Shown here piece after piece: positions 1 to 64,000 of a DNA stretch of 64,000 nt. Below the pieces are notes generated by a model, which did no database searches, had not been told where the DNA came from, and saw only the letters and a list, made by a program, of their open reading frames with translations. Position 1 is the first letter of the stretch. Every line of letters starts with the position of its first letter. Both the position numbers and the translations under genes were made by a program. Origin of the DNA: Erwinia endophytica (GTDB taxonomy: Bacteria > Pseudomonadota > Gammaproteobacteria > Enterobacterales > Enterobacteriaceae); NCBI RefSeq assembly GCF_009295515.1, contig NZ_RQVV01000024.1:62001-126000 (forward strand), read 5' to 3'.

Positions 1-363
1 GCTGGACAGGTTCTGTTAGGCGAAAATGACTTCACGTCGTTCCGGGCGGTGCAATGTCAGTCACGCTCTCCCTGGCGCAATGTGATGCACCTGAATGTCA
101 GCCGCTTTGGTGCTTACGTGGTGGTGGATATCAAAGCTAACGCGTTTGTCCATCATATGGTGCGCAATATTGTCGGCAGTCTGATGGAAATAGGCTGTGG
201 AAATCAGCAGGAAAGCTGGATGGCAGAGCTGCTGGCAGCGAAAGATCGCACGCTGGCCGCAGCGACAGCCAAAGCTGAAGGGCTTTATCTGGTCGCCGTC
301 GATTATCCTGAACATTTTGATTTACCACGTCCGCCGATGGGTCCACTGTTCCTCGCGGATTAA
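1..363 (+). CDS. truA: tRNA pseudouridine(38-40) synthase TruA, 3' part
   Basis: This is the C-terminal part of TruA, which isomerises uridines 38-40 in the anticodon stem of many tRNAs. The reading frame is open from base 1, so the start lies outside the window. The 120 visible residues carry the family's C-terminal signatures: the [11 protein letters not shown] stretch and the [16 protein letters not shown] helix that lines the active-site cleft. The catalytic Asp lies upstream and is not visible. It is followed 29 bases later by dedA, as in E. coli. Identification is by remembered similarity to the E. coli protein and is strong. Confidence 0.95.
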
Positions 364-392
364 ATCTGACCTGGAGTATCAAGGAAACTGCT

Positions 393-1055
393 ATGGAACT
401 GATTCATATCGTCATTGATTTTATTCTGCACATTGATGTCCATTTGCAAGCGATGGTTGCGCAGTACGGCGTCTGGATTTATGCCATTTTGTTTCTTATC
501 CTGTTTTGCGAAACTGGGTTGGTTATTATGCCGTTCCTGCCGGGTGACTCGCTGTTGTTTGTGGCCGGTGCTCTGGCGGCAGTTCCGGATAGTGCGCTGA
601 ATGTACACATCATTGTGCTACTGATGGCGGTAGCGGCTATCGTTGGTGATGCGGTTAACTATACTATTGGCCGGTTATTTGGCGATAAATTGTTCAGTAA
701 CCCAAACTCGAAGGTTTTTCGTCGCAGCTACCTCGATAAAACACATCAATTTTTCGAGCGTCACGGTGGGAAAACGATTATCCTGGCGCGCTTCGTGCCG
801 ATTGTTCGTACCTTCGCGCCGTTTGTTGCTGGTATGGGTAAAATGTCCTATCGACATTTTGCGTTGTTCAATGTGGCGGGCGGCCTGATTTGGGTGCTGT
901 TGTTCTCATATGCCGGTTACTTCTTCGGCAACCTGCCTGTAGTACAGCGGAACATACATTATCTGATTATTGCGATCCTGGTGGTATCGGCCCTGCCGGG
1001 CGTAGTGGAAGTTCTGCGCCATCGTCGTGGGGCTCGACAGACGAAATCGCAATAA
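393..1055 (+). CDS. dedA: DedA-family inner membrane protein
   Basis: A 220-residue polytopic membrane protein, the same size as E. coli DedA. It has the family's two half-repeats: [16 protein letters not shown] near residue 50 and the [18 protein letters not shown] segment near residue 130, with hydrophobic helices between and after them. DedA-family proteins are linked to undecaprenyl phosphate recycling and to maintenance of proton motive force; this paralogue's exact substrate is not visible. The ATG is preceded by AAGGAA at a suitable distance. It sits between truA and accD, its standard enterobacterial place. Confidence 0.93.
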
Positions 1056-1318
1056 CACCTCGCTAAGCTGACGCCCGGTGACGAGATTTTTCCCACCGCA
1101 TCGGGCGGTTCAGTAACCCTAAAAAGAGCGTGGGATAGGTCTGGGACAGATTTGGAAAGGTCGGCGTTGACCTGATTTATCGTTCGAAGTGGTGTGGTAA
1201 CTCATTGATGAATATGTAGCGAATTGTCGTATTATGTGGTGTAATACCGTCTAAATGTTATACCAAAATTGGCGTTAACTCGTTGATTTAAAATGATTAA
1301 TCACATATAGAGTCATCA
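1056..1318. other. dedA-accD intergenic region
   Basis: About 260 bases without a credible gene. I see no clear terminator after dedA. The last 60 bases are AT-rich and hold the candidate accD promoter described separately. Confidence 0.5.
1283..1311 (+). promoter_or_regulatory. candidate sigma-70 promoter of accD
   Basis: TTGATT (1283-1288) and TATAGA (1306-1311) are separated by 17 bases. Transcription would start around 1318, leaving accD almost without a leader. The match is fair but was found by eye; other promoters inside dedA are possible. Confidence 0.35.
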
Positions 1319-2224
1319 ATGAGCTGGATTGAACGAATTCTCAACAAGAGCACTATCACTCCTTCGCGCAAAGCCAGTATCCCGGAAGGTGTCTGGACCA
1401 AATGCGACAGCTGCGGGCAGGTTCTGTATCGCGCCGAGCTGGAACGCAACCTGGAAGTTTGCCCGAAATGCGATCACCACATGCGTATGCATGGTCGTGA
1501 GCGTTTGCATAGCTTACTGGACGAAGGATCGCTGGTTGAGCTGGGTAGTGAGCTGGAGCCAAAGGATGTGCTCAAGTTCCGGGATTCAAAAAAATATAAA
1601 GATCGTCTGGTGGCGGCTCAGAAAGAGACCAATGAGAAAGATGCGCTGATCGTGATGAAAGGTACGCTGTATGGCATGCCCGTTGTCGCGGCGGCATTTG
1701 AGTTTTCCTTTATGGGGGGCTCCATGGGATCGGTGGTTGGCGCGCGTTTTGTCCGTGCAGTCGAGCAGGCGTTGGGAGATCATTGCCCAATGATCTGTTT
1801 TTCTGCTTCCGGGGGTGCCCGTATGCAGGAAGCGCTGATGTCGCTGATGCAGATGGCCAAAACCAGCGCGGCGTTGGCGAAAATGCAGGAGCGTGGTCTG
1901 CCGTATATTTCCGTGTTGACTGATCCGACAATGGGCGGGGTTTCCGCCAGCTTCGCGATGCTGGGCGATCTGAATATCGCTGAGCCAAAAGCGTTGATTG
2001 GTTTTGCCGGACCGCGCGTTATTGAACAGACGGTGCGTGAGAAGTTGCCGCCCGGTTTCCAACGCAGTGAATTCCTGATCGAGAAGGGTGCGATTGATAT
2101 GATTGTGCGCCGTCCGGTAATGCGTTTCAAACTGGCGAGTATCCTGGCGAAGATGATGAATTTGCCGGCACCGCGCGAAGACAGCGTGACTGAGATGGTG
2201 GCTGACGATGCACCCCAGCCATGA
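1319..2224 (+). CDS. accD: acetyl-CoA carboxylase carboxyltransferase subunit beta
   Basis: AccD pairs with AccA to move the carboxyl group from carboxybiotin to acetyl-CoA, giving malonyl-CoA for fatty acid synthesis. The 301 residues start with the four-cysteine zinc ribbon (Cys29, Cys32, Cys48, Cys51), which in the E. coli protein also binds nucleic acid and the enzyme's own mRNA. The crotonase-fold carboxyltransferase core follows, including [12 protein letters not shown] and [20 protein letters not shown]. The ATG lacks a good Shine-Dalgarno sequence. The gene is followed by an intrinsic terminator and then folC. The C-terminal tail is divergent, as is usual in this family. Confidence 0.97.
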
Positions 2225-2240
2225 GCCTGACTGATGATGG

Positions 2241-2261
2241 AAGGGGTGAATAGCCCCTTTT
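2241..2261 (+). terminator. intrinsic terminator after accD
   Basis: A 6-bp stem AAGGGG/CCCCTT with a 7-base loop is followed by a short T run. It lies 16 bases after the accD stop and before folC, so read-through to folC is probably partial. Confidence 0.55.
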
Positions 2262-2293
2262 ACCAATGAACCGTAATGTTATGAACGGGACTA

Positions 2294-3556
2294 ATGGATA
2301 ATCTTCCTCAAGCCACGTCGCCTTTGGCTGCGTGGCTTCATTATCTTGAGAATCTTCATACTCAAGCTATCGAACTTGGGCTGGCTCGCGTTCAGCGTGT
2401 GGCGACACAGCTCAATCTGTTAACGCCTGCTCCAGTGGTATTCACCGTCGCCGGGACCAATGGCAAAGGAACGACCTGTCGGACGCTTGAAACATTGCTG
2501 CTGGCAGCGGGATACCGGGTTGGGGTCTACAGTTCTCCGCATCTGTTACGTTACACCGAACGGGTGCGCATTCAGGGTGAAGAACTGGCGGAATCCGAAC
2601 ACACCGCCTCGTTTGCTGATATTGAAGCAGGGCGTGGTGATACCTCTCTGACTTACTTCGAGTACAGTACGCTTTCTGCGCTGTGGCTGTTTAAACGCGC
2701 GGAACTGGATGTGGTTATCCTTGAAGTTGGGTTGGGGGGGCGCCTGGACGCCAGCAATATTGTGGACGCGGATATCGCCGTCATTACCAGTATCGCGTTG
2801 GATCATACCGACTGGCTGGGGCCGGATCGTGAAAGTATTGGTCGCGAAAAAGCCGGGATATTCCGTCGGGGAAAACCCGCCGTAGTGGGGGAACCGGAGA
2901 TGCCGGCAAGCATTGCCACAGTGGCTGATACACTGGGAGCAAACTTGCTACGGCGTGGGCGCGACTGGTCTTTTACCGTGGGTGAGAACGACTGGTCATT
3001 CAGTGATGCGCAGGGCGCTTTGAATGGGTTGCCACTGCCGCAAGTACCTCTGCCTAATGCGGCAACTGCGCTGGCTGCGCTGAGAGTCTCTCCCCTGACG
3101 GTGGATGCCTCGGTTATTTACGCCTGGCTGGATAAAGCGATTTTACCGGGCCGTTTTCAAACGGTCTCGCAGGTTCCCCGAATTATTCTGGATGTGGCGC
3201 ATAATCCTCATGCGGCGGCTTATCTTGCCGACCAACTGAGCACGTTGCCGAAAACGGGCAAAGTACATGCGGTAGTGGGGATGTTGCATGACAAAGATAT
3301 TGCCGGAACGCTGGCTTGCCTGGCGACGCAGGTTGATTACTGGTACTGCGCGCCGCTGGATGGTCCACGTGGTGCCAGCGCAGAGCAACTCATGACGCAT
3401 TTGTCTGAGGCCAGGGCCTTCCCCAGTGTGGCCGGGGCGTTTAACTGTGCTCGTCAGCAGGCGTTGGCGCAAGATATTGTGTTGGTGTGTGGTTCGTTCC
3501 ACACCGTTGCACAGGTAATGGAAACGATGGAAACGGAGAGCGGCAGTGGCAAGTAA
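2294..3556 (+). CDS. folC: bifunctional dihydrofolate synthase / folylpolyglutamate synthase
   Basis: FolC adds glutamate to dihydropteroate and then extends the gamma-glutamyl tail of folates in the cytoplasm. The 420-residue length is typical. The Mur-ligase-type P-loop TVAGTNGKGTTCR lies near residue 52, the omega-loop region YFEYSTLSALWLF near 118, and ITSIALDHTDWLG near 165. The C-terminal domain has the conserved LDVAHNPHA motif near residue 300. Its end overlaps the start of dedD by 11 bases, suggesting translational coupling. Confidence 0.96.
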   Translation: MDNLPQATSPLAAWLHYLENLHTQAIELGLARVQRVATQLNLLTPAPVVFTVAGTNGKGTTCRTLETLLLAAGYRVGVYSSPHLLRYTERVRIQGEELAESEHTASFADIEAGRGDTSLTYFEYSTLSALWLFKRAELDVVILEVGLGGRLDASNIVDADIAVITSIALDHTDWLGPDRESIGREKAGIFRRGKPAVVGEPEMPASIATVADTLGANLLRRGRDWSFTVGENDWSFSDAQGALNGLPLPQVPLPNAATALAALRVSPLTVDASVIYAWLDKAILPGRFQTVSQVPRIILDVAHNPHAAAYLADQLSTLPKTGKVHAVVGMLHDKDIAGTLACLATQVDYWYCAPLDGPRGASAEQLMTHLSEARAFPSVAGAFNCARQQALAQDIVLVCGSFHTVAQVMETMETESGSGK

Positions 3557-4274
3557 GTTTCAAAACCGTTTAGTCGGGACCGTCATTATTGTGGCATTGG
3601 GCGTCATTATTCTGCCAGGTTTGCTGGACGGTAAGAAAAAACATTACAAAGAAGAGTTCGCGGCGATCCCGCTGGTGCCGAAACCGGGTGATCAGCAGGA
3701 GACGGATATGGTGCCGCCGGTAACACAATCACTGCCGGCTCAGCCGCCGGAAGGCGCTGGTACGGCAGTGGAAGGGTACAGCAACGATAACACCTCACAG
3801 GCGGAGAGCGGTTCAACTGCGCCGCAGTCGACGAACCGCCCAACGGTTGTGTCGCCGCCGCCGATGCAACCGTCCAGGTCGGATCAGCAGCAAACTCAGG
3901 TTGAGAAAACGAAGCCGGTAGAAAAACCTAAACCGACGGTGGCGCAGAAACCGAAACCGAGTGAAAAACCGCAGATTCAGCCGACAGAACCGCAGCAAAC
4001 GCAGCCTGTTCCGCAGGAGCGTGCGCCAGTTGGTCAGGCTTATGTGGTGCAACTGGGGGCGTTGAAAAATGCCGCCAGGGCAAGTGAAATTGTCGCGCAG
4101 TTACGTCTGTCGGGTTACCGTGCTTTCACGGTGCCTTCCACGCCAGTCCAGGGGCAAATCACCCGGATCTACGTGGGACCGGATGCATCAAAAGCGAAGA
4201 TGCAGGCGGCAGTCAGCGAGTTGAAAGGGATCTCAGGGCTGAGTGGCGTAGTGAAACCTTACAGCGCTCGTTGA
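3546..4274 (+). CDS. dedD: cell division protein DedD (SPOR domain)
   Basis: DedD is a bitopic inner-membrane protein that binds septal peptidoglycan through a SPOR domain during division. The 242 residues show one N-terminal membrane helix (about residues 9-27), a long periplasmic linker rich in Pro, Lys and Gln (about 50-160) and a C-terminal SPOR domain starting near AYVVQLGALKN and ending at the C-terminus. The start is GTG at 3546, inside the end of folC; this gives the MASKFQNRLVG N-terminus seen in the E. coli protein. The linker is low-complexity and poorly conserved, the ends are well conserved. Confidence 0.94.
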   Translation: MASKFQNRLVGTVIIVALGVIILPGLLDGKKKHYKEEFAAIPLVPKPGDQQETDMVPPVTQSLPAQPPEGAGTAVEGYSNDNTSQAESGSTAPQSTNRPTVVSPPPMQPSRSDQQQTQVEKTKPVEKPKPTVAQKPKPSEKPQIQPTEPQQTQPVPQERAPVGQAYVVQLGALKNAARASEIVAQLRLSGYRAFTVPSTPVQGQITRIYVGPDASKAKMQAAVSELKGISGLSGVVKPYSAR

Positions 4275-4609
4275 TTGACGGTTGGTAGCCGCGGCGATGT
4301 AAAAACCAGAGAGTCTTGCTGGCGGTTTACTCAGCGGGACCGCTCAGGTCTGATTATTTTAAGTAAATCAGCAATTCATCTCTCTGGTGGTCATCGCTGG
4401 GGGGGCACCTGTTGTCAGGGAGCGTAATGGCTGATTTTTTTGTCTGGTTGTTTTCATCAAACGGGGAAAGGAAAACCCACGCAAACGTTTTCTTTTTCTG
4501 TTAGAATTCGGCCCGAACTCAGGTCGCCTCCCTCTGTTACCTATGCTGCTGCGGCGTCATTTGTCACAGAGGGATACGACCGGGGAGGGCAACGTAGCTG
4601 GAAGAGTTC
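4275..4609. other. dedD-cvpA intergenic region with a branched inverted-repeat structure
   Basis: No gene is visible. The first half holds a nested fold: a perfect 9-bp outer stem ACCAGAGAG (4305-4313) with CTCTCTGGT (4380-4388), enclosing a GCGGT/ACCGC hairpin (4322-4343) and a CTGATT/AATCAG hairpin (4350-4371). The second half holds the cvpA-purF promoter and PurR operator. The fold could be a structured RNA at the end of the dedD transcript or a small relic repeat; I cannot tell which. Confidence 0.5.
4479..4507 (+). promoter_or_regulatory. PurR operator and promoter of cvpA-purF
   Basis: ACGCAAACGTTTTCTT (4479-4494) matches the PurR operator ACGCAAACGTTTNCNT known upstream of cvpA-purF in E. 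coli. A TAGAAT -10 element follows at 4502-4507, so bound PurR would cover the -35 region. PurR with hypoxanthine or guanine is expected to repress this operon. Confidence 0.88.
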
Positions 4610-5095
4610 ATGGTCTGGATAGATTACGTCATTATTGCAGTTATTGGTTTTTCGGCTCTTGTCAGCCTGATCCGGGGATTCGTTCGGGAAGCGTTATCTC
4701 TTGTGACCTGGGGTTGCGCATTTTTTGTCGCCAGTCATTATTACTCCTTCCTCTCTGTTTGGTTTACCGGTTTTGAAGATGAACTGGTGCGAAATGGAAT
4801 CGCCATTGCGGTGTTATTCATTGCCACATTGTTAGTCGGGGCGATTGTGAACTACGTAATTGGCTCGCTGGTTGAAAAGACGGGCTTATCGGGTACCGAC
4901 AGAGTACTGGGTGTCTGTTTCGGGGGATTACGCGGCGTGCTGATCGTGTCAGCTATCCTGTTTTTCCTTGATACATTCACGGGTTTTTCCAAAAGTCCGG
5001 ACTGGCAACAGTCCCAGTTGATTCCCCAGTTCAGTTATATCATCAGGTGGTTTTTTGACTATCTGAAAAGTACGTCGAGTTTTTTACCCCGGTAA
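4610..5095 (+). CDS. cvpA: colicin V production membrane protein CvpA
   Basis: A 161-residue inner membrane protein with about four hydrophobic helices (starting near residues 3, 26, 63 and 100) and a hydrophilic tail. It is named for its need in plasmid-borne colicin V export. In enteric bacteria it has also been tied to envelope homeostasis and bile resistance, but its biochemical activity is not established. The ATG has the purine-rich GGAAGAG upstream. It is the first gene of the PurR-controlled cvpA-purF operon, 36 bases ahead of purF. Confidence 0.95.
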   Translation: MVWIDYVIIAVIGFSALVSLIRGFVREALSLVTWGCAFFVASHYYSFLSVWFTGFEDELVRNGIAIAVLFIATLLVGAIVNYVIGSLVEKTGLSGTDRVLGVCFGGLRGVLIVSAILFFLDTFTGFSKSPDWQQSQLIPQFSYIIRWFFDYLKSTSSFLPR

Positions 5096-5131
5096 TTGAG
5101 CCGGGGGTGCGGCTTATGAGGAAATGACCCT

Positions 5132-6649
5132 ATGTGCGGTATTGTCGGGATCGCCGGTTTTATGCCGGTCAACCAGTCGATTTATGACGCGTTAACGGTG
5201 CTTCAGCACCGTGGGCAGGATGCCGCAGGAATCGTTACCATTGATGCATTGAATTGCTTCCGTTTGCGTAAAGCCAACGGCCTGGTTAGCGATGTTTTTG
5301 AAGCACGCCATATGCAGCGTCTACAGGGTAATATGGGCATTGGTCATGTTCGTTATCCTACCGCGGGAAGCTCCAGTGCTTCAGAAGCACAGCCTTTTTA
5401 CGTCAACTCGCCTTATGGCATCACCCTGGCGCACAATGGCAACCTGACGAATGCTCATGAACTGCGCAAACAGTTATTTGAAGGTGGTCGTCGTCACGTT
5501 AATACCACCTCTGATTCTGAAATTTTGCTCAATATCTTTGCTCAGGAACTGGATCGTTTTCAGCATTACCCGCTGGAAGCCGAAAATATTTTTGCGGCGG
5601 TGGCGGCGGTGCATCGGCAAGTTCGTGGCGCTTATGCCTGTGTGGCGATGATCATTGGTCACGGGCTGGTTGCCTTTCGCGATCCCAACGGCATCCGTCC
5701 GCTGGTTATCGGTAAACGTGGCCTGCCTGATGGTCGCACTGAGTACATGGTGGCCTCTGAAAGCGTGGCGTTGGATACGCTTGGTTTTGAATTCCTGCGT
5801 GATGTCGCCCCAGGCGAAGCGGTCTATGTCACCGGAAAAGGACAGCTGTTCACCCGGCAGTGTGCTGATAATCCACAGTGTAATCCATGTCTGTTCGAGT
5901 ACGTTTATTTTGCTCGTCCGGATTCGTTCCTCGACAAAATTTCTGTCTATAGCGCTCGTGTACGCATGGGCACTAAGCTGGGTGAGAAAATTGCCCGTGA
6001 GTGGGAAGATCTGGATATCGATGTGGTTATCCCGATTCCGGAAACGTCCTGCGATATCGCGCTGGAAATCGCCCGTATCCTGGACAAACCATACCGACAG
6101 GGGTTTGTGAAAAATCGTTATGTCGGCCGTACCTTTATCATGCCAGGGCAGCAGTTACGTCGCAGCGCAGTTCGTCGCAAGTTGAACGCCAATCGCGCCG
6201 AGTTCCGTGATAAGAACGTATTGCTGGTGGATGATTCTATCGTTCGTGGTACGACCTCTGAGCAGATCATTGAAATGGCGCGCGAAGCCGGAGCGAAAAA
6301 GGTTTACCTCGCGTCTGCCGCACCGGAAATTCGTTTCCCAAATGTCTATGGGATAGATATGCCCAGCGCCACCGAGTTGATTGCGCATGGCCGCGAAGCA
6401 GAAGAGATCCGCCAACTGATAGGGGCTGATGCCTTGATTTTCCAGGGGCTTGACGATCTGATCGACGCAGTACGTGAGGAGAACCCGGATATCACCCAAT
6501 TCGAATGCTCGGTGTTTAACGGTGTCTACGTGACCAAAGATGTCGACCAGCAATATCTGGAGTATCTCCAGTCGCTGCGTAATGATGATGCCAAAGCGCT
6601 GGCGCGTCAGAGTGAAGTTGAAAACCTGGAAATGCACAACGAAGGCTAA
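5132..6649 (+). CDS. purF: amidophosphoribosyltransferase
   Basis: PurF makes 5-phosphoribosylamine from PRPP and glutamine, the first committed step of purine synthesis. The 505 residues begin [10 protein letters not shown], so Cys2 becomes the N-terminal nucleophile of the Ntn glutaminase domain after removal of Met; no propeptide is present. HRGQDAAGI and HNGNLTN line the glutamine site. The C-terminal phosphoribosyltransferase domain carries the PRPP loop [14 protein letters not shown] near residue 365. It is co-transcribed with cvpA and closed by a strong terminator. Confidence 0.98.
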
Positions 6650-6678
6650 TGCTCTCAGGTGGGTTAGCAGGTAGTATG

Positions 6679-6710
6679 ATGGGCTGGAAGTGATTCCAGC
6701 CCATTTTTTT
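6679..6710 (+). terminator. intrinsic terminator of cvpA-purF
   Basis: A perfect 11-bp stem (ATGGGCTGGAA with its complement), a GTGA loop and a run of seven T residues form a strong Rho-independent terminator 30 bases after purF. Confidence 0.92.
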
Positions 6711-6749
6711 ACTTCTGACCGGGAAGGGCAGAAACAGCGAAGGATTCTT

Positions 6750-7319
6750 ATGAAACGACTTATTATTGGTATCTCAGGTGCCAGTGGCGTGATTTTCGGC
6801 ATCCGTGCTCTGCAGGTGTTGCAGCAGGTTGACGGGGTGGAAACTCATCTGGTGATGAGCCAGGCCGCACGTCAGACTCTGGCGTTGGAGAGCGACTATA
6901 CCGTACGTGAGGTTAACGCGCTGGCCGATGTGGTCCATGATGTACGCGATATTGCGGCCAGTATCTCCTCCGGTTCTTTTAAAACCGACGGTATGGCGAT
7001 CCTTCCCTGTTCGATGAAAACCCTTTCCGGTATTGTTCACAGCTACAGCGATGGGCTGCTAACCCGGGCTGCCGATGTGATATTGAAAGAACGCCGTCGG
7101 CTGGTGTTATGCGTACGAGAAACGCCTCTCCATTTAGGTCACCTGCGGATGATGATGACGGCTGCCGAGCTTGGCGCGATCATTATGCCGCCGGTCCCGG
7201 CTTTTTATCATCGTCCAAAAAATGTGCAGGAAATAGTCGACCAAACCGTTAATCGCGTCCTCGACCAGTTTGAGATAACCCTCGATAAAGATCTGTTTAC
7301 GCGCTGGCAAGGTGCATAG
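6750..7319 (+). CDS. ubiX: flavin prenyltransferase UbiX
   Basis: UbiX attaches a dimethylallyl group to FMN, producing the prenylated FMN cofactor used by UbiD decarboxylase in ubiquinone synthesis. The chosen ATG at 6750 gives 189 residues, the E. coli length, beginning MKRLIIGISGASGVIFG with the flavin-binding GASG loop; an AAGGA sequence precedes it. A conserved SGSFKTDGMAILPCSMKTL segment lies near residue 78 and the RPKNVQEIVDQ segment near residue 160. An upstream in-frame ATG at 6690 falls inside the purF terminator and was rejected. Confidence 0.96.
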   Translation: MKRLIIGISGASGVIFGIRALQVLQQVDGVETHLVMSQAARQTLALESDYTVREVNALADVVHDVRDIAASISSGSFKTDGMAILPCSMKTLSGIVHSYSDGLLTRAADVILKERRRLVLCVRETPLHLGHLRMMMTAAELGAIIMPPVPAFYHRPKNVQEIVDQTVNRVLDQFEITLDKDLFTRWQGA

Positions 7320-7331
7320 CTGCTGTCGGTT

Positions 7332-7348
7332 TGCACCAACTAAGTGCA
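7332..7348 (+). promoter_or_regulatory. NtrC enhancer site upstream of hisJ
   Basis: TGCACCAACTAAGTGCA is a full dyad with TGCAC and GTGCA half-sites seven bases apart, the arrangement of NtrC sites such as those before glnA. It lies about 170 bases upstream of the -24 element of the sigma-54 promoter, a normal enhancer distance. Further GTGC-type half sites follow between 7350 and 7390. Confidence 0.7.
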
Positions 7349-7515
7349 TTTGGTGCCGTAAAATCGCTTTTTGTGCAGGAAGTGCACCAAAATAAAACAT
7401 GGTTGCCACACTGTTATGGCAAATCAACCAAAGGTTTACCCGCTGGGTGCGCGTTGGCGCCCGCTTGAGATGGATAGCTCTGGTTGCGCAGTAATGGGGC
7501 AGTCAGAAGCAAAAG

Positions 7516-7531
7516 TGGCACGAAACCTGCA
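7516..7531 (+). promoter_or_regulatory. sigma-54 (RpoN) promoter of hisJQMP
   Basis: TGGCACGAAACCTGCA matches the sigma-54 consensus TGGCACGNNNNTTGCA with one mismatch (C for T) and correct spacing of the invariant GG (-24) and GC (-12). Transcription would start near 7542, about 60 bases before hisJ. This agrees with the known nitrogen control of the argT-hisJQMP region in Salmonella. Confidence 0.75.
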
Positions 7532-7600
7532 CATGACATTGGCGGTTACTGCGCTAAGCACATACGACTCAATAAAAAAGACCAAACTTGAGGGGAATCT

Positions 7601-8380
7601 ATGAAAAAGCAGGTCCTTGCTCTTTCTCTGCTACTGGCCCTGGGGGGGAGTAGCGCATTCGCTGCTGGGCCAAAAACGCTGCGGATCGGTACCGATCCGA
7701 CCTATGCTCCGTTTGAATCTAAAAACGCTCAGGGGCAGTTGGTTGGCTTTGATATCGATCTGGCGAATGAGATCTGCAAGCGTATGCAGACCAAATGTAC
7801 TTATGTAGAAAGTGATTTTGATGCGCTGATCCCTTCACTGAAAGCGAAAAAAATCGATGCGATTATCTCTTCACTGTCAATAACCGAGAAGCGTCAGGAA
7901 GAAATCGCTTTCTCAGAAAAACTGTATGCAGCAGACTCCCGCCTGATCGCACCAAAAGGTTCGAAGATTCAGCCGACGGTGGCCTCGCTGAAAGGCAAAA
8001 ACATTGGTCTGTTGCAAGGAACCGTGCAGGAAACTTATGCTAACCAGTACTGGCGTCCGCAAGGGGTTACTATTACGCCTTATGCTAACCAGGACCTGGT
8101 TTATCAGGATTTGGCCGCTGGACGTATCGATGCGGCTTTTCAGGATGAAGTCGCTGCCAGCGAAGGTTTCCTGAAGCAGCCAGCCGGTAAAGGTTACGCT
8201 TTCGCCGGGCCGTCAGTGAAAGATGATAAAATCTTTGGCGTGGGCACTGGCATGGGCATACGTAAAGAAGATACCGCGTTGAAAGCGGCTATCGACAAAG
8301 CGTTTGATTCCATGTGTAAAGATGGTACTTACCATAAATTAGCAAAAAAATATTTCGACTTTGACGTGTACGGCGGTTAA
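7601..8380 (+). CDS. hisJ: periplasmic histidine-binding protein HisJ (LAO/histidine class)
   Basis: This 259-residue solute-binding protein delivers L-histidine, and probably other basic amino acids, to the HisQMP importer. A signal peptide is clear: MKK, a hydrophobic core and a SAFA cleavage site near residue 22. The mature part has the family signature [13 protein letters not shown], the ligand region [20 protein letters not shown], and [14 protein letters not shown]. Details such as the FDFDVYGG end and [10 protein letters not shown] favour HisJ over its paralogue ArgT. E. coli has both genes in tandem; only one is present here, so it may serve both ligand classes. A GAGGGG Shine-Dalgarno sequence precedes the ATG. 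Confidence 0.9.
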
Positions 8381-8393
8381 AAAAACCTGTCAT

Positions 8394-8430
8394 GGGGGCC
8401 GGTCAGTTCGCTGACAGCGGCCCCCGTTTT
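8394..8430 (+). terminator. stable hairpin between hisJ and hisQ
   Basis: GGGGGCC (8394-8400) pairs with GGCCCCC (8419-8425), enclosing TCAG/CTGA around a UUCG tetraloop, followed by TTTT. It lies 13 bases after hisJ. The position suggests partial termination or protection of the upstream mRNA 3' end, so that binding protein is made in excess over permease. Confidence 0.7.
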
Positions 8431-8482
8431 GTACGCTATAGGCGGATAAAACGCGAAGTTACTACCAGGACAGGACATGCTT

Positions 8483-9169
8483 ATGCTGTATGGTTATTCT
8501 GATGTTATTTTTAAAGGTGCGATGGTGACCCTGGAACTGGCCCTCAGTTCCGTGTTGCTGGCCGTGATCCTTGGTTTGATTGGCGCCGGGGCCAAACTTT
8601 CCCGCAATCGCCCACTGGCGTTGCTCTTTGAAGCATACACTACCTTGATCCGCGGCGTGCCCGATCTGGTGCTGATGCTGTTGATTTTCTATGGCTTGCA
8701 GATAGCCCTGAATCAGTTGACTGATCTGCTGGGCCTGGCACAGTTTGATATTGATCCGATGGCCGCAGGCATTATCACCCTCGGCTTTATCTATGGCGCC
8801 TATTTCACTGAAACTTTTCGTGGGGCTTATATGGCCGTACCGAAAGGGCAGATCGAAGCGGCGACCGCTTTCGGCTTCACCTCTTCTCAGACCTTCCGTC
8901 GTATTCTGTTCCCAGGCATGATGCGTTATGCGTTGCCAGGCATCGGCAATAACTGGCAGGTTATCCTGAAAGCGACCGCTCTGGTTTCGCTACTGGGGCT
9001 GGAAGATGTAGTGAAAGCGACGCAGCTGGCGGGGAAAAGTACCTGGCAACCGTTCTGGTTCGCTATTGTCGCTGGGGTGATTTACCTGATTTTTACCACG
9101 CTCTCCAACGGGGTGTTGTGGTGGTTGACGCGTCGTTATTCGGTGGGCGTAAGAAGGGCTGATTTATGA
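8483..9169 (+). CDS. hisQ: histidine/basic amino acid ABC transporter permease HisQ
   Basis: One of the two inner-membrane subunits of the HisQMP2 importer. It has about five membrane helices and the cytoplasmic EAA loop IEAATAFGFTSSQTFRRILFP near residue 135 that contacts the HisP ATPase. The ATG at 8483 gives 228 residues starting MLYGYS, the same length and N-terminus as E. coli HisQ; an AGGA precedes it by seven bases. An in-frame ATG six bases upstream (8477) also has an AGGA at suitable distance and cannot be excluded. Its end overlaps hisM by four bases. Confidence 0.95.
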   Translation: MLYGYSDVIFKGAMVTLELALSSVLLAVILGLIGAGAKLSRNRPLALLFEAYTTLIRGVPDLVLMLLIFYGLQIALNQLTDLLGLAQFDIDPMAAGIITLGFIYGAYFTETFRGAYMAVPKGQIEAATAFGFTSSQTFRRILFPGMMRYALPGIGNNWQVILKATALVSLLGLEDVVKATQLAGKSTWQPFWFAIVAGVIYLIFTTLSNGVLWWLTRRYSVGVRRADL

Positions 9170-9882
9170 TAGACATTATTCAGGAATACTGGAAAGCCCT
9201 GTTGTGGACCGACGGTTACCGTTTTTCCGGTGTGGCTATTACACTGTGGCTGCTGGTTATCTCTGTGGTGCTGGGCGGCAGCCTGGCGGTGTTGTTGTCA
9301 ATTGCGCGTGTTTCATCGATTAAAGCGGTGCGATTCCCGGTCTGGCTGTTCACTTACGTCTTTCGTGGTACGCCGCTGTATGTGCAGTTGTTGGTGTTTT
9401 ATTCCGGCATGTATACGCTGGAAGTGGTGAAAGGAAACGAGCTGTTGAACGCGTTCTTCCGTAGTGGGCTTAACTGTACGCTACTGGCGTTAACGCTGAA
9501 TACCTGTGCCTACACCACGGAAATGTTTGCCGGCGCTATCCGTGCGGTTCCGCATGGTGAGATTGAAGCGGCGCGCGCTTATGGTTTCTCTACCTTTAAA
9601 CTCTACCGTTGCATTATTATGCCTTCGGCCTTGCGTACTGCGCTGCCGGCCTACAGTAATGAAGTGATCCTGATGCTGCATTCCACGGCTCTGGCTTTCA
9701 CTGCGACGGTACCCGACCTGCTGAAAGTGGCGCGCGATATTAACGCCGCCACCTATCAGCCTTTTACCGCGTTTGGTATTGCGGCAGTACTGTACCTGAT
9801 TATCTCGGCTGTGTTGATTAGTCTGTTCCGCAAGGCGGAAAAACGCTGGCTGAAGCACGTTAACTCCTCATCGACCCATTGA
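9166..9882 (+). CDS. hisM: histidine/basic amino acid ABC transporter permease HisM
   Basis: The second membrane subunit, 238 residues, paralogous to HisQ. It has about five helices, the [10 protein letters not shown] segment typical of polar amino acid permeases near residue 66, and an EAA loop [21 protein letters not shown] near residue 135. The start ATG overlaps the hisQ stop in an ATGA, indicating translational coupling, and hisP follows eight bases later. Confidence 0.96.
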
Positions 9883-9890
9883 GCAAAATT

Positions 9891-10664
9891 ATGAGTAATA
9901 ACAAATTAAACGTTACCGAACTACACAAACGTTATGGCGAACATGAGGTGTTGAAAGGGGTCTCTTTGCAGGCGAATGCTGGTGATGTTATTAGTATTAT
10001 CGGTTCGTCCGGTTCGGGTAAAAGTACCTTTTTGCGGTGCATCAATTTCCTGGAAAAGCCCAGTGAAGGCACTATTTCCGTTAATAACCAGGTGATTAAC
10101 CTGGTACGCGATACCGATGGTCAACTGAAGGTATCCAATAAAGAACAGCTGCGCGCACTGCGTACCAGTCTGACCATGGTCTTTCAGCACTTTAATCTGT
10201 GGAGCCATATGACGGTGTTGCAGAACGTGATGGAAGCGCCGATCCAGGTATTGGGCCTGAGCAAGGCTGAAGCGCGGGAGCGAGCGATCCGCTATCTGGA
10301 TAAGGTCGGGATTGATGAACGCGCCCGTGGCAAATATCCGGTTAACCTCTCTGGTGGTCAGCAGCAGCGTGTTTCTATTGCCCGGGCGTTGGCCATGGAG
10401 CCGGAAGTGCTGCTGTTTGATGAACCTACTTCCGCACTTGACCCTGAGCTGGTGGGGGAAGTGCTGAAGATCATGCAGAAGCTGGCGGAAGAAGGTAAAA
10501 CCATGGTGGTGGTCACCCACGAGATGGAGTTTGCCCGCCATGTCTCCAGCCATGTCATCTTTCTGCATCAGGGTAAAATTGAGGAGGAGGGGCCGCCACA
10601 ATCGTTGTTCAACAATCCGCAAAGCCCCCGCCTGCGGCAGTTTTTGTCAGGGGCGCTAAAATAA
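9891..10664 (+). CDS. hisP: histidine/basic amino acid ABC transporter ATPase HisP
   Basis: HisP powers HisQM by ATP hydrolysis. The ATG at 9891 gives 257 residues ([20 protein letters not shown]), the E. coli length; an upstream TTG in frame was rejected. Walker [10 protein letters not shown] is at residues 38-46, the Q-loop in MVFQHFNLW, the LSGGQQQRV signature near 153, Walker [12 protein letters not shown] near 173 and the H-loop VVTHE near 207. All catalytic motifs are intact. It ends the hisJQMP operon. Confidence 0.97.
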
Positions 10665-10785
10665 ATTCTGGTTATAGTGCACATTACCGCGGCTTGCATC
10701 ATCCCTGTCGCTGACCTGAGTTAACTCACAGGGAGATGCTCTTGTCATCGGGCTGAAAAGCGAATGATTGTGGGGAAGCCGCGTG

Positions 10786-10819
10786 ATGACATCAGTCCTT
10801 GCCTGGGGGCTGGTGTCAT
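10786..10819. terminator. terminator-like hairpin between hisP and yfcH
   Basis: ATGACATCAG (10786-10795) pairs with CTGGTGTCAT (10810-10819) over 10 bp with one G-T pair. It sits between the convergent hisP and yfcH genes. No T run follows on either strand, so termination here is uncertain. Confidence 0.4.
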
Positions 10820-10835
10820 GGTCTGTCGCCGTGGC

Positions 10836-11726
10836 TCACACTACATCCTCCAGGGCTTGCCCAAGCTGAGCCCAGCGGAAGCTAAAACCAGATTCCACCA
10901 GCCGCGTTGGTAGTAGGTGTTGTCCACTGAGTACCAGCACCGCCGATTCTCCCATCATCAACTTGATTACCGCAGCTGGCGTGCGCATAAACGCGGGACG
11001 ATGCAGAACATGCCCCAGCATGGCGGCAAACTGTTCGTTGCGCACCGCGCCAGGCGCGACCAGATTGAATGGACCATACAGGTGCTTATTCTCCAGCAGC
11101 CAGAGTATGGCGTTCAACATATCGTCCAGATGGATCCACGGCAGGTACTGCTTGCCGCTGCCCATAGGGCCGCCGATCCCCAGCTTAAAGGGGCGTTTCA
11201 TTTTGTGCAGTGCGCCGCCTTCTTTCGCCAGCACCAGGCCCGTTCGCAACAGGCAAACCCGTGTTTTCTCGTTTTCCGCCATCAGCGCCAGCGCTTCCCA
11301 GCGGGCGCAAAGCCGGTGGGTGAATTCATCGCTGCTGGTATCATCCTCGGTCAGTAGCTGTTCTCCACGGTCACCGTAATAACCGGTGGCGGAACCGGAG
11401 ATAAAGACTGATGGTGGAGAGCGACTGGCATTGATCAATGTGGCCAGTTGTTCGGTTATTTGCCAGCGGCTCTCGCAGAGCCGCTGTTTTTGTTGTTCAC
11501 TCCAGCGCTTATCCGCAATCGGTTCGCCAGCCAGATTAATCACTGCATCAATCCCATCCAGATCATGCCGTTTCAAGTCTGACCACACATTCACCCTGTC
11601 ACCCAGTTTGAGGCGGGCGTTGGCGACGTCACGAGTCACCACGCTAACGTGGTCACCGCGTTGCAGCAGACGTGGGATCAACTGACGACCAATCAGGCCA
11701 GTGCCGCCGGTCAGTAAAATATGCAT
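10836..11726 (-). CDS. yfcH: SDR-family epimerase-like protein YfcH
   Basis: A 296-residue member of the TIGR01777/YfcH group of extended short-chain dehydrogenases; its substrate is unknown. The Rossmann NAD(P)-binding motif GGTGLIG is at residues 7-13. [13 protein letters not shown] near residue 110 supplies the Ser/Tyr region, and the C-terminal DUF1731-type segment runs from about residue 245. An AAGGA lies upstream of the ATG. In E. coli yfcH also lies in the his transport-pta interval, there with folX; folX is absent here. Confidence 0.9.
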
Positions 11727-11846
11727 AGTGTCTGTCCTTCAGCGATAAGGTAAAAAAATCAACCGCATTCGTTCAGCTTAGAAGATGTTTACCGGAACGT
11801 CGGCGCAGTACAGTCATTCACCGCACCACTAAGCCAGAGATGCCAG

Positions 11847-11879
11847 ATTCAGGCCATTAGCCGGAAGGCTATTCTGAAT
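11847..11879. other. hairpin in the yfcH-yfcF intergenic region
   Basis: ATTCAG (11847-11852) pairs with CTGAAT (11874-11879), and inside it TAGCC pairs with GGCTA around a GGAA tetraloop. It lies about 85 bases before yfcF in the divergent yfcH-yfcF region. Role unknown; it may be part of the yfcF 5' leader. Confidence 0.4.
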
Positions 11880-11885
11880 GGTTAA

Positions 11886-12605
<720 letters not shown>

Positions 12606-12702
12606 ATAACACGCTGGGATTATAATTTTGTCCTGCACCGTGGCACACTGTGCGGGTAACAGTCAACGAGCGCTGAGGCGCCAGAACGAATAAGGATTAC
12701 GC

Positions 12703-13245
12703 ATGGTTGAGCAAGACAGCGGCACGGAGTGGGTGGATATCGTTAGCGAAGATAACGAGGTGATTGCACAGTCCAGTCGCGCGCAAATGCGGGCACAGTG
12801 TTTGCGTCATCGCGCGACCTACATCGTGGTTCACGATGGGATGGGTAAAATTTTAGTTCAGCGTCGCACTGAGACAAAAGATTTTATGCCGGGCATGCTG
12901 GATGCGACCGCCGGGGGGGTGGTGCAGAGCGGGGAAGAACTGCTGGAATCCGCTCGCCGGGAGGCGGAAGAAGAACTGGGTATCGCTGATGTGCCGTTCG
13001 CGGAGCACGGGGTATTCTACTTTGAAGATCAACACTGCCGCGTCTGGGGAGCATTGTTCAGTTGTGTTTCGCATGGACCGTTTGCGATGCAGGAAGAAGA
13101 GGTGGCGGAGGTGTTCTGGATGACGCCGGAAGAGATAACCGCCCGCTGCGATGAGTTCACCAATGATTCGCTGAAAGCGTTGTCATTGTGGTTGAGTCGC
13201 AATAATAATGAATCAGACCGCTCAACAACTGTCCCGCAGGCATAA
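12703..13245 (+). CDS. yfcD: Nudix hydrolase YfcD
   Basis: A 180-residue Nudix enzyme of the YfcD/isopentenyl-diphosphate isomerase-like subgroup. The Nudix box GX5EX7REUXEEXGU is complete: it begins at GGVVQSGEE near residue 71 and continues through [11 protein letters not shown]. The substrate is not known. The gene ends 24 bases inside the end of the convergent LacI-family regulator gene, so the two share their 3' ends and no terminator fits between them. Confidence 0.92.
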
Positions 13246-14244
13246 TTTAGGGATAATCGGTTGAGATTGCCACGTTTCCCCCCCGAGACGCGCCAGCAGC
13301 GCCCGCCCGGCTTCCACGCCAATCTGCCGGTGGGGGACTGACATCGTGGTCAGCGTCGGCTGGCAAACCTGGCTGACATCGCTGTTGCCAAACCCCACCA
13401 CGGCCAGATCCTCCGGAACTTTAATGCGTCTTCTCTGGCACTCGTATAGTGCGCCACAGGCCAGTTCATCGGACAGACAGATCAGCGCATCCAGTTCGGG
13501 CCAGTTAAGCAAAAACTCCGGCAGTTGCTGCGCCCCCGTTGAAAAATTTGCGGGTGCGGCGGCGTTGATAACCCGGTGTGGCGACATATGGTTCAGGCGC
13601 ATGGCTTTATGCCAGCCCTGCAGAAGCTGCTGGAAAATCCATTGTTCCTGATTGGCGCAAAGCAAACCGATATGCTGTCGTCCACGTTCGATCAGCGTTT
13701 GCGTCAGTCGGTACAGCGCTTCAACATTATCAATGCCGATATTCATATCCAGTGGATCGTTGCGGATGGCGCCGATTTCCAGCACCGGGATGGCGGCATT
13801 TTTCAGCCATTGACGGACGCTGTCGCTATGCTCCACGCTAAGCAGGATCGCCGCCGCCAGATTGCAGGACAACAGCGTTGCCAGTAGCTTCTCTTCCCGT
13901 TCAACCCGATGCTGTGATTCGGCCAGCATTATCTGGTAGCCTGCGGGTTGCAGGATCTGCTGCAGCCCGGCAAACATCTCGGTACAGCCGGCTTCCGCCA
14001 GACTCGGCACCACCATGGCAATGTTCCAACTGGAGGCCGACGCCAGACTACTGGCGGTTAGGTTGGGCAAATAACCCAGTTCACTGACCGCCGCTTCAAT
14101 TTTTTCCCGTAGTTTGTCGGAGACTTGATCTGGGGTACGCAACGCACGGGAAACGGTCATGGTTCCCACCCCGGCCAGGTTGGCGACATCCGCCAGGGTC
14201 ACGCGCCCGGTACCGCGCCGTTTTCGGTTTGGGTTTGTCGACAT
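13222..14244 (-). CDS. LacI-family transcriptional regulator of the PTS-transketolase operon (GntR-like)
   Basis: A 340-residue LacI/GalR-family repressor. The N-terminal helix-turn-helix and hinge helix run from [11 protein letters not shown] (residue 15) to about residue 65; a type I periplasmic-binding fold follows, with [17 protein letters not shown] near the C-terminus. The overall look resembles E. coli gluconate repressor GntR. The ATG at 14244 is chosen because it lies a few residues before the HTH and has a GGAG upstream; a longer GTG start at 14307 would add 21 residues of unlikely sequence. It is divergent from the PTS operon, and two operator-like palindromes lie between them, so it very probably controls that operon and itself. 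Confidence 0.9.
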
Positions 14245-14377
14245 CTTAGCTATGCTCCAGGCCGCTTGACGGGCCCCTTCCTTGAAGTCATATCGCCGTG
14301 TAGCCACGGCAAAGAATGGCCTTAGTATACGCCGTTTTGCTCACGGATGAGCGGCTCCTGTATGAAACGGCATGAAA

Positions 14378-14391
14378 TGATAGCGCTATCA
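14378..14391 (+). promoter_or_regulatory. LacI-family operator O1
   Basis: TGATAGCGCTATCA is a perfect 14-bp palindrome with the central CG step typical of LacI/GalR operators. It lies between the divergent regulator and PTS genes and is repeated 34 bases downstream. Confidence 0.75.
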
Positions 14392-14411
14392 CAAATTAGC
14401 AATACTGCTGA

Positions 14412-14425
14412 TGATAGCGCTATCT
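14412..14425 (+). promoter_or_regulatory. LacI-family operator O2
   Basis: TGATAGCGCTATCT is the second copy of the operator palindrome (one end base differs). Its centre is 34 bp from O1, about three helical turns, which would allow both dimers to lie on nearly the same face. It abuts the CRP site. Confidence 0.72.
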
Positions 14426-14426
14426 T

Positions 14427-14442
14427 TGTGAATACTGTCACG
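14427..14442 (+). promoter_or_regulatory. CRP-cAMP site of the PTS-transketolase operon
   Basis: TGTGAATACTGTCACG matches TGTGA-N6-TCACA except for the last base. If it acts at about -41.5 (class II), transcription would start near 14476; TACAGT at 14464-14469 is a fitting weak -10 element. Activation by CRP would place this sugar operon under catabolite control. Confidence 0.65.
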
Positions 14443-14500
14443 GATGGCGTGCTAACTGTTGATTACAGTTTATCCAGTTAAGGCTGACGGGAAGGAAACG

Positions 14501-14944
14501 ATGCTTAGCAGATGGTTGAATGAAGACACCGTACAAGTAGCCGAAACGGCTGAAGACTGGCAGGCGGCGCTGAAGGTTTGTGCGCAACCCCTGTTGCAGC
14601 AAGGCGTGATTAACCAGGCCTACCTTCTGGCGATTATTGCGAGTCACCAGCAATTGGGCCCTTATTATGTGTTGGCTCCAGGACTGGCGATGCCGCATGC
14701 CCGACCGGAAGATGGTGCAAACGCGCTGGGGCTTTCTCTACTGAAGCTGCGGCAGGGTATCAGTTTTGCGTCGGCGGAAAACGACCCGGTGGATCTGATT
14801 ATCTTGCTGTCTGCCCCGGATCGGCACCGCCATATTAAATTGATTGCTGCGCTGGCGGAATTATTCAGTGATGAAGAAAAGATGGCGCAGCTTCATCGCA
14901 GTGAAAATAAGGAGGATGTCCTGAGAATAATAACAACCTGTTAG
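14501..14944 (+). CDS. PTS sugar transporter subunit IIA (mannitol/fructose/ascorbate type)
   Basis: A 147-residue EIIA-2 domain protein that takes phosphate from HPr and passes it to the EIIB product of the next gene. The phosphorylated histidine is His66 in APGLAMPHARPEDG. The ATG at 14501 follows a strong GGAAGGAA Shine-Dalgarno sequence; the reading frame is open further upstream but without a good ribosome site. It is the first gene of the five-gene PTS-transketolase operon. The sugar specificity cannot be read from this subunit. Confidence 0.9.
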   Translation: MLSRWLNEDTVQVAETAEDWQAALKVCAQPLLQQGVINQAYLLAIIASHQQLGPYYVLAPGLAMPHARPEDGANALGLSLLKLRQGISFASAENDPVDLIILLSAPDRHRHIKLIAALAELFSDEEKMAQLHRSENKEDVLRIITTC

Positions 14945-15029
14945 TTTTTCCTTTATTAAAAATAGCCCTGTTTTACAACGTTGAATAATCAGCGTCGACC
15001 CTCTGCACCTCAAATATAACCAAGGTGAA

Positions 15030-15305
15030 ATGATGAAAATTATGGCAGTTTGCGGCTCCGGCCTGGGAAGCAGTTTTATGGTTGAAATGAATATCAAAAA
15101 AGTGCTGAAGAAATGGGAGAGAGAGGCAGAAGTGGAACACGCTGATCTTGCTTCTGCCACTCCTGGCGCGGCGGATCTTTTCGTGATGGCGAAAGACATC
15201 GCTGAAAGCGCCAGTGTACCGGCGGATAAGCTGGTGGTGCTGGATAATATTATTGATATTAATCAGCTGGAAACCCGGCTCGCCGCCTGGTTTGCCACAC
15301 ATTAA
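15030..15305 (+). CDS. PTS sugar transporter subunit IIB (ascorbate/UlaB-like)
   Basis: A 91-residue single-domain EIIB. The phosphocysteine loop is AVCGSGLGSSFMVEMN near the N-terminus, the pattern of the ascorbate and galactitol-type EIIB families. It lies between the EIIA and EIIC genes, 85 bases after EIIA and 18 before EIIC. Two adjacent ATG codons (15030 and 15033) follow an AAGGTG ribosome site; either may be used. Confidence 0.9.
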   Translation: MMKIMAVCGSGLGSSFMVEMNIKKVLKKWEREAEVEHADLASATPGAADLFVMAKDIAESASVPADKLVVLDNIIDINQLETRLAAWFATH

Positions 15306-15323
15306 CGACGTGAGGAAGCGGCT

Positions 15324-16709
15324 ATGTTTATTCAGGAGACGCTGAAGTTTGTGGTCGATATTCTCAAGGTGCCTTCCATTCTGGTTGGACTGATCGCGCT
15401 GATTGGGTTGGTGGCACAAAAGAAAAGCTTCCCGGACGTGGTAAAAGGAACGGTAAAAACCATTCTGGGTTTTATTGTGTTGGCGGGAGGCGCCAGTGTA
15501 CTGGTGAGTTCGCTGAATCCGTTGGGGGGTATGTTTGAACACGCTTTTACTATTCAGGGGATTATTCCAAATAATGAAGCGATAGTTTCAATCGCATTGG
15601 AAAAATACGGTGCGGCTACCGCGCTCATTATGGCTTTTGGTATGGTGGCTAATATTATTGTCGCCCGTTTTACCCGGTTGAAATATATTTTTCTCACTGG
15701 TCATCACACCTTTTATATGGCTTGTATGATCGCCGTTATTCTTAGCGTGGCTGGATTCGACAGTATTTCGTTGGTGTTTACTGGCTCGCTGACGCTTGGC
15801 CTGATTATGGCTATCTTTCCGGCGCTGGCTCAGCGTTATATGCGTAAAATCACCGGGAATGATGAAATCGGTTTTGGCCATTTCGGTACGGTAGGTTATG
15901 TGCTGGCCGGATGGATTGGCAGCAAAACCGGTAAATCCTCCCGCTCAACTGAAGAGATGAGTCTGCCGAAAAACCTGAGTTTCCTGCGTGACAGTTCGAT
16001 CTCCATTTCCCTGACTATGATCGCCATTTATATGATCCTCGCGGGGTATGCCGGCAAAGACTACATCGAAAGCCAGTTGAGCGGTGGTCAGAATTTCCTG
16101 GTGTGGTCGATAATCCAGGCGATCACGTTTGCTGCCGGGGTGTTCATTATCCTGCAAGGGGTGAGGCTGATTCTGGCGGAAATTGTCCCGGCGTTTACCG
16201 GCTTCTCGGAAAAACTGGTGCCTAACGCCCGTCCAGCGCTGGATTGTCCGGTGGTCTATCCCTATGCGCCGAATGCCGTACTGATTGGTTTCCTGTTCAG
16301 TTTCCTCGGTGGTCTGGTGGGGCTGTTTCTGCTTGGCCAGCTCAAACTGGTGCTGATCCTGCCCGGCGTCGTGCCGCATTTTTTTACCGGCGCGACCTCT
16401 GGCGTGTTCGGCAACGCCACTGGCGGACGACGCGGGGCGATGGCCGGGGCTTTCGCCAATGGTCTGCTGATCACGTTCTTACCGGTGTTGTTGCTGCCTG
16501 TGCTGGGGGCGATTGGTTTTGCCAATACCACCTTCTCGGATGCGGATTTTGGCGTAGTGGGCATTGTGTTGGGCAATCTGGCCCGTTACCTGTCAAAAGA
16601 TCTGATCATGCTGGTCATGGTCAGTGTTTTTGCTCTGCTGGTGGCTCATAACTACCTGGGAAAGCGCGGAAGGCCGCAATCAGGTGAAAAACAAACGGAG
16701 GTGAAATGA
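15324..16709 (+). CDS. PTS sugar transporter subunit IIC (UlaA family)
   Basis: A 461-residue polytopic permease of the ascorbate PTS EIIC (UlaA/SgaT) family, with about ten or more membrane helices. Family segments include FLTGHHTFYMACMIAVIL near residue 130, IGFGHFGTVGYVLAGWIG near 185 and LPGVVPHFFTGATSGVFGNATGG near 345. UlaA-type proteins move sugar by an elevator mechanism. No ascorbate-degradation genes (ulaD, E, F, G) are nearby, so the substrate need not be ascorbate. Its stop overlaps the transketolase start in an ATGA. Confidence 0.93.
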   Translation: MFIQETLKFVVDILKVPSILVGLIALIGLVAQKKSFPDVVKGTVKTILGFIVLAGGASVLVSSLNPLGGMFEHAFTIQGIIPNNEAIVSIALEKYGAATALIMAFGMVANIIVARFTRLKYIFLTGHHTFYMACMIAVILSVAGFDSISLVFTGSLTLGLIMAIFPALAQRYMRKITGNDEIGFGHFGTVGYVLAGWIGSKTGKSSRSTEEMSLPKNLSFLRDSSISISLTMIAIYMILAGYAGKDYIESQLSGGQNFLVWSIIQAITFAAGVFIILQGVRLILAEIVPAFTGFSEKLVPNARPALDCPVVYPYAPNAVLIGFLFSFLGGLVGLFLLGQLKLVLILPGVVPHFFTGATSGVFGNATGGRRGAMAGAFANGLLITFLPVLLLPVLGAIGFANTTFSDADFGVVGIVLGNLARYLSKDLIMLVMVSVFALLVAHNYLGKRGRPQSGEKQTEVK

Positions 16710-17542
16710 TGAATCAGCTTCAGGAATTGCGGGAATTTGCCCGCGCGATCAGGCTGGAAACGCTAAAGTCGCTGACCGGGCTGGGGTTTGGTCACTATGG
16801 CGGCAGTCTGTCGGTGATAGAGGCACTGGCGGTACTGTACGGTGATGTTATGCGTATTAATCCGGCTAATCCGCACTGGCCGGAGCGCGACTATTTTGTC
16901 CTTTCCAAAGGTCATGCCGGACCGGCGTTGTACAGTACGCTGGCGTTGAAGGGATACTTCCCACTGGAGAAACTCAGCACACTGAATCAGAACGGCACGA
17001 TTCTGCCCAGTCATCCTGATCGACTGAAAACGCCTGGCGTTGATGCCACTACCGGTTCACTGGGGCAGGGGGTCTCTATCGCAGCCGGCATGGCGCTGTC
17101 ACATAAATTAGCCCAGCGTTGTAACCGGGTATTTTGCATCCTTGGCGATGGCGAGTTGAACGAAGGGCAGTGCTGGGAAGCGTTTCAGTTTATTGCCCAC
17201 CATAATTTGCACCAACTCACGCTGTTGATTGACTGGAATAAGCAGCAACTGGATGGCACCCTCGAAGAAGTGATTAAACCTTTTGATTTATCAGCTAAAT
17301 TCCGTGCGTTTGGTTTTGAAGTACAGACAATTAAAGGTGACGACATCGCGGCGCTGTCGGCGGCCCTGCGTCCGGTACGCGATGCACAGCAGCGTCCGTT
17401 GCTTGTCCTGCTTGACAGCGTCAAAGGTCAGGGAGTGCCTTACCTGGAACAGCTCCCCAACTCACATCATTTACGCCTGACACCGGAGCAAAGAGTGGAA
17501 ATCGACAAAGCTATTGCACAACTGGAGGCCTGCCATGTTTAA
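16706..17542 (+). CDS. transketolase, N-terminal (TPP-binding) subunit
   Basis: A 278-residue protein equal to the pyrophosphate-binding half of transketolase. The thiamine diphosphate motif GDG (147-149) to N178 is intact, as are the His-bearing GFGHYGGSLSVIEAL (His30), SKGHAGPALYSTL (His70) and TGSLGQG segments. The start follows a GGAGGTGAA ribosome site. It requires the next gene's product for an active enzyme and overlaps it by eight bases. Such split transketolases accept ketose phosphates that vary by family, so the substrate here is unknown. Confidence 0.93.
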   Translation: MMNQLQELREFARAIRLETLKSLTGLGFGHYGGSLSVIEALAVLYGDVMRINPANPHWPERDYFVLSKGHAGPALYSTLALKGYFPLEKLSTLNQNGTILPSHPDRLKTPGVDATTGSLGQGVSIAAGMALSHKLAQRCNRVFCILGDGELNEGQCWEAFQFIAHHNLHQLTLLIDWNKQQLDGTLEEVIKPFDLSAKFRAFGFEVQTIKGDDIAALSAALRPVRDAQQRPLLVLLDSVKGQGVPYLEQLPNSHHLRLTPEQRVEIDKAIAQLEACHV

Positions 17543-18494
17543 CGTCGCCAGTATCGGACAAAAAGACACCCAGGAAATGCGCAAAGTGTATGCCGCCATG
17601 ATACGGGAACAGGCCGGTCAGCAAGGGCCGGTGATTGCGCTGGAAGCGGATCTGATGAGTTCAATGGCCATGGACACAGTGCAGCGTGATTTTCCGCAGC
17701 AGGTGATTAACTGCGGGATCATGGAAGCAAACGTCATCGGTGTGGCTGCCGGGTTGTCACTGACTGGACGTACCCCTTTTGTGCATACCTTTACCGCGTT
17801 CGCCAGTCGCCGCTGCTTTGATCAACTGTTTATGTCTCTCGATTATCAGCACAATAATGTCAAGGTTATCGCTTCCGACGCGGGAGTGACCGCTTGTCAT
17901 AATGGCGGCACTCATATGTCGTTCGAAGATATGGGTATCGTTCGTGGGTTGGCGCATTCGGTGGTGCTGGAGGTCACGGATGCCGCGATGTTCAAAGACA
18001 TCCTCCATCAACTGCTCGGTCTGGAAGGGTTCTACTGGGTGCGCACCATCCGCAAGCAGGCGGCAAAGGTCTATGAAGAGGGGGCGAGTTTCACCATTGG
18101 CAAGGGCAATGTATTACGGGATGGTCGGGATATCACGCTGATAGCCAACGGCATTATGGTCGCGGAAGCACGTCAGGCGGCAGAGCAACTGGCGAAAATG
18201 GGGATCAGCGCGGCAGTCATTGACATGTTTACGCTCAAGCCGATTGATCGGCCATTGATTGAACGTTATGCCCGGCAGACGGGGCGGATTGTCACGTGCG
18301 AAAATCACAGTATTCATAATGGGTTGGGTTCGGCAGTGGCAGAGGTATTGGTTGAAACCTGCCCGGTGCCAATGCGCAGAGTGGGGGTGAAGGCGCGTTA
18401 TGGCCAGGTGGGGACACAGGATTTTTTACAGCAAGAATATGGCCTGACGGCGGAGGCGATTGTGCAGGCCGCCCGGGAATTGGTTGCTGACTGA
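17535..18494 (+). CDS. transketolase, C-terminal (pyrimidine-binding) subunit
   Basis: A 319-residue protein containing the Pyr and C-terminal domains of transketolase. Catalytic Glu64 lies in NCGIMEAN; HTFTAFASRRCFDQL and VTACHNGGTHMSFEDMGIVRGL line the cofactor and substrate site. The C-terminal domain runs from about residue 190. The ATG at 17535 has GGAGG upstream and lies inside the end of the N-terminal subunit gene, so expression is coupled one to one. It is the last gene of the operon. Confidence 0.93.
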   Translation: MFNVASIGQKDTQEMRKVYAAMIREQAGQQGPVIALEADLMSSMAMDTVQRDFPQQVINCGIMEANVIGVAAGLSLTGRTPFVHTFTAFASRRCFDQLFMSLDYQHNNVKVIASDAGVTACHNGGTHMSFEDMGIVRGLAHSVVLEVTDAAMFKDILHQLLGLEGFYWVRTIRKQAAKVYEEGASFTIGKGNVLRDGRDITLIANGIMVAEARQAAEQLAKMGISAAVIDMFTLKPIDRPLIERYARQTGRIVTCENHSIHNGLGSAVAEVLVETCPVPMRRVGVKARYGQVGTQDFLQQEYGLTAEAIVQAARELVAD

Positions 18495-18535
18495 GTGACG
18501 GAGAGGTCGGCTCATTAGCATGATGAGTAACAGAA

Positions 18536-18562
18536 CAGTGCTCTCCACGACAGAGAGCACTG
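18536..18562. terminator. hairpin between convergent transketolase and ABC permease genes
   Basis: A perfect 10-bp stem CAGTGCTCTC/GAGAGCACTG with a 7-base loop sits midway between the convergent genes. The flanks are only mildly T-rich on either strand, so it may be a weak bidirectional terminator. Confidence 0.55.
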
Positions 18563-18586
18563 GGGAGCTTTAACCGTAGGCCTGGT

Positions 18587-19417
18587 TTAATGGGCTGGGT
18601 TGCTCTGGCGTATTCTTTCACCACGACGTCGCAGTAGTTCCATGACTACCAGCAGTAACAGTGAGGCGCCAATCATCAGTGAGGCCGCCGCCGCAATGGT
18701 GGGGTCAAGATTTTCACGGATACCGGCAAACATCTGAATAGGCAGTGTACGTTGGCGAGGGCTGGCGAGGAACAGCGTGACCACGACTTCATCAAACGAA
18801 GCAGCAAAGGCAAACAGCGCACCAGAGAAGACTCCCGGAGCAATCAGCGGCAGGGTGACTTTGCGAAAAGCGAGGAACGGTGAGGCCCCCAGACTGGCGG
18901 CGGCTCGTGACAGATTGGTGTCGTAACTTTTCAATACCGCGACGACAGTGATCACGACAAAAGGGACACCGAGCAAGGCATGGGCCAGTACCAGCCCCAG
19001 ATAGCTGTTGAGTAGCGAGAGTTTAGCGAAGAAGAAAAACATCCCCACCGCAATGATGACCACCGGGGCGACCATAGGTGAAATCAGTATCGCCATGACC
19101 AGCCCTTTACCGCGGAATTCCCCGCGGACCAGTCCCATCGCCGCCAGCACGCCCAGCACGGTGGCCAGTAACGTCGCCAGAGGGGCAACGATCAGGCTGT
19201 TGAACAGCGCATTCAGCCACTCCTGAGAATGAAAAAAAGTTTGATACCAGCGCAGTGAAAAATGGTTGATCGGGTAGCTGAGAAACGAGCTGGCATTGAA
19301 CGATAACGGCACAATCACCAGGATTGGCACGATCAGAAAGAGTAACACTGCGACGGAATAAAAATTAAAAAAGATATTCCACAAGCGCAGGAGCTGGCTA
19401 CCATTTTGTCTCATCAT
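18587..19417 (-). CDS. ABC transporter permease, PotC-like (GABA/polyamine type)
   Basis: A 276-residue inner-membrane permease of the polyamine/opine (PotC/YdcV) group with about six helices. The EAA loop reads SRAAASLGASPFLAFRKVTLPL near residue 180, where the ATPase docks. FAASFDEVVVTLFLASPRQRTLPIQMF near residue 215 is typical of PotC homologues. It is the last gene of the minus-strand cluster gabT-binding protein-permease-permease, separated from the PotB-like gene by 12 bases. Confidence 0.92.
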   Translation of the reverse strand: MMRQNGSQLLRLWNIFFNFYSVAVLLFLIVPILVIVPLSFNASSFLSYPINHFSLRWYQTFFHSQEWLNALFNSLIVAPLATLLATVLGVLAAMGLVRGEFRGKGLVMAILISPMVAPVVIIAVGMFFFFAKLSLLNSYLGLVLAHALLGVPFVVITVVAVLKSYDTNLSRAAASLGASPFLAFRKVTLPLIAPGVFSGALFAFAASFDEVVVTLFLASPRQRTLPIQMFAGIRENLDPTIAAAASLMIGASLLLLVVMELLRRRGERIRQSNPAH

Positions 19418-19429
19418 TATGTGTTCTCC

Positions 19430-20695
19430 TTAATGGGTCGCCGTTTCGGCAGAGGTACGGGTAACACGCACGTAAACGACGTACAACAGCATGACGATAA
19501 TCAACAACTGGCTTCCCAGTGCGGCTGCCATTCCCCAGTTCATGGTGCTGTTGGTAAAGAAGGCCACGAAGTAGCTGACCATTTGATCGTCCGGGCCACC
19601 AAGCAGGGCAGGTGTGACGTAATAGCCTATCGCCATCATAAAGACCAGTAGTGCGCCAGCCGCCACGCCCGCGTAGGTCTGCGGTACATAAACACGCCAG
19701 AAGGCGATAAAGGGATGGGCGCCCAGTGACACGGCAGCGCGGATATAACTTGGGGAAATGCCCTTCATCACCGCATATAGCGGCAGAACGATAAACGGTA
19801 GCAGAATGTGGGTCATGGAAATGAACACCCCAATGCGGTTGAAAACCAGGGCCAGCGGATGGTCGATAATGCCGAGACCCAGCAGGGCGTGGTTAATCAG
19901 TCCCCCGGACTGCAGCAGAACAATCCAACTGGCGGTGCGCACAATCAGCGAGGTCCAGAACGGCAGTAACACCAGGATCATCAGCAGATTAGCGCGGTTT
20001 GTCGGTTGTTTTGCCAGCCAGTAAGCCAATGGATAGCCAATGCCGACGCAGAGCAGCGTGACCACCAGCGCTATCCACAGGGTTCGCAGTAGCACATTAA
20101 TATACAGCGCCTGACTGGCCGGCAGTTTAGTTATCTCACCGGTTTTGCTGTCGACTTTGCGGTCGAATACTGCCAGCAGATAGTAGCTGGTCAGTGGTCT
20201 GGCGGCACGTTGCAGTGTCTGCCAGGTGGATAATTCTCCCCACAGCGGTTGTTTCGCTATCATTGTGTCTTTTACGTTGATGCCGTCAGCCGGTATCAGA
20301 CGGGGAGCGGTAATGAGCAAACGACGGAAGCTGGGGTTTTCATAGCTGATGCGTTTGGCGACGGTGGCGATTTGTCCGTGTTCGCGCGCGCTAATCAGCT
20401 CTTTACCAAGTAAGGCATACAGGGATTCATCGGGCAGTTCCTTACCCGACCACTGTTGCAGTGCGACAGTGGTTTTTGGCAATGTATCGCTAAATTCAGG
20501 GTTTTCCACGCTTTTGCTGAGAATGGACAGGATCGGCAAGATAAAACAGACCACGACAAAAGTGAGCAATGGCGCTATCAGTAGCAGTGAGCGGCGAGTT
20601 TTTGCTCGATCCACCTGGCGTAACCGTTGGTTGAGGGACAACCGACTGTTGGCAGGGGAGAGACGGGGGGATCCTATAACCGTATTTTGGCTCAT
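19430..20695 (-). CDS. ABC transporter permease, PotB-like, with large extracytoplasmic insertion
   Basis: A 421-residue permease, much longer than PotB (about 280). The first membrane helix lies at about residues 37-60. A hydrophilic stretch of about 130 residues (64-195) follows and must lie in the periplasm; the remaining five helices and the EAA loop (IRAAVSLGAHPFIAFWRVYVPQ near residue 325) follow. Long PotB-like permeases of this kind occur in polyamine/opine-type importers of other proteobacteria; the insertion may help dock the binding protein. It pairs with the PotC-like permease just downstream. Confidence 0.9.
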   Translation of the reverse strand: MSQNTVIGSPRLSPANSRLSLNQRLRQVDRAKTRRSLLLIAPLLTFVVVCFILPILSILSKSVENPEFSDTLPKTTVALQQWSGKELPDESLYALLGKELISAREHGQIATVAKRISYENPSFRRLLITAPRLIPADGINVKDTMIAKQPLWGELSTWQTLQRAARPLTSYYLLAVFDRKVDSKTGEITKLPASQALYINVLLRTLWIALVVTLLCVGIGYPLAYWLAKQPTNRANLLMILVLLPFWTSLIVRTASWIVLLQSGGLINHALLGLGIIDHPLALVFNRIGVFISMTHILLPFIVLPLYAVMKGISPSYIRAAVSLGAHPFIAFWRVYVPQTYAGVAAGALLVFMMAIGYYVTPALLGGPDDQMVSYFVAFFTNSTMNWGMAAALGSQLLIIVMLLYVVYVRVTRTSAETATH

Positions 20696-20717
20696 TGCTG
20701 GCTCCTTTTATGATCGG

Positions 20718-20745
20718 CTGTCGGGCCAGCGAGTTGGCCCGACAG
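20718..20745 (-). other. stable hairpin between binding-protein and permease genes
   Basis: CTGTCGGGCCA (20718-20728) pairs perfectly over 11 bp with TGGCCCGACAG (20735-20745), loop six bases. It follows the binding-protein stop on the minus strand by seven bases and has no T run. It is placed like the hisJ-hisQ hairpin and may protect the binding-protein mRNA. Confidence 0.6.
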
Positions 20746-20752
20746 GTCTGAC

Positions 20753-21778
20753 TTACCTGGCCGCCCAGGCGTTAAAACGTTGTTCGAGTTCTTCACCGTG
20801 TTCCAGCCAGAAATCACTGCTGACCTGTAGTGACTGGGCAAGGTTTTCCGGCGCGGTGGGGAGGGTACGTAAGCGTTGCGGATCGAGCATTTTCCCGGCG
20901 TTGATATTGGTTGGGCCGTAGGGGATGTTTTCCGCGAACACTTTCTGATTCTCCGCCTGGTTGGCAAAGGCGATAAATTGTTCCGCCAGCGCTTTGTGCG
21001 GTGAGCCTTTGACGATGGCCCAGTTATCGAGATCATACAGTGCGCCGTCCCAGACGATGTTGAAATGATGCCCTTCATCCTGCGCCGCACCGATACGGCC
21101 ATTGTAGGCGGAACTCATCACCACATCGCCGGAAACCAGCCACTGTAGTGGTTGCGCCCCCGATTCCCACCACTGGATATAGGGCTTGATCTGATCCAGC
21201 TTTTTAAACGCGCGATCGACACCTGCGGGAGTGGCCAGCACTTTATAAACGTCCTCACGTTTGACGCCATCAGCCATTAGCGCAATTTCCAGAGTATATT
21301 TGGCGCTCTTACGCAGTGCGCGTTTGCCAGGGAATGCGTTGATATTCCAGAAGTCGGCCCAACTGACCGGCCCTTTTTTCAGTTTGTCGGCATCATAGGT
21401 CAGCACGGTGGACCAGACAAAAATACCGGCACCGCATTCGGACACGCTGGCAGGAATAAAGTCTGCGGGTTTCCCTAATTTGTTCCAGTCCAGTGTTTCG
21501 AACAGGCCTTCCTCACAACCGCGTTGTAGCTCCGGGGTTTCCAGCTCCACCACATCCCAGCCGATTTGACCGGTTTCCACCATTGCACGGATACGGGCCA
21601 TTTCACCGTTGTATTCTCCGGCGTCAATCGTCCCCTTACCGGCAGCGGTGAACGGTTTGTAGAATGCTTTGTCTTGCGCGTCCTTGTTGGTGCCGCCAAA
21701 GGAGATAACTGTCAATGTTTCTGCCTGCGCATGCAGCGCGAATGTCGCCAGAACCAGTGCCGCTAACATTTTAGCCAT
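20753..21778 (-). CDS. periplasmic substrate-binding protein, PotD-like (probable GABA or polyamine)
   Basis: A 341-residue extracellular solute-binding protein of the polyamine/opine class. The signal peptide is clear (MAKMLAALVLATFALHAQA, cleavage about residue 19), followed by the mature start ETLTVISFGGTNKDAQDKAF. Two alpha/beta lobes and ligand-region residues such as YNGRIGAAQDEG and DNWAIVKGSPH are present. The ligand is unknown; the adjacent gabT suggests 4-aminobutyrate or a similar omega-amino acid. Lies 82 bases downstream of gabT. Confidence 0.9.
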   Translation of the reverse strand: MAKMLAALVLATFALHAQAETLTVISFGGTNKDAQDKAFYKPFTAAGKGTIDAGEYNGEMARIRAMVETGQIGWDVVELETPELQRGCEEGLFETLDWNKLGKPADFIPASVSECGAGIFVWSTVLTYDADKLKKGPVSWADFWNINAFPGKRALRKSAKYTLEIALMADGVKREDVYKVLATPAGVDRAFKKLDQIKPYIQWWESGAQPLQWLVSGDVVMSSAYNGRIGAAQDEGHHFNIVWDGALYDLDNWAIVKGSPHKALAEQFIAFANQAENQKVFAENIPYGPTNINAGKMLDPQRLRTLPTAPENLAQSLQVSSDFWLEHGEELEQRFNAWAAR

Positions 21779-21860
21779 GCCAATACCCTCGTTGTTATGG
21801 TTATCAGCAGGTGAACCTGCTGACCTGATTAGGACTGTATTTGTGTTAAATCCTTTTGAC

Positions 21861-23123
21861 TCAATGCGCTAAAATAGAAGAAAGCAGACCAAGCGCGCGT
21901 TTGAACTGTGCATCCGGAATGGTCAGGGGATACAGGAAGCGGATCACGTTGCCGTGTACGCCGCAGGTCAACAGGATCAGCCCCTGAGCCAGCGCTTTTT
22001 GCTGGATATCGTGAGCGATGGTGGCGGAGGGTTTGCCAGTGGCGGGATCGTTAAATTCAGCCGCCACCATTGAACCTCTGGCGCGTACTTCAGCCAGCGC
22101 CGGGTTACCGCTGTTGCTGAGGGTCTCCACCAGTTCGGCGCCAAGACGTAGCGCGCGATCACACAGTTGTTCTTCGGCGATAATGTCAAGTACCGCCAGT
22201 GATGAGGCCACTGCCAGTGGGTTACCGGCATAGGTGCCGCCCAGTCCGCCCGGCAGTGGGGCGTCCATGATTTCCGCACGTCCGGCAACGGCAGAGATTG
22301 GCAGGCCCCCACCGAGGCTTTTCGCCATGGTTATCAGGTCAGGTTTGGCTTGTGGATAGTATTCACAAGCAAACAGTTTACCGGTACGGGCGAAGCCGCT
22401 TTGTATTTCGTCTGCGATCAGCAGAATGCCATGCTGATCGCAGAGCTCGCGCAGTTTGTTGACAAATTGGGACGGGGCGATGTTAAAACCGCCTTCGCCC
22501 TGAATCGGTTCGAAAATAATGGCGGCAACATCCTGTGGACTGATGTCACAGCGAAAAATAGTCTCCAGACTTGCTATAGCGTCTTCAGTACTGTAACCCT
22601 GCAAAGCGTTAGGATAGCGAGCGTGAAATACTGCGCCAGGAAAAGGGCCAAAGCCGGTTTTATAGGGGAGCACTTTGCCAGTCAGCCCCATGGTCATCAG
22701 GGTACGGCCGTGGAACGCGCCAGTGAACGCGATAATACCGGCTCGTCCGGTTGCCGCTCGGGCAATTTTTACCGCATTTTCTACCGCTTCCGCACCGGTG
22801 GAGAAAAAGGTGGTTTTAGCCGGACCATCGATGGGGACTCGTTGGTTCAGGCGTTCGGCCAGCAGCAGATAGTTCTCATAAGGGATGACCTGAAAGGCGG
22901 TATGAGTGAAACAGTCCAGTTGATGGCGTACCGCGTCGACCACTTTCGGATGGCGGTGCCCGGTATTGAGAACCGCGATGCCGGCGGCAAAATCGGTATA
23001 CTCTCGTCCCTGATGATCCCACAGCGTGGCGTTTTCCGCCCGAACGGCGTAAAAATTACACATGACGCCAACACCACGCGGTGTGGCAGCTAAACGGCGC
23101 TGTTGAACTTCACTGTTGCTCAT
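21861..23123 (-). CDS. gabT: 4-aminobutyrate--2-oxoglutarate aminotransferase
   Basis: GabT moves the amino group of GABA to 2-oxoglutarate, giving succinate semialdehyde and glutamate. The 420 residues show a class III PLP aminotransferase: FFSTGAEAVENAVKIAR binds the cofactor phosphate, LIADEIQSGFARTG supplies the Asp that pairs with the pyridine nitrogen, and Lys268 in TMAKSLGGGLPISAV forms the Schiff base (the same number as in E. coli GabT). No gabD is next to it, so the semialdehyde must be handled elsewhere. First gene of the minus-strand transporter cluster, divergent from the MocR-type regulator. Confidence 0.9.
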   Translation of the reverse strand: MSNSEVQQRRLAATPRGVGVMCNFYAVRAENATLWDHQGREYTDFAAGIAVLNTGHRHPKVVDAVRHQLDCFTHTAFQVIPYENYLLLAERLNQRVPIDGPAKTTFFSTGAEAVENAVKIARAATGRAGIIAFTGAFHGRTLMTMGLTGKVLPYKTGFGPFPGAVFHARYPNALQGYSTEDAIASLETIFRCDISPQDVAAIIFEPIQGEGGFNIAPSQFVNKLRELCDQHGILLIADEIQSGFARTGKLFACEYYPQAKPDLITMAKSLGGGLPISAVAGRAEIMDAPLPGGLGGTYAGNPLAVASSLAVLDIIAEEQLCDRALRLGAELVETLSNSGNPALAEVRARGSMVAAEFNDPATGKPSATIAHDIQQKALAQGLILLTCGVHGNVIRFLYPLTIPDAQFKRALGLLSSILAH

Positions 23124-23202
23124 GTTTTTACCTCATCAGATGGCAGCGCGTGGTTCGTTCCACGCACATTGGGCTATCTGTTTTTTACCGTTTTGTGGAA
23201 TT

Positions 23203-23208
23203 TATAAT
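23203..23208 (+). promoter_or_regulatory. candidate -10 element of the MocR-type regulator
   Basis: A perfect TATAAT lies 35 bases before the regulator start in the 120-base gap shared with gabT. The -35 region is only a T run, which suggests dependence on an activator or weak basal expression. Confidence 0.35.
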
Positions 23209-23243
23209 CCAGAGCCAGTTTTTTTTATTTGGAGGTACCAATT

Positions 23244-24737
23244 TTGCGAACGTTACTTGGCGACCTTCTCGCACACCGTTTAAGTCAGGCTCCCGCCGGT
23301 GCGCTGAATAAGCGGTTGTACGATGTTTTGCAGGCCGCTATCCAGGAAGGTGCCATTGCCACTGGCAGCCGTCTGCCTGCTTCACGCGATCTGGCGAAAG
23401 AACTGAAGGTTTCGCGCAATACGGTGTTGGCGGCCTACGAACAGTTGCAGTCCGAGGGTTACCTGCAAACCCGTACCGGCAGTGGTACCTTTGTCTGTGA
23501 GCAACTGCCGGAGATCGTGCTGGAAAACAGCGAACCACTGCCAGCACAGGGCACGTCGTTTCATTATGTCAGCTTGTCCCGGCGAGGAACGCGTGTGCTT
23601 GGGCGCAGCGGAGCAGGTGCTTACCAATGGGGTGCTTTCATGCCCGGTGTTCCTGATGTTAGCCATATGCCACATGATATCTGGCGAAAAATTCAGCTGC
23701 GGCTCAGTCGCCGGATGCCGGTGGAGGCGCTGAGCTATTCCAGCCACGGCGGTTGCCTGCAATTGCAGCAGGCGCTGGCGGACTACCTGCGGGTGAGCCG
23801 TTCCCTGCATTGCAGCTATGAGCAGATCCTGATCACGGCTGGAACCCATCAGGCGCTGGATCTGTTGGCGAAAATGCTCTGCGATCCTGGGGATGGTGCG
23901 TGGATTGAAGAACCTGGCTATTGGGGATTTCGCAACGTACTGGCGGTGAACGGGATTGAATTGCTGCCCACGCCGGTTGATGAACAGGGGATGATGCTGC
24001 CGGATGTTGCCGCTCTGAGTGGGGTAACCCGCCTGCCAAGACTGATTTGCGTCACGCCGTCGCACCAGTATCCGTTAGGTGCGGTGATGAGTTTGCAGCG
24101 TCGTCAGCAACTGCTGGCACTGGCGAAGTCGTCAGGAAGCTGGGTTGTGGAAGATGATTATGACGGTGAATTTCGTTTTGGCGACAGCCCTATCCCGGCG
24201 CTGCAAGGGTTGTCGGCGGATGCCCCGGTAATCTATCTTGGTACCTTCAGCAAAACGCTCTATCCCGGCCTGCGCCTGAGCTATATGGTGGTGCCGAAGC
24301 CTCTGGCGGCGAGGATGAAAATGGCCTATTCCGAGTTGTATCGCGGCGGGAACGGTTTGGTGCAACTGACACTGGCTGAGTTTATCCGGGAGGGGCATTA
24401 TGCCGCCCACGTACGTCGGATGCGCCAGCTCTATAGCCGTCGCCGCGCTGCGTTAGTGCAGGTGATCACTAACAGCCTGGGCTCTGCGTTTCTGGCGCAG
24501 CAAAGCAATGCCGGGCTGCACCTGATCCTGTCGCTGCCAGAGCACATCGATGACGTGGCGCTGGCCGCTGAACTGGAACAGAACGGTGTGTTGACCCGGC
24601 CGCTTTCAGCCTACTACTTGCAGGGCGCCAGCCGCCGTGGCTTGCTGTTGGGTTATGCCTGCGTCGAGGAACAGAACATGGCGGCCACCTTTGAACCGGT
24701 ACGCAAGTGCCTGCAACGCCATCTGCAACCGGCCTGA
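23244..24737 (+). CDS. MocR/GabR-type PLP-dependent transcriptional regulator
   Basis: A 497-residue fusion of an N-terminal GntR-type winged helix (about residues 12-80, with ASRDLAKELKVSRNTVLAAYEQL) to a fold-type I aminotransferase domain. The PLP lysine lies in GTFSKTLYPGLRLSY. Bacillus GabR, the prototype, senses GABA plus PLP and switches gabTD. The start is TTG at 23244, seven bases after a perfect GGAGGT; an upstream TTG would begin inside the ribosome site and was rejected. Being divergent from gabT, it very likely controls the transporter and gabT. Confidence 0.9.
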   Translation: MRTLLGDLLAHRLSQAPAGALNKRLYDVLQAAIQEGAIATGSRLPASRDLAKELKVSRNTVLAAYEQLQSEGYLQTRTGSGTFVCEQLPEIVLENSEPLPAQGTSFHYVSLSRRGTRVLGRSGAGAYQWGAFMPGVPDVSHMPHDIWRKIQLRLSRRMPVEALSYSSHGGCLQLQQALADYLRVSRSLHCSYEQILITAGTHQALDLLAKMLCDPGDGAWIEEPGYWGFRNVLAVNGIELLPTPVDEQGMMLPDVAALSGVTRLPRLICVTPSHQYPLGAVMSLQRRQQLLALAKSSGSWVVEDDYDGEFRFGDSPIPALQGLSADAPVIYLGTFSKTLYPGLRLSYMVVPKPLAARMKMAYSELYRGGNGLVQLTLAEFIREGHYAAHVRRMRQLYSRRRAALVQVITNSLGSAFLAQQSNAGLHLILSLPEHIDDVALAAELEQNGVLTRPLSAYYLQGASRRGLLLGYACVEEQNMAATFEPVRKCLQRHLQPA

Positions 24738-25010
24738 AGTCATGCATTAAAATGAGGCGAGGCGCACTATGGTGGTGCGTCATGCTTGCCTGATCCTCTT
24801 GCTTTATTTTTGTGGATAAAATTTAAAAGAATTAAAAATAAATATAATCATATTGTTGTATGAGTTTTCTGCCTGTTTGTTTTCCATCGATTGCCAAATT
24901 CTGCTTGTCGAAAGGAAAAATGTTGTGATAGAGCTAAAAGAGCTCCCGACGGCCAGGTCTTCCCCTGCTAATGCTGTTGGTCATTTATCCTGTCTGGACG
25001 AGAAAATACC
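24738..25010. other. AT-rich intergenic region before the ATPase gene
   Basis: About 270 bases with no gene. The stretch 24800-24860 is strongly AT-rich and could carry the promoter of the detached transporter ATPase. No clear terminator follows the MocR gene. Confidence 0.45.
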
Positions 25011-26096
25011 ATGAGAAAGCTGGTCAGTTTTAGGAATATCAAGAAGAGCTACGACGGTGAAAAGCTGGTGGTACGCAATCTCAATCTGGAGGTGGAGGAG
25101 GGTGAGTTTCTGACTCTGCTGGGCCCCTCCGGATCAGGAAAAACCACCAGTCTGATGATGCTGGCCGGGTTTGAAACACCGACCGATGGTGAGATTTTTT
25201 TGCGTGATCAGCCGCTGCATACACTGCCGCCGCATCAACGCGATATCGGTATGGTATTCCAGAATTATGCGTTATTTCCACATATGACAGTAGCAGAAAA
25301 TCTGGCTTTTCCGTTGTCAATTCGTCGTCTCAGCAAAGCCGATGTGAAAGAGCGAGTCAGTCGGGTACTGGATATGATCAAGTTGACCCCGCTGGCTGAC
25401 CGTTATCCGGCACAGATGTCCGGTGGTCAGCAGCAACGCGTGGCGTTGGCGAGGGCACTGGTGTTTGAGCCGAAGCTGGTGTTAATGGATGAGCCGCTTG
25501 GCGCGCTGGATAAGCAACTGCGTGAGCATATGCAGATGGAAATCAAACAGTTGCATAAGATGCTGGGGTTGACTATTGTCTATGTCACCCATGATCAAAG
25601 CGAGGCGATGACCATGTCGGATCGTGTGGCGGTGTTTAACGATGGCATGATCCAGCAAATGGACCGTCCGGATCGGTTGTACGAACAGCCGACCAATGCT
25701 TTTGTCGCTCAGTTTATTGGGGAAAACAACTGCCTGCTGGCGACACAGATGGGCAGCCAGGAAAATTATTACCGCGTTCAACTGGATGATGGAACACAGT
25801 TGGATGCGTTAAAGGTACGACCGAGTTCATCCGGTAAAAAAATCCAGCTCAGTATCCGCCCGGAGCGGGTTAACGTGAATGCGCCGGAGGCCGGTGATCA
25901 ACAGGTTAGCGCCCGTATTCAACAGTTTATCTACCTCGGTGATCATGTACGGATGCTGACTGAAGTCAGTGGACAGGGTAATTTTATGGTCAAACTCAGT
26001 CCGACGAAGATGGACAGCCGTTGGCAGGTTGGCAGTGAAGTTATGCTGTCATGGCAACCACAACATTTGCGTGCGCTGGATGTGATGATTCAGTAA
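25011..26096 (+). CDS. ABC transporter ATPase, PotA-like, probable partner of the GABA/polyamine permeases
   Basis: A 361-residue ATPase of the PotA/PotG group. Walker A GPSGSGKTT is at residues 38-46, the Q-loop in MVFQNYALFPHMTVAENL, the signature [15 protein letters not shown] near 138, Walker B LVLMDEPLGALD near 158 and the H-loop YVTHDQSEA. The C-terminal TOBE-type regulatory domain starts near residue 240. The minus-strand permease cluster has no ATPase of its own, so this gene beyond the regulator is its natural partner; the pairing is an inference. Confidence 0.9.
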   Translation: MRKLVSFRNIKKSYDGEKLVVRNLNLEVEEGEFLTLLGPSGSGKTTSLMMLAGFETPTDGEIFLRDQPLHTLPPHQRDIGMVFQNYALFPHMTVAENLAFPLSIRRLSKADVKERVSRVLDMIKLTPLADRYPAQMSGGQQQRVALARALVFEPKLVLMDEPLGALDKQLREHMQMEIKQLHKMLGLTIVYVTHDQSEAMTMSDRVAVFNDGMIQQMDRPDRLYEQPTNAFVAQFIGENNCLLATQMGSQENYYRVQLDDGTQLDALKVRPSSSGKKIQLSIRPERVNVNAPEAGDQQVSARIQQFIYLGDHVRMLTEVSGQGNFMVKLSPTKMDSRWQVGSEVMLSWQPQHLRALDVMIQ

Positions 26097-26106
26097 CACC
26101 TGGCGT

Positions 26107-26130
26107 AAAAAAGGCCGCAGCAGCGGCCTT
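26107..26130 (-). terminator. intrinsic terminator of pta
   Basis: AAGGCCGC/GCGGCCTT (8 bp, four-base loop) is followed on the minus strand by six T residues, 25 bases after the pta stop. It may also slow transcription from the convergent ATPase gene, but the plus-strand T run is poor. Confidence 0.85.
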
Positions 26131-26155
26131 GTATGCGTTTCTGTTGGCAACCAAC

Positions 26156-28306
26156 TTACTGGTGGCTTTCAGCCTGTTTGGACTGGATAGCCGTCAGGGC
26201 GATGGTGTAGACGATATCGTCAACCAATGCGCCACGCGACAAGTCGTTAACCGGTTTGCGCATCCCCTGCAACATTGGCCCGATGGAGATCAGATCGGCT
26301 GAACGCTGTACCGCTTTATACGTGGTGTTACCGGTGTTCAGATCCGGGAAAATAAACACCGTAGCGCGACCCGCGACCGGTGAGTTTGGCGCTTTGGATT
26401 TGGCCACATCGGCCATGATCGCGGCGTCATACTGCAGTGGGCCGTCAATGACCAGATCCGGACGTTTTTCCTGTGCGATACGGGTTGCTTCACGTACTTT
26501 TTCCACATCACTCCCCGCACCGGAATTACCCGTCGAGTAGGAGATCATGGCCACACGAGGTTCGATACCAAAGGCCGCGGCAGAATCCGCAGACTGGATA
26601 GCGATTTCGGCCAATTGCTCTGGATTGGGATCCGGATTAATTGCACAGTCACCGTAAACCAGCACCTGCTCTGGCAGCAGCATGAAGAACACCGAAGAGA
26701 CCAGCGAGCTGTTTGGTGCGGTTTTGATCAGCTGCAGCGGCGGACGGATGGTATTGGCGGTGGTATGAACCGCACCGGACACCAAGCCGTCCACTTCACC
26801 ACGTTCCAACATCATGGTGCCAAGCATCACGTTATCTTCCAGTTGCTCTCTGGCGACCACTTCAGTCATTCCCTTGTTCTTACGCAGTTCGACCAGACGA
26901 GCAACGTAATTTTCACGTACTTTTTCAGGGTCGACAATCTCGATTCCTTTGCCCAGTTCGACCCCCTGCACCGCCGCGACACGCTGGATCTCATCCGGAT
27001 TACCCAGCAAGATACAGGTGGCGATGCCACGTTCGGCACAGATAGCCGCCGCTTTTACCGTACGCGGCTCATCGCCTTCCGGCAGAACAATGCGTTTGCC
27101 CGCCTGACGGGCTAACTCGGTAAGCTGGTAGCGGAAAGCCGGTGGCGACAGGCGGCGGCTACGCTCAGAAGCGGCGGTCAGCGATTCGATCCATTTATCA
27201 TCAATATAATTGGCAACGTATTCCTGCACCCGTTCGATACGTTGGGTATCATCGCTGGGCACTTCGAGATTGAAGCTTTGCAGGCTCAGGGAGGTCTGCC
27301 AGGTATTGGTTTTCACCATAAAGACAGGCAAGCCGGTAGCAAATGCGCGCTCGCACAGTTGCTGGATTGGCGCGTCAATTTTGTAGCCGCCGGTCAGCAG
27401 GATAGCCCCGATTTCTACGCCGTTCATTGCCGCCAGACAGGCGGCAACCAGTACATCAGGGCGATCGGCTGAGGTCACCAGCAGCGATCCCGGACGGAAA
27501 TGTTCCAGCATGTGTAGCAGGCTACGGGCACAGAACGTGATCGACCTCACGCGGCGAGTATTGATATCGCCTTCGTTGATCACTTCAGCATTCAGGTGGC
27601 GGCACATATCAATAGCGCGAGTGGCTATCAGGTCAAAACTCCATGGTATACAGCCCAGTACTGGCAAGGGACTGTTCGCAAACAGCAGCTTTGGATCGAT
27701 ATTGGCGACGCTGGCCTTGCTGGAGTCATCAAAGATTTCCGACAGATCCGGGCGAGTACGGCCTTGATCGTCAACGGGAGCATTCAGCTTGTTGATGATG
27801 ACCCCGGTAATGTTTTTGTTCTTACTGCCGCCGAAGCCACTTTGCGTTATCTCAATGCGCTCTTTCAACTGTGTTGGAGAGTCGTTGCCCAGCGACATCA
27901 CGAAGATAATTTCTGCGTTCAGTGTCTTGGCGATTTCATAGTTCAGTGCGGAAGCAAACTGGTGCTTACGGGTTGGCACCAGGCCTTCAACCAACACCAC
28001 TTCAGCATCTTTGGTGTTTTCGTGGTAACGCGCGATGATCTCTTCCATCAGCACGTCTTGCTGGTTCGAGCCCAGTAGTGACTCAACCCGGCTCATCTGC
28101 AGCGGTTCTGCCGCCGGGATAGAAGAGCTCTTACGAATGATATTGGTGGTGTGATCCGGGCAATCGCCGCCTAAACGCGGCTGGGCGATGGGTTTGAACA
28201 CACTCAGACGCACGCCTTTACGTTCCATGGCACGAATAACGCCGAGGCTGATACTGGTAAGGCCGACGCTGGTGCCGGTCGGGATAAGCATAATAGTACG
28301 GGACAC
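26156..28306 (-). CDS. pta: phosphate acetyltransferase
   Basis: Pta converts acetyl-CoA and phosphate to acetyl phosphate and CoA; with AckA it makes acetate and ATP. The 716 residues are the long enterobacterial form: an N-terminal P-loop-like domain ([15 protein letters not shown]) and a central DRTGGG-type domain (about residues 210-340), both regulatory, then the catalytic PTA_PTB domain from about residue 390, with [13 protein letters not shown] and [10 protein letters not shown]. It lies 188 bases downstream of ackA behind a hairpin. Confidence 0.97.
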
Positions 28307-28450
28307 GATAAACCTCTCCGCTCATATCCTTTTATTGACCTCGTCGCGACAGGTTAATTCACTTCGGTTACTTACTGGAATAAGTATTTGAAGAGGCGTT
28401 AACGTGCTGCTTTTTGAGCTGTCAACAATTCTGGATATTTTGTTTGGTGT

Positions 28451-28485
28451 CGGAAAACAACACCGCCAGTAAAAACTGGCGGTGT
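28451..28485 (-). terminator. attenuator-like hairpin between ackA and pta
   Basis: ACACCGCCAGT/ACTGGCGGTGT forms a perfect 11-bp stem with a four-base loop, ten bases after ackA on the minus strand, followed by TTGTTTT. It should stop part of the ackA transcripts before pta. Confidence 0.75.
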
Positions 28486-28494
28486 GAGTATCTC

Positions 28495-29697
28495 TTAAGC
28501 CGTCAGGCGGCTGGCATCCTGGGCAATCACCAATTCTTCATTGGTTGGGATGACCAGGGTTGGTCGGGTGCCTTCTTTATTAATGAAGCCCGCTTTGCCG
28601 AAGCGAGCGTCCAGGTTGCGTTGGTGATCCACTTCAAAGCCCAGCAGCGCCAGTTTATTCAGTGTGAGCTCACGAACCATAGTGGCATTCTCACCGATGC
28701 CGCCAGTGAAGACAACCGCGTCCAGACGACCCTCCATCAGCGCCGAGTAAGAACCGATGTATTTCGCCAGGCGGTGGCAATACACGCTCATTGCCCGTTT
28801 CGCGTCTTCTTTAGTGGTGTAGTTCTCTTCCACATAGCGACAATCGCTGGTCACGCCAGTCAGACCCAACAGGCCAGACTCTTTGGTCAACATTTTATTG
28901 ATGGCGTCAACACTCATCCCCAGCGTGTCGTGCAGGAAGAAGACAATGGCTGGATCGATATCACCGGAACGCGTCCCCATGACCAGGCCTTCCAACGGGG
29001 TTAGCCCCATTGAGGTATCCACGCACTCACCGTTACGGATTGCCGAGACAGAACCGCCATTACCCAAATGGCAGGTGATAATGTTCACCTGCTCCAGTGG
29101 CTTGTTCAGCATTTTGGCTGCTTCATGAGTAACATAGTAGTGGCTGGTGCCGTGTGCGCCATAGCGACGAACGCCATGCTCTTTATACAACGCGTACGGC
29201 AGGGCATAAAGGTAGGATTCTTCCGGCATAGTCTGATGGAATGCGGTATCGAAAACGGCGACATTCTTATCAGAAAGGTGCGGAAAATTTTTCATCGCTT
29301 CACTGATACCGATCAGGTGCGCCGGATTATGCAGTGGCGCGAAGGACGACGCATCTTTGATGCCCTGAAGAACATGCTGGTCGATGATCACTGACTTCGT
29401 CAGCTTCTCACCACCATGAACAATACGGTGACCTATCGCAGTGATTTGTGCAGACAGTTCAGGTTTTTGTGCCAGGATAGACTTAACAATGAAATTAAGT
29501 GCTTCGCTATGGGCTGCGCCAGCGCCCAGTTCCGCTTCCTGCTTAGCGCCTTCCATTTTCCATTTGATCCGGGCTTCTGGCAGATGGAAACATTCGGCTA
29601 AACCGGAGAGGAATTCATCACCGGTTGCCGGATCGATAATGGCAAACTTGAGTGAGGAACTACCGCAGTTCAGAACCAAAACTAACTTACTCGACAT
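28495..29697 (-). CDS. ackA: acetate kinase
   Basis: AckA reversibly transfers phosphate between acetyl phosphate and ADP, yielding acetate and ATP. The 400 residues match the E. coli length. The ASKHA-fold phosphate-binding motif [14 protein letters not shown] lies at the N-terminus; [11 protein letters not shown] and [12 protein letters not shown] carry catalytic Asp and His residues; TGGIGENA lies near residue 330. It is the upstream gene of the ackA-pta pair and is divergent from yfbV. Confidence 0.98.
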
Positions 29698-30032
29698 GGA
29701 AGGTCCCTATTGGTTAGATGTGGTGAAAAAAAACTCAGTCAGCTTATCAGCGTAGCGCATGAAAGCTGGTACATTAATGATGAATGTTATGCTGTCGGTA
29801 AATTTTGTCCGAAAGCAAAAAAATTGCATAAAAATGCCGAGATTTTTTGAATTTTGCCTCGCTCCCTGCGCGGGCTTCAGCAAACTGGCCGCACAAATGG
29901 TAACAGCCAGTAAATCAGCGGGGACAGGATAACCAGAGTGTCCTTTAAAGACAAAATATTTTGAAAGATGTAAGATAAAGTTGTTGTGTTGTGTTTTTTG
30001 TTTAACTTCTATCTCAAAAATTGAGGTCAGAC
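29698..30032. other. ackA-yfbV divergent intergenic region
   Basis: About 335 bases with no gene, AT-rich in two blocks (29730-29850 and 29940-30020) that should carry the ackA promoters on the minus strand and the yfbV promoter on the plus strand. I could not assign individual elements with confidence. Confidence 0.5.
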
Positions 30033-30485
30033 ATGGCTAATGAATCCGGCTCAGTCGGTTGGTTTAAACTGTTCCAGCATGGACAGCATTATATGAAGAC
30101 ATGGCCTGTCGATAAGCGCCTCGCTCCAATGTTTCCAGAGAATCGAGTGACGAAAGCTACCCGTTTTGCTGTCCGTTTTATGCCGCCGCTGGCGGTGTTC
30201 ACTATGGCCTGGCAGGTTGCGTTGGGTGGACAGCTTGGTCCATCTGTCGCTACCGCAGTGTTTGCCTGTAGCTTGCCGATGCAAGGGCTTTGGTGGTTAG
30301 GTAAGCGATCGATAACGCCATTGCCACCAGGATTGTTGAACTGGTTCCATGATGTGCGGGAAAAACTGTTGGCTGCAGGCCAGGCGCTGGCGCCGGTAGA
30401 AGGTAAACCGACCTACCAGTCACTGGCTGATGTTCTGAAACGGGCATTCAAACAGTTGGATAAAACCTTTCTCGACGATCTGTAA
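30033..30485 (+). CDS. yfbV: UPF0208 membrane protein YfbV
   Basis: A 150-residue inner membrane protein with two helices (about residues 45-65 and 68-90) between hydrophilic ends. E. coli YfbV (151 residues) has been linked to insulation of the Ter macrodomain, but its molecular action is unclear. The conserved end [16 protein letters not shown] is intact. The ATG at 30033 follows a GAGG by six bases; an earlier in-frame start was rejected on this ground. Confidence 0.93.
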
Positions 30486-30633
30486 TGTCGCGGGGTTTTC
30501 TCCGCTGTTCAGGCGAAAACCCGGTTTACATCAAAAAAGCGTTGGTTTGTTATGCCGTGTTAATGCGGGTTATGCGATCCTTACGTCATCCCCTTCAACG
30601 TTATATCTTGTCCCTGCGACACAGGAGTGAATG

Positions 30634-31128
30634 ATGGAAATGACCCATGCCCAACGGCTGATCCTCTCCAACCAGTATAAAATGATGAGCATGCTTGATC
30701 CGGATAACGCCGAGCGTTATCGCCGTCAGCAAACGATTATTGAACGTGGCTATGGTTTGCAAATGCGTGAACTCGATCATGAGTTTGGCCAACTAACCGA
30801 GGATGTCTGCCGCACCATTATCGATATAATGGAAATGCACCATGCGCTGCACGTGTCCTGGACCAATTTGAAAGAAGCTTCCGCGATTGAAGAGCGGCGC
30901 CTGGCCTTCCTTGGGTTTGATGCGGCGACGGAAGCTCGCTACCTCGGCTACGTACGCTTTATGGTTAATGTGGAAGGGCGTTACACTCATTTTGATTCTG
31001 GCTCCCACGGTTTTAATGCGCAGACGCCAATGTGGGAAAAGTATCAACGCATGCTGACAGTATGGCACACCTGCCCAAGGCAGTACCATTTGAGCGCGAA
31101 TGAAATCGCGCAGATTATCAATGCCTGA
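30634..31128 (+). CDS. yfbU: UPF0304 protein YfbU
   Basis: A 164-residue soluble protein, nearly identical in length to E. coli YfbU, an essential-family member of unknown function with a mostly helical fold. Conserved stretches include [15 protein letters not shown] near the N-terminus and [19 protein letters not shown] near residue 95. Of two adjacent ATG codons, the second (30634) has the better distance from GGAG. It is followed 18 bases later by hxpA. Confidence 0.94.
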
Positions 31129-31146
31129 GTGAGAAGGAAAAACGCA

Positions 31147-31806
31147 GTGAAGTGTAAAGGTTTTCTGTTTGATTTAGACGGTACGCTGGTGGACTCACTT
31201 CCGGCAGTCGAGCGAGCCTGGGCAAACTGGGCCCGGCGGCATGGTATTGCCGCCGATGAAGTGTTGAACTTCATTCATGGCAAGCAGGCTATCACCTCAC
31301 TGCGCCATTTTATGGTTGGGGCTTCGGAAGAGGAAATCCAACAGGCGTTCTCCGCGCTGGAAAAAGCCGAAGCGGAAGACATTGATGGCATTGTTGCACT
31401 GCCAGGCGCGCTACAGTTGCTTTATACCCTAAACGAATTGGATATTCCGTGGGCGATTGTTACCTCTGGCTCTATACCTGTCGCCTCGGCTCGTCGGCGC
31501 GCTGCCGGGTTACCTGAACCGGAGGAATGGGTGACGGCCGAGCGAGTGCAGAATGGCAAACCAGCGCCGGATGCTTACCTGCTTGGTGCTCAATTGCTGG
31601 AACTGGAGCCGGAAGAGTGCGTAGTCGTGGAAGACGCGGCGGCCGGGATCCTCTCTGGGCTGGCGGCGGGCTGTCATGTGATTGCGGTTAACGCGCCGGT
31701 TGGTTCCCCCCGATTGGAAGAGGTGGATATGCTGATCAACTCACTGGAAGAGTTGATTATTCACAAAAGTCCGGACGGCACTATCGCGGTGCACCGGAAA
31801 CACTAA
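31147..31806 (+). CDS. hxpA: HAD-family hexitol/sugar phosphatase HxpA (YfbT)
   Basis: A 219-residue haloacid dehalogenase-type phosphatase. HAD motif I is GFLFDLDGTLVDS (nucleophile and acid/base Asp pair), motif II is AIVTSGS, the motif III Lys is in NGKPAPDAY, and motif IV is VVVEDAAAG. The E. coli enzyme favours sugar and hexitol phosphates. The start is GTG at 31147, eight bases after AAGGA, matching the N-terminus of the E. coli protein. An intrinsic terminator follows. Confidence 0.93.
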   Translation: MKCKGFLFDLDGTLVDSLPAVERAWANWARRHGIAADEVLNFIHGKQAITSLRHFMVGASEEEIQQAFSALEKAEAEDIDGIVALPGALQLLYTLNELDIPWAIVTSGSIPVASARRRAAGLPEPEEWVTAERVQNGKPAPDAYLLGAQLLELEPEECVVVEDAAAGILSGLAAGCHVIAVNAPVGSPRLEEVDMLINSLEELIIHKSPDGTIAVHRKH

Positions 31807-31816
31807 ATGATGATTT

Positions 31817-31843
31817 AACCTCGCATTAGCGGGGTTTATTTTA
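31817..31843 (+). terminator. intrinsic terminator of hxpA
   Basis: AACCTCGC/GCGGGGTT forms an 8-bp stem (one G-T pair) with an ATTA loop and a following T-rich stretch, ten bases after hxpA. Confidence 0.7.
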
Positions 31844-31885
31844 TGGTAATTTTTGCCATGTTCTCCCTTCGCAAAGAGACTGATC

Positions 31886-33718
31886 GTGAATAAAGAGCTG
31901 ATCTGGGTTCTCAGTCTGTTAGTCATCGCTATTCTTCTGTTTATCTGCGGCAAATTACGGATGGATGTGGTGGCGCTACTGGTCATCGTCGCTTTCGTCC
32001 TCAGCGGTACACTGACCTTACAGGAAGCCACGATGGGCTTTAGCGATCCCAATGTTATCCTGATTGCCGCATTGTTCGTGATTGGTGAAGGATTGGTGCG
32101 TACCGGTGTGGCGTTGAGAATGGGCGAATGGCTGATCAAAGTCGCTGGCAGTAGCGAAACTAAAATGCTGGTGCTGCTGATGGCAACCGTGGCCGGGCTG
32201 GGGGCGTTTATGAGTTCAACCGGGGTGGTTGCTATTTTTATCCCGGTAGTGATTGGCGTGGCGGCAAAAATGAACACCTCCCCCGGACGACTGATGATGC
32301 CATTGAGTTTTGCCGGGCTGATCAGCGGGATGATGACCCTGGTGGCAACGCCGCCAAATCTGGTGGTTAACAGTGAGCTGCTGCGCAACGGGATACCGGG
32401 ATTCGGTTTTTTCGATGTCACGCCCATCGGGCTGGTGGCGCTGGTGCTGGGGATTGGTTACATGTTGGTAGCCCGGCTCTGGCTGGTAACGCCGACTCAT
32501 CAGGATGAGGCTAAAAAGCGTGTCAGGAGGACCTTCCGCGATTTAATCCACGATTATAAGCTCAGCGGACGGGCACGAAGGTTAGCGGTGCGCCCCGGTT
32601 CGTCATTGATTGGTCGCCCGTTGGATGATTTGCAACTGCGCCAACGTTACGGCATCAATGTGGTTGGGCTGGAACGCTGGCGTAAATTCCGACGGGTGAT
32701 GGTTCCGGTGACAGGCACCACCGAGTTTTATTCCAATGATGTTCTGCTGATTGATATGTCAGCGGCAGAGATCGATTTACGCGAATTCTGTAGCGAAAAT
32801 CAACTGGAGCCGATGATCCTGCGGGGTGAGTATTTTTCAGATCGCGCGCAGGACGTAGGCATGGCGGAGGTGTTGGTTATCCCGGATTCGGAACTACAGG
32901 GAAAGAACCTGCGGGAAATCGCCTTTCGTACGCGTTTTGGCGTCAGCGTTATCGGGGTACGTCGCCGGGGGGCGGTGCAGGACGGGGCGCTGAATGATCT
33001 GGCGCTGGAACTGGGTGATATTCTGCTGGTGATCGGCGACTGGAAAAAAATCACTCAACTACAGCAGCAAAAGCGTGATCTGATTGTGCTTAATATGCCC
33101 GTTGAAGTGGACGATGTCGCGCCTGCCAGCAGCCAGGCGCCGCATGCAATATTTTGTCTGGCGCTCATGGTGGCGATGATGCTCACCAACGAAATACCCA
33201 ATCCGGTCGCGGCGTTGATTGCCTGCCTGCTGATGGGGAAGTTTCGCTGTATCGATATGGATAGCGCCTATAAAGCTATCCACTGGCCGAGTATTGTTCT
33301 GATTGTCGGCATGATGCCCTTTGCACTGGCGTTGCAGAAAACCGGCGGCGTGAAGTTGATCGTTGACGGGCTGATGGACCTGGCCGGGGGCAGAAGCCCA
33401 TATGTGATGTTGCTCTGTCTGTTTGTGCTGTGTGCCACTATCGGTCTGTTTATTTCGAATACGGCTACGGCAGTACTGATGGCGCCAATCGGCGTAGCTG
33501 CCGCGCAGCAAATGGGCGTCTCTCCCTATCCTTTCACGTTGATCATTGCCGTGGCGGCTTCAGCGGCCTTTATGACGCCAGTTTCATCACCGGTAAACAC
33601 GCTGATACTGGGCCCCGGGGGATATCGCTTCAGCGATTTTGTGAAGGTTGGCGTACCGTTTACTCTGTTGATCATGGTGGTCAGTGTGTTGCTGGTACCG
33701 GTACTGTTTCCGTTTTAA
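31886..33718 (+). CDS. yfbS: SLC13/DASS-type transporter YfbS with TrkA-C domains
   Basis: A 610-residue membrane protein, equal in length to E. coli YfbS. Two blocks of helices flank a soluble central region (about residues 205-395) that holds two TrkA-C (RCK_C) ligand-binding domains. The substrate-binding hairpin motifs of the ion transporter superfamily are visible: [13 protein letters not shown] with [14 protein letters not shown] in the first half and [12 protein letters not shown] with [14 protein letters not shown] in the second. The transported anion is unknown. The GTG at 31886 matches the E. coli N-terminus; a longer ATG start would add 11 unlikely residues. Confidence 0.92.
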
Positions 33719-33722
33719 CCGC

Positions 33723-34319
33723 TTAAAGTGATTCCTGGCTTATCTCGTCCAGAGAAAGATTAAAGCTGGGAACAAACACCTCGACGAAATAGTCCATCTC
33801 TGGGCTGTGGCGTTCTGTCAGCGTTTTTTCCAGTCTCGCTTTGGCCAACTGAAACTCGTGGTTGCCAGCGGCGAGCTCTTCCAGACATTTCAGGTAGGCG
33901 CACAGCGCGTCGGCTTGTTTGACAATAGCCGTCTCGTCTTCACTGCGCTGATGTTCATCCAGCAATGGGCGATAAGCGTCACGCAGTTCTTCTGGCAACA
34001 TCTCAATCAGTTTCAACTGGGCGATTTTCTCAATTTTCTTGTATTCATGTGCGATCTGCGCGTTGTAGTACTTCACCGGCGTAGGGAGATCGCCGGTCAA
34101 TACTTCACTGGCATCATGATACATCGCCATCAGTGCGATGCGCTCGGCATTGAGATTGCCGTTAAACTTGTGGTTTTTTATCACGGCGAGGGCATGAGCC
34201 ACCATCGCGACCTGCAGACTGTGTTCGGAGACGTTCTCCGTGCGCACGTTGCGCATCAGCGGCCAGCGGTTGATCAATTTCAGACGGGAGAGATGGGCAA
34301 AAAAATGACTTTGACTCAT
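33723..34319 (-). CDS. yfbR: 5'-deoxynucleotidase YfbR
   Basis: A 198-residue HD-domain phosphohydrolase that removes phosphate from deoxyribonucleoside 5'-monophosphates. The metal ligands are visible: His33 in VSEHSLQVA, and His68-Asp69 in [14 protein letters not shown], with a later Asp in [12 protein letters not shown]. The length matches E. coli YfbR. It converges on yfbS with only four bases between stops, and alaA lies upstream on the same strand. Confidence 0.95.
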
Positions 34320-34442
34320 GGGGGGCTGTTTTCCTGTGTCTGGGGAACAGAGCCGAAAATCCGGCCCCGAAACCCCAGTATAACCTGATCACCCGGCAAG
34401 AAGCAGTGCTATCGGTAGACATCCTGTCGGGGAGCAGGGGAA

Positions 34443-35657
34443 TTACTGATGATAGTTCTCAAGGAAACGGCCAAATTTACCCACCGCCATTTCCAGGTCA
34501 TTCACATGCGGCAGTGTAACGATGCGCACATGGTCAGGCCACGGCCAGTTAAAGGCGCTGCCCTGAACCAGCAATACTTTTTCCTGCAGCAGGAAATCCA
34601 GTACCATTTTCTGATCGTCATGCAGGTTAAACTTGTTCGCATCGATCTTCGGGAACATATACAGAGCGCCATCCGGTTTCACGCAACTGACGCCAGGAAT
34701 ATCGTTGATCAGTTCCCACGCACGTTGGCGCTGTTCGTACAGTCTGCCTCCCGGCATGATAAATTCGCTGATGCTCTGATAGCCGCCCAGCGCGGTTTGA
34801 ATGGCATGCTGTGCCGGGACATTGGCGCACAGGCGCATTGACGCCAGCATTTCCAACCCTTCAATATAACCCCTGGCATGCTTTTTCGGGCCATTAAGCA
34901 CCATCCAGCCCTGGCGAAAGCCAGCCACACGATAGGTTTTAGACAGACCATTGAAGGTGATAGTCAGCAGATCCGGTGCCAGTGCGGCGATGGAATGGTG
35001 CTGTGCTGCGTCATAGAGGATCTTGTCGTAAATTTCATCAGCGAAAATGATCAAATTATGCTGACGGGCCAGTTCAACGACTTCTTGCAAGAGCGCTTTA
35101 CTGTAGACTGCACCCGTTGGGTTGTTCGGGTTGATTATCACAATACCGCGAGTACGCGGGGTGATTTTACTCCGAATATCATCAAGATCGGGGAACCAGC
35201 CAGCTGACTCATCGCAGAGATAGTGCACGGCTTTACCGCTGGAAAGTGAGACCGCCGCAGTCCACAAGGGATAATCCGGGGCCGGAACCAGCATCTCGTC
35301 GCCGCTGTTTAATAGTGCCTGCATCGACTGAACGATCAGTTCGGACACGCCGTTGCCAATATAGACATCTTCCACGGTCATGTCGTGCATGTCGCGTGCC
35401 TGATAATGTTGCACAATGGCCTTACGGGCAGAGTAGAGCCCTTTAGAATCGCAATAGCCCTGCGCACTAGGCAGGTTGCGGATCACATCAACGAGGATTT
35501 CGTCAGGCGCTTCAAAACCAAATGGGGCAGGGTTGCCAATATTGAGCTTGAGGACTTTATTACCTTCTTCTTCCAGTCGCTTTGCTTCTTTTAACACCGG
35601 GCCACGGATGTCATAGCAAACGTTGTCCAGTTTGCTGGATTTATCAATTGGGATCAT
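34443..35657 (-). CDS. alaA: glutamate-pyruvate aminotransferase AlaA
   Basis: AlaA makes L-alanine from pyruvate and glutamate. The 404 residues form a class I PLP aminotransferase; the Schiff-base Lys lies in FNGLSKTYRVAGFRQGW near residue 240, NPNNPTGAVYSK and FADEIYDKILYD supply other cofactor contacts. It corresponds to E. coli YfbQ in length and position. In E. coli the gene is repressed through Lrp; an inverted repeat in its leader here is listed separately. Confidence 0.96.
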   Translation of the reverse strand: MIPIDKSSKLDNVCYDIRGPVLKEAKRLEEEGNKVLKLNIGNPAPFGFEAPDEILVDVIRNLPSAQGYCDSKGLYSARKAIVQHYQARDMHDMTVEDVYIGNGVSELIVQSMQALLNSGDEMLVPAPDYPLWTAAVSLSSGKAVHYLCDESAGWFPDLDDIRSKITPRTRGIVIINPNNPTGAVYSKALLQEVVELARQHNLIIFADEIYDKILYDAAQHHSIAALAPDLLTITFNGLSKTYRVAGFRQGWMVLNGPKKHARGYIEGLEMLASMRLCANVPAQHAIQTALGGYQSISEFIMPGGRLYEQRQRAWELINDIPGVSCVKPDGALYMFPKIDANKFNLHDDQKMVLDFLLQEKVLLVQGSAFNWPWPDHVRIVTLPHVNDLEMAVGKFGRFLENYHQ

Positions 35658-35722
35658 TTCTTATGCCTTTGACGGAACTGCATTCCTGCCGTGGAAAAAT
35701 GAATCCGCACAATGTACTCCTC

Positions 35723-35759
35723 TCTAAAGCGCTTTTGAAGTGGGATCATGCGCTTTAGA
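35723..35759. repeat. inverted repeat upstream of alaA
   Basis: TCTAAAGCGC (35723-35732) and GCGCTTTAGA (35750-35759) are perfect 10-base inverted repeats around a 17-base spacer; AAAGCGCTTT inside the first arm is itself a palindrome. They lie 66-102 bases before alaA and could be a regulator site or leader hairpin. Confidence 0.6.
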
Positions 35760-36142
35760 AACATCCATTTGGCGTAGGCGGTGTTTTTATCGCTATTGGG
35801 TAAAATCTGGTGGATTTATGGGGGTGGTAGGATTGTCAAATTGTTCTTAATAAATTGATTGGAAAGTGAACTTGATGACAATCTGTTCTCCTGAGCGAAG
35901 GTGACACCAATGTTTGCGTCATTTCGTTGTCCGGATGGGTAACATGGCATTGAATGATAAATTTTTGTTCCAGCTGACCAAGCTAACAGCATTTGACCAA
36001 TAAAATCTGACTTTATTGATAAGAATAATCTCATTTGGGCTTAAAAAGTAACCGACAGTATGTCAGGATAATGCCCATGGGAGTTTTACGCGGAGCGTTT
36101 CTGTATTCACAGACAAGATGTTCTCCCGTTTTTGGTCTTAAA

Positions 36143-36171
36143 TGTTAAGATTAATTTATTATTGTTATACT
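36143..36171 (+). promoter_or_regulatory. candidate lrhA promoter
   Basis: TATACT (36166-36171) is a good -10 element; TGTTAA (36143-36148) is a weak -35 at 17 bases. The implied leader of about 357 bases is close to the long leader known for E. coli lrhA (roughly 370 bases). Confidence 0.45.
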
Positions 36172-36534
36172 GTGATTACAGTGTTCCGATTGTTCAATTT
36201 CTTATGGTTGTTTTACACTGACAGTACTGTGGGCCAGGTTTGCCTGTCAGACTGCGGAGTTAATTGACCATTTCAGCGCTGCTTTCCGCAATTTATGGGT
36301 TAGTGTTGCGTGCATTAGTGATGTATCAGATGTAAGAACCTGTTGGCGGCTCGATCTGCAATGCCTGTCGCAGATAATTATGGCCGCTGAGGTTGCAACA
36401 TCTGCGGAAGAACGAGATATAGCGGAGACTTAACATCGCTCATATCACGCCATTGTTATCGCCATATCTCTTTGATACGGCTGGTAATGACACCAGGGTA
36501 GTTGTTATTAAAAATCTTATAAAGTGAAGAAAAC

Positions 36535-37461
36535 ATGACTAGTGCAAATCGTCCAATTCTCAATCTTGACCTCGATCTGCTGAGAACCTTCGTCGCTGTT
36601 GCCGATCTGAACACCTTCGCGGCGGCAGCGGCGGCAGTCTGCCGTACGCAGTCTGCCGTCAGTCAGCAGATGCAGCGGTTGGAACAATTAGTAGGTAAAG
36701 AGTTGTTCGCCCGTCATGGTCGCAACAAACTGTTGACCGAACATGGCATTCAACTGTTGGGATACGCAAGAAAGATCCTGCGTTTTAACGACGAGGCCTG
36801 TACCTCCCTGATGTACAGCAATATTCAGGGGGTGTTAACCATTGGTGCATCTGATGATACGTCAGATACTATTTTACCGTTCCTGCTAAACCGGGTGACC
36901 TCGGTCTATCCTAAATTGGCCATTGATGTGCGGGTGAAGCGTAATCCGTTCATGATGGAAATGTTAAATCAGGGTGAGGTTGACCTGGTGGTGACCACCT
37001 CCAGCCCGATGAATTTTACCTGGCAAGTATTACGGACGTCGCCAACGCTCTGGTACTGTGCGGCCGACTACATCTTCCAGCGCGGAGAAGCAATCCCACT
37101 GGTGCTGTTGGATGAGCCAAGTCCGTATCGTGATATGGCCATTGATCATCTCAACGAGGCAGGTATCCCGTGGCGCATTTCTTATGTCGCTTCAACGCTG
37201 GCTGCGGTACGCGCCGCTGTGAAGGCGGGGCTGGGGGTCACGGCCCGCCCGGTAGAGATGATGAGTCCTGAGTTACGTGTTATGGGGGCGGCTGAAGGCT
37301 TACCCGTTCTCCCGGATACGGAGTATTTACTTTGTCGTAATCCGGAAAGCGACAATGAACTGGCACAGGCCATCTTCAATGCCATGGAAGCGAGCAGTGA
37401 TCCCTATAACCTGACCGCGACGGGACGCGACAGCGCTTCTTTCTCGGATGACGATGAATAA
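36535..37461 (+). CDS. lrhA: LysR-family regulator LrhA (PecT/HexA)
   Basis: A 308-residue LysR-type regulator. The winged HTH covers about residues 12-70 ([28 protein letters not shown] is its core) and the effector domain follows from about residue 95. In E. coli LrhA represses flhDC motility and promotes RpoS turnover; the orthologues PecT and HexA repress exoenzymes and motility in soft-rot plant pathogens. Ends in an acidic FSDDDE tail. Stands between alaA and nuo as in E. coli, and is closed by a terminator. Confidence 0.95.
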
Positions 37462-37634
37462 AATCTTCGCGATTTGTTGTGGCAATCGGATGATGATTTT
37501 TTAGAGGCGAATACAGCCTGAATAATTCACGCTGCAGTAAGAGGACCGGTGCGCGTTCTGCTGAGCCAGGACGGGTCAGTGAGTAGGGTGGCTCACATCG
37601 CAACGTACCTGCAGCCTGAAGTCGGTCGCATTTT

Positions 37635-37675
37635 AAAAGCCTTCCAGCGTCTAATGACACTGAAAGGCTTTTTTT
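37635..37675 (+). terminator. intrinsic terminator of lrhA
   Basis: A stem with AAAAGCCTT/AAGGCTTTT at its base and further pairs above two mismatches, followed by a T run, lies about 175 bases after lrhA. Confidence 0.75.
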
Positions 37676-37762
37676 ATGGTTTTTTATCCCCAGTACCGGT
37701 GGGGATGTTACGCTTTTTTTCTCCTGTTGATGCCATAATATCACCTCCTCCCACGAATCATT

Positions 37763-37777
37763 TTGATGCGTTATCAA
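37763..37777 (+). promoter_or_regulatory. imperfect FNR-like site
   Basis: TTGAT and ATCAA half-sites lie five bases apart instead of four, 22 bases before the perfect FNR box. May be accidental. Confidence 0.25.
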
Positions 37778-37798
37778 TTCGCCGCCTCAGACCTTGAA

Positions 37799-37812
37799 TT
37801 GATCTTGATCAA
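37799..37812 (+). promoter_or_regulatory. FNR box upstream of nuoA
   Basis: TTGATCTTGATCAA is an exact match to the FNR consensus TTGAT-N4-ATCAA. FNR is known to lower nuo expression under some anaerobic conditions in E. coli. The site is about 430 bases before nuoA, so its effect depends on a distal promoter. Confidence 0.65.
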
Positions 37813-38238
37813 TCTACAGGCCAGGTCAATTTTTTCTCATAAAAGATAAAAGTGTGTTCTGGATCAAAAAAATAACCCTATAAAGGGGCAGGAAAAAGAC
37901 GTAATTCCTGCGAGAATAGAGTCTACTAAATCCACGATACATGTAGGGGAATATCCATTACACTTATATTCACTGGGTGAAACTGACTCGATTTAGCTCA
38001 CTTAGTGCGCATCATATGTTAAATAAATGTATCTAATGTAAACTAATGTCTTGAGTGATTCGCTAAGGTTGCTGAAAGGTTATAGAAATAAGTGAAAAAA
38101 TTATAAAATTGCTGCATAATCAATAAAGACAGCAGCCTTCATGCGGTTTTTTATTTTTCCTTTAAATCGTGTGGTGGGTAACCTGCCGACTATCAGAGCA
38201 GGACGCCAGACACCACGTGTTGAATATAAGCAGAGTGT

Positions 38239-38676
38239 ATGTCAACAACTACCGAAGTCGTCGCTCATCACTGGGCGTTTGCCGTATTTCTCATCGTTGC
38301 GATCGGACTGTGTTGTGCAATGCTGGCCGGGGCATGGTTTTTGGGCGGAAAAGCACGTGGACGCTATACCAATACGCCTTTTGAGTCTGGGGCCGCCCCC
38401 GTCGGGACCGCCAAGCTGCGCATGTCTGCGAAGTTCTATCTGGTTGCAATGTTCTTCGTCATCTTCGACGTTGAAGCCCTCTATTTATACGCATGGTCGA
38501 CCGCCATCCGCGAGAGCGGGTGGGTAGGCTTTGTCGAAGCCACTATTTTCATTTTGGTACTGCTTGCTGGTCTGGTTTATCTGGTGCGTGTCCGCGCTCT
38601 GGATTGGGCCCCGGCGCCCCGGCGTCTCGTGGCCAGGCCAACGACCATTTCGCACGCCAATCGTCATACGCAGTAA
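38239..38676 (+). CDS. nuoA: NADH-quinone oxidoreductase subunit A
   Basis: Membrane subunit of complex I that helps join the membrane and peripheral arms. The 145 residues have three helices and the conserved loop [28 protein letters not shown] between the first and second, which lies near the quinone cavity. [11 protein letters not shown] marks the second helix. First gene of the 13-gene nuo operon; the ribosome site is weak (AGCAGAG). Confidence 0.97.
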
Positions 38677-38691
38677 CAGCGAGGCATAAAG

Positions 38692-39366
38692 ATGGATTAT
38701 ACGCTCACCCGCGCAGACCCGGACGGTGAGAATGACCGTTACCCACTGCAGAAACAGGAGATCGTTAGCGATCCTCTGGAAAAGCATGTCAACCAAACCG
38801 TTTATATGGGCAAGCTTGAGCATGCTTTGCACGATATGGTGAATTGGGGACGTAAAAACTCTCTGTGGCCGTTTAACTTCGGTCTTTCTTGTTGTTATGT
38901 CGAGATGACCACCTCATTTACTGCGGTCCATGATGTCGCTCGCTTTGGCTCGGAAGTTATTCGTGCCTCGCCGCGTCAGGCTGACTTCATGGTGGTCGCT
39001 GGTACCTGTTTCACCAAGATGGCCCCGGTGGTGCAGCGTCTTTACGACCAGATGCTGGAACCGAAGTGGGTTATATCAATGGGAGCCTGTGCCAACTCAG
39101 GTGGCATGTACGATATTTATTCTGTGGTACAGGGTGTGGACAAGTTTCTGCCGGTTGACGTGTATATACCCGGTTGTCCACCGCGTCCTGAAGCTTATAT
39201 GCAAGCGCTGCTTCTGTTGCAGGAATCGATCGGTAAAGAGCGCCGTCCACTGTCGTGGGTGGTGGGCGATCAGGGGGTTTATCGCGCCAATATGCCATCA
39301 GAACGCGAAAGGAAGCAGGGTGAACGCATCGCGGTCACGAATCTGCGTACGCCTGACGAGATTTAA
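38692..39366 (+). CDS. nuoB: NADH-quinone oxidoreductase subunit B
   Basis: Peripheral-arm subunit that holds the terminal [4Fe-4S] cluster N2, which passes electrons to quinone. The 224 residues contain the tandem cysteines in LSCCYVEMT, a further Cys in [10 protein letters not shown], and [16 protein letters not shown]. All four ligand cysteines are present. Lies 15 bases after nuoA. Confidence 0.98.
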
Positions 39367-39460
39367 AGTGCGTTATTAATGGATGTGGTCTGACTGATCT
39401 GGCGCATAAAAAATACAACACGCGCCCGCCTCATCCTGACGCTAACACCGAGTCACACAC

Positions 39461-39478
39461 ATGGTGAACGACTTATGA
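39461..39478 (+). other. five-codon minicistron overlapping the nuoC start
   Basis: ATG GTG AAC GAC TTA TGA encodes MVNDL and its stop overlaps the nuoC ATG (39475) as ATGA. From memory the E. coli protein starts MVNNMTDL, so this looks like an ancestral start put out of frame by a small indel. Confidence 0.4.
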
Positions 39479-41274
39479 CAGATTTAACCACGCAACAACT
39501 CGCACAGCCTGAATGGCAAACCCGCGATCATCTGGATGATCCAGTTGTCGGCGAGCTGCGTAATCGTTTTGGGCCAGATGCCTTTACCATTCAGCCAACC
39601 CGTACCGGTGTTCCGGTCGTCTGGGTGAAGCGTGAACAGTTACTGGAAATAACCGAGTTTCTGCGCAAACTGCCGAAACCGTATGTGATGCTGTATGACC
39701 TCCACGGAATGGATGAACGTTTGCGCACCCATCGCGCTGGATTGCCTGCCGCAGATTTTTCTGTTTTCTATCATTTTATTTCCATTGAACGTAATCGCGA
39801 CATCATGCTCAAGGTGGCATTGTCTGAAAAAGACCTGCATGTGCCAACCCTGACCCGACTTTTCCCTAACGCAAACTGGTATGAGCGTGAGACCTGGGAA
39901 ATGTTCGGCATTACCTTCGATGGTCACCCTCATCTGACGCGCATCATGATGCCGCAGAGCTGGGAAGGGCATCCTCTGCGCAAGGACTATCCGGCGCGCG
40001 CCACCGAGTTTGATCCGTTCGAGCTGACTAAGCAGACGGAAGACCTGGCGATGGAGGAGATGACTTTCAAGCCTGAAGAGTGGGGCATGAAGCGTGGCAC
40101 CGCCAACGAAGACTTTATGTTCCTCAACCTTGGGCCGAACCACCCCTCTGCGCATGGCGCTTTTCGTATCATTCTACAACTGGATGGTGAAGAGATAGTC
40201 GACTGCGTGCCTGATGTGGGGTATCACCACCGTGGCGCGGAGAAGATGGGTGAGCGTCAGTCATGGCACAGCTACATTCCTTATACTGACCGCATTGAAT
40301 ACCTGGGTGGCTGCGTCAATGAAATGCCATACGTGCTGGCTGTTGAGAAACTGGCCGGGATCAAAGTGCCGGAGCGCGTTGAGGTCATCCGTGTGATGCT
40401 TTCAGAGCTGTTCCGCATCAACAGCCATCTGCTATACATTTCTACTTTTATTCAGGATGTTGGGGCAATGTCCCCGGTGTTCTTTGCCTTTACCGATCGC
40501 CAGAAAATTTATGATGTGGTGGAAGCCATTACCGGTTTCCGGATGCATCCGGCCTGGTTCCGCATTGGGGGAGTAGCGCATGACCTGCCGAAAGGGTGGG
40601 AGCGCTTACTGCGTGAGTTCCTTGACTGGTTGCCAAAACGTCTGAAGGCTTACGAACAAACCGCGCTGAAAAATTCAGTGTTAATTGGTCGCGCCAAAGG
40701 CGTTGCCGCTTACGGGCTGGATGAGGCTCTGGCGTGGGGAACCACCGGGGCTGCCCTGCGTGCCACAGGCCTGGATTTCGATGTGCGTAAATGGCGCCCG
40801 TATTCCGGTTATCAAAACTTCGACTTCGAGGTGCCGATTGGCGATGGCGTGAGTTGCGCTTATAGCCGGGTCATGCTGAAGATGGAAGAAATGCGTCAGA
40901 GTTTGCGCATCCTGGAACAGTGCCTGAAAAATATGCCGGAAGGCCCGTTCAAGGCCGACCATCCACTGACCACGCCGCCGCCGAAAGAGCGCACGTTGCA
41001 GCATATCGAAACGCTGATCACTCACTTCCTGCAGGTTTCCTGGGGGCCGGTGATGCCAGCCAACGAATCCTTCCAGATGATTGAGGCGACCAAAGGGATT
41101 AACAGCTACTACCTGACCAGCGACGGTAGCACGATGAGCTACCGTACACGTGTGCGTACGCCAAGTTTCCCCCATTTGCAGCAGATCCCTTCGGTGATAA
41201 ACGGCAGCCTGGTATCCGATCTGATCGTGTACCTCGGCAGTATCGATTTTGTTATGTCAGACGTGGACCGCTAA
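39475..41274 (+). CDS. nuoC: NADH-quinone oxidoreductase subunit C/D (fused)
   Basis: A 599-residue fusion of the 30-kDa (NuoC, about residues 1-190) and 49-kDa (NuoD, from about 210) subunits, the normal enterobacterial state. The NuoC part has [22 protein letters not shown]; the NuoD part has [14 protein letters not shown] and YHHRGAEKM, which line the quinone site with NuoB. The chosen ATG at 39475 begins MTDLTTQQ; no in-frame start lies close upstream. Two bases separate it from nuoE. Confidence 0.98.
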
Positions 41275-41276
41275 TT

Positions 41277-41792
41277 ATGCACGATCAAAAAATTGCGATC
41301 GAAACGATCGAAGATAACGCGACTTTTGTGCTGAGTGCAGCTGAACATGACGCCATCGAGCATGAAAAGCACCATTACGAAGATCCTCGGGCTGCATCGA
41401 TCGAAGCGTTGAAAATTGTTCAGAAGCAACGAGGATGGGTACCGGACGGCGCGATCAACGCGATCGCTGACGTCTTGGGTATCCCGGCCAGTGACGTGGA
41501 AGGCGTGGCGACATTCTACAGCCAGATCTTCCGTCAGCCGGTTGGTCGTCACGTGATCCGGTATTGCGACAGTGTGGTGTGCCATATCACCGGGTATCAG
41601 GGGATCCAGGCGGCGCTGGAAGAGAATTTGCAGATTAAGCCAGGCCAGACCACGGCGGATGGACGCTTCACGCTGCTGCCAACCTGCTGTCTCGGTAATT
41701 GCGACAAGGGGCCGACAATGATGGTGGATGAAGATACCCATGTGCACCTGACGCCGGAAAATATCGCTACTTTACTGGAGCAGTATCAATGA
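41277..41792 (+). CDS. nuoE: NADH-quinone oxidoreductase subunit E
   Basis: The 24-kDa subunit with the thioredoxin-like [2Fe-2S] cluster N1a in the NADH-oxidising tip. The 171 residues show the four ligand cysteines in [10 protein letters not shown] (first ligand and neighbour) and [24 protein letters not shown] is a family signature. Overlaps nuoF by four bases. Confidence 0.97.
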
Positions 41793-43135
41793 CATTCAAA
41801 ACGATCATTCGTACTGCGGAGACGCATCCGCTGACCTGGCGTCTACGTGATGATAAACAGCCGGTATTTTTTGATGAATATCGCAGTAAAAACGGTTATG
41901 CCGGTGCCGAGAAGGCACTGAAGACCATGTCGCAGGAAGATATTGTGACCGCGGTGAAAGATTCAGGTCTGAAAGGCCGCGGTGGCGCGGGTTTCTCCAC
42001 CGGGTTGAAGTGGAGTCTGATGCCGAAAGACGAGTCGATGAACATCCGTTACCTGCTGTGTAACGCCGATGAGATGGAACCCGGTACCTATAAAGACCGC
42101 CTGTTGATGGAACAAATGCCGCATCAACTGGTGGAAGGGATGCTGATCGCCGCTTTTGCCCTGAAAGCTTACCGTGGTTACATTTTCCTGCGCGGTGAAT
42201 ACATCGAAGCCGCTGCGAATTTACGCCGGGCGATAGCGGAGGCAACTGCTGCAGGCTACCTGGGGAAAAATATTCTCGGCACGGGGTTTGATTTTGAGCT
42301 GATGGTTCACACCGGGGCAGGGCGTTATATCTGCGGCGAAGAAACCGCACTGATTAACTCGCTCGAAGGTCGTCGCGCTAACCCGCGTTCCAAGCCGCCA
42401 TTCCCGGCCTCCGCGGGTGCATGGGGTAAACCGACCTGTGTGAACAACGTGGAAACCCTGTCCAATGTTCCGGCGATCATCGCCAATGGCGTTGACTGGT
42501 ACAAGGGCATCTCAACCAGCGATGACACTGGCACTAAAATGATGGGCTTCTCCGGCCGGGTCAAAAATCCGGGCGTCTGGGAATTGCCGTTTGGCATCAC
42601 TGCACGTGAAATTCTGGAGGATTATGCCGGCGGCATGCGCGAGGGTCTGATGTTTAAAGCCTGGCAGCCAGGGGGCGCAGGGACTGACTTCCTGACGGAG
42701 TCGCACCTCGACCTGCCGATGGAGTTCTCCAGTATCGGTAAAGCAGGCAGCCGTCTTGGTACCGCGCTGGCGATGGCGGTTGACCATGAAATCAATATGG
42801 TGTCGTTGGTGCGCAATCTGGAAGAGTTCTTTGCCCGTGAATCTTGTGGATGGTGTACGCCATGTCGTGATGGCTTGCCGTGGAGTGTCAAAATTCTGCG
42901 CGCGTTGGAGCGGAAAGAAGGGCAACCGGGCGATATCGAGACCCTGCTGCAACTTTGTCGTCAGCTTGGCCCGGGTAAAACTTTTTGCGCCCATGCGCCA
43001 GGTGCAGTAGAGCCGTTGCAGAGTGCGATTAAATATTTCCGTGAAGAGTTTGAAGCGGGCATTGCGCCACAGGTTTACAGCAATGTGCATGCTATCGCTG
43101 GCATTCAGGAGAACCTGCTGAAAGCTCGCTGGTAA
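41789..43135 (+). CDS. nuoF: NADH-quinone oxidoreductase subunit F
   Basis: Holds FMN, the NADH site and [4Fe-4S] cluster N3. The 448 residues contain the FMN/NADH glycine loops [16 protein letters not shown] near residue 58 and [20 protein letters not shown] near 172, and the cluster cysteines in [11 protein letters not shown] near 353 plus a later Cys in FCAHAPGA. It is followed by an unusually long gap carrying an ERIC-like repeat. Confidence 0.98.
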
Positions 43136-43172
43136 AGCTAAGAATTAAGATGCGAGAAGTCATCGTTGATTT

Positions 43173-43290
43173 TACCCAATAACTTTCTGGTCACGGCAAG
43201 GCAACAAGAGAACGCATCCCCGGGCGCTACAAGTCAGTGACCGGGGGAAGATAACGCCGTTAACGCTGCTGTGAGCGGAAATGAAGGGTA
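43173..43290 (+). repeat. ERIC-like (IRU) repeat between nuoF and nuoG
   Basis: About 118 bp. Both ends read TACCC and GGGTA. The centre pairs TCCCCGG (43217-43223) with CCGGGG (43241-43246), and the flanking AGTCAGTGACCGGGG resembles the ERIC core AAGTAAGTGACTGGGG. GGCAAGGC on the left arm and TTAACGCTG on the right also match the ERIC order as I remember it. The repeat is within the nuo transcript. Confidence 0.75.
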
Positions 43291-43307
43291 AAGGAATTGT
43301 GTTTAAC

Positions 43308-43323
43308 GCTCGGTAATCCGAGC
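43308..43323 (+). other. hairpin just before nuoG
   Basis: GCTCGG/CCGAGC forms a perfect 6-bp stem with a TAAT loop, ending 6 bases before the GGAAG ribosome site region. It could tune nuoG translation. Confidence 0.4.
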
Positions 43324-43343
43324 CTTACGGAAGCATGTTCACT

Positions 43344-46070
43344 ATGGCTACAATTCATGTAGACGGTAAAGAATATGACGTCGATGGGGCAGACAACTTG
43401 TTGCAGGCTTGCCTCTCACTCGGCCTTGATATTCCTTATTTTTGCTGGCATCCGGCGCTGGGTAGCGTAGGGGCCTGCCGCCAGTGCGCGGTGAAGCAAT
43501 TTCAAAATGCCGAAGATACCCGTGGCCGCCTGGTGATGTCCTGTATGACACCGGCAGCGGAGGGGACTTTCATCGCTATTGATGATAGCGAAGCAAAAGA
43601 ATTCCGTGAAAGCGTGGTGGAATGGCTGATGACCAATCATCCCCACGATTGCCCCGTTTGTGAAGAGGGGGGAAACTGTCATTTGCAGGACATGACCGTG
43701 ATGACCGGTCATAGTTTCCGCCGCTACCGTTTCACTAAACGTACTCACCGCAATCAGGATCTTGGGCCGTTTATTTCTCATGAGATGAACCGTTGTATCG
43801 CTTGTTATCGTTGCGTGCGTTATTACAAAGATTATGCTGACGGTACGGATCTGGGCGTTTACGGCGCACACGATAATGTCTACTTCGGTCGTCCGGAAGA
43901 CGGGGCGCTGGAGAGTGAATTTTCCGGTAACCTGGTTGAGATTTGTCCCACTGGCGTATTCACCGATAAAACTCACTCCGAGCGCTATAACCGTAAATGG
44001 GATATGCAATATGCCCCAAGCATTTGCCAGCAGTGCAGCATTGGCTGTAATACCAGTCCGGGTGAGCGCTATGGCGAACTGCGCCGGATCGAAAACCGCT
44101 ATAACGGTACCGTCAACCAGTACTTCCTTTGTGATCGTGGCCGCTTTGGTTATGGCTATGTGAACCTGAAAGACCGACCTCGCCAGCCCATGCAGCGTCG
44201 GGGTAACGACTGGATCATGCTGAACGCAGAACAGGCGGTACAGGGGGCGGCCGATGTGTTGCGTCAGGCGAAGAGAGTTATCGGTATCGGTTCACCCCGG
44301 GCCAGTGTGGAGAGCAATTTTGCTTTGCGTGATCTGGTTGGCGCGGAAAACTTCTCTACCGGTATTCCTGCCGCTGAGCAAGCCCAGATGGAGCTGATGC
44401 TGAAAGTACTGCGCGACAGCGGCATTCATACGCCGGCGCTGCGTGAAATCGAAAGTTATGATGCGGTGCTGGTGTTGGGGGAGGACCTGACTCAGGTCGG
44501 AGCGCGCATGGCGTTGTCGGTGCGTCAGGCGGTGAAAGGTAAAGCGCGCGAGATGGCCGCCGCTCAGAAAGTGGCAGACTGGCAGATTGCTGCCATCATC
44601 AACATTGGTCAGCACGCCAAATATCCGTTGTTTGTCACTAACGTGGATGCCACCCGGCTGGATGACATCGCGGCGTGGAGCTATCGTGCCCCGGTGGAAG
44701 ATCAGGCGCGTGTCGGTTTTGCTATCGCTCATGCGCTGGATGAGCGCGCGCCGGCGGTGGAAGGTCTTGACCGCGCACTGAGTAATAAGATTGACGTAGT
44801 GGTCCAGGCGCTGGCCAGCGCGAAAAAGCCGCTGATTATTTCCGGCGTCCATGCCGGCAGTGAAGCCATGATTCAGGCGGCGGCAAACGTTGCCAAAGCG
44901 CTAAAAGGCCGTGGTGCCGATGTCGGGATGACGTTGTTGGCCGATGCGGTTAACAGTGTTGGTCTGGGGATGATTGGCGGCCAACCGCTTGAAGCCGCAT
45001 TAAGCGAACTGGAAAACGGTGCGGCAGATGCGGTGGTAATCATGGAAAATGATCTCTATCGCCATGTCGCGAAAGCGAAAGTTGACGCGGTGCTGGGTAA
45101 TACGCCGGAGGTGATTGTTATCGATCATCAGCGTACCCCCACTACGGAGAAAGCGGGGCTGATCCTTTCCTCCGCCAGCTTCGCTGAAAGTGATGGTACG
45201 GTGGTGAATCAGGAAGGCCGGGCTCAGCGCTTCTTCCAGGTTTATGATCCGTCCTATTACGATACTAAAGTGGAAATGCTGGAAAGCTGGCGCTGGTTGC
45301 ATGCGTTGCAGAGTACCATCAATAGCCGTGATGTGGACTGGACGCAACTCGACCATGTCATAGATGCCTGCGTTGCGACATTACCGCAACTGGCCGGTAT
45401 TAAAGATGCCGCGCCAGATGCCAGCTTCCGCATTCATGGTCAGAAACTGTCCCGTTCACCCGTCCGCGCCAGTGGCCGTACCGCGATGCGCGCCAATATC
45501 AGTGTGCATGAACCGCGCCAGCCGCAGGATAAAGACACCATGTTTGCCTTCTCGATGGAAGGGAACAACCAGCCGGGAGCCCCCCGCTCGCAGATCCCTT
45601 TTGCCTGGGCTCCGGGTTGGAACTCCCCGCAGGCGTGGAATAAATTCCAGGACGAAGTGGGCGGCAAACTGCGTAATGGTGATCCCGGCGTACGTCTGTT
45701 TGAAGCCGGAGACAGTCAACTCGACTGGTTTGAGGGGGTACCTGCGGCATTTGTCCGTCAGGAACACCACTGGCGTGTGGCGCCTTATTTCCATCTGTTC
45801 GGTAGTGAAGAGATGACCCAACGTTCCGCTGTTATTCAGCAACGTATGCCTGAACCTTATGTGATGGTCAATCCAGAGGATGCCGCGAAGCTCGGCGTGA
45901 ATGTCGGAACGTTGGTTGAATTCATCTGTGAAGGTGAAATTCTGCGTTTGCCGGTGCGTTTTTCAGACTCGTTGCAGGCAGGGCAGGTTGGTCTGCCATT
46001 GGGAATGCCGGGGATTCCGCCATTCCTGCTGGGCGCCAGTATTGACAATCTGCGGGAGGCAGCACAATGA
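43344..46070 (+). CDS. nuoG: NADH-quinone oxidoreductase subunit G
   Basis: Largest peripheral-arm subunit, carrying an iron-sulfur chain. The N-terminal ferredoxin domain binds [2Fe-2S] N1b ([19 protein letters not shown]); [18 protein letters not shown] gives His-ligated N5; [14 protein letters not shown] and EICPTGVF give N6-type ligation for N4; CQQCSIGCN with a later CDRGRFGYG binds the extra cluster N7. A molybdopterin-oxidoreductase-like domain without cofactor follows. The ATG at 43344 gives 908 residues ([13 protein letters not shown]), the E. coli length; an ATG three codons upstream at 43335 is equally possible. Confidence 0.96.
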
Positions 46071-47044
46071 GCTGGCTGACACCGGAAGTTATCGAGGTCA
46101 TCATCGCGGTCGTAAAAGCGTTGGTTATCCTGCTGGTCGTGGTGGCTTGTGGCGCACTGATGAGTTTTGGCGAACGTCGTTTGCTGGGCTTGTTCCAGAA
46201 CCGCTACGGACCCAACCGCGTCGGCTGGGGCGGGTCGCTGCAACTCGTTGCGGATATGATCAAAATGTTCTTTAAAGAGGACTGGACGCCGCCATTTACT
46301 GATCGGGTTATCTTCACCCTCGCGCCAATGATCGCTTTTACTTCGCTGTTACTGGCGATGGCTATTGTACCCGTGACCTCAACCTGGATGGGCGCTGACC
46401 TGAATATCGGTCTGTTGTTTTTCCTGATGATGGCGGGTCTGGCGGTGTATGCGGTGTTGTTCGCTGGCTGGTCCAGTAATAACAAATATTCCCTGCTGGG
46501 GGCGATGCGTGCCTCTGCCCAGACGCTGAGTTACGAAGTGTTTCTTGGGTTGTCGCTGATGGGCGTGGTGGCTCGGGCCGGATCGTTCAATATGGTCGAT
46601 ATCGTTAACAGTCAGCAGCATCTGTGGAACATCATCCCGCAATTCTTTGGCTTTATTACTTTCGCTATTGCCGGCGTCGCGGTTTGTCACCGTCATCCCT
46701 TTGATCAGCCGGAAGCGGAGCAGGAACTGGCTGATGGTTACCACATTGAATACGCCGGGATGAAATTCGGCCTGTTCTTTGTCGGTGAATACATCGGGAT
46801 CGTGACGGTATCTTCGTTAATTGTGACACTGTTCTTCGGTGGCTGGAATGGGCCATGGCTGCCACCGTTCTTCTGGTTCGCTATCAAAACGGCATTCTTC
46901 ATGATGATGTTCATTCTGATTCGTGCTGCGTTGCCGCGTCCGCGTTATGACCAGGTGATGTCGTTCGGCTGGAAAGTATGTCTGCCGTTGACGCTGTTGA
47001 ACCTGCTGGCGACGGCCGCAGTGATTCTGTACAACGCGCAGTAA
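46067..47044 (+). CDS. nuoH: NADH-quinone oxidoreductase subunit H
   Basis: Membrane subunit that links the quinone pocket to the proton channels. The 325 residues have about eight helices. [27 protein letters not shown] is the conserved first cytoplasmic loop and [24 protein letters not shown] the acidic loop near the quinone site. Overlaps nuoG by four bases and ends 13 bases before nuoI. Confidence 0.98.
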
Positions 47045-47057
47045 GGGGCGAAAGATC

Positions 47058-47600
47058 ATGACATTAAAAGATATTTTGGTCGGATTCGGCACCACGGTGC
47101 GCAGTATCGTACTGATTGGTTTAAACGCCTTTGCGAAACGTGAAACCATGATGTACCCGGAAGAACCGGTGTACCTGCCGCCGCGTTACCGTGGTCGCAT
47201 TGTGCTGACCCGCGATCCCGATGGTCAGGAGCGCTGTGTCGCCTGTAACCTTTGCGCGGTAGCCTGTCCCGTCGGCTGTATTTCGTTGCAAAAAGCGGAA
47301 ATGGCGGATGGCCGCTGGTATCCCGAATTCTTCCGTATCAACTTCTCGCGCTGCATTTTCTGTGGCCTGTGTGAAGAGGCTTGCCCGACCACTGCGATTC
47401 AGCTTACCCCAGATTTCGAACTGGGTGAGTTCAAGCGTCAGGATCTGGTGTACGAAAAAGAAAACCTGCTGATTTCCGGTCCGGGTAAATACCCGGAATA
47501 TAATTTCTACCGAATGGCGGGAATGGCGATCGATGGAAAAGACAAGGGTGACGCCGCTAACGAGGCTAAACCTATCGACGTCAAGGGCTTGTTACCTTAA
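47058..47600 (+). CDS. nuoI: NADH-quinone oxidoreductase subunit I
   Basis: A 180-residue ferredoxin-type subunit with two [4Fe-4S] clusters (N6a and N6b) that hand electrons to NuoB. Both motifs are intact: [15 protein letters not shown] and [12 protein letters not shown]. An N-terminal amphipathic segment anchors it to the membrane. Ten bases separate it from nuoJ. Confidence 0.98.
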
Positions 47601-47610
47601 GGAGCCAGGC

Positions 47611-48165
47611 ATGGAATTTGCGTTTTATCTTTGCGGACTGGTGGCGGTGCTCACGACATTACGCGTGATCACTCACACCAACCCGGTCCACGCACTGTTA
47701 TATCTCATCATCTCCCTGTTGGCGGTGGCTGGGGTGTTTTTCTCGCTGGGGGCATACTTTGCCGGCGCGTTGGAAATCATCGTTTATGCCGGGGCGATCA
47801 TGGTGCTGTTCGTGTTTGTGGTGATGATGTTGAATCTGGGGGATGCTGTGCAGGCGCAGGAACGAGAGTGGCTCAAGCCGGGCGTGTGGCTGGGACCCGG
47901 TCTCTGTTCTTTGCTGCTGCTGCTGGTGATGGTCTACGCCATTCTCTCCGTTCATGGCCAGGGCATCGACGGCAAGATGATCGATGCGAAAGCCGTGGGA
48001 GTCAGCCTGTTTGGTTCTTACGTGTTGGCAGTGGAGCTGGCTTCTATGTTGTTGCTTGCCGGGCTGGTGGTGGCTTACCACATTGGTCGCGAACAGCGTC
48101 CGGGTGAAGTGTTGAGTAACCGCACTGGGGATGCCGTGCAAAGCAATCAGGAGGAACACGCATGA
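47611..48165 (+). CDS. nuoJ: NADH-quinone oxidoreductase subunit J
   Basis: A 184-residue membrane subunit with five helices. The third helix segment [24 protein letters not shown] carries the conserved Gly-Tyr pattern at a pi-bulge important for coupling. The ATG at 47611 follows AAGGAG. Overlaps nuoK by four bases. Confidence 0.97.
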
Positions 48166-48464
48166 TCCCATTACAACATGGCCTCATTCTGGCGGCCATC
48201 CTGTTTGTTCTCGGACTGACTGGCGTGATAATCCGGCGCAACTTGTTGTTTATGCTGATTAGCCTCGAGATCATGATCAACGCCGCCGCATTGGCGTTCG
48301 TGGTTGCCGGGAGCTATTGGGGTCAGGCAGATGGTCAGGTGATGTACATCCTGGCGATCAGCCTGGCCGCCGCAGAAGCCAGTATTGGTCTGGCTCTGTT
48401 ATTGCAACTGCATCGCCGCAGTCAGAACCTCAACATTGATAAAGTGAGTGAGATGCGCGGATGA
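48162..48464 (+). CDS. nuoK: NADH-quinone oxidoreductase subunit K
   Basis: A 100-residue, three-helix membrane subunit homologous to MrpC. Conserved membrane Glu residues lie in [15 protein letters not shown] (Glu36 region) and [17 protein letters not shown] (Glu72 region), part of a proton path. Overlaps nuoL by four bases. Confidence 0.98.
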
Positions 48465-50299
48465 ACCTTCTCTATTTAACCATTTTGTTCCCGCTGATTG
48501 GCTTTGTGCTGCTGGCTTTTTCCCGCGGTCGCTGGTCAGAAAATGTGTCTGCCAGCGTGGGCATGGGATCCGTCGGTCTGGCGGCCCTGGTGACGATTTA
48601 TGTCGGCATCGACTTTTTCCATCACGGACAGGCGGTTTTTAACCAGGCGTTGTGGACGTGGATGCAGGTAGGGCACTTCAATATCAAGGTCAGCCTGAGT
48701 CTTGACGGTCTGTCACTGACGATGCTGTCGGTGGTGACCGGCGTTGGCTTCTTTATCCATATGTTCGCCTCCTGGTACATGCGTGGAGAAGAAGGCTACT
48801 CACGCTTCTTTGCCTACACTAACTTGTTTATCGCCAGCATGGTGGTTCTGGTGCTGGCCGATAATCTGATGTTGATGTATCTGGGTTGGGAAGGCGTGGG
48901 GCTTTGTTCCTACCTGCTGATTGGCTTCTACTATACCGAGGCGAAAAACGGCGCAGCGGCGATGAAGGCCTTTATCATCACGCGTATCGGTGACGTGTTC
49001 CTCGCTTTTGCTTTGTTCATTCTCTATAACGAGCTGGGCACACTGAACTTCCGCGAGATGGCAGCGTTGGCGCCGGCCCACTTTGCTGCGGATAACACCA
49101 TGTTGCAGTGGGCAACCCTGATGTTGTTGGGCGGCGCGGTAGGTAAATCTGCTCAGTTGCCGCTACAAACGTGGCTGGCGGATGCGATGGCCGGTCCGAC
49201 GCCGGTTTCTGCGTTGATCCATGCGGCGACCATGGTGACGGCGGGCGTCTATTTGATTGCCCGTAGCCACGGCCTGTTCCTGCTTACGCCGGAGGTCTTG
49301 CATCTGGTTGGGATCATCGGGGCGATTACGTTGGTGTTGGCGGGTTTTGCCGCGTTGGTGCAGACCGATATCAAACGTGTTCTCGCTTATTCCACCATGA
49401 GTCAGATCGGTTATATGTTCCTCGCCCTGGGTGTACAGGCGTGGGATGCGGCTATTTTCCATCTGATGACCCATGCATTCTTTAAAGCATTACTGTTCCT
49501 CTCTTCCGGTTCGGTTATCCTTGCCTGCCATCACGAGCAGAATATCTTTAAAATGGGCGGCCTGCGTAAGAGCATTCCGCTGGTTTATATCTGCTTCCTG
49601 GTCGGTGGCGCGGCGTTGTCAGCATTACCGCTGATTACCGCAGGCTTCTTCAGTAAGGATGAGATCCTTGCTGGTGCGCTGGCGAACGGACACCTTAACC
49701 TGATGGTTGCCGGGCTGGTCGGCGCGTTTATGACCTCGTTGTATACCTTCCGGATGATTTTCATCACTTTCCATGGCGAAGAGAAAATTCATGCTCATGC
49801 CGGTAAAGGGGTGACCCATCACTTGCCGCTGGTGGTACTGCTTTGCCTCTCAACCTTTATTGGCGCAATGATTGTGCCACCGCTCAAAGGCGTCCTGCCA
49901 GATACCACTGAGTTGGCGCATGGCAGCGTGGTGACGCTGGAAATGACCTCCGGCGTGGTGGCGATTGTCGGGATCCTGCTGGCGGCGGTCCTGTGGCTGG
50001 GGAAACGCTCGCTGGTGACGCGCATTGCCCACAGCGCGCCAGGTCGTTTCCTCGGTGCATGGTGGTTCGCCGCCTGGGGGTTCGACTGGTTGTATGACAA
50101 TGTTTTCGTCAAACCTTATCTGTTCATTGCCTGGTTGCTAAAAAGCGACCCGCTGAATGTGCTGATGAACATCCCGGCACTGTTCTCCCGCCTGGCGAAC
50201 AAAGGGTTGGTGGTCAGCGAAAACGGTTATCTGCGCTGGTATGTCGCCTCCATGAGTGTCGGGGCCGTGGTGGTCCTGGCACTGCTGATGGTGGTTTAA
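48461..50299 (+). CDS. nuoL: NADH-quinone oxidoreductase subunit L
   Basis: Distal antiporter-like proton-pumping subunit, 612 residues. About 14 helices carry the broken-helix motifs ([17 protein letters not shown] with the key Glu; [21 protein letters not shown] with Lys/His relay), and the C-terminal end forms the long lateral helix along the membrane arm. It is followed by a 219-base gap before nuoM. Confidence 0.98.
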
Positions 50300-50518
50300 C
50301 GGTTAGTGAGCTGGGATGGGGATTGCTCCCCAGCCCATTGTAAAAGTGTAGAGAATATTCCCCTAATAAATGGGCGTTATCGGCGAAGGGAGTTTTGTTA
50401 CCGCCAGCGTGGAGCAACCGCAGCATACTTTAGTCTGTGAGGATTGCGAGCACTGCCGGAAGGCAAAATACCGGGTAAGATAGCCCAGGCGGGGACAATA
50501 GAAGGGAAGAAAACCGCC
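50300..50518 (+). other. nuoL-nuoM gap with a hairpin
   Basis: A 219-base break in an otherwise tight operon. GCTGGG and CCCAGC around 50310-50336 enclose GGGGA/TCCCC with a TTGC loop; no strong T run follows, so full termination is unlikely. The remaining bases hold the nuoM ribosome site (GAAGGGAAG). Confidence 0.5.
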
Positions 50519-52039
50519 ATGTTATTACCCTGGCTAATACTTATCCCGTTTATCGGTGGTCTGCTCTGTTGGCAGTTTGAGCGCTTTGGTAGCAAGGTGC
50601 CGCGTTGGATTGCGTTGATCGCAATGGGATTGACACTGGCGCTTTCACTGCAACTCTGGCTGCAGGGCGGTTATTCGCTGACCCAGAGCGCTGGCATTCC
50701 GCAATGGCAGTCAGAATTTCTGGTTTCGTGGATCCCGCGTTTTGGCATTAATATCCATCTGGCACTGGACGGATTGTCGCTGTTGATGGTGGTGCTGACT
50801 GGTTTGCTGGGCGTGATGGCAATCCTCTGTTCATGGAATGAAATTGAAAAATGGCAGGGTTTTTTCCACCTGAACCTGCTGTGGATCCTTGGCGGCGTGA
50901 TGGGCGTGTTCCTTGCCATCGACATGTTCCTGTTTTTCTTCTTCTGGGAAATGATGCTGGTGCCGATGTACTTCCTGATTGCCTTGTGGGGGCATAAAGC
51001 ATCGGACGGTAAAACGCGTATCACTGCCGCGACCAAGTTTTTTATCTATACCCAGGCCAGCGGCCTGGTGATGTTGATAGCGATCCTGGCGCTGGTTTTC
51101 GTGCACTATAACGTCACAGGGGTGTGGACCTTCAATTATGAAGCGCTGCTGAAAACCCCGATGTCGCACACCGTCGAATACTTGCTGATGCTGGGCTTCT
51201 TTATCGCTTTTGCGGTAAAAATGCCGGTTGTTCCGTTGCATGGTTGGTTGCCGGACGCGCATAGTCAGGCGCCTACGGCCGGTTCAGTCGACCTGGCGGG
51301 GATCCTGCTGAAAACTGCGGCCTATGGTCTGTTGCGATTTTCGCTACCGTTGTTTCCACAGGCATCAGCAGCGTTCGCGCCTGTTGCGATGTGGCTGGGG
51401 GTAATCGGTATCTTTTACGGCGCGTGGATGGCGTTCTCGCAGTATGACATCAAACGTCTGATTGCTTATTCCTCGATTTCGCATATGGGTTTTGTGCTGA
51501 TAGCCATCTATACCGGCAGTCAGTTGGCGTTCCAGGGCGCGGTGGTGCAGATGATTGCCCACGGTCTTTCCGCGTCGGCACTGTTTATCCTGTGTGGCCA
51601 ATTGTACGAGCGCCTGCATACGCGTGATATGCGCCAGATGGGGGGCTTATGGGCACGCATTAAATGGTTGCCGGGGTTATCGCTGTTCTTCGCGGTAGCG
51701 AACCTGGGGATGCCGGGGACCGGGAACTTCGTCGGTGAATTTATGATCCTGACGGGGAGCTTCCAGACAGTGCCGCTGATTATTATTGTGGCGACGTTTG
51801 GTCTGGTGTTCGCTTCTGTTTACTCGTTGATCATGATGCAACGTGCTTATTATGGCGCGCCAAAATCTAATACGCCGCTACGGGGCATGTCGCCGCGTGA
51901 ATTTCTGATGATTATGGTACTGCTGGTGCTGTTGGTGCTACTGGGGGTTTACCCACAGCCGATTCTGGACACCTCACATGCTGCAATGAGTCATATTCAG
52001 CAGTGGTATACCGCTTCAATTTCAACTACAAGGCCGTAA
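50519..52039 (+). CDS. nuoM: NADH-quinone oxidoreductase subunit M
   Basis: Middle antiporter-like subunit, 506 residues (E. coli 509). The key Glu lies in FFFFFWEMMLVPMYFLIALWG near residue 144; a Lys/His relay lies in KMPVVPLHGWLPDAHSQAPT near residue 235. The ATG at 50519 starts MLLPWLILIPFIGG, as in E. coli; the open frame extends 25 codons upstream without homology. Six bases separate it from nuoN. Confidence 0.97.
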   Translation: MLLPWLILIPFIGGLLCWQFERFGSKVPRWIALIAMGLTLALSLQLWLQGGYSLTQSAGIPQWQSEFLVSWIPRFGINIHLALDGLSLLMVVLTGLLGVMAILCSWNEIEKWQGFFHLNLLWILGGVMGVFLAIDMFLFFFFWEMMLVPMYFLIALWGHKASDGKTRITAATKFFIYTQASGLVMLIAILALVFVHYNVTGVWTFNYEALLKTPMSHTVEYLLMLGFFIAFAVKMPVVPLHGWLPDAHSQAPTAGSVDLAGILLKTAAYGLLRFSLPLFPQASAAFAPVAMWLGVIGIFYGAWMAFSQYDIKRLIAYSSISHMGFVLIAIYTGSQLAFQGAVVQMIAHGLSASALFILCGQLYERLHTRDMRQMGGLWARIKWLPGLSLFFAVANLGMPGTGNFVGEFMILTGSFQTVPLIIIVATFGLVFASVYSLIMMQRAYYGAPKSNTPLRGMSPREFLMIMVLLVLLVLLGVYPQPILDTSHAAMSHIQQWYTASISTTRP

Positions 52040-52045
52040 TTCGCC

Positions 52046-53503
52046 ATGACAATAACTCCTCAACAATTGATCGCGCTTCTACCGATGCTGATCGTCGGAT
52101 TGACGGTGGTAGTTGTGATGCTGTCCATTGCGTGGCGACGCAACCACTTCGTCAACGCCACACTGGCGGTCGTGGGTTTGAACCTGGCGCTGTTCTCGCT
52201 CTGGTGGGTGGGCCAGGCAGGCCCGATGGATGTCACACCGCTGCTGCGGGTCGATGGTTATTCGATGCTGTATACCGGGCTGGTGGTCCTTGCCAGCCTG
52301 GCGACCTGTACTTTTGCCTACCCGTGGTTGGCGACGTACCCGGATAACTGCGAAGAGTTCTACCTGCTGGTGCTGATCGCGGCTCTTGGCGGTGTGGTGC
52401 TGGCCAGCGCGAACCATCTGGCTTCGATGTTGATCGGTATCGAGCTGATTTCCCTGCCGCTATTTGGTTTGGTTGGTTATGCTTTCCAGCAAAAACGCTC
52501 GTTGGAAGCCAGTATCAAATACACCATCATGTCTGCGGCGGCTTCATCCTTCCTGCTGTTCGGTATGGCGCTGCTGTATGCCGATTCCGGCAACCTGAGC
52601 TTTGCTGCTTTAGGTAAGAGTCTGAACGACGGTATGCTGCATCAGCCGCTGTTACTGGCCGGACTGGGGATGATGATTGTCGGCCTCGGTTTCAAATTAT
52701 CGTTGGTGCCGTTCCATCTGTGGACACCGGATGTTTATCAGGGGGCGCCAGCACCGGTTTCGACTTTCCTGGCGACGGCCAGCAAGATAGCTGTCTTCGG
52801 TGTGGTGATGCGTTTGTTCCTGTACGCGCCAGTGGCGGACAGTGAGACGGTACGACTGGTGCTGGCGGTGATGGCTTTCGCCTCGATCCTGTTCGGTAAT
52901 GTGATGGCTATCTCGCAGAGCAACATTAAGCGCCTGTTGGGTTACTCTTCTATCGCACATATGGGTTATCTGTTGGTGGCGTTGATTGCGATTCAGACGC
53001 ATCAGCTTTCGCTGGAGACGGTGGGCGTGTACCTGGCGGGCTATCTGTTTAGTAGTCTCGGTGCTTTCGGCGTCGTGAGTTTGATGTCCAGCCCTTATCG
53101 GGGGCCGGATGCGGATTCTCTGTACTCATACCGAGGTCTGTTCTGGCACCGTCCGATCCTGTCGGCGGTGATGACCGTGATGATGTTGTCGCTGGCCGGT
53201 ATCCCGATGACGTTGGGTTTTATCGGTAAGTTCTACGTCATGGCCGTCGGCGTGAGCGCCCATCTGTGGTGGCTGACTGCGGCGGTCGTGGCTGGTAGTG
53301 CTATCGGGCTTTACTACTATCTGCGTGTGACGGTAAGCCTGTACCTGAATCCGCCTGAGCTGCTTCATCGTGATACCCCGGCTAACTGGGCTTTCACTGC
53401 GGGTGGCGTGGTGGTCCTGATTTCGGCGATCCTGGTACTGGTGCTGGGTATCTATCCTCAGCCGTTGATTTCGCTGGTTCAGCTAGCGCAACCGCTGATG
53501 TGA
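52046..53503 (+). CDS. nuoN: NADH-quinone oxidoreductase subunit N
   Basis: Third antiporter-like subunit, 485 residues, closest to NuoK. The conserved Glu/Lys features are seen in [18 protein letters not shown] near residue 132 and [21 protein letters not shown] near residue 217. Last gene of the operon, closed by a terminator 24 bases downstream. Confidence 0.98.
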
Positions 53504-53526
53504 TTCGTTTTCCAGCAGTGATAAAT

Positions 53527-53549
53527 GGGCTCCCAGGAGCCCGTTTTTT
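53527..53549 (+). terminator. intrinsic terminator of the nuo operon
   Basis: GGGCTC/GAGCCC with a CCAG loop, then G and six T residues: a standard Rho-independent terminator. Confidence 0.9.
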
Positions 53550-53614
53550 GTCTGAAAAAATCCCCTGAAAACGTGTAGAGTAATAAAATTGACACCCGCA
53601 GTGAGAAAAGGGAA

Positions 53615-54079
53615 ATGGATGTTAACTGGCTGGACCTGCACCACAGTGAGCTTACGGTAACTCAGCTTTACCAGATTTTGGCATTGCGTAACGCGGTGTT
53701 TATCGTCGAGCAACATTGCCCTTATCAGGACGTGGATGGTGCTGACCTGAACGGTGAAAACCGCCATCTGTTAGGCATGCTGGATAATCAATTGCTGGCC
53801 TATGCCCGGCTGTTGGCTCCTGAAACTGATGATAAGCCGGTGAAAATTGGTCGGGTGATCGTCTCCGGGGAGGCCCGTGGGCTGAGCCTGGGTTATCGGC
53901 TGATGGAACAGGCGATCACGCTCTGTGAATATTACTGGCCACAGTACACTATCTTGCTGTCAGCACAGGCGCATTTGCAGGGGTTCTATGCCCGTTTCGG
54001 CTTCCAACCGGTGAGCGAACCTTATCTGGAAGACAATATTCGGCATATTGATATGGAAAAATCATGCCTGACTGAATGA
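53615..54079 (+). CDS. elaA: GNAT-family acetyltransferase ElaA
   Basis: A 154-residue GCN5-related N-acetyltransferase. The acetyl-CoA loop region is GRVIVSGEARGLSLGYRLMEQAI near residue 80; the N-terminal LYQILALRNAVFIVEQHCPYQDVDG is the ElaA signature. Its acceptor is not established. Stands next to nuoN as in E. coli and converges on opgD. Confidence 0.94.
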   Translation: MDVNWLDLHHSELTVTQLYQILALRNAVFIVEQHCPYQDVDGADLNGENRHLLGMLDNQLLAYARLLAPETDDKPVKIGRVIVSGEARGLSLGYRLMEQAITLCEYYWPQYTILLSAQAHLQGFYARFGFQPVSEPYLEDNIRHIDMEKSCLTE

Positions 54080-54124
54080 GTCAACGCTGGGAAACGGCCT
54101 TGACTCATAGTGACAGGGGTTTTC

Positions 54125-55783
54125 TTAACGGGCCGTCATCTGGCGGTCATCGATGTATTTTCGCCGGTCTGGCGCGGGGGGGAAATACTGATACAGCCAG
54201 GTCTCACTCAGTGTTTCATCTTTGGTACGCAGGAACAGACGCATGTTCACCGGCTCAACGGAATCGCTGTTCGGGTACCAGTCAAACAGGATCCGGTAGC
54301 CATCGATTGGCTCGACATAGAGGATTTCCACCTGCTTAATGCTACCTGAGGTCACATTGATGACCGGTTCGATACCTTTTGGTGCTGCCGCGTTCAGATC
54401 ACCGCCGACAAAATCAACCGCAAAGCGCCGCGCCCAGACCTCCGGATAGTGTTCGCCCGGCGCCCAGCCTTCCGGGAAGCCGCCCATACCGGTTCGGGTC
54501 GCCCTGACCCGCGCTAACGCACTGGATACTGGCGGCATGCCGCTCCAGTACAATTTGTAGCTGAAACTGTGCTCGCTGCCAGCCTTAATCGTATCGGCTG
54601 GATGCCAGAAGCAGACAATGTTATCCAGCGTTTCACCGGTGGTAGGGATCTCCATCAGATTGATCGCGCCTTTGCCCCATTTGCCAACCGGTTCAACCCA
54701 CAGACTCGGCCGCTTGTTATACCAGCCAATCACATCCTGATAGTCCTGGAAATCGTGATCCAGTTGCAGCATGCCGAAGCCACGTGGATTTTCATCCTGG
54801 TAAGCATTAAAAGTCAGGCGTTGCGGGTTATTCAGCGGGCGGCAGATCCATTCACCAACCCCGGTCCACATCGCCAGACGATCGGAATCATGGATTTGCG
54901 GATGGATCGTGTCGCACATGCGGCGTTCATTGGTGCCGCAGCTGAACATGGTGGTCATCGGCGCAATACCCAGTTGGGCTATATCCTTACGGGCATAAAT
55001 ATGGTTTTCCACCTCCATCACCACGCGTTTTTGTTCGCAGTGGATGATGAATTTGAACGCGCCAGTACAGCTTGGGCCGTCCAGCAAGGCATAAACGGTA
55101 AAGCTGGTCTCTTCCGCTTTCGGTGTTTCAAACCAGAACGCAGTAAAGTCAGGGAATTCTTCTTTGCCATTACTGAAGGTATCAATCGCGACACCGCGGG
55201 CAGAGAGGCCATACTGATAAGTGTCATCAACGGCGCGAAAATAACTGGCGCCGAGGAAGGAAACGATATCTTTGCTGGTCAATTCAGGTTTCTTGAAGGC
55301 CCGGAAACCGGCAAAGCCCAGGTCGGTTTTACCTTCCAGTTGTTGGGTATCCACATCGGCATTGTGGTAGTTAAACAACTCAGGTCGGAAGTGAATTTCG
55401 CGGGCCTCACGGCTGGCGGCATCAACGGAAAACATCCGTAATCGACGTTTAAAACCCATGCCGACATGGAAGAACTGGACGTCAAGTTGACGATTGGGAA
55501 TATCATTCCACAGTGAATGGTTAGCGTCGTACTGGATGGCGTTGTAGGCCTGCGGCGTTAGCGTTGCCAGCGTTTCTGGCAACGGGGCTGGCGCGCCGCC
55601 ATAGGGTTGCTTAGCCTGTTGGGCCGCCATCTTTTTGAGCGTCTCAAAACTAAATTGCTTCGCGTTACCATCGGCAATGCTGCTATCTGCCCAGGCGGCC
55701 TGCGCAAACAGCGTTGATAAACCGGACATTCCGCTGACCGCTGCGCAAGCCATTGACGCTTTCATAAACATTCTTCGATTCAT
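54125..55783 (-). CDS. opgD: glucan biosynthesis protein OpgD (MdoD)
   Basis: A periplasmic protein that helps shape the length of osmoregulated periplasmic glucans. The 552 residues begin with a Tat signal (RRMFMKAS at residues 3-10, then a hydrophobic stretch and an AWA cleavage site near 33). The MdoG/OpgG fold follows, with long matches to E. coli OpgD such as [20 protein letters not shown] and [18 protein letters not shown]. An ATG four codons upstream (55795) is an equally good start by ribosome spacing. In E. coli opgD lies elsewhere (ydcG), so its position here between elaA and elaB is a rearrangement. Confidence 0.93.
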
Positions 55784-55984
55784 GCCAGAAATCATATCCT
55801 TTGCTGAACGGAGTTTGTAAAGACTGCGTGCTGTTGCACTCAGGGGCTGACTCGTGCGCCCGCAGCCTTGATTTACCTGAATTATGGAACAGGCTGTAGC
55901 GAGATACGACAGCGTGCCATGACGAAAATTCAGTTACCGGAAAACTTATCAGATAAATCCAATAAAAGCAGTGTATTCCTGTGA

Positions 55985-56884
55985 TTAAGGCTGTCTGGGC
56001 GCCGGTTCCGGAGGATTCTTGTTACTGTGCTGCCGCAGTGTTTCGGTGATAAATTTATGCAGGGGAGCCTGACGATTGGCGTGGCGCATCACCACGATCA
56101 GCTCGCGATAAAAGGTCAGCTCGCCCAGCGATACAATGCGTACGCCGGAAGGACGATCGACCCACAGTCCGGCCAGCGGCACCAGCGCGACACCGAGCCG
56201 CATTTCGACCATTTTTACGATCGCATCTATTTCATCAATTTCCAGGGCCAGTTTGGGATCGAGACGTTGTTCGCGTAGAAATTGTGTGACCAGACGGCCG
56301 CCAAATGAGGTGCGATCGTAGCGGATAAAAGGATTATCGCGGATCAGTCTGAACACATCGTCTCCGGCCACATCCGGCGGCACAATCAATACGAAAGGCT
56401 CTTTTTGCAGGGTTTCAGCGTACAGATCTTTGGTCAGCGCAACGCCGGGTTTGATAACCACCGCCAGGTCGATGTTACCCGCCTCCACTTGGGTTAACAG
56501 GTTGAAAGAAACTCCTGGGATCAGCTTGGTTTCCAGCTCCGGAGCCTGTTGACGCAGATTGACCAGTACGGCAGGGAGAATGCCGGTTTGTACCGAAGCG
56601 ATAGCGCCAATTTTAATCGCCCCGCGATAGTCACTGAGGCTTTCGGGTTGCGCCATACGGTTAAAAAGAGTGAGGATTTCCCTGGCCATCGGCAGTAGGC
56701 GGATGCCGTTGGCATTCAATGCCACGGCACGGCCTGAGCGATCAAACAGCTTCATGCCCAGCGCACCTTCGAGTATCCGCATCTGTGCGCTGACAGCTGA
56801 CTGTGTCAGGCCAATCTGTTGCCCGGCAGCGGCGAAAGTGCCGGTCTGGCTGATGGCGATAAAGGTTTTCAGTTCCCGCAGCAT
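55985..56884 (-). CDS. LysR-family transcriptional regulator
   Basis: A 299-residue LysR-type regulator. The HTH core is FIAISQTGTFAAAGQQIGLT with TQSAVSAQMRILE as recognition helix (about residues 8-40); the effector domain starts near residue 90. I do not recognise it as a named protein. It is divergent from a VOC-family gene 107 bases away, and LysR regulators usually control such a neighbour. Confidence 0.9.
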   Translation of the reverse strand: MLRELKTFIAISQTGTFAAAGQQIGLTQSAVSAQMRILEGALGMKLFDRSGRAVALNANGIRLLPMAREILTLFNRMAQPESLSDYRGAIKIGAIASVQTGILPAVLVNLRQQAPELETKLIPGVSFNLLTQVEAGNIDLAVVIKPGVALTKDLYAETLQKEPFVLIVPPDVAGDDVFRLIRDNPFIRYDRTSFGGRLVTQFLREQRLDPKLALEIDEIDAIVKMVEMRLGVALVPLAGLWVDRPSGVRIVSLGELTFYRELIVVMRHANRQAPLHKFITETLRQHSNKNPPEPAPRQP

Positions 56885-56991
56885 GATTTCAGACTCACCA
56901 AAATAATTGTTGAATTATCGTAAAAATATTCGCTTTTCAAAAAAAATATTATCTATAGCATTGATGAAATACAACGTATTCGGAGATGATT

Positions 56992-57417
56992 ATGTCCCTC
57001 AGCCCGTTTCACTTGGCGATCCCGGTCACTGACCTCGCCGCTGCCCGCCATTTTTATGGCACCGTCTTTAATTTGTCTGAAGGTCGCTCCAGCGATAAAT
57101 GGGTAGATTTTGACTTTTATGGCCACCAGTTAGTGATTCATGAGCATCCGAAAACCGCCTCGCAGGAATCAGTGCATAAAAATGCCGTTGATGGACACGG
57201 TGTACCTGTGCCGCATTTCGGTCTGGTACTGAGTTGGGAAGACTGGGAAGCGCTGGCGGCGCGTCTGCGTGATTTCCAGATTAAGTTTGAAATTGAACCT
57301 TATGTGCGGTTCAAGGGACAAGTGGGTGAACAGGCCACGATGTTCTTTTACGATCCCAGCGGCAATGCGTTGGAGTTTAAAGCCTTTAAAGATATCGGGC
57401 AGATGTTTGCAAAATAG
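56992..57417 (+). CDS. VOC-family (glyoxalase/dioxygenase fold) protein
   Basis: A 141-residue vicinal oxygen chelate protein with two beta-alpha-beta-beta-beta repeats. Candidate metal ligands are His8 in [11 protein letters not shown], His in PVPHFGLVL near residue 75 and Glu in GNALEFKAF near residue 128, the pattern of a metal-binding VOC enzyme. Substrate unknown. The ATG at 56992 has CGGAG six bases upstream; an ATG six bases earlier is too close to it. Likely controlled by the divergent LysR regulator. Confidence 0.9.
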
Positions 57418-57467
57418 CGTTTCCGCTCTCTTCCTGAGCTGACGGATTGCAGACCCATTCTGGACAC

Positions 57468-57490
57468 CGGCCATCATGGCCGTTTTTTTT
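57468..57490 (+). terminator. intrinsic terminator after the VOC gene
   Basis: CGGCCA/TGGCCG with a TCA loop and eight T residues, 50 bases after the stop. Confidence 0.85.
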
Positions 57491-57606
57491 GCCTGCCAGC
57501 CTCATCGATGACATTTATTATCAGTTAATTCCTGGTCACCGTACGGGCAGAACCGCTAAAAGTGTCTATAGTTACTGGAAATTGTTATCCGCGCAATGGA
57601 GGAATA

Positions 57607-57918
57607 ATGACGACGACCACTGAACCACAAGACTCGCATCTGGACGATGACCTGGCTTTGCTGACTGAAACGTTGGAAGAAGTGCTGAAGTCTTCCGGAG
57701 ACCCTGCGGATCAGAAATATATTGAGCTTAAGGCTAAAGCCGAAAAATCGCTGAGCGAGGTTAAGTCGCGCATCAGTCATGCGTCTGATGCGTATTACTA
57801 TCGTGCTAAACGGGTGGTATACCGAGCCGATGAATATGTTCACGAGAAGCCGTGGCAGGGGATCGGTGCTGGCGCAGCCCTCGGGCTGGTTGTGGGATTA
57901 TTGCTGGCGCGTCGCTAA
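57607..57918 (+). CDS. elaB: tail-anchored inner membrane protein ElaB (DUF883)
   Basis: A 103-residue DUF883 protein. The acidic and helical N-terminal part (LDDDLALLTETLEEVLKSSGDPADQKY) is followed by an amphipathic coil and one C-terminal helix (about residues 82-100) that ends in RR, a tail anchor. Homologues bind ribosomes and rise in stationary phase under RpoS. The ATG at 57607 follows a strong GGAGG. The residues VHEKPWQGIGAGAALGLV are the family hallmark. Confidence 0.95.
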   Translation: MTTTTEPQDSHLDDDLALLTETLEEVLKSSGDPADQKYIELKAKAEKSLSEVKSRISHASDAYYYRAKRVVYRADEYVHEKPWQGIGAGAALGLVVGLLLARR

Positions 57919-57947
57919 GTCACTCGCGGGTCGGACAGCGTACAGAG

Positions 57948-57977
57948 ACGGGTGTTCTTCGGGGGCCCGTTTTTTTA
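57948..57977 (+). terminator. intrinsic terminator of elaB
   Basis: ACGGG (57948-57952) pairs with CCCGT (57966-57970), followed by a run of T residues, 29 bases after elaB. Confidence 0.7.
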
Positions 57978-58156
57978 TTGCATGCGACCCGTTCACCGTG
58001 TGCCGAACAGCGCAGACCGCCAGACAGCGAAGCGGTCGGTGGCCGATTGGAACGGCACACCACGAGCCGGAAACCTTATTGATACTGTCCTGAATCAAAA
58101 TGGCGCGGGAAAGGGGATCTTATACTGCGCTTTGCTCGTTTGATCTGGGGTGGTTT

Positions 58157-59818
58157 ATGTCACACAGTATCTTTAATCGTCGCTGGGCCGCCGTTATCCT
58201 TGAAGCCTTAACACGGCATGGTGTGCGCCATCTCTGCATTGCGCCGGGGTCCCGTTCAGCACCGTTAACGCTGGCCGCCGCGGACAATCCCTCATTTCTC
58301 TGCCATACCCATTTTGATGAGCGTGGGATGGGGTATCTGGCGTTGGGGCTGGCGAAAGCCAGCCGACAGCCGGTGGCGATTATTGTCACCTCCGGTACGG
58401 CAGTCGCCAACCTCTATCCGGCGGTGATTGAAGCTCGCCTGACGGGGGAACGGTTGATCGTGTTGAGCGCGGATCGGCCGCAGCAACTGATTGACTGTGG
58501 TGCCAATCAGGCTGTTGAGCAACCGGGGCTGTTCGGTAATCATGTCAGCGGCTCGCTTAATCTTCCCACGCCTTCTCCTGATATTCCTGCGAGCTGGTTG
58601 GTTTCAGCCGTCGACGCGCTGATGCAGCAGCATCCTGCTGGCGCCGTACATCTCAATTGTCCTTTCGCTGAACCGTTGTACGGCGGTGATCCTGCTGCTT
58701 TCAAAGCCTGGCATGCGTCATTGGGACACTGGTGGCAGGGCGACCAGCCGTGGGTCGCCATGCCGATGTCGAGCACGGTTACCATTCAGGCGGACTGGCG
58801 TGAATGGCGGCAGCGCAACGGACTGGTGATTGTTGGCAACGTGACGGCGGAAGAGGGAACGGCGCTGGTTAAGTGGGCTGGTGAACTGGGCTGGCCGTTG
58901 ATTGCCGATGTACAGTCTCAGGCGGGGGCGTCTTTCCCCTGTGCTGAGATTTGGTTGCAGCAGTCAGTGGCGAGAGAGGCTCTGGAGCAGGCGCAACTGG
59001 TTGTACAGTTTGGCAGTCACCTCACCGGAAAACACCTGACCTCCTGGTTGGCGGAATATCAGCCGGAGGCGTACTGGTTGATTGAGTCTATGCCGGGCCG
59101 GCGTGATCCCGCACAACACCGTAGTTGTCGGATAGTGGCGGATATCGGTGACTGGCTGGATGCGCATCCTGCTATTGCGTTACCGGCCTGGTGTCCTTCG
59201 CTGGAAAAACTGGCCAGTGAAACCTTTCGCACAGTGCAGCAAAAACTGTGTCATTTTGGCGAGGCACAGTTGGCGGCCAGACTGTCAGAACTGTTGCCGG
59301 TGGATGGCAGCCTGTTCCTCGGTAACAGCCTGACCATCCGGCTGGTTAATGCTTTCGCCAGGTTACCGGTCGGGTATCCGGTTTATGCTAATCGCGGCGC
59401 CAGTGGTATTGACGGACTGTTGGCCACCTCTGCAGGTGTCCAGTTGGGCACTGGAAAGCCGGTGTTGGCGGTGATGGGTGATCTTTCGGCGCTTTACGAT
59501 CTCAATAGTTTGGCGCTGTTGCGCCAGGTGACGGCGCCGCTGGTGCTGATTGTGGTCAACAATAATGGTGGGCAGATTTTCAGCATGTTGCCCACGCCAG
59601 TCGCCGAGCGGGAACGTTTTTTCGCCATGCCTCAGCACGTGAATTTCGCTCCGGCCGCGGTGATGTTTGGCTTGCATTACCACCAGCCGCAAAGCTGGCT
59701 CGCACTGTGTGATGCGGTTGAGCAGGGATGGCAACATGATGGTGCTACGCTGATTGAACTCAGAGTGGATGAGGAACTGGGCGCGCAAAGTCTGGCCACA
59801 GGAGGTACGTTGTTATGA
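58157..59818 (+). CDS. menD: 2-succinyl-5-enolpyruvyl-6-hydroxy-3-cyclohexene-1-carboxylate synthase
   Basis: MenD, a thiamine diphosphate enzyme, joins isochorismate and 2-oxoglutarate in menaquinone synthesis. The 553 residues contain [14 protein letters not shown] near the N-terminus, the catalytic-Glu region [18 protein letters not shown], and the cofactor motif [15 protein letters not shown] to NNNGG in the C-terminal domain. The ATG at 58157 follows GGGGTGG; longer in-frame starts were rejected. First gene of menDHBCE; menF, which precedes it in E. coli, is absent. Confidence 0.96.
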
Positions 59819-60591
59819 TCCTCCACGCGCGCTGGCAAGGCGCACATCACGCTGATCGGCCGGTATTGGTGTGGTTGCACGGTTTTTTGGGCAGTGGGGA
59901 CGACTGGCAGCCCGTTCAGGCTTATTTCAGCGACTGGCCGCAGCTCAGTATCGACCTGCCGGGACATGGCGGTTCCCGCGCCCAATCGATCAGGGATTTC
60001 GACCAATTTTGCACCCAACTGACCGCGACCTTGCAACGCCATCAGGTGCGACGTTACTGGTTAATTGGTTACTCACTGGGCGGTCGGCTGGCGATGTTGT
60101 ATGCCTGTCGATATGCCGTTGGCGGTTTACAAGGGGTGGTCGTCGAAGGGGCGCATTACGGCCTTGACTCGGCATCGGCACAGCGCGAGCGGTTGGCGAA
60201 TGATGAGGGTTGGGCGCAAAAATTCAGTCAGCAGCCGCTACGTCAGACGCTCGACGAATGGTATCGCCAGCCGGTGTTTGCCAGCCTCACGGTCGCACAG
60301 CGGCAACAGATGATCCGGTTACGTAGCAACAACCATTATCAGGCTCTCGCCCGCATGCTGCGGGCGACTTCTCTTGCCCGTCAGCCTTATTTGCTGCCAG
60401 AGCTACAGCGTTTGCGCCATCTGCATTATCTGTGCGGCGAGCAGGACCCAAAATTCTGTCAACTGGCGCAGCAGGCTTCGCTATCCTTTGATGCTGTTCC
60501 CGCCGCAGGTCACAACGCTCACCGTGCTAATCCGCAAGCCTTCGCTGCTTTACTGGCAGCCAGGCTCCGTCATTTTAAGGAGTTATTATGA
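59815..60591 (+). CDS. menH: 2-succinyl-6-hydroxy-2,4-cyclohexadiene-1-carboxylate synthase
   Basis: MenH removes pyruvate from the MenD product to give SHCHC. A 258-residue alpha/beta-hydrolase: oxyanion region [13 protein letters not shown] near residue 18, nucleophile Ser in [12 protein letters not shown] near residue 86, and a C-terminal His in [11 protein letters not shown] near residue 232. Start overlaps menD by four bases and its end overlaps menB by four. Confidence 0.95.
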
Positions 60592-61445
60592 TCTATCCCA
60601 GCGAAGAGCGGCTATATGCCCCGGTTGAATGGCGCGATTGCAGCGCAGATTTTAACGATATCCGCTTTGCCAAATCGATTGATGGTATCGCCCGAATCAC
60701 CATCAACCGTCCCGAGGTTCGCAATGCATTTCGCCCACAGACGGTGAAGGAAATGCTACAGGCATTGCATGATGCCCGCCACGACGAGCATATTGGGGTG
60801 ATTGTGCTGACTGGCGCCGGTGAGCAGGCGTTCTGCGCCGGAGGCGATCAGAAAATTCGCGGCGACTACGGCGGTTATCGCGATGAGGCTGGGGTTCATC
60901 ACCTCAACGTACTGGATTTCCAGCGTCAGATTCGCACCTGCCCTAAACCGGTAGTGGCGATGGTGGCGGGGTATGCCGTGGGCGGTGGTCACGTTCTGCA
61001 TATGATGTGTGATCTGACCATTGCTGCGGACAACGCACAGTTCGGCCAGACCGGACCGAAAGTGGGGTCCTTTGACGGCGGTTGGGGGGCGGCTTATATG
61101 GCACGCATTGTCGGCCAGAAAAAAGCGCGTGAAATCTGGTTTCTGTGCCGGATGTACAATGCGCAACAGGCGCTGGAGATGGGGCTGGTGAACACCGTGG
61201 TGCCGCTGGCCGAGTTGGAGCGAGAAACGGTGCGCTGGTGTCGTGAAATGTTGCAGAACAGCCCGATGGCGTTGCGCTGCCTGAAAGCGGCGTTGAACGC
61301 GGATTGTGACGGTCAGGCGGGACTACAGGAGCTGGCGGGTAATGCCACTATGCTGTTTTATATGACAGAGGAAGGGCAGGAAGGGCGCAATGCGTTCAAC
61401 CAGAAGCGCGAACCTGACTTCAGCAAATTCAAGCGTAATCCGTAA
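60588..61445 (+). CDS. menB: 1,4-dihydroxy-2-naphthoyl-CoA synthase
   Basis: MenB closes the second ring of menaquinone from OSB-CoA. A 285-residue crotonase-fold enzyme: [15 protein letters not shown] binds Co[16 protein letters not shown] and [21 protein letters not shown] form the oxyanion hole and active site, [20 protein letters not shown] is a strong family signature. Overlaps menC by one base. Confidence 0.97.
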
Positions 61446-62407
61446 TGCGTGGCGCGACGTTATGGGCTTATTGCCTTCCTCTGGAAGCCGGAACCGTGCT
61501 ACGTGATCGACGGGTAAAAGAGCGTTGCGGGTTGTTGGTGCGGCTGACGGCAGACGAAGGTGAAGGTTGGGGCGAAATCGCGCCATTGCCTGGCTTTAGT
61601 GCAGAGACGCTGGCTGAAGCACGGAACGATGCAATCAGGTGGCTGGCGAGCTGGTGTTCGGGGGAAGCGCCAGGGGAAAGCCAGCACCCCTCTGTGGCTT
61701 ATGGTCTGAGCTGCGCAATGGCTGAACTGGCCGGAGAACTTCCTGACGCTGGCAACTATAACAGCGCCATGTTGTGCACGGGCGATCCGGACAAACTGTT
61801 TAACTCCCTGCAACAGCAGCCGCTGGCGAAAATGAAGGTAGGGATAGTCGAGCCGGTACGCGACGGGATGATGGTCAGCCTGTTGCTGGAGGCGTTGCCG
61901 GAGCTGACTCTGCGTCTGGACGCCAACCGGCAGTGGAGCCTGGACAAAGCCCGACAGTTCGCCCGTTTTGTTTCCAGCGAATTACGTTCCCGTATTGCCT
62001 TTATCGAGGAACCTTGCCACACACCGCAAGCGTCGCGAGAGTTCGCCCGGGAAAGCGGCATCGCGCTGGCCTGGGATGAAACCGTCCGTGAGGTGGATTA
62101 CCCACTGGTTGCCGAGCCTTATCTGCGGGCAATCGTTATCAAGCCAATGCTGACCGGCAGCCTGAGTAAAGTCCGGGCGCTGGTGGCACAGGCAGAGCAG
62201 GCCGGGATCGCTGCTATCATCAGTTCCTCGCTGGAATCCAGCCTTGGACTGGCGCAACTGGCGCGTCTTGCCGCCTGGCTGACGCCCACATCGCAGCCTG
62301 GGCTGGATACGCTGAACGTGATGCGACAGCAACTGGTGCGTAGCTGGCCGGACTGTCCATTGCCGTTGATTCTGGAGGGAGAGCTGGAGGTCGTATGGCA
62401 GCGCTGA
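61445..62407 (+). CDS. menC: o-succinylbenzoate synthase
   Basis: MenC dehydrates SHCHC to o-succinylbenzoate. A 320-residue enolase-superfamily enzyme: the lysine pair in LAKMKVGI near residue 135, metal ligands Asp (LRLDANRQWS), Glu (FIEEPC) and Asp (LAWDETV), then AIVIKPMLTGSLSK with the opposing catalytic Lys near 236. The length matches E. coli MenC. Its end overlaps menE by 13 bases. Confidence 0.96.
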   Translation: MRGATLWAYCLPLEAGTVLRDRRVKERCGLLVRLTADEGEGWGEIAPLPGFSAETLAEARNDAIRWLASWCSGEAPGESQHPSVAYGLSCAMAELAGELPDAGNYNSAMLCTGDPDKLFNSLQQQPLAKMKVGIVEPVRDGMMVSLLLEALPELTLRLDANRQWSLDKARQFARFVSSELRSRIAFIEEPCHTPQASREFARESGIALAWDETVREVDYPLVAEPYLRAIVIKPMLTGSLSKVRALVAQAEQAGIAAIISSSLESSLGLAQLARLAAWLTPTSQPGLDTLNVMRQQLVRSWPDCPLPLILEGELEVVWQR

Positions 62408-63774
62408 GTGACTGGCCGTGGCGCCACTGGGCGCGTATACGACCAGAGCAGATAGCGATGGTGGTAGAGGGGCGCCATTTGAGCTGGGCGCAACTGGCGC
62501 AACGGGTTGAAGAGATGGCTATGGGGTTTATCAGTCAGGGAGTGCATGCCGGGAGTGGTGTGGCCATAAAGGCCGCGAACAGTGAGTTGACGGTGCTGGC
62601 TTACCTGGCCTTGTTGCTGTGTGGTACGCGTTTGTTGCCGCTTAATCCGCAGTTTCCCCCATCTCAACTGGCGGCGTTATTACCGTGGCTGGATATCGAT
62701 TTCGCGCTGACGCTAAGCGGGGAGCCGCTGCCTGACATTGCGGCGTTGACCTGGCAAAGTCAGGCTGGACGAGTGGAGCATAACTGGGAACCCGCGGCAC
62801 TGGCGACTCTGACGCTGACTTCCGGTTCAGTTGGGCAGCCTAAAGCGGCAGCCCACACTTTCCGGGCGCATCTCGCCAGCGCGCATGGCGTGGTGACGGA
62901 AATGAACTTTACCGCGGAGGCGCGTTGGTTGCTTTCTTTGCCGATGTGTCATGTTTCCGGGCAAGGGATAATCTGGCGCTGGCTGGCGGTTGGGGCATGC
63001 CTGGTGTTACCGGGCAGTGCGCCGCTGTTTCAGGCGTTGGAACTGGCGACATTTGCTTCATTGGTACCCACTCAACTCTGGCGCTTGCTACAGCAACCGC
63101 GTTTCCCCAGGAATTTGCAAAAGGTGCTACTGGGGGGGGCGGTGATCCCGCCAGCGTTAACACAGCAGGCGGAGGAGGCCGGTATCGCTTGCTGGTGCGG
63201 TTATGGCATGACTGAAACCGCGTCCACCGTCACCGCCAAAAGGGCGGATAGCCGTGGCGGCGTGGGTCTGCCGCTGGCGGGGCAGACAATTCGGGTGGTT
63301 GATGGGGAAGTACAGATTCAGTCCGACGCGCTGGCATGTGGCTACTGGCGGCAGGGCCAGTTGTTGCCATTGACCGGTCATGACGGCTGGTTCGCCACGC
63401 GTGATGGTGGCTACTTCGACGAGGATGGACTGCATCTGGTCGGACGCCTGGATAACCAGTTTTTTTCGGCCGGGGAAGGGATCCAGCCGGAGCAGCTCGA
63501 AGCCGTGTTGCTGGCACATCCAGGGGTCGAGCAGTTGTTTATTGTGCCAAAAGAGGATCAGGAGTTCGGGCATCGCCCGGTGGCGTTGGTGAAGTTAAAA
63601 GCTGGGGCGACGTTAGCGGAGCTGGAAGCATGGTCGAAAACACGGCTGGCTGGTTTTCAGCGGCCGGTAAGGTGGTATGTGCTGCCAGATCTGCATCATG
63701 GCGGCATTAAGGTCTCACGCCAGCAGTTGGCGGCGTGGGTGGCGAAGCAGGAACAGGGGCTAAATGCACAATGA
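62395..63774 (+). CDS. menE: o-succinylbenzoate--CoA ligase
   Basis: MenE activates o-succinylbenzoate through an acyl-adenylate to OSB-CoA, the MenB substrate. The 459-residue ANL-family enzyme has the P-loop TLTSGSVGQPKAA near residue 143, adenylate-binding CGYGMTETAST near 270, the hinge Asp-Arg region LVGRLDNQFFSAGEGIQPEQLE near 350 and the catalytic Lys in HGGIKVSRQQL near the end. Last gene of the operon. Confidence 0.96.
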   Translation: MAALSDWPWRHWARIRPEQIAMVVEGRHLSWAQLAQRVEEMAMGFISQGVHAGSGVAIKAANSELTVLAYLALLLCGTRLLPLNPQFPPSQLAALLPWLDIDFALTLSGEPLPDIAALTWQSQAGRVEHNWEPAALATLTLTSGSVGQPKAAAHTFRAHLASAHGVVTEMNFTAEARWLLSLPMCHVSGQGIIWRWLAVGACLVLPGSAPLFQALELATFASLVPTQLWRLLQQPRFPRNLQKVLLGGAVIPPALTQQAEEAGIACWCGYGMTETASTVTAKRADSRGGVGLPLAGQTIRVVDGEVQIQSDALACGYWRQGQLLPLTGHDGWFATRDGGYFDEDGLHLVGRLDNQFFSAGEGIQPEQLEAVLLAHPGVEQLFIVPKEDQEFGHRPVALVKLKAGATLAELEAWSKTRLAGFQRPVRWYVLPDLHHGGIKVSRQQLAAWVAKQEQGLNAQ

Positions 63775-63799
63775 GCAAAAAATGACATTGTGTTTATCC

Positions 63800-63825
63800 G
63801 GTGGGCTTCATACAGTGAACCCACC
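63800..63825 (+). other. hairpin between menE and the CinA-like gene
   Basis: GGTGGG/CCCACC with inner TTCA/TGAA pairs forms a stable hairpin 25 bases after menE. No T run follows, so it may be a weak terminator or an mRNA 3' protection element. Confidence 0.5.
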
Positions 63826-63845
63826 AGACGGACCCGGAGAACCCT

Positions 63846-64000
63846 ATGATAAGAGTCGAGATGCTTGCCACCGGTGATGAGGTGCTGCACGGCCAGATTG
63901 TTGACACTAACGCAGCCTGGCTGGCTAACAGCCTGTTCGAGAATGGTTTGCCGATGACCCGCCGCGCCACGGTAGGGGATAATATTGACGAACTGGTCAG
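63846..64000 (+). CDS. CinA-family protein (YfaY-like), 5' part
   Basis: The first 51 codons of a CinA-like protein, cut by the window end. MIRVEMLATGDEVLHGQIVDTNAAWLA and RRATVGDN match the N-terminal MoCF/COG1058 domain of E. coli YfaY, which follows the men region there too. CinA-family proteins act in NMN recycling or ADP-ribose hydrolysis; E. coli YfaY itself lacks clear activity. ATG follows a GGAGA. Confidence 0.88.
   Translation, partial: MIRVEMLATGDEVLHGQIVDTNAAWLANSLFENGLPMTRRATVGDNIDELV

Follow-up and report, generated by a model that had tools for sequence, protein, structure and literature searches.

Organization of the locus

The window, the whole 64,000-nucleotide stretch of Erwinia endophytica DNA analyzed here, contains a six-gene LacI-EIIA-EIIB-EIIC-TktN-TktC island at 13222-18494, with lacI divergent from the other five genes. 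Each gene was identified as an ORF, using a simple longest-ORF script, and by Pfam domain matches, which bore out the gene content proposed in a first-pass annotation. The lacI gene (13222..14244, minus strand) encodes a GntR/IdnR-like LacI-family regulator of 340 residues from a likely ATG, with PF00356 and PF13377 domains; the ORF caller itself gave 13222-14307, with a GTG start. The plus strand carries EIIA (14501..14944; PTS_EIIA_2, PF00359; 147 residues from a likely ATG), EIIB (15030..15305; PF02302; 91 residues), EIIC (15324..16709; PF03611, 498 bits), TktN, the ThDP-binding half of a transketolase (16706..17542; Transketolase_N, PF00456, 164 bits), and TktC, the pyrimidine-binding and C-terminal half (17535..18494; 319 residues; Transket_pyr, 81 bits; Transketolase_C, 111 bits). 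The likely starts of lacI, EIIA, and TktC were set from the lengths of relatives. EIIC and TktN overlap by 4 bases, TktN and TktC by 8 bases, and the two adjacent transketolase chains together hold the complete set of ThDP-binding, pyrimidine-binding, and C-terminal domains. As first annotated, the operon contains no kinase, isomerase, epimerase, or aldolase, judged from the window ORFs and the domain search. The island lies between yfcD and pta-ackA (pta, 26156-28306; ackA, 28495-29697), the same chromosomal place as in Salmonella, and is separated from pta and ackA by a GABA-transaminase/polyamine-type ABC block.

Paired operators upstream of EIIA

The LacI regulator matched 17 NCBIfam models, in each case with a score under the cut-off. 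Two near-identical predicted operators, neither assigned to a strand, lie within the lacI-EIIA gap: operator 1, TGATAGCGCTATCA (14378..14391), a perfect 14-bp palindrome, and operator 2, TGATAGCGCTATCT (14412..14425), 34 bp from it. Operator 1 recurs exactly in 35 of 49 LacI-type intergenic regions (the window's own included), with 1 to 2 mismatches in 11 and 3 mismatches in 3. A search of the E. endophytica genome with the 13-base operator core, allowing 0 to 1 mismatch, gave 15 strand matches, versus 4 with a reversed control; matches outside the island fall at nine places. Five of these were inspected: one, the single exact core outside the island, is in the gap upstream of a yqjC-like gene, three are inside long ORFs, and one is inside a 103-residue ORF. 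The divergent LacI would repress the operon via two TGATAGCGCTATC(A/T) sites, and its release would presumably be by the sugar or its phosphate.

The EIIC pocket departs from that of UlaA

The closest solved chain to EIIC by sequence is the E. coli L-ascorbate EIIC, UlaA (4rp8/4rp9), with which it shares the EIIC-GAT family and fold. Ten of the 11 ascorbate-binding residues given in the available text of PMC6048161 could be mapped. Four (H135, H194, D314, and F362) are common to both proteins, five are clearly changed (T86N, Y87E, I136H, Q139Y, and Q195F), and one change is conservative (I358V), so that the UlaA ascorbate-binding set is not present in EIIC. The window pocket reads N84, E85, H127, H128, Y131, H186, F187, and D307, and the changed residues are near-uniform over 146 aligned rows, in which the window is counted twice. 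UlaD, UlaE, UlaF, and UlaG are likewise absent from the island operon.

EIIC nevertheless passes the NCBIfam equivalog NF006919, "PTS ascorbate transporter subunit IIC" (612.6 versus 380), and falls just under NF009549, also named for ascorbate IIC (880.9 versus 890); the Salmonella records examined likewise label their EIIC an ascorbate transporter. The same genome encodes a UlaG lactonase in a separate operon (contig C29), where it is accompanied by another EIIABC set and a regulator resembling BglG/CsiE. The EIIC of that operon narrowly misses NF006919 (378.6 versus 380); this model is thus no marker of ascorbate transporters. No operator core with up to 1 mismatch was found on contig C29. 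Given the pocket and the separate UlaG operon, the "ascorbate" label of EIIC is probably wrong.

Distribution and partner enzymes

Relatives were collected with a contig scan led by a Niallia EIIC, of which the best 80 of 578 were kept, so that the frequencies below are not population estimates. EIIC frames under 380 residues were left out, as were duplicates of identical sequence, and 12 loci, several of them collected for another gene, gave no EIIC row. Carriers of the EII-TktNC module turned up among the Bacillota, Pseudomonadota, and Fusobacteriota, together with a single Mycoplasmatota bin; a comparison of gene order, as the first-pass annotation had suggested, showed that EII-TktN-TktC recurs in Bacillota, Fusobacteriota, and Pasteurellaceae. 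The module goes with unrelated regulators, a LacI in the Proteobacteria and one of BglG type in the Bacillota. Salmonella and streptococci are among the carriers.

Partners were scored by gap and strand (L175, with TktN/TktC upstream, was thus counted as Fsa only). Of 145 distinct EIICs at least 50% identical to that of the window, 83 have TktNC, whole Tkt, Tal, Tal plus Tkt, Fsa/TalC, or an AlsE-type epimerase in the same operon, and 62 are in operons without any such enzyme; below 50% identity, these partners accompany only 3 of 22. Judging by the company of these enzymes, the likeliest destination of the EIIC product is the non-oxidative pentose phosphate pathway. Partner labels require 32 changes on the EIIC tree, which indicates that partner enzymes were swapped several times. 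Across 295 genomes of the order, a TktC ortholog (E<=1e-60) occurs in 12, with EIIC no more than 1 kb away in 12/12 (Fisher p=7.6e-13, ignoring kinship). Conversely, 22 of 34 genomes with an EIIC of at least 73% identity lack any TktC ortholog at E<=1e-40, save one distant 33% match; the EIIC product should therefore be usable by other enzymes, and we rejected the idea that the PTS requires TktNC.

The pocket tracks the partner. N84/E85 is found in every operon with Tkt, TktNC, Tal, or Fsa in which the epimerase is absent, and T84/D85 in two of three operons with D-allulose-6-phosphate epimerase as well as in a single sister that has no detected partner; the third epimerase operon (L190), which also has Tal, reads M84/E85. 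Whole canonical transketolases occur in seven related operons, or eight counting L091 (46%).

A clade of split transketolases with a rebuilt pocket

TktN has Asn94 (codon 16985-16987) in place of Arg91 of E. coli TktA, and TktC has Asp (codon 17877-17879) in place of His461 and Asn (codon 17901-17903) in place of Asp469, so that none of these three canonical pocket residues is present. The cofactor and head-group residues H26, H66, H100, H261, H473, R358, and R520 are all kept. The window pair belongs to one clade, which takes in 59 of the 72 split pairs examined, and R91N, H461D, and D469N (numbered as in E. coli TktA) are invariant in 59/59 members, window included; 20 of 22 sequences compared from outside the clade have R/H/D. 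The fragmented L098 transketolase was excluded from residue counts. Trees were quick ones with long branches; in the transketolase tree, the key columns were masked beforehand, and of the 11 controls described below it holds L081-L084 only.

As controls we used 11 split transketolases not recruited via EIIC, 10 taken among 60 of 385 matches listed plus 1 other; an EIIC relative was absent beside L081-L084 and from the gene tables of L240-L244. Positions 461/469 read H/D in two, S/L in four, and N/L, A/F, and H/Y in one each; L241 and L244 combine Leu461 with a gap at position 469. With D461/N469 in 0/11, we rejected it as a general trait of split transketolases. We conclude from the alignments that the substrate pocket of TktNC is rebuilt and that its clade is distinct.

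A probable ketose PTS operon with a dedicated transketolase

The island is probably a self-contained ketose PTS operon with a dedicated, specialized transketolase. At the level of sequence, the genes present, their coupling, the operators, the conservation, and the two altered pockets (EIIC unlike UlaA, TktNC rebuilt) are established, and this reading draws on them. Judging by family, EIIA-EIIB-EIIC would import a ketose and phosphorylate its terminal carbon; a TktN-TktC heteromer would transfer the C1-C2 head of the ketose phosphate onto an aldose phosphate, and carbon would thereby reach the non-oxidative pentose phosphate pathway. The first-pass annotation had proposed such a two-step route. 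That EIIC relatives repeatedly neighbor a transketolase, a transaldolase, Fsa, or a D-allulose-6-phosphate epimerase supports a ketose PTS feeding transketolase; we infer both the ketose substrate and its direct cleavage by TktNC. Observations on the other side of the ledger are the ascorbate response of pneumococcal ula2, an unspecific result with xylulose, the 62/145 partnerless EIICs, and the NF006919 pass.

If the ketose-PTS reading holds, the simplest substrate would be a D-xylulose-like 3S-ketose. D-Xylulose (or D-ribulose) may be imported, with TktNC as an auxiliary transketolase for ordinary xylulose-5-phosphate; we consider this sub-case possible, with the balance of our judgment somewhat against it. 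Canonical whole Tkt replaces TktNC in related operons with an identical EIIC pocket string (6/6 Tkt operons), stand-alone EIICs imply a product usable by other enzymes, and the Salmonella TktC is reportedly active, if slowly, on the canonical substrates xylulose-5-phosphate/ribose-5-phosphate; the substitutions invariant in 59/59 are hard to square with a redundant transketolase, however. The first-pass annotation had named a redundant transketolase acting only on xylulose-5-phosphate as a refutation of its reading; given the activity reported for Salmonella TktC, this case keeps some probability. For pneumococcal ula2, the available text of PMC3302838 proposed ketopentoses (xylulose or ribulose) in 2012 and describes only unspecific acidification on xylulose, controls likewise, which speaks against specific xylulose use. 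The TktNC pocket is also compatible with a ketose phosphate foreign to the normal pathway. Tentatively, the clade may represent a transketolase of new specificity, of single origin and tied to the PTS, that cleaves such a compound (e.g., the phosphate of a ketose that is configured differently at C4, has fewer carbons, or bears a modification), although canonical whole Tkt in the seven related operons fits poorly with a strictly non-canonical substrate. If true, many Bacillota and Enterobacterales would catabolize, in two steps, a sugar so far unassigned to them.

Transketolase and transaldolase both act directly on sedoheptulose 7-phosphate, and a longer 3S-ketose, above all sedoheptulose, would agree with operons that have Tal (L073, L079, L102) or Fsa (L100, L101) and lack transketolase. 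We think this sub-case unlikely: those five EIICs have Phe131, versus Tyr131 in the window, so the sugar there may differ, and exact-phrase literature queries returned no phenotype in support. Apulose, which the first-pass annotation had thought fitting, is hardly credible as the substrate. Split transketolases annotated AptA/AptB exist, distantly related (30% for TktC), but the neighbors of AptAB are apiose isomerase and apulose kinase, neither of which is in the operon, and the kinase-adjacent split transketolases, presumably those linked to apulose, have S461/L469 (L083, L243) or N461/L469 (L242), not D/N. With no positive support, we rejected apulose. An L-ascorbate PTS, with ula-type degradation genes at another locus controlled by this LacI, would account for the two NCBIfam scores and for the response of ula2 to ascorbate (2- to 3-fold up in the available text of PMC4324149). 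The first-pass annotation had named this arrangement as one of two outcomes that would overturn its reading; in our search the ascorbate genes lay elsewhere, without an operator core on their contig. Together with the lost UlaA pocket and the separate UlaG operon, whose EIIC fails NF006919, this makes ascorbate very improbable, and we rejected it as the main substrate.

Comparison with known systems

The first-pass annotation was right to point to a similar cluster near pta in Salmonella. A Salmonella Infantis record reads yfcF-yfcE-yfcD-LacI-EIIA-EIIB-EIIC-TktN-TktC-yfcC-pta-ackA (a second Salmonella record with the cluster has an incomplete gene table), with the gene order and chromosomal place of the window. 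Identities are 83% for EIIC, 74% for TktN, and 79% for TktC, and the operator and the D461/N469 transketolase are shared. Unlike Salmonella, the window has the GABA-transaminase/ABC block before pta, no space for yfcE between yfcF and yfcD, and no yfcC among the ORFs assigned at the locus. We take the Salmonella cluster to be STM2340-2345, and its TktC to be the TktC of Shaw et al. 2018. Literature searches returned nothing useful on STM2340-2345, apulose with PTS, sedoheptulose with PTS, or an allulose PTS, and exact phrases none on sedoheptulose use or a xylulose/ketopentose PTS. The available text of PMC8341724 gives STM14_2886 and ulaA_2 at +3.5 each in delta-araE biofilm with 40 mM L-arabinose versus wild type with 5 mM, a comparison that we set aside, since two variables differ in it.

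In Streptococcus pneumoniae, ula2 (SP2127-SP2131, spd_1957-61) comprises EIIB-EIIC-TktN-TktC on one transcript, according to the available portions of PMC4324149 and PMC3302838; an activator of several domains, one of them an EIIA domain, takes the place of the window's LacI and separate EIIA. The portion of PMC4324149 reports no activation of the promoter by 15 other sugars, fructose included and no ketopentose among them, and that of PMC8540371 reports tktN, tktC, and the PTS genes >200-fold up in a polyamine-transport mutant, with no visible bearing on the sugar.

The best solved relative of TktN and TktC is the two-chain split transketolase of Carboxydothermus hydrogenoformans (6yaj/6yak), which in the alignment keeps His461/Asp469 where the window has Asp/Asn. 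A Vibrio nigripulchritudo EIIB-EIIC-EIIA-transaldolase-transketolase operon has an EIIC 53% identical to that of the window and neighbors from the same pathway; unlike the window, it has a whole canonical transketolase, a transaldolase, and Phe at pocket position 131.

The first-pass annotation saw here an island for an unknown sugar. The operon itself is not new, being already on record in Salmonella, through its TktC, and in pneumococcus, where ketopentoses were proposed for ula2 (PMC3302838, available text). What is new here is the TktNC clade with invariant R91N/H461D/D469N and its tie to EIIC; an old orphan cluster becomes testable through the operator defined here and the distinctive pockets of EIIC and the transketolase.

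Organization and predicted operators of the island

All six genes that the first-pass annotation had placed here are present in the window. A LacI-type regulator gene (13222-14244, complement, refined start) is divergent from EIIA (14501-14944, refined start), EIIB (15030-15305), EIIC (15324-16709), and the split transketolase genes TktN (16706-17542) and TktC (17535-18494, refined start), with overlaps of 4 bases between EIIC and TktN and 8 bases between TktN and TktC. Two 14-base palindromes of nearly the same sequence, TGATAGCGCTATCA (14378) and TGATAGCGCTATCT (14412), lie in the lacI-EIIA gap. With up to 2 mismatches, the 13-base operator core gave 6 strand matches in the window against 1.14 expected, a count reached in 0 of 100 shuffles; four of the six come from the two gap sites, each counted once per strand. 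Of 49 LacI-type intergenic regions, with that of the window among them, 35 have the exact 14-mer and 11 have it with up to 2 mismatches; the remaining three (L075, L080, and L106), 3 mismatches off, form an epimerase-linked sister clade. Elsewhere in the genome, an exact 13-base core lies near 6863 of locus L233 (contig C19), in the gap ahead of a gene which we take to be yqjC-like; this match is probably due to chance.

TktNC forms a distinct transketolase clade

TktA numbering was set on the TktA-like protein of the same genome, which carries the expected residue at 14 of 14 checked positions. The TktN-TktC pair (TktNC) retains the cofactor and head-group histidines and two arginines, and departs from canonical transketolase at three pocket positions, R91N, H461D, and D469N. 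All three changes are present in each of 59 split pairs out of the 72 compared, the window and Salmonella included. A quick tree from which positions 440, 461, 468, 469, and 471 had been removed places these 59 pairs (D/N at 461/469) in one clade (SH-aLRT, 100). The remaining 13 comprise 11 H/D and 2 S/L pairs. All eight whole transketolases compared from PTS operons are H/D, and D/N is absent from all 11 split transketolases whose loci were collected independently of EIIC (4 of these 11 also belong to the 72). Beside an EIIC of at least about 55% identity stand 66 pairs, 59 D/N and 7 H/D, the latter from Clostridium, Terrisporobacter, an uncultured Clostridiaceae, and Propionispora. Two Ser461/Leu469 pairs on Rhizobium and Agrobacterium plasmids (L083 and L243) adjoin FGGY kinase, sugar ABC transporter, and SDR genes, with TpiA added at L083, possibly a branched-sugar or polyol route.

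Work on TktA associates H461 with the substrate phosphate, and describes bonds from D469 to H26 and R91 and interactions with H461 and R520 (PMC3657141), so that a connected network is rewritten in TktNC. TktA mutants at 461 and 469 are altered in aldehyde acceptance (PMC3657141, PMC10787763).

Partner enzymes of the transporter

In the sample of 295 Enterobacterales genomes, EIIC was matched at E ≤ 1e-60 in 74, with at least 73% identity in 34 of those. TktC was found at E ≤ 1e-60 in 12 genomes, with an adjacent EIIC in 12 of 12; in the 22 further genomes that carry a close EIIC, no TktC ortholog was found at E ≤ 1e-40, bar one distant 33% match. Since TktC always lies beside EIIC in this sample, whereas EIIC often stands alone, TktNC seems to be accessory to the PTS, whose product must be usable without TktNC in those 22 genomes. 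They comprise a Gilliamella-clustering group (probably Orbaceae), some Pasteurellaceae, and Pantoea-like genomes, families assigned from the EIIC tree and from neighbors common to L068 and the Pantoea locus L040.

Among 145 distinct EIICs at ≥50% identity, 83 have at least one partner enzyme in the operon and 62 have none. The partners are TktNC (60), TktNC plus fructose-6-phosphate aldolase (Fsa) (6), whole transketolase (Tkt) (6), transaldolase (Tal) (3), Fsa (3), Tkt plus Tal (2), an AlsE-type epimerase (2), and Tal plus epimerase (1); below 50% identity, 3 of 22 EIICs have a partner. Each protein scanned with NCBIfam (Tal at L073 and L190; Fsa at L100, L150, L166, and L175; epimerase at L106 and L190) passed at least one cutoff for transaldolase, fructose-6-phosphate aldolase, or D-allulose-6-phosphate 3-epimerase, the L150 Fsa failing TIGR00875 and passing NF009299; other labels come from BLAST to references. 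Partner labels require 32 changes on the 167-EIIC tree against a shuffled mean of 69.8: similar partners stay with related transporters, yet partner type has switched several times. Whole-transketolase operons at L160, L162, and L170 nest among TktNC operons.

L080 and L106, which are relatives within the same family, carry a LacI-EIIA-EIIB-EIIC (57%)-epimerase operon with its own operator variant, TGTTAGCGCTAACT; the L106 epimerase passes the D-allulose-6-phosphate 3-epimerase model, and the operon is a candidate D-allulose PTS. At L190 (Aggregatibacter kilianii PN_491), an EIIC 72% identical to the window's lies between allulose-6-phosphate epimerase and transaldolase, with an AlsR-type regulator downstream. 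A second PTS-TktNC combination (L123 and L128) has an EIIC at 45 to 48%, the order TktN-TktC-EIIA, and canonical H461/D469. Related EIICs (39 to 41%) in C. difficile (L092) and E. faecium (L094) lie near a KDPG-type aldolase, a DapA-like lyase, and a SIS-domain protein, company that points to putative transport of another sugar.

The transporter pocket and the proposed route

Ten of 11 ascorbate-binding residues listed for E. coli UlaA in PMC6048161 were mapped onto the window EIIC by alignment: H135, H194, D314, and F362 are retained, and the changes are T86N, Y87E, I136H, Q139Y, Q195F, and I358V. Across 146 aligned EIIC rows (the window counted twice), N84 occurs in 142, E85 in 143, and H128 and F187 in 137 each; position 131 is Y in 115 and F in 31. 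Y131 accompanies whole Tkt (6/6) and D/N TktNC (57/57); F131 occurs with Tal (3/3), Tkt plus Tal (2/2), Fsa operons (2/3), and H/D TktNC (2/7). T84/D85 is found in 2 of 3 epimerase operons. Given the changed pocket and the partner pattern, this EIIC branch does not look like an ascorbate branch, and the allulose-epimerase case points to ketoses.

Ascorbate import, with ula-type genes elsewhere under the same regulator, was one alternative named in the first-pass annotation. The genome does encode a second EIIC (33 to 34%), in an operon with L-ascorbate-6-phosphate lactonase (608.7 bits; cutoff, 306), an HxlA/UlaD-kind protein below all cutoffs, and a CsiE/BglG-like regulator below cutoff; no operator core with ≤1 mismatch was found on that contig. 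The NCBIfam "ascorbate IIC" model NF006919 is passed by the window EIIC (612.6 against 380) and just failed by the EIIC beside UlaG (378.6), so little can be read from that name. A ketose PTS whose product feeds transketolase, as first put forward, is still the most economical reading; the partner genes and non-ascorbate pocket agree with it, and we consider this general mechanism likely. As to the substrate, D-xylulose or D-ribulose is a tentative proposal; D-xylulose fits best given the stand-alone EIICs and the canonical transketolases in sister operons. Invariance at three pocket positions throughout the strict D/N clade pulls against D-xylulose, and D/N TktNC probably acts on a substrate or acceptor of its own; that TktNC takes a non-canonical substrate is put forward just as guardedly. 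Both substrate estimates overlap with that for the general mechanism and should not be added to it. Salmonella TktC was reportedly found by Shaw in 2018 to be active on canonical substrates with a low Vmax, which is compatible with either view.

Distribution and chromosomal context

Gene order was compared across Enterobacterales and Firmicutes, as had been proposed, and regulator-(EIIA)-EIIB-EIIC-TktN-TktC was found in both. It occurs in Bacillus, Neobacillus, Paenibacillus, Geobacillus, Listeria, Streptococcus, and Enterococcus, and likewise in Sebaldella, Mannheimia, Aggregatibacter, and Enterobacter; no regulator was detected at the two Aggregatibacter TktNC loci. The regulator is of BglG type in Bacillota, where it often incorporates an EIIA domain and a separate EIIA is present in some cases; it is mostly LacI in Proteobacteria, and GntR in Pantoea. 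When the genome collection was scanned with a Bacillota EIIC as the lead query, the best 80 of 578 matches came from Bacillota, Pseudomonadota, Fusobacteriota, one Mycoplasmatota bin, and one Verrucomicrobiota bin. Megablast of the operon against 5,426 E. coli genomes gave no match. IS26 copies flank a LacI-EIIABC module on an E. coli plasmid (L088) and a K. pneumoniae plasmid (L090), the latter with a shorter EIIC match followed by an IS66-type element. E. coli plasmid pNDM5_LS003 (L085) has a 58-residue C-terminal TktC match (89.7% identity) at 5001-5174, and the remaining operon genes were not found in the gene table of the 10 kb shown.

The genes yfcF and yfcD lie on the left side of the island. 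On its right side, a block (18587-26096) with genes for a GABA transaminase, a polyamine-type ABC transporter, and a MocR-type regulator separates it from pta and ackA. The cluster near pta that the first reading mentioned for Salmonella is real: in Salmonella Infantis, yfcD and yfcC-pta-ackA immediately flank the same island, and this arrangement differs from the window's in lacking the GABA transaminase/ABC/MocR block between island and pta.
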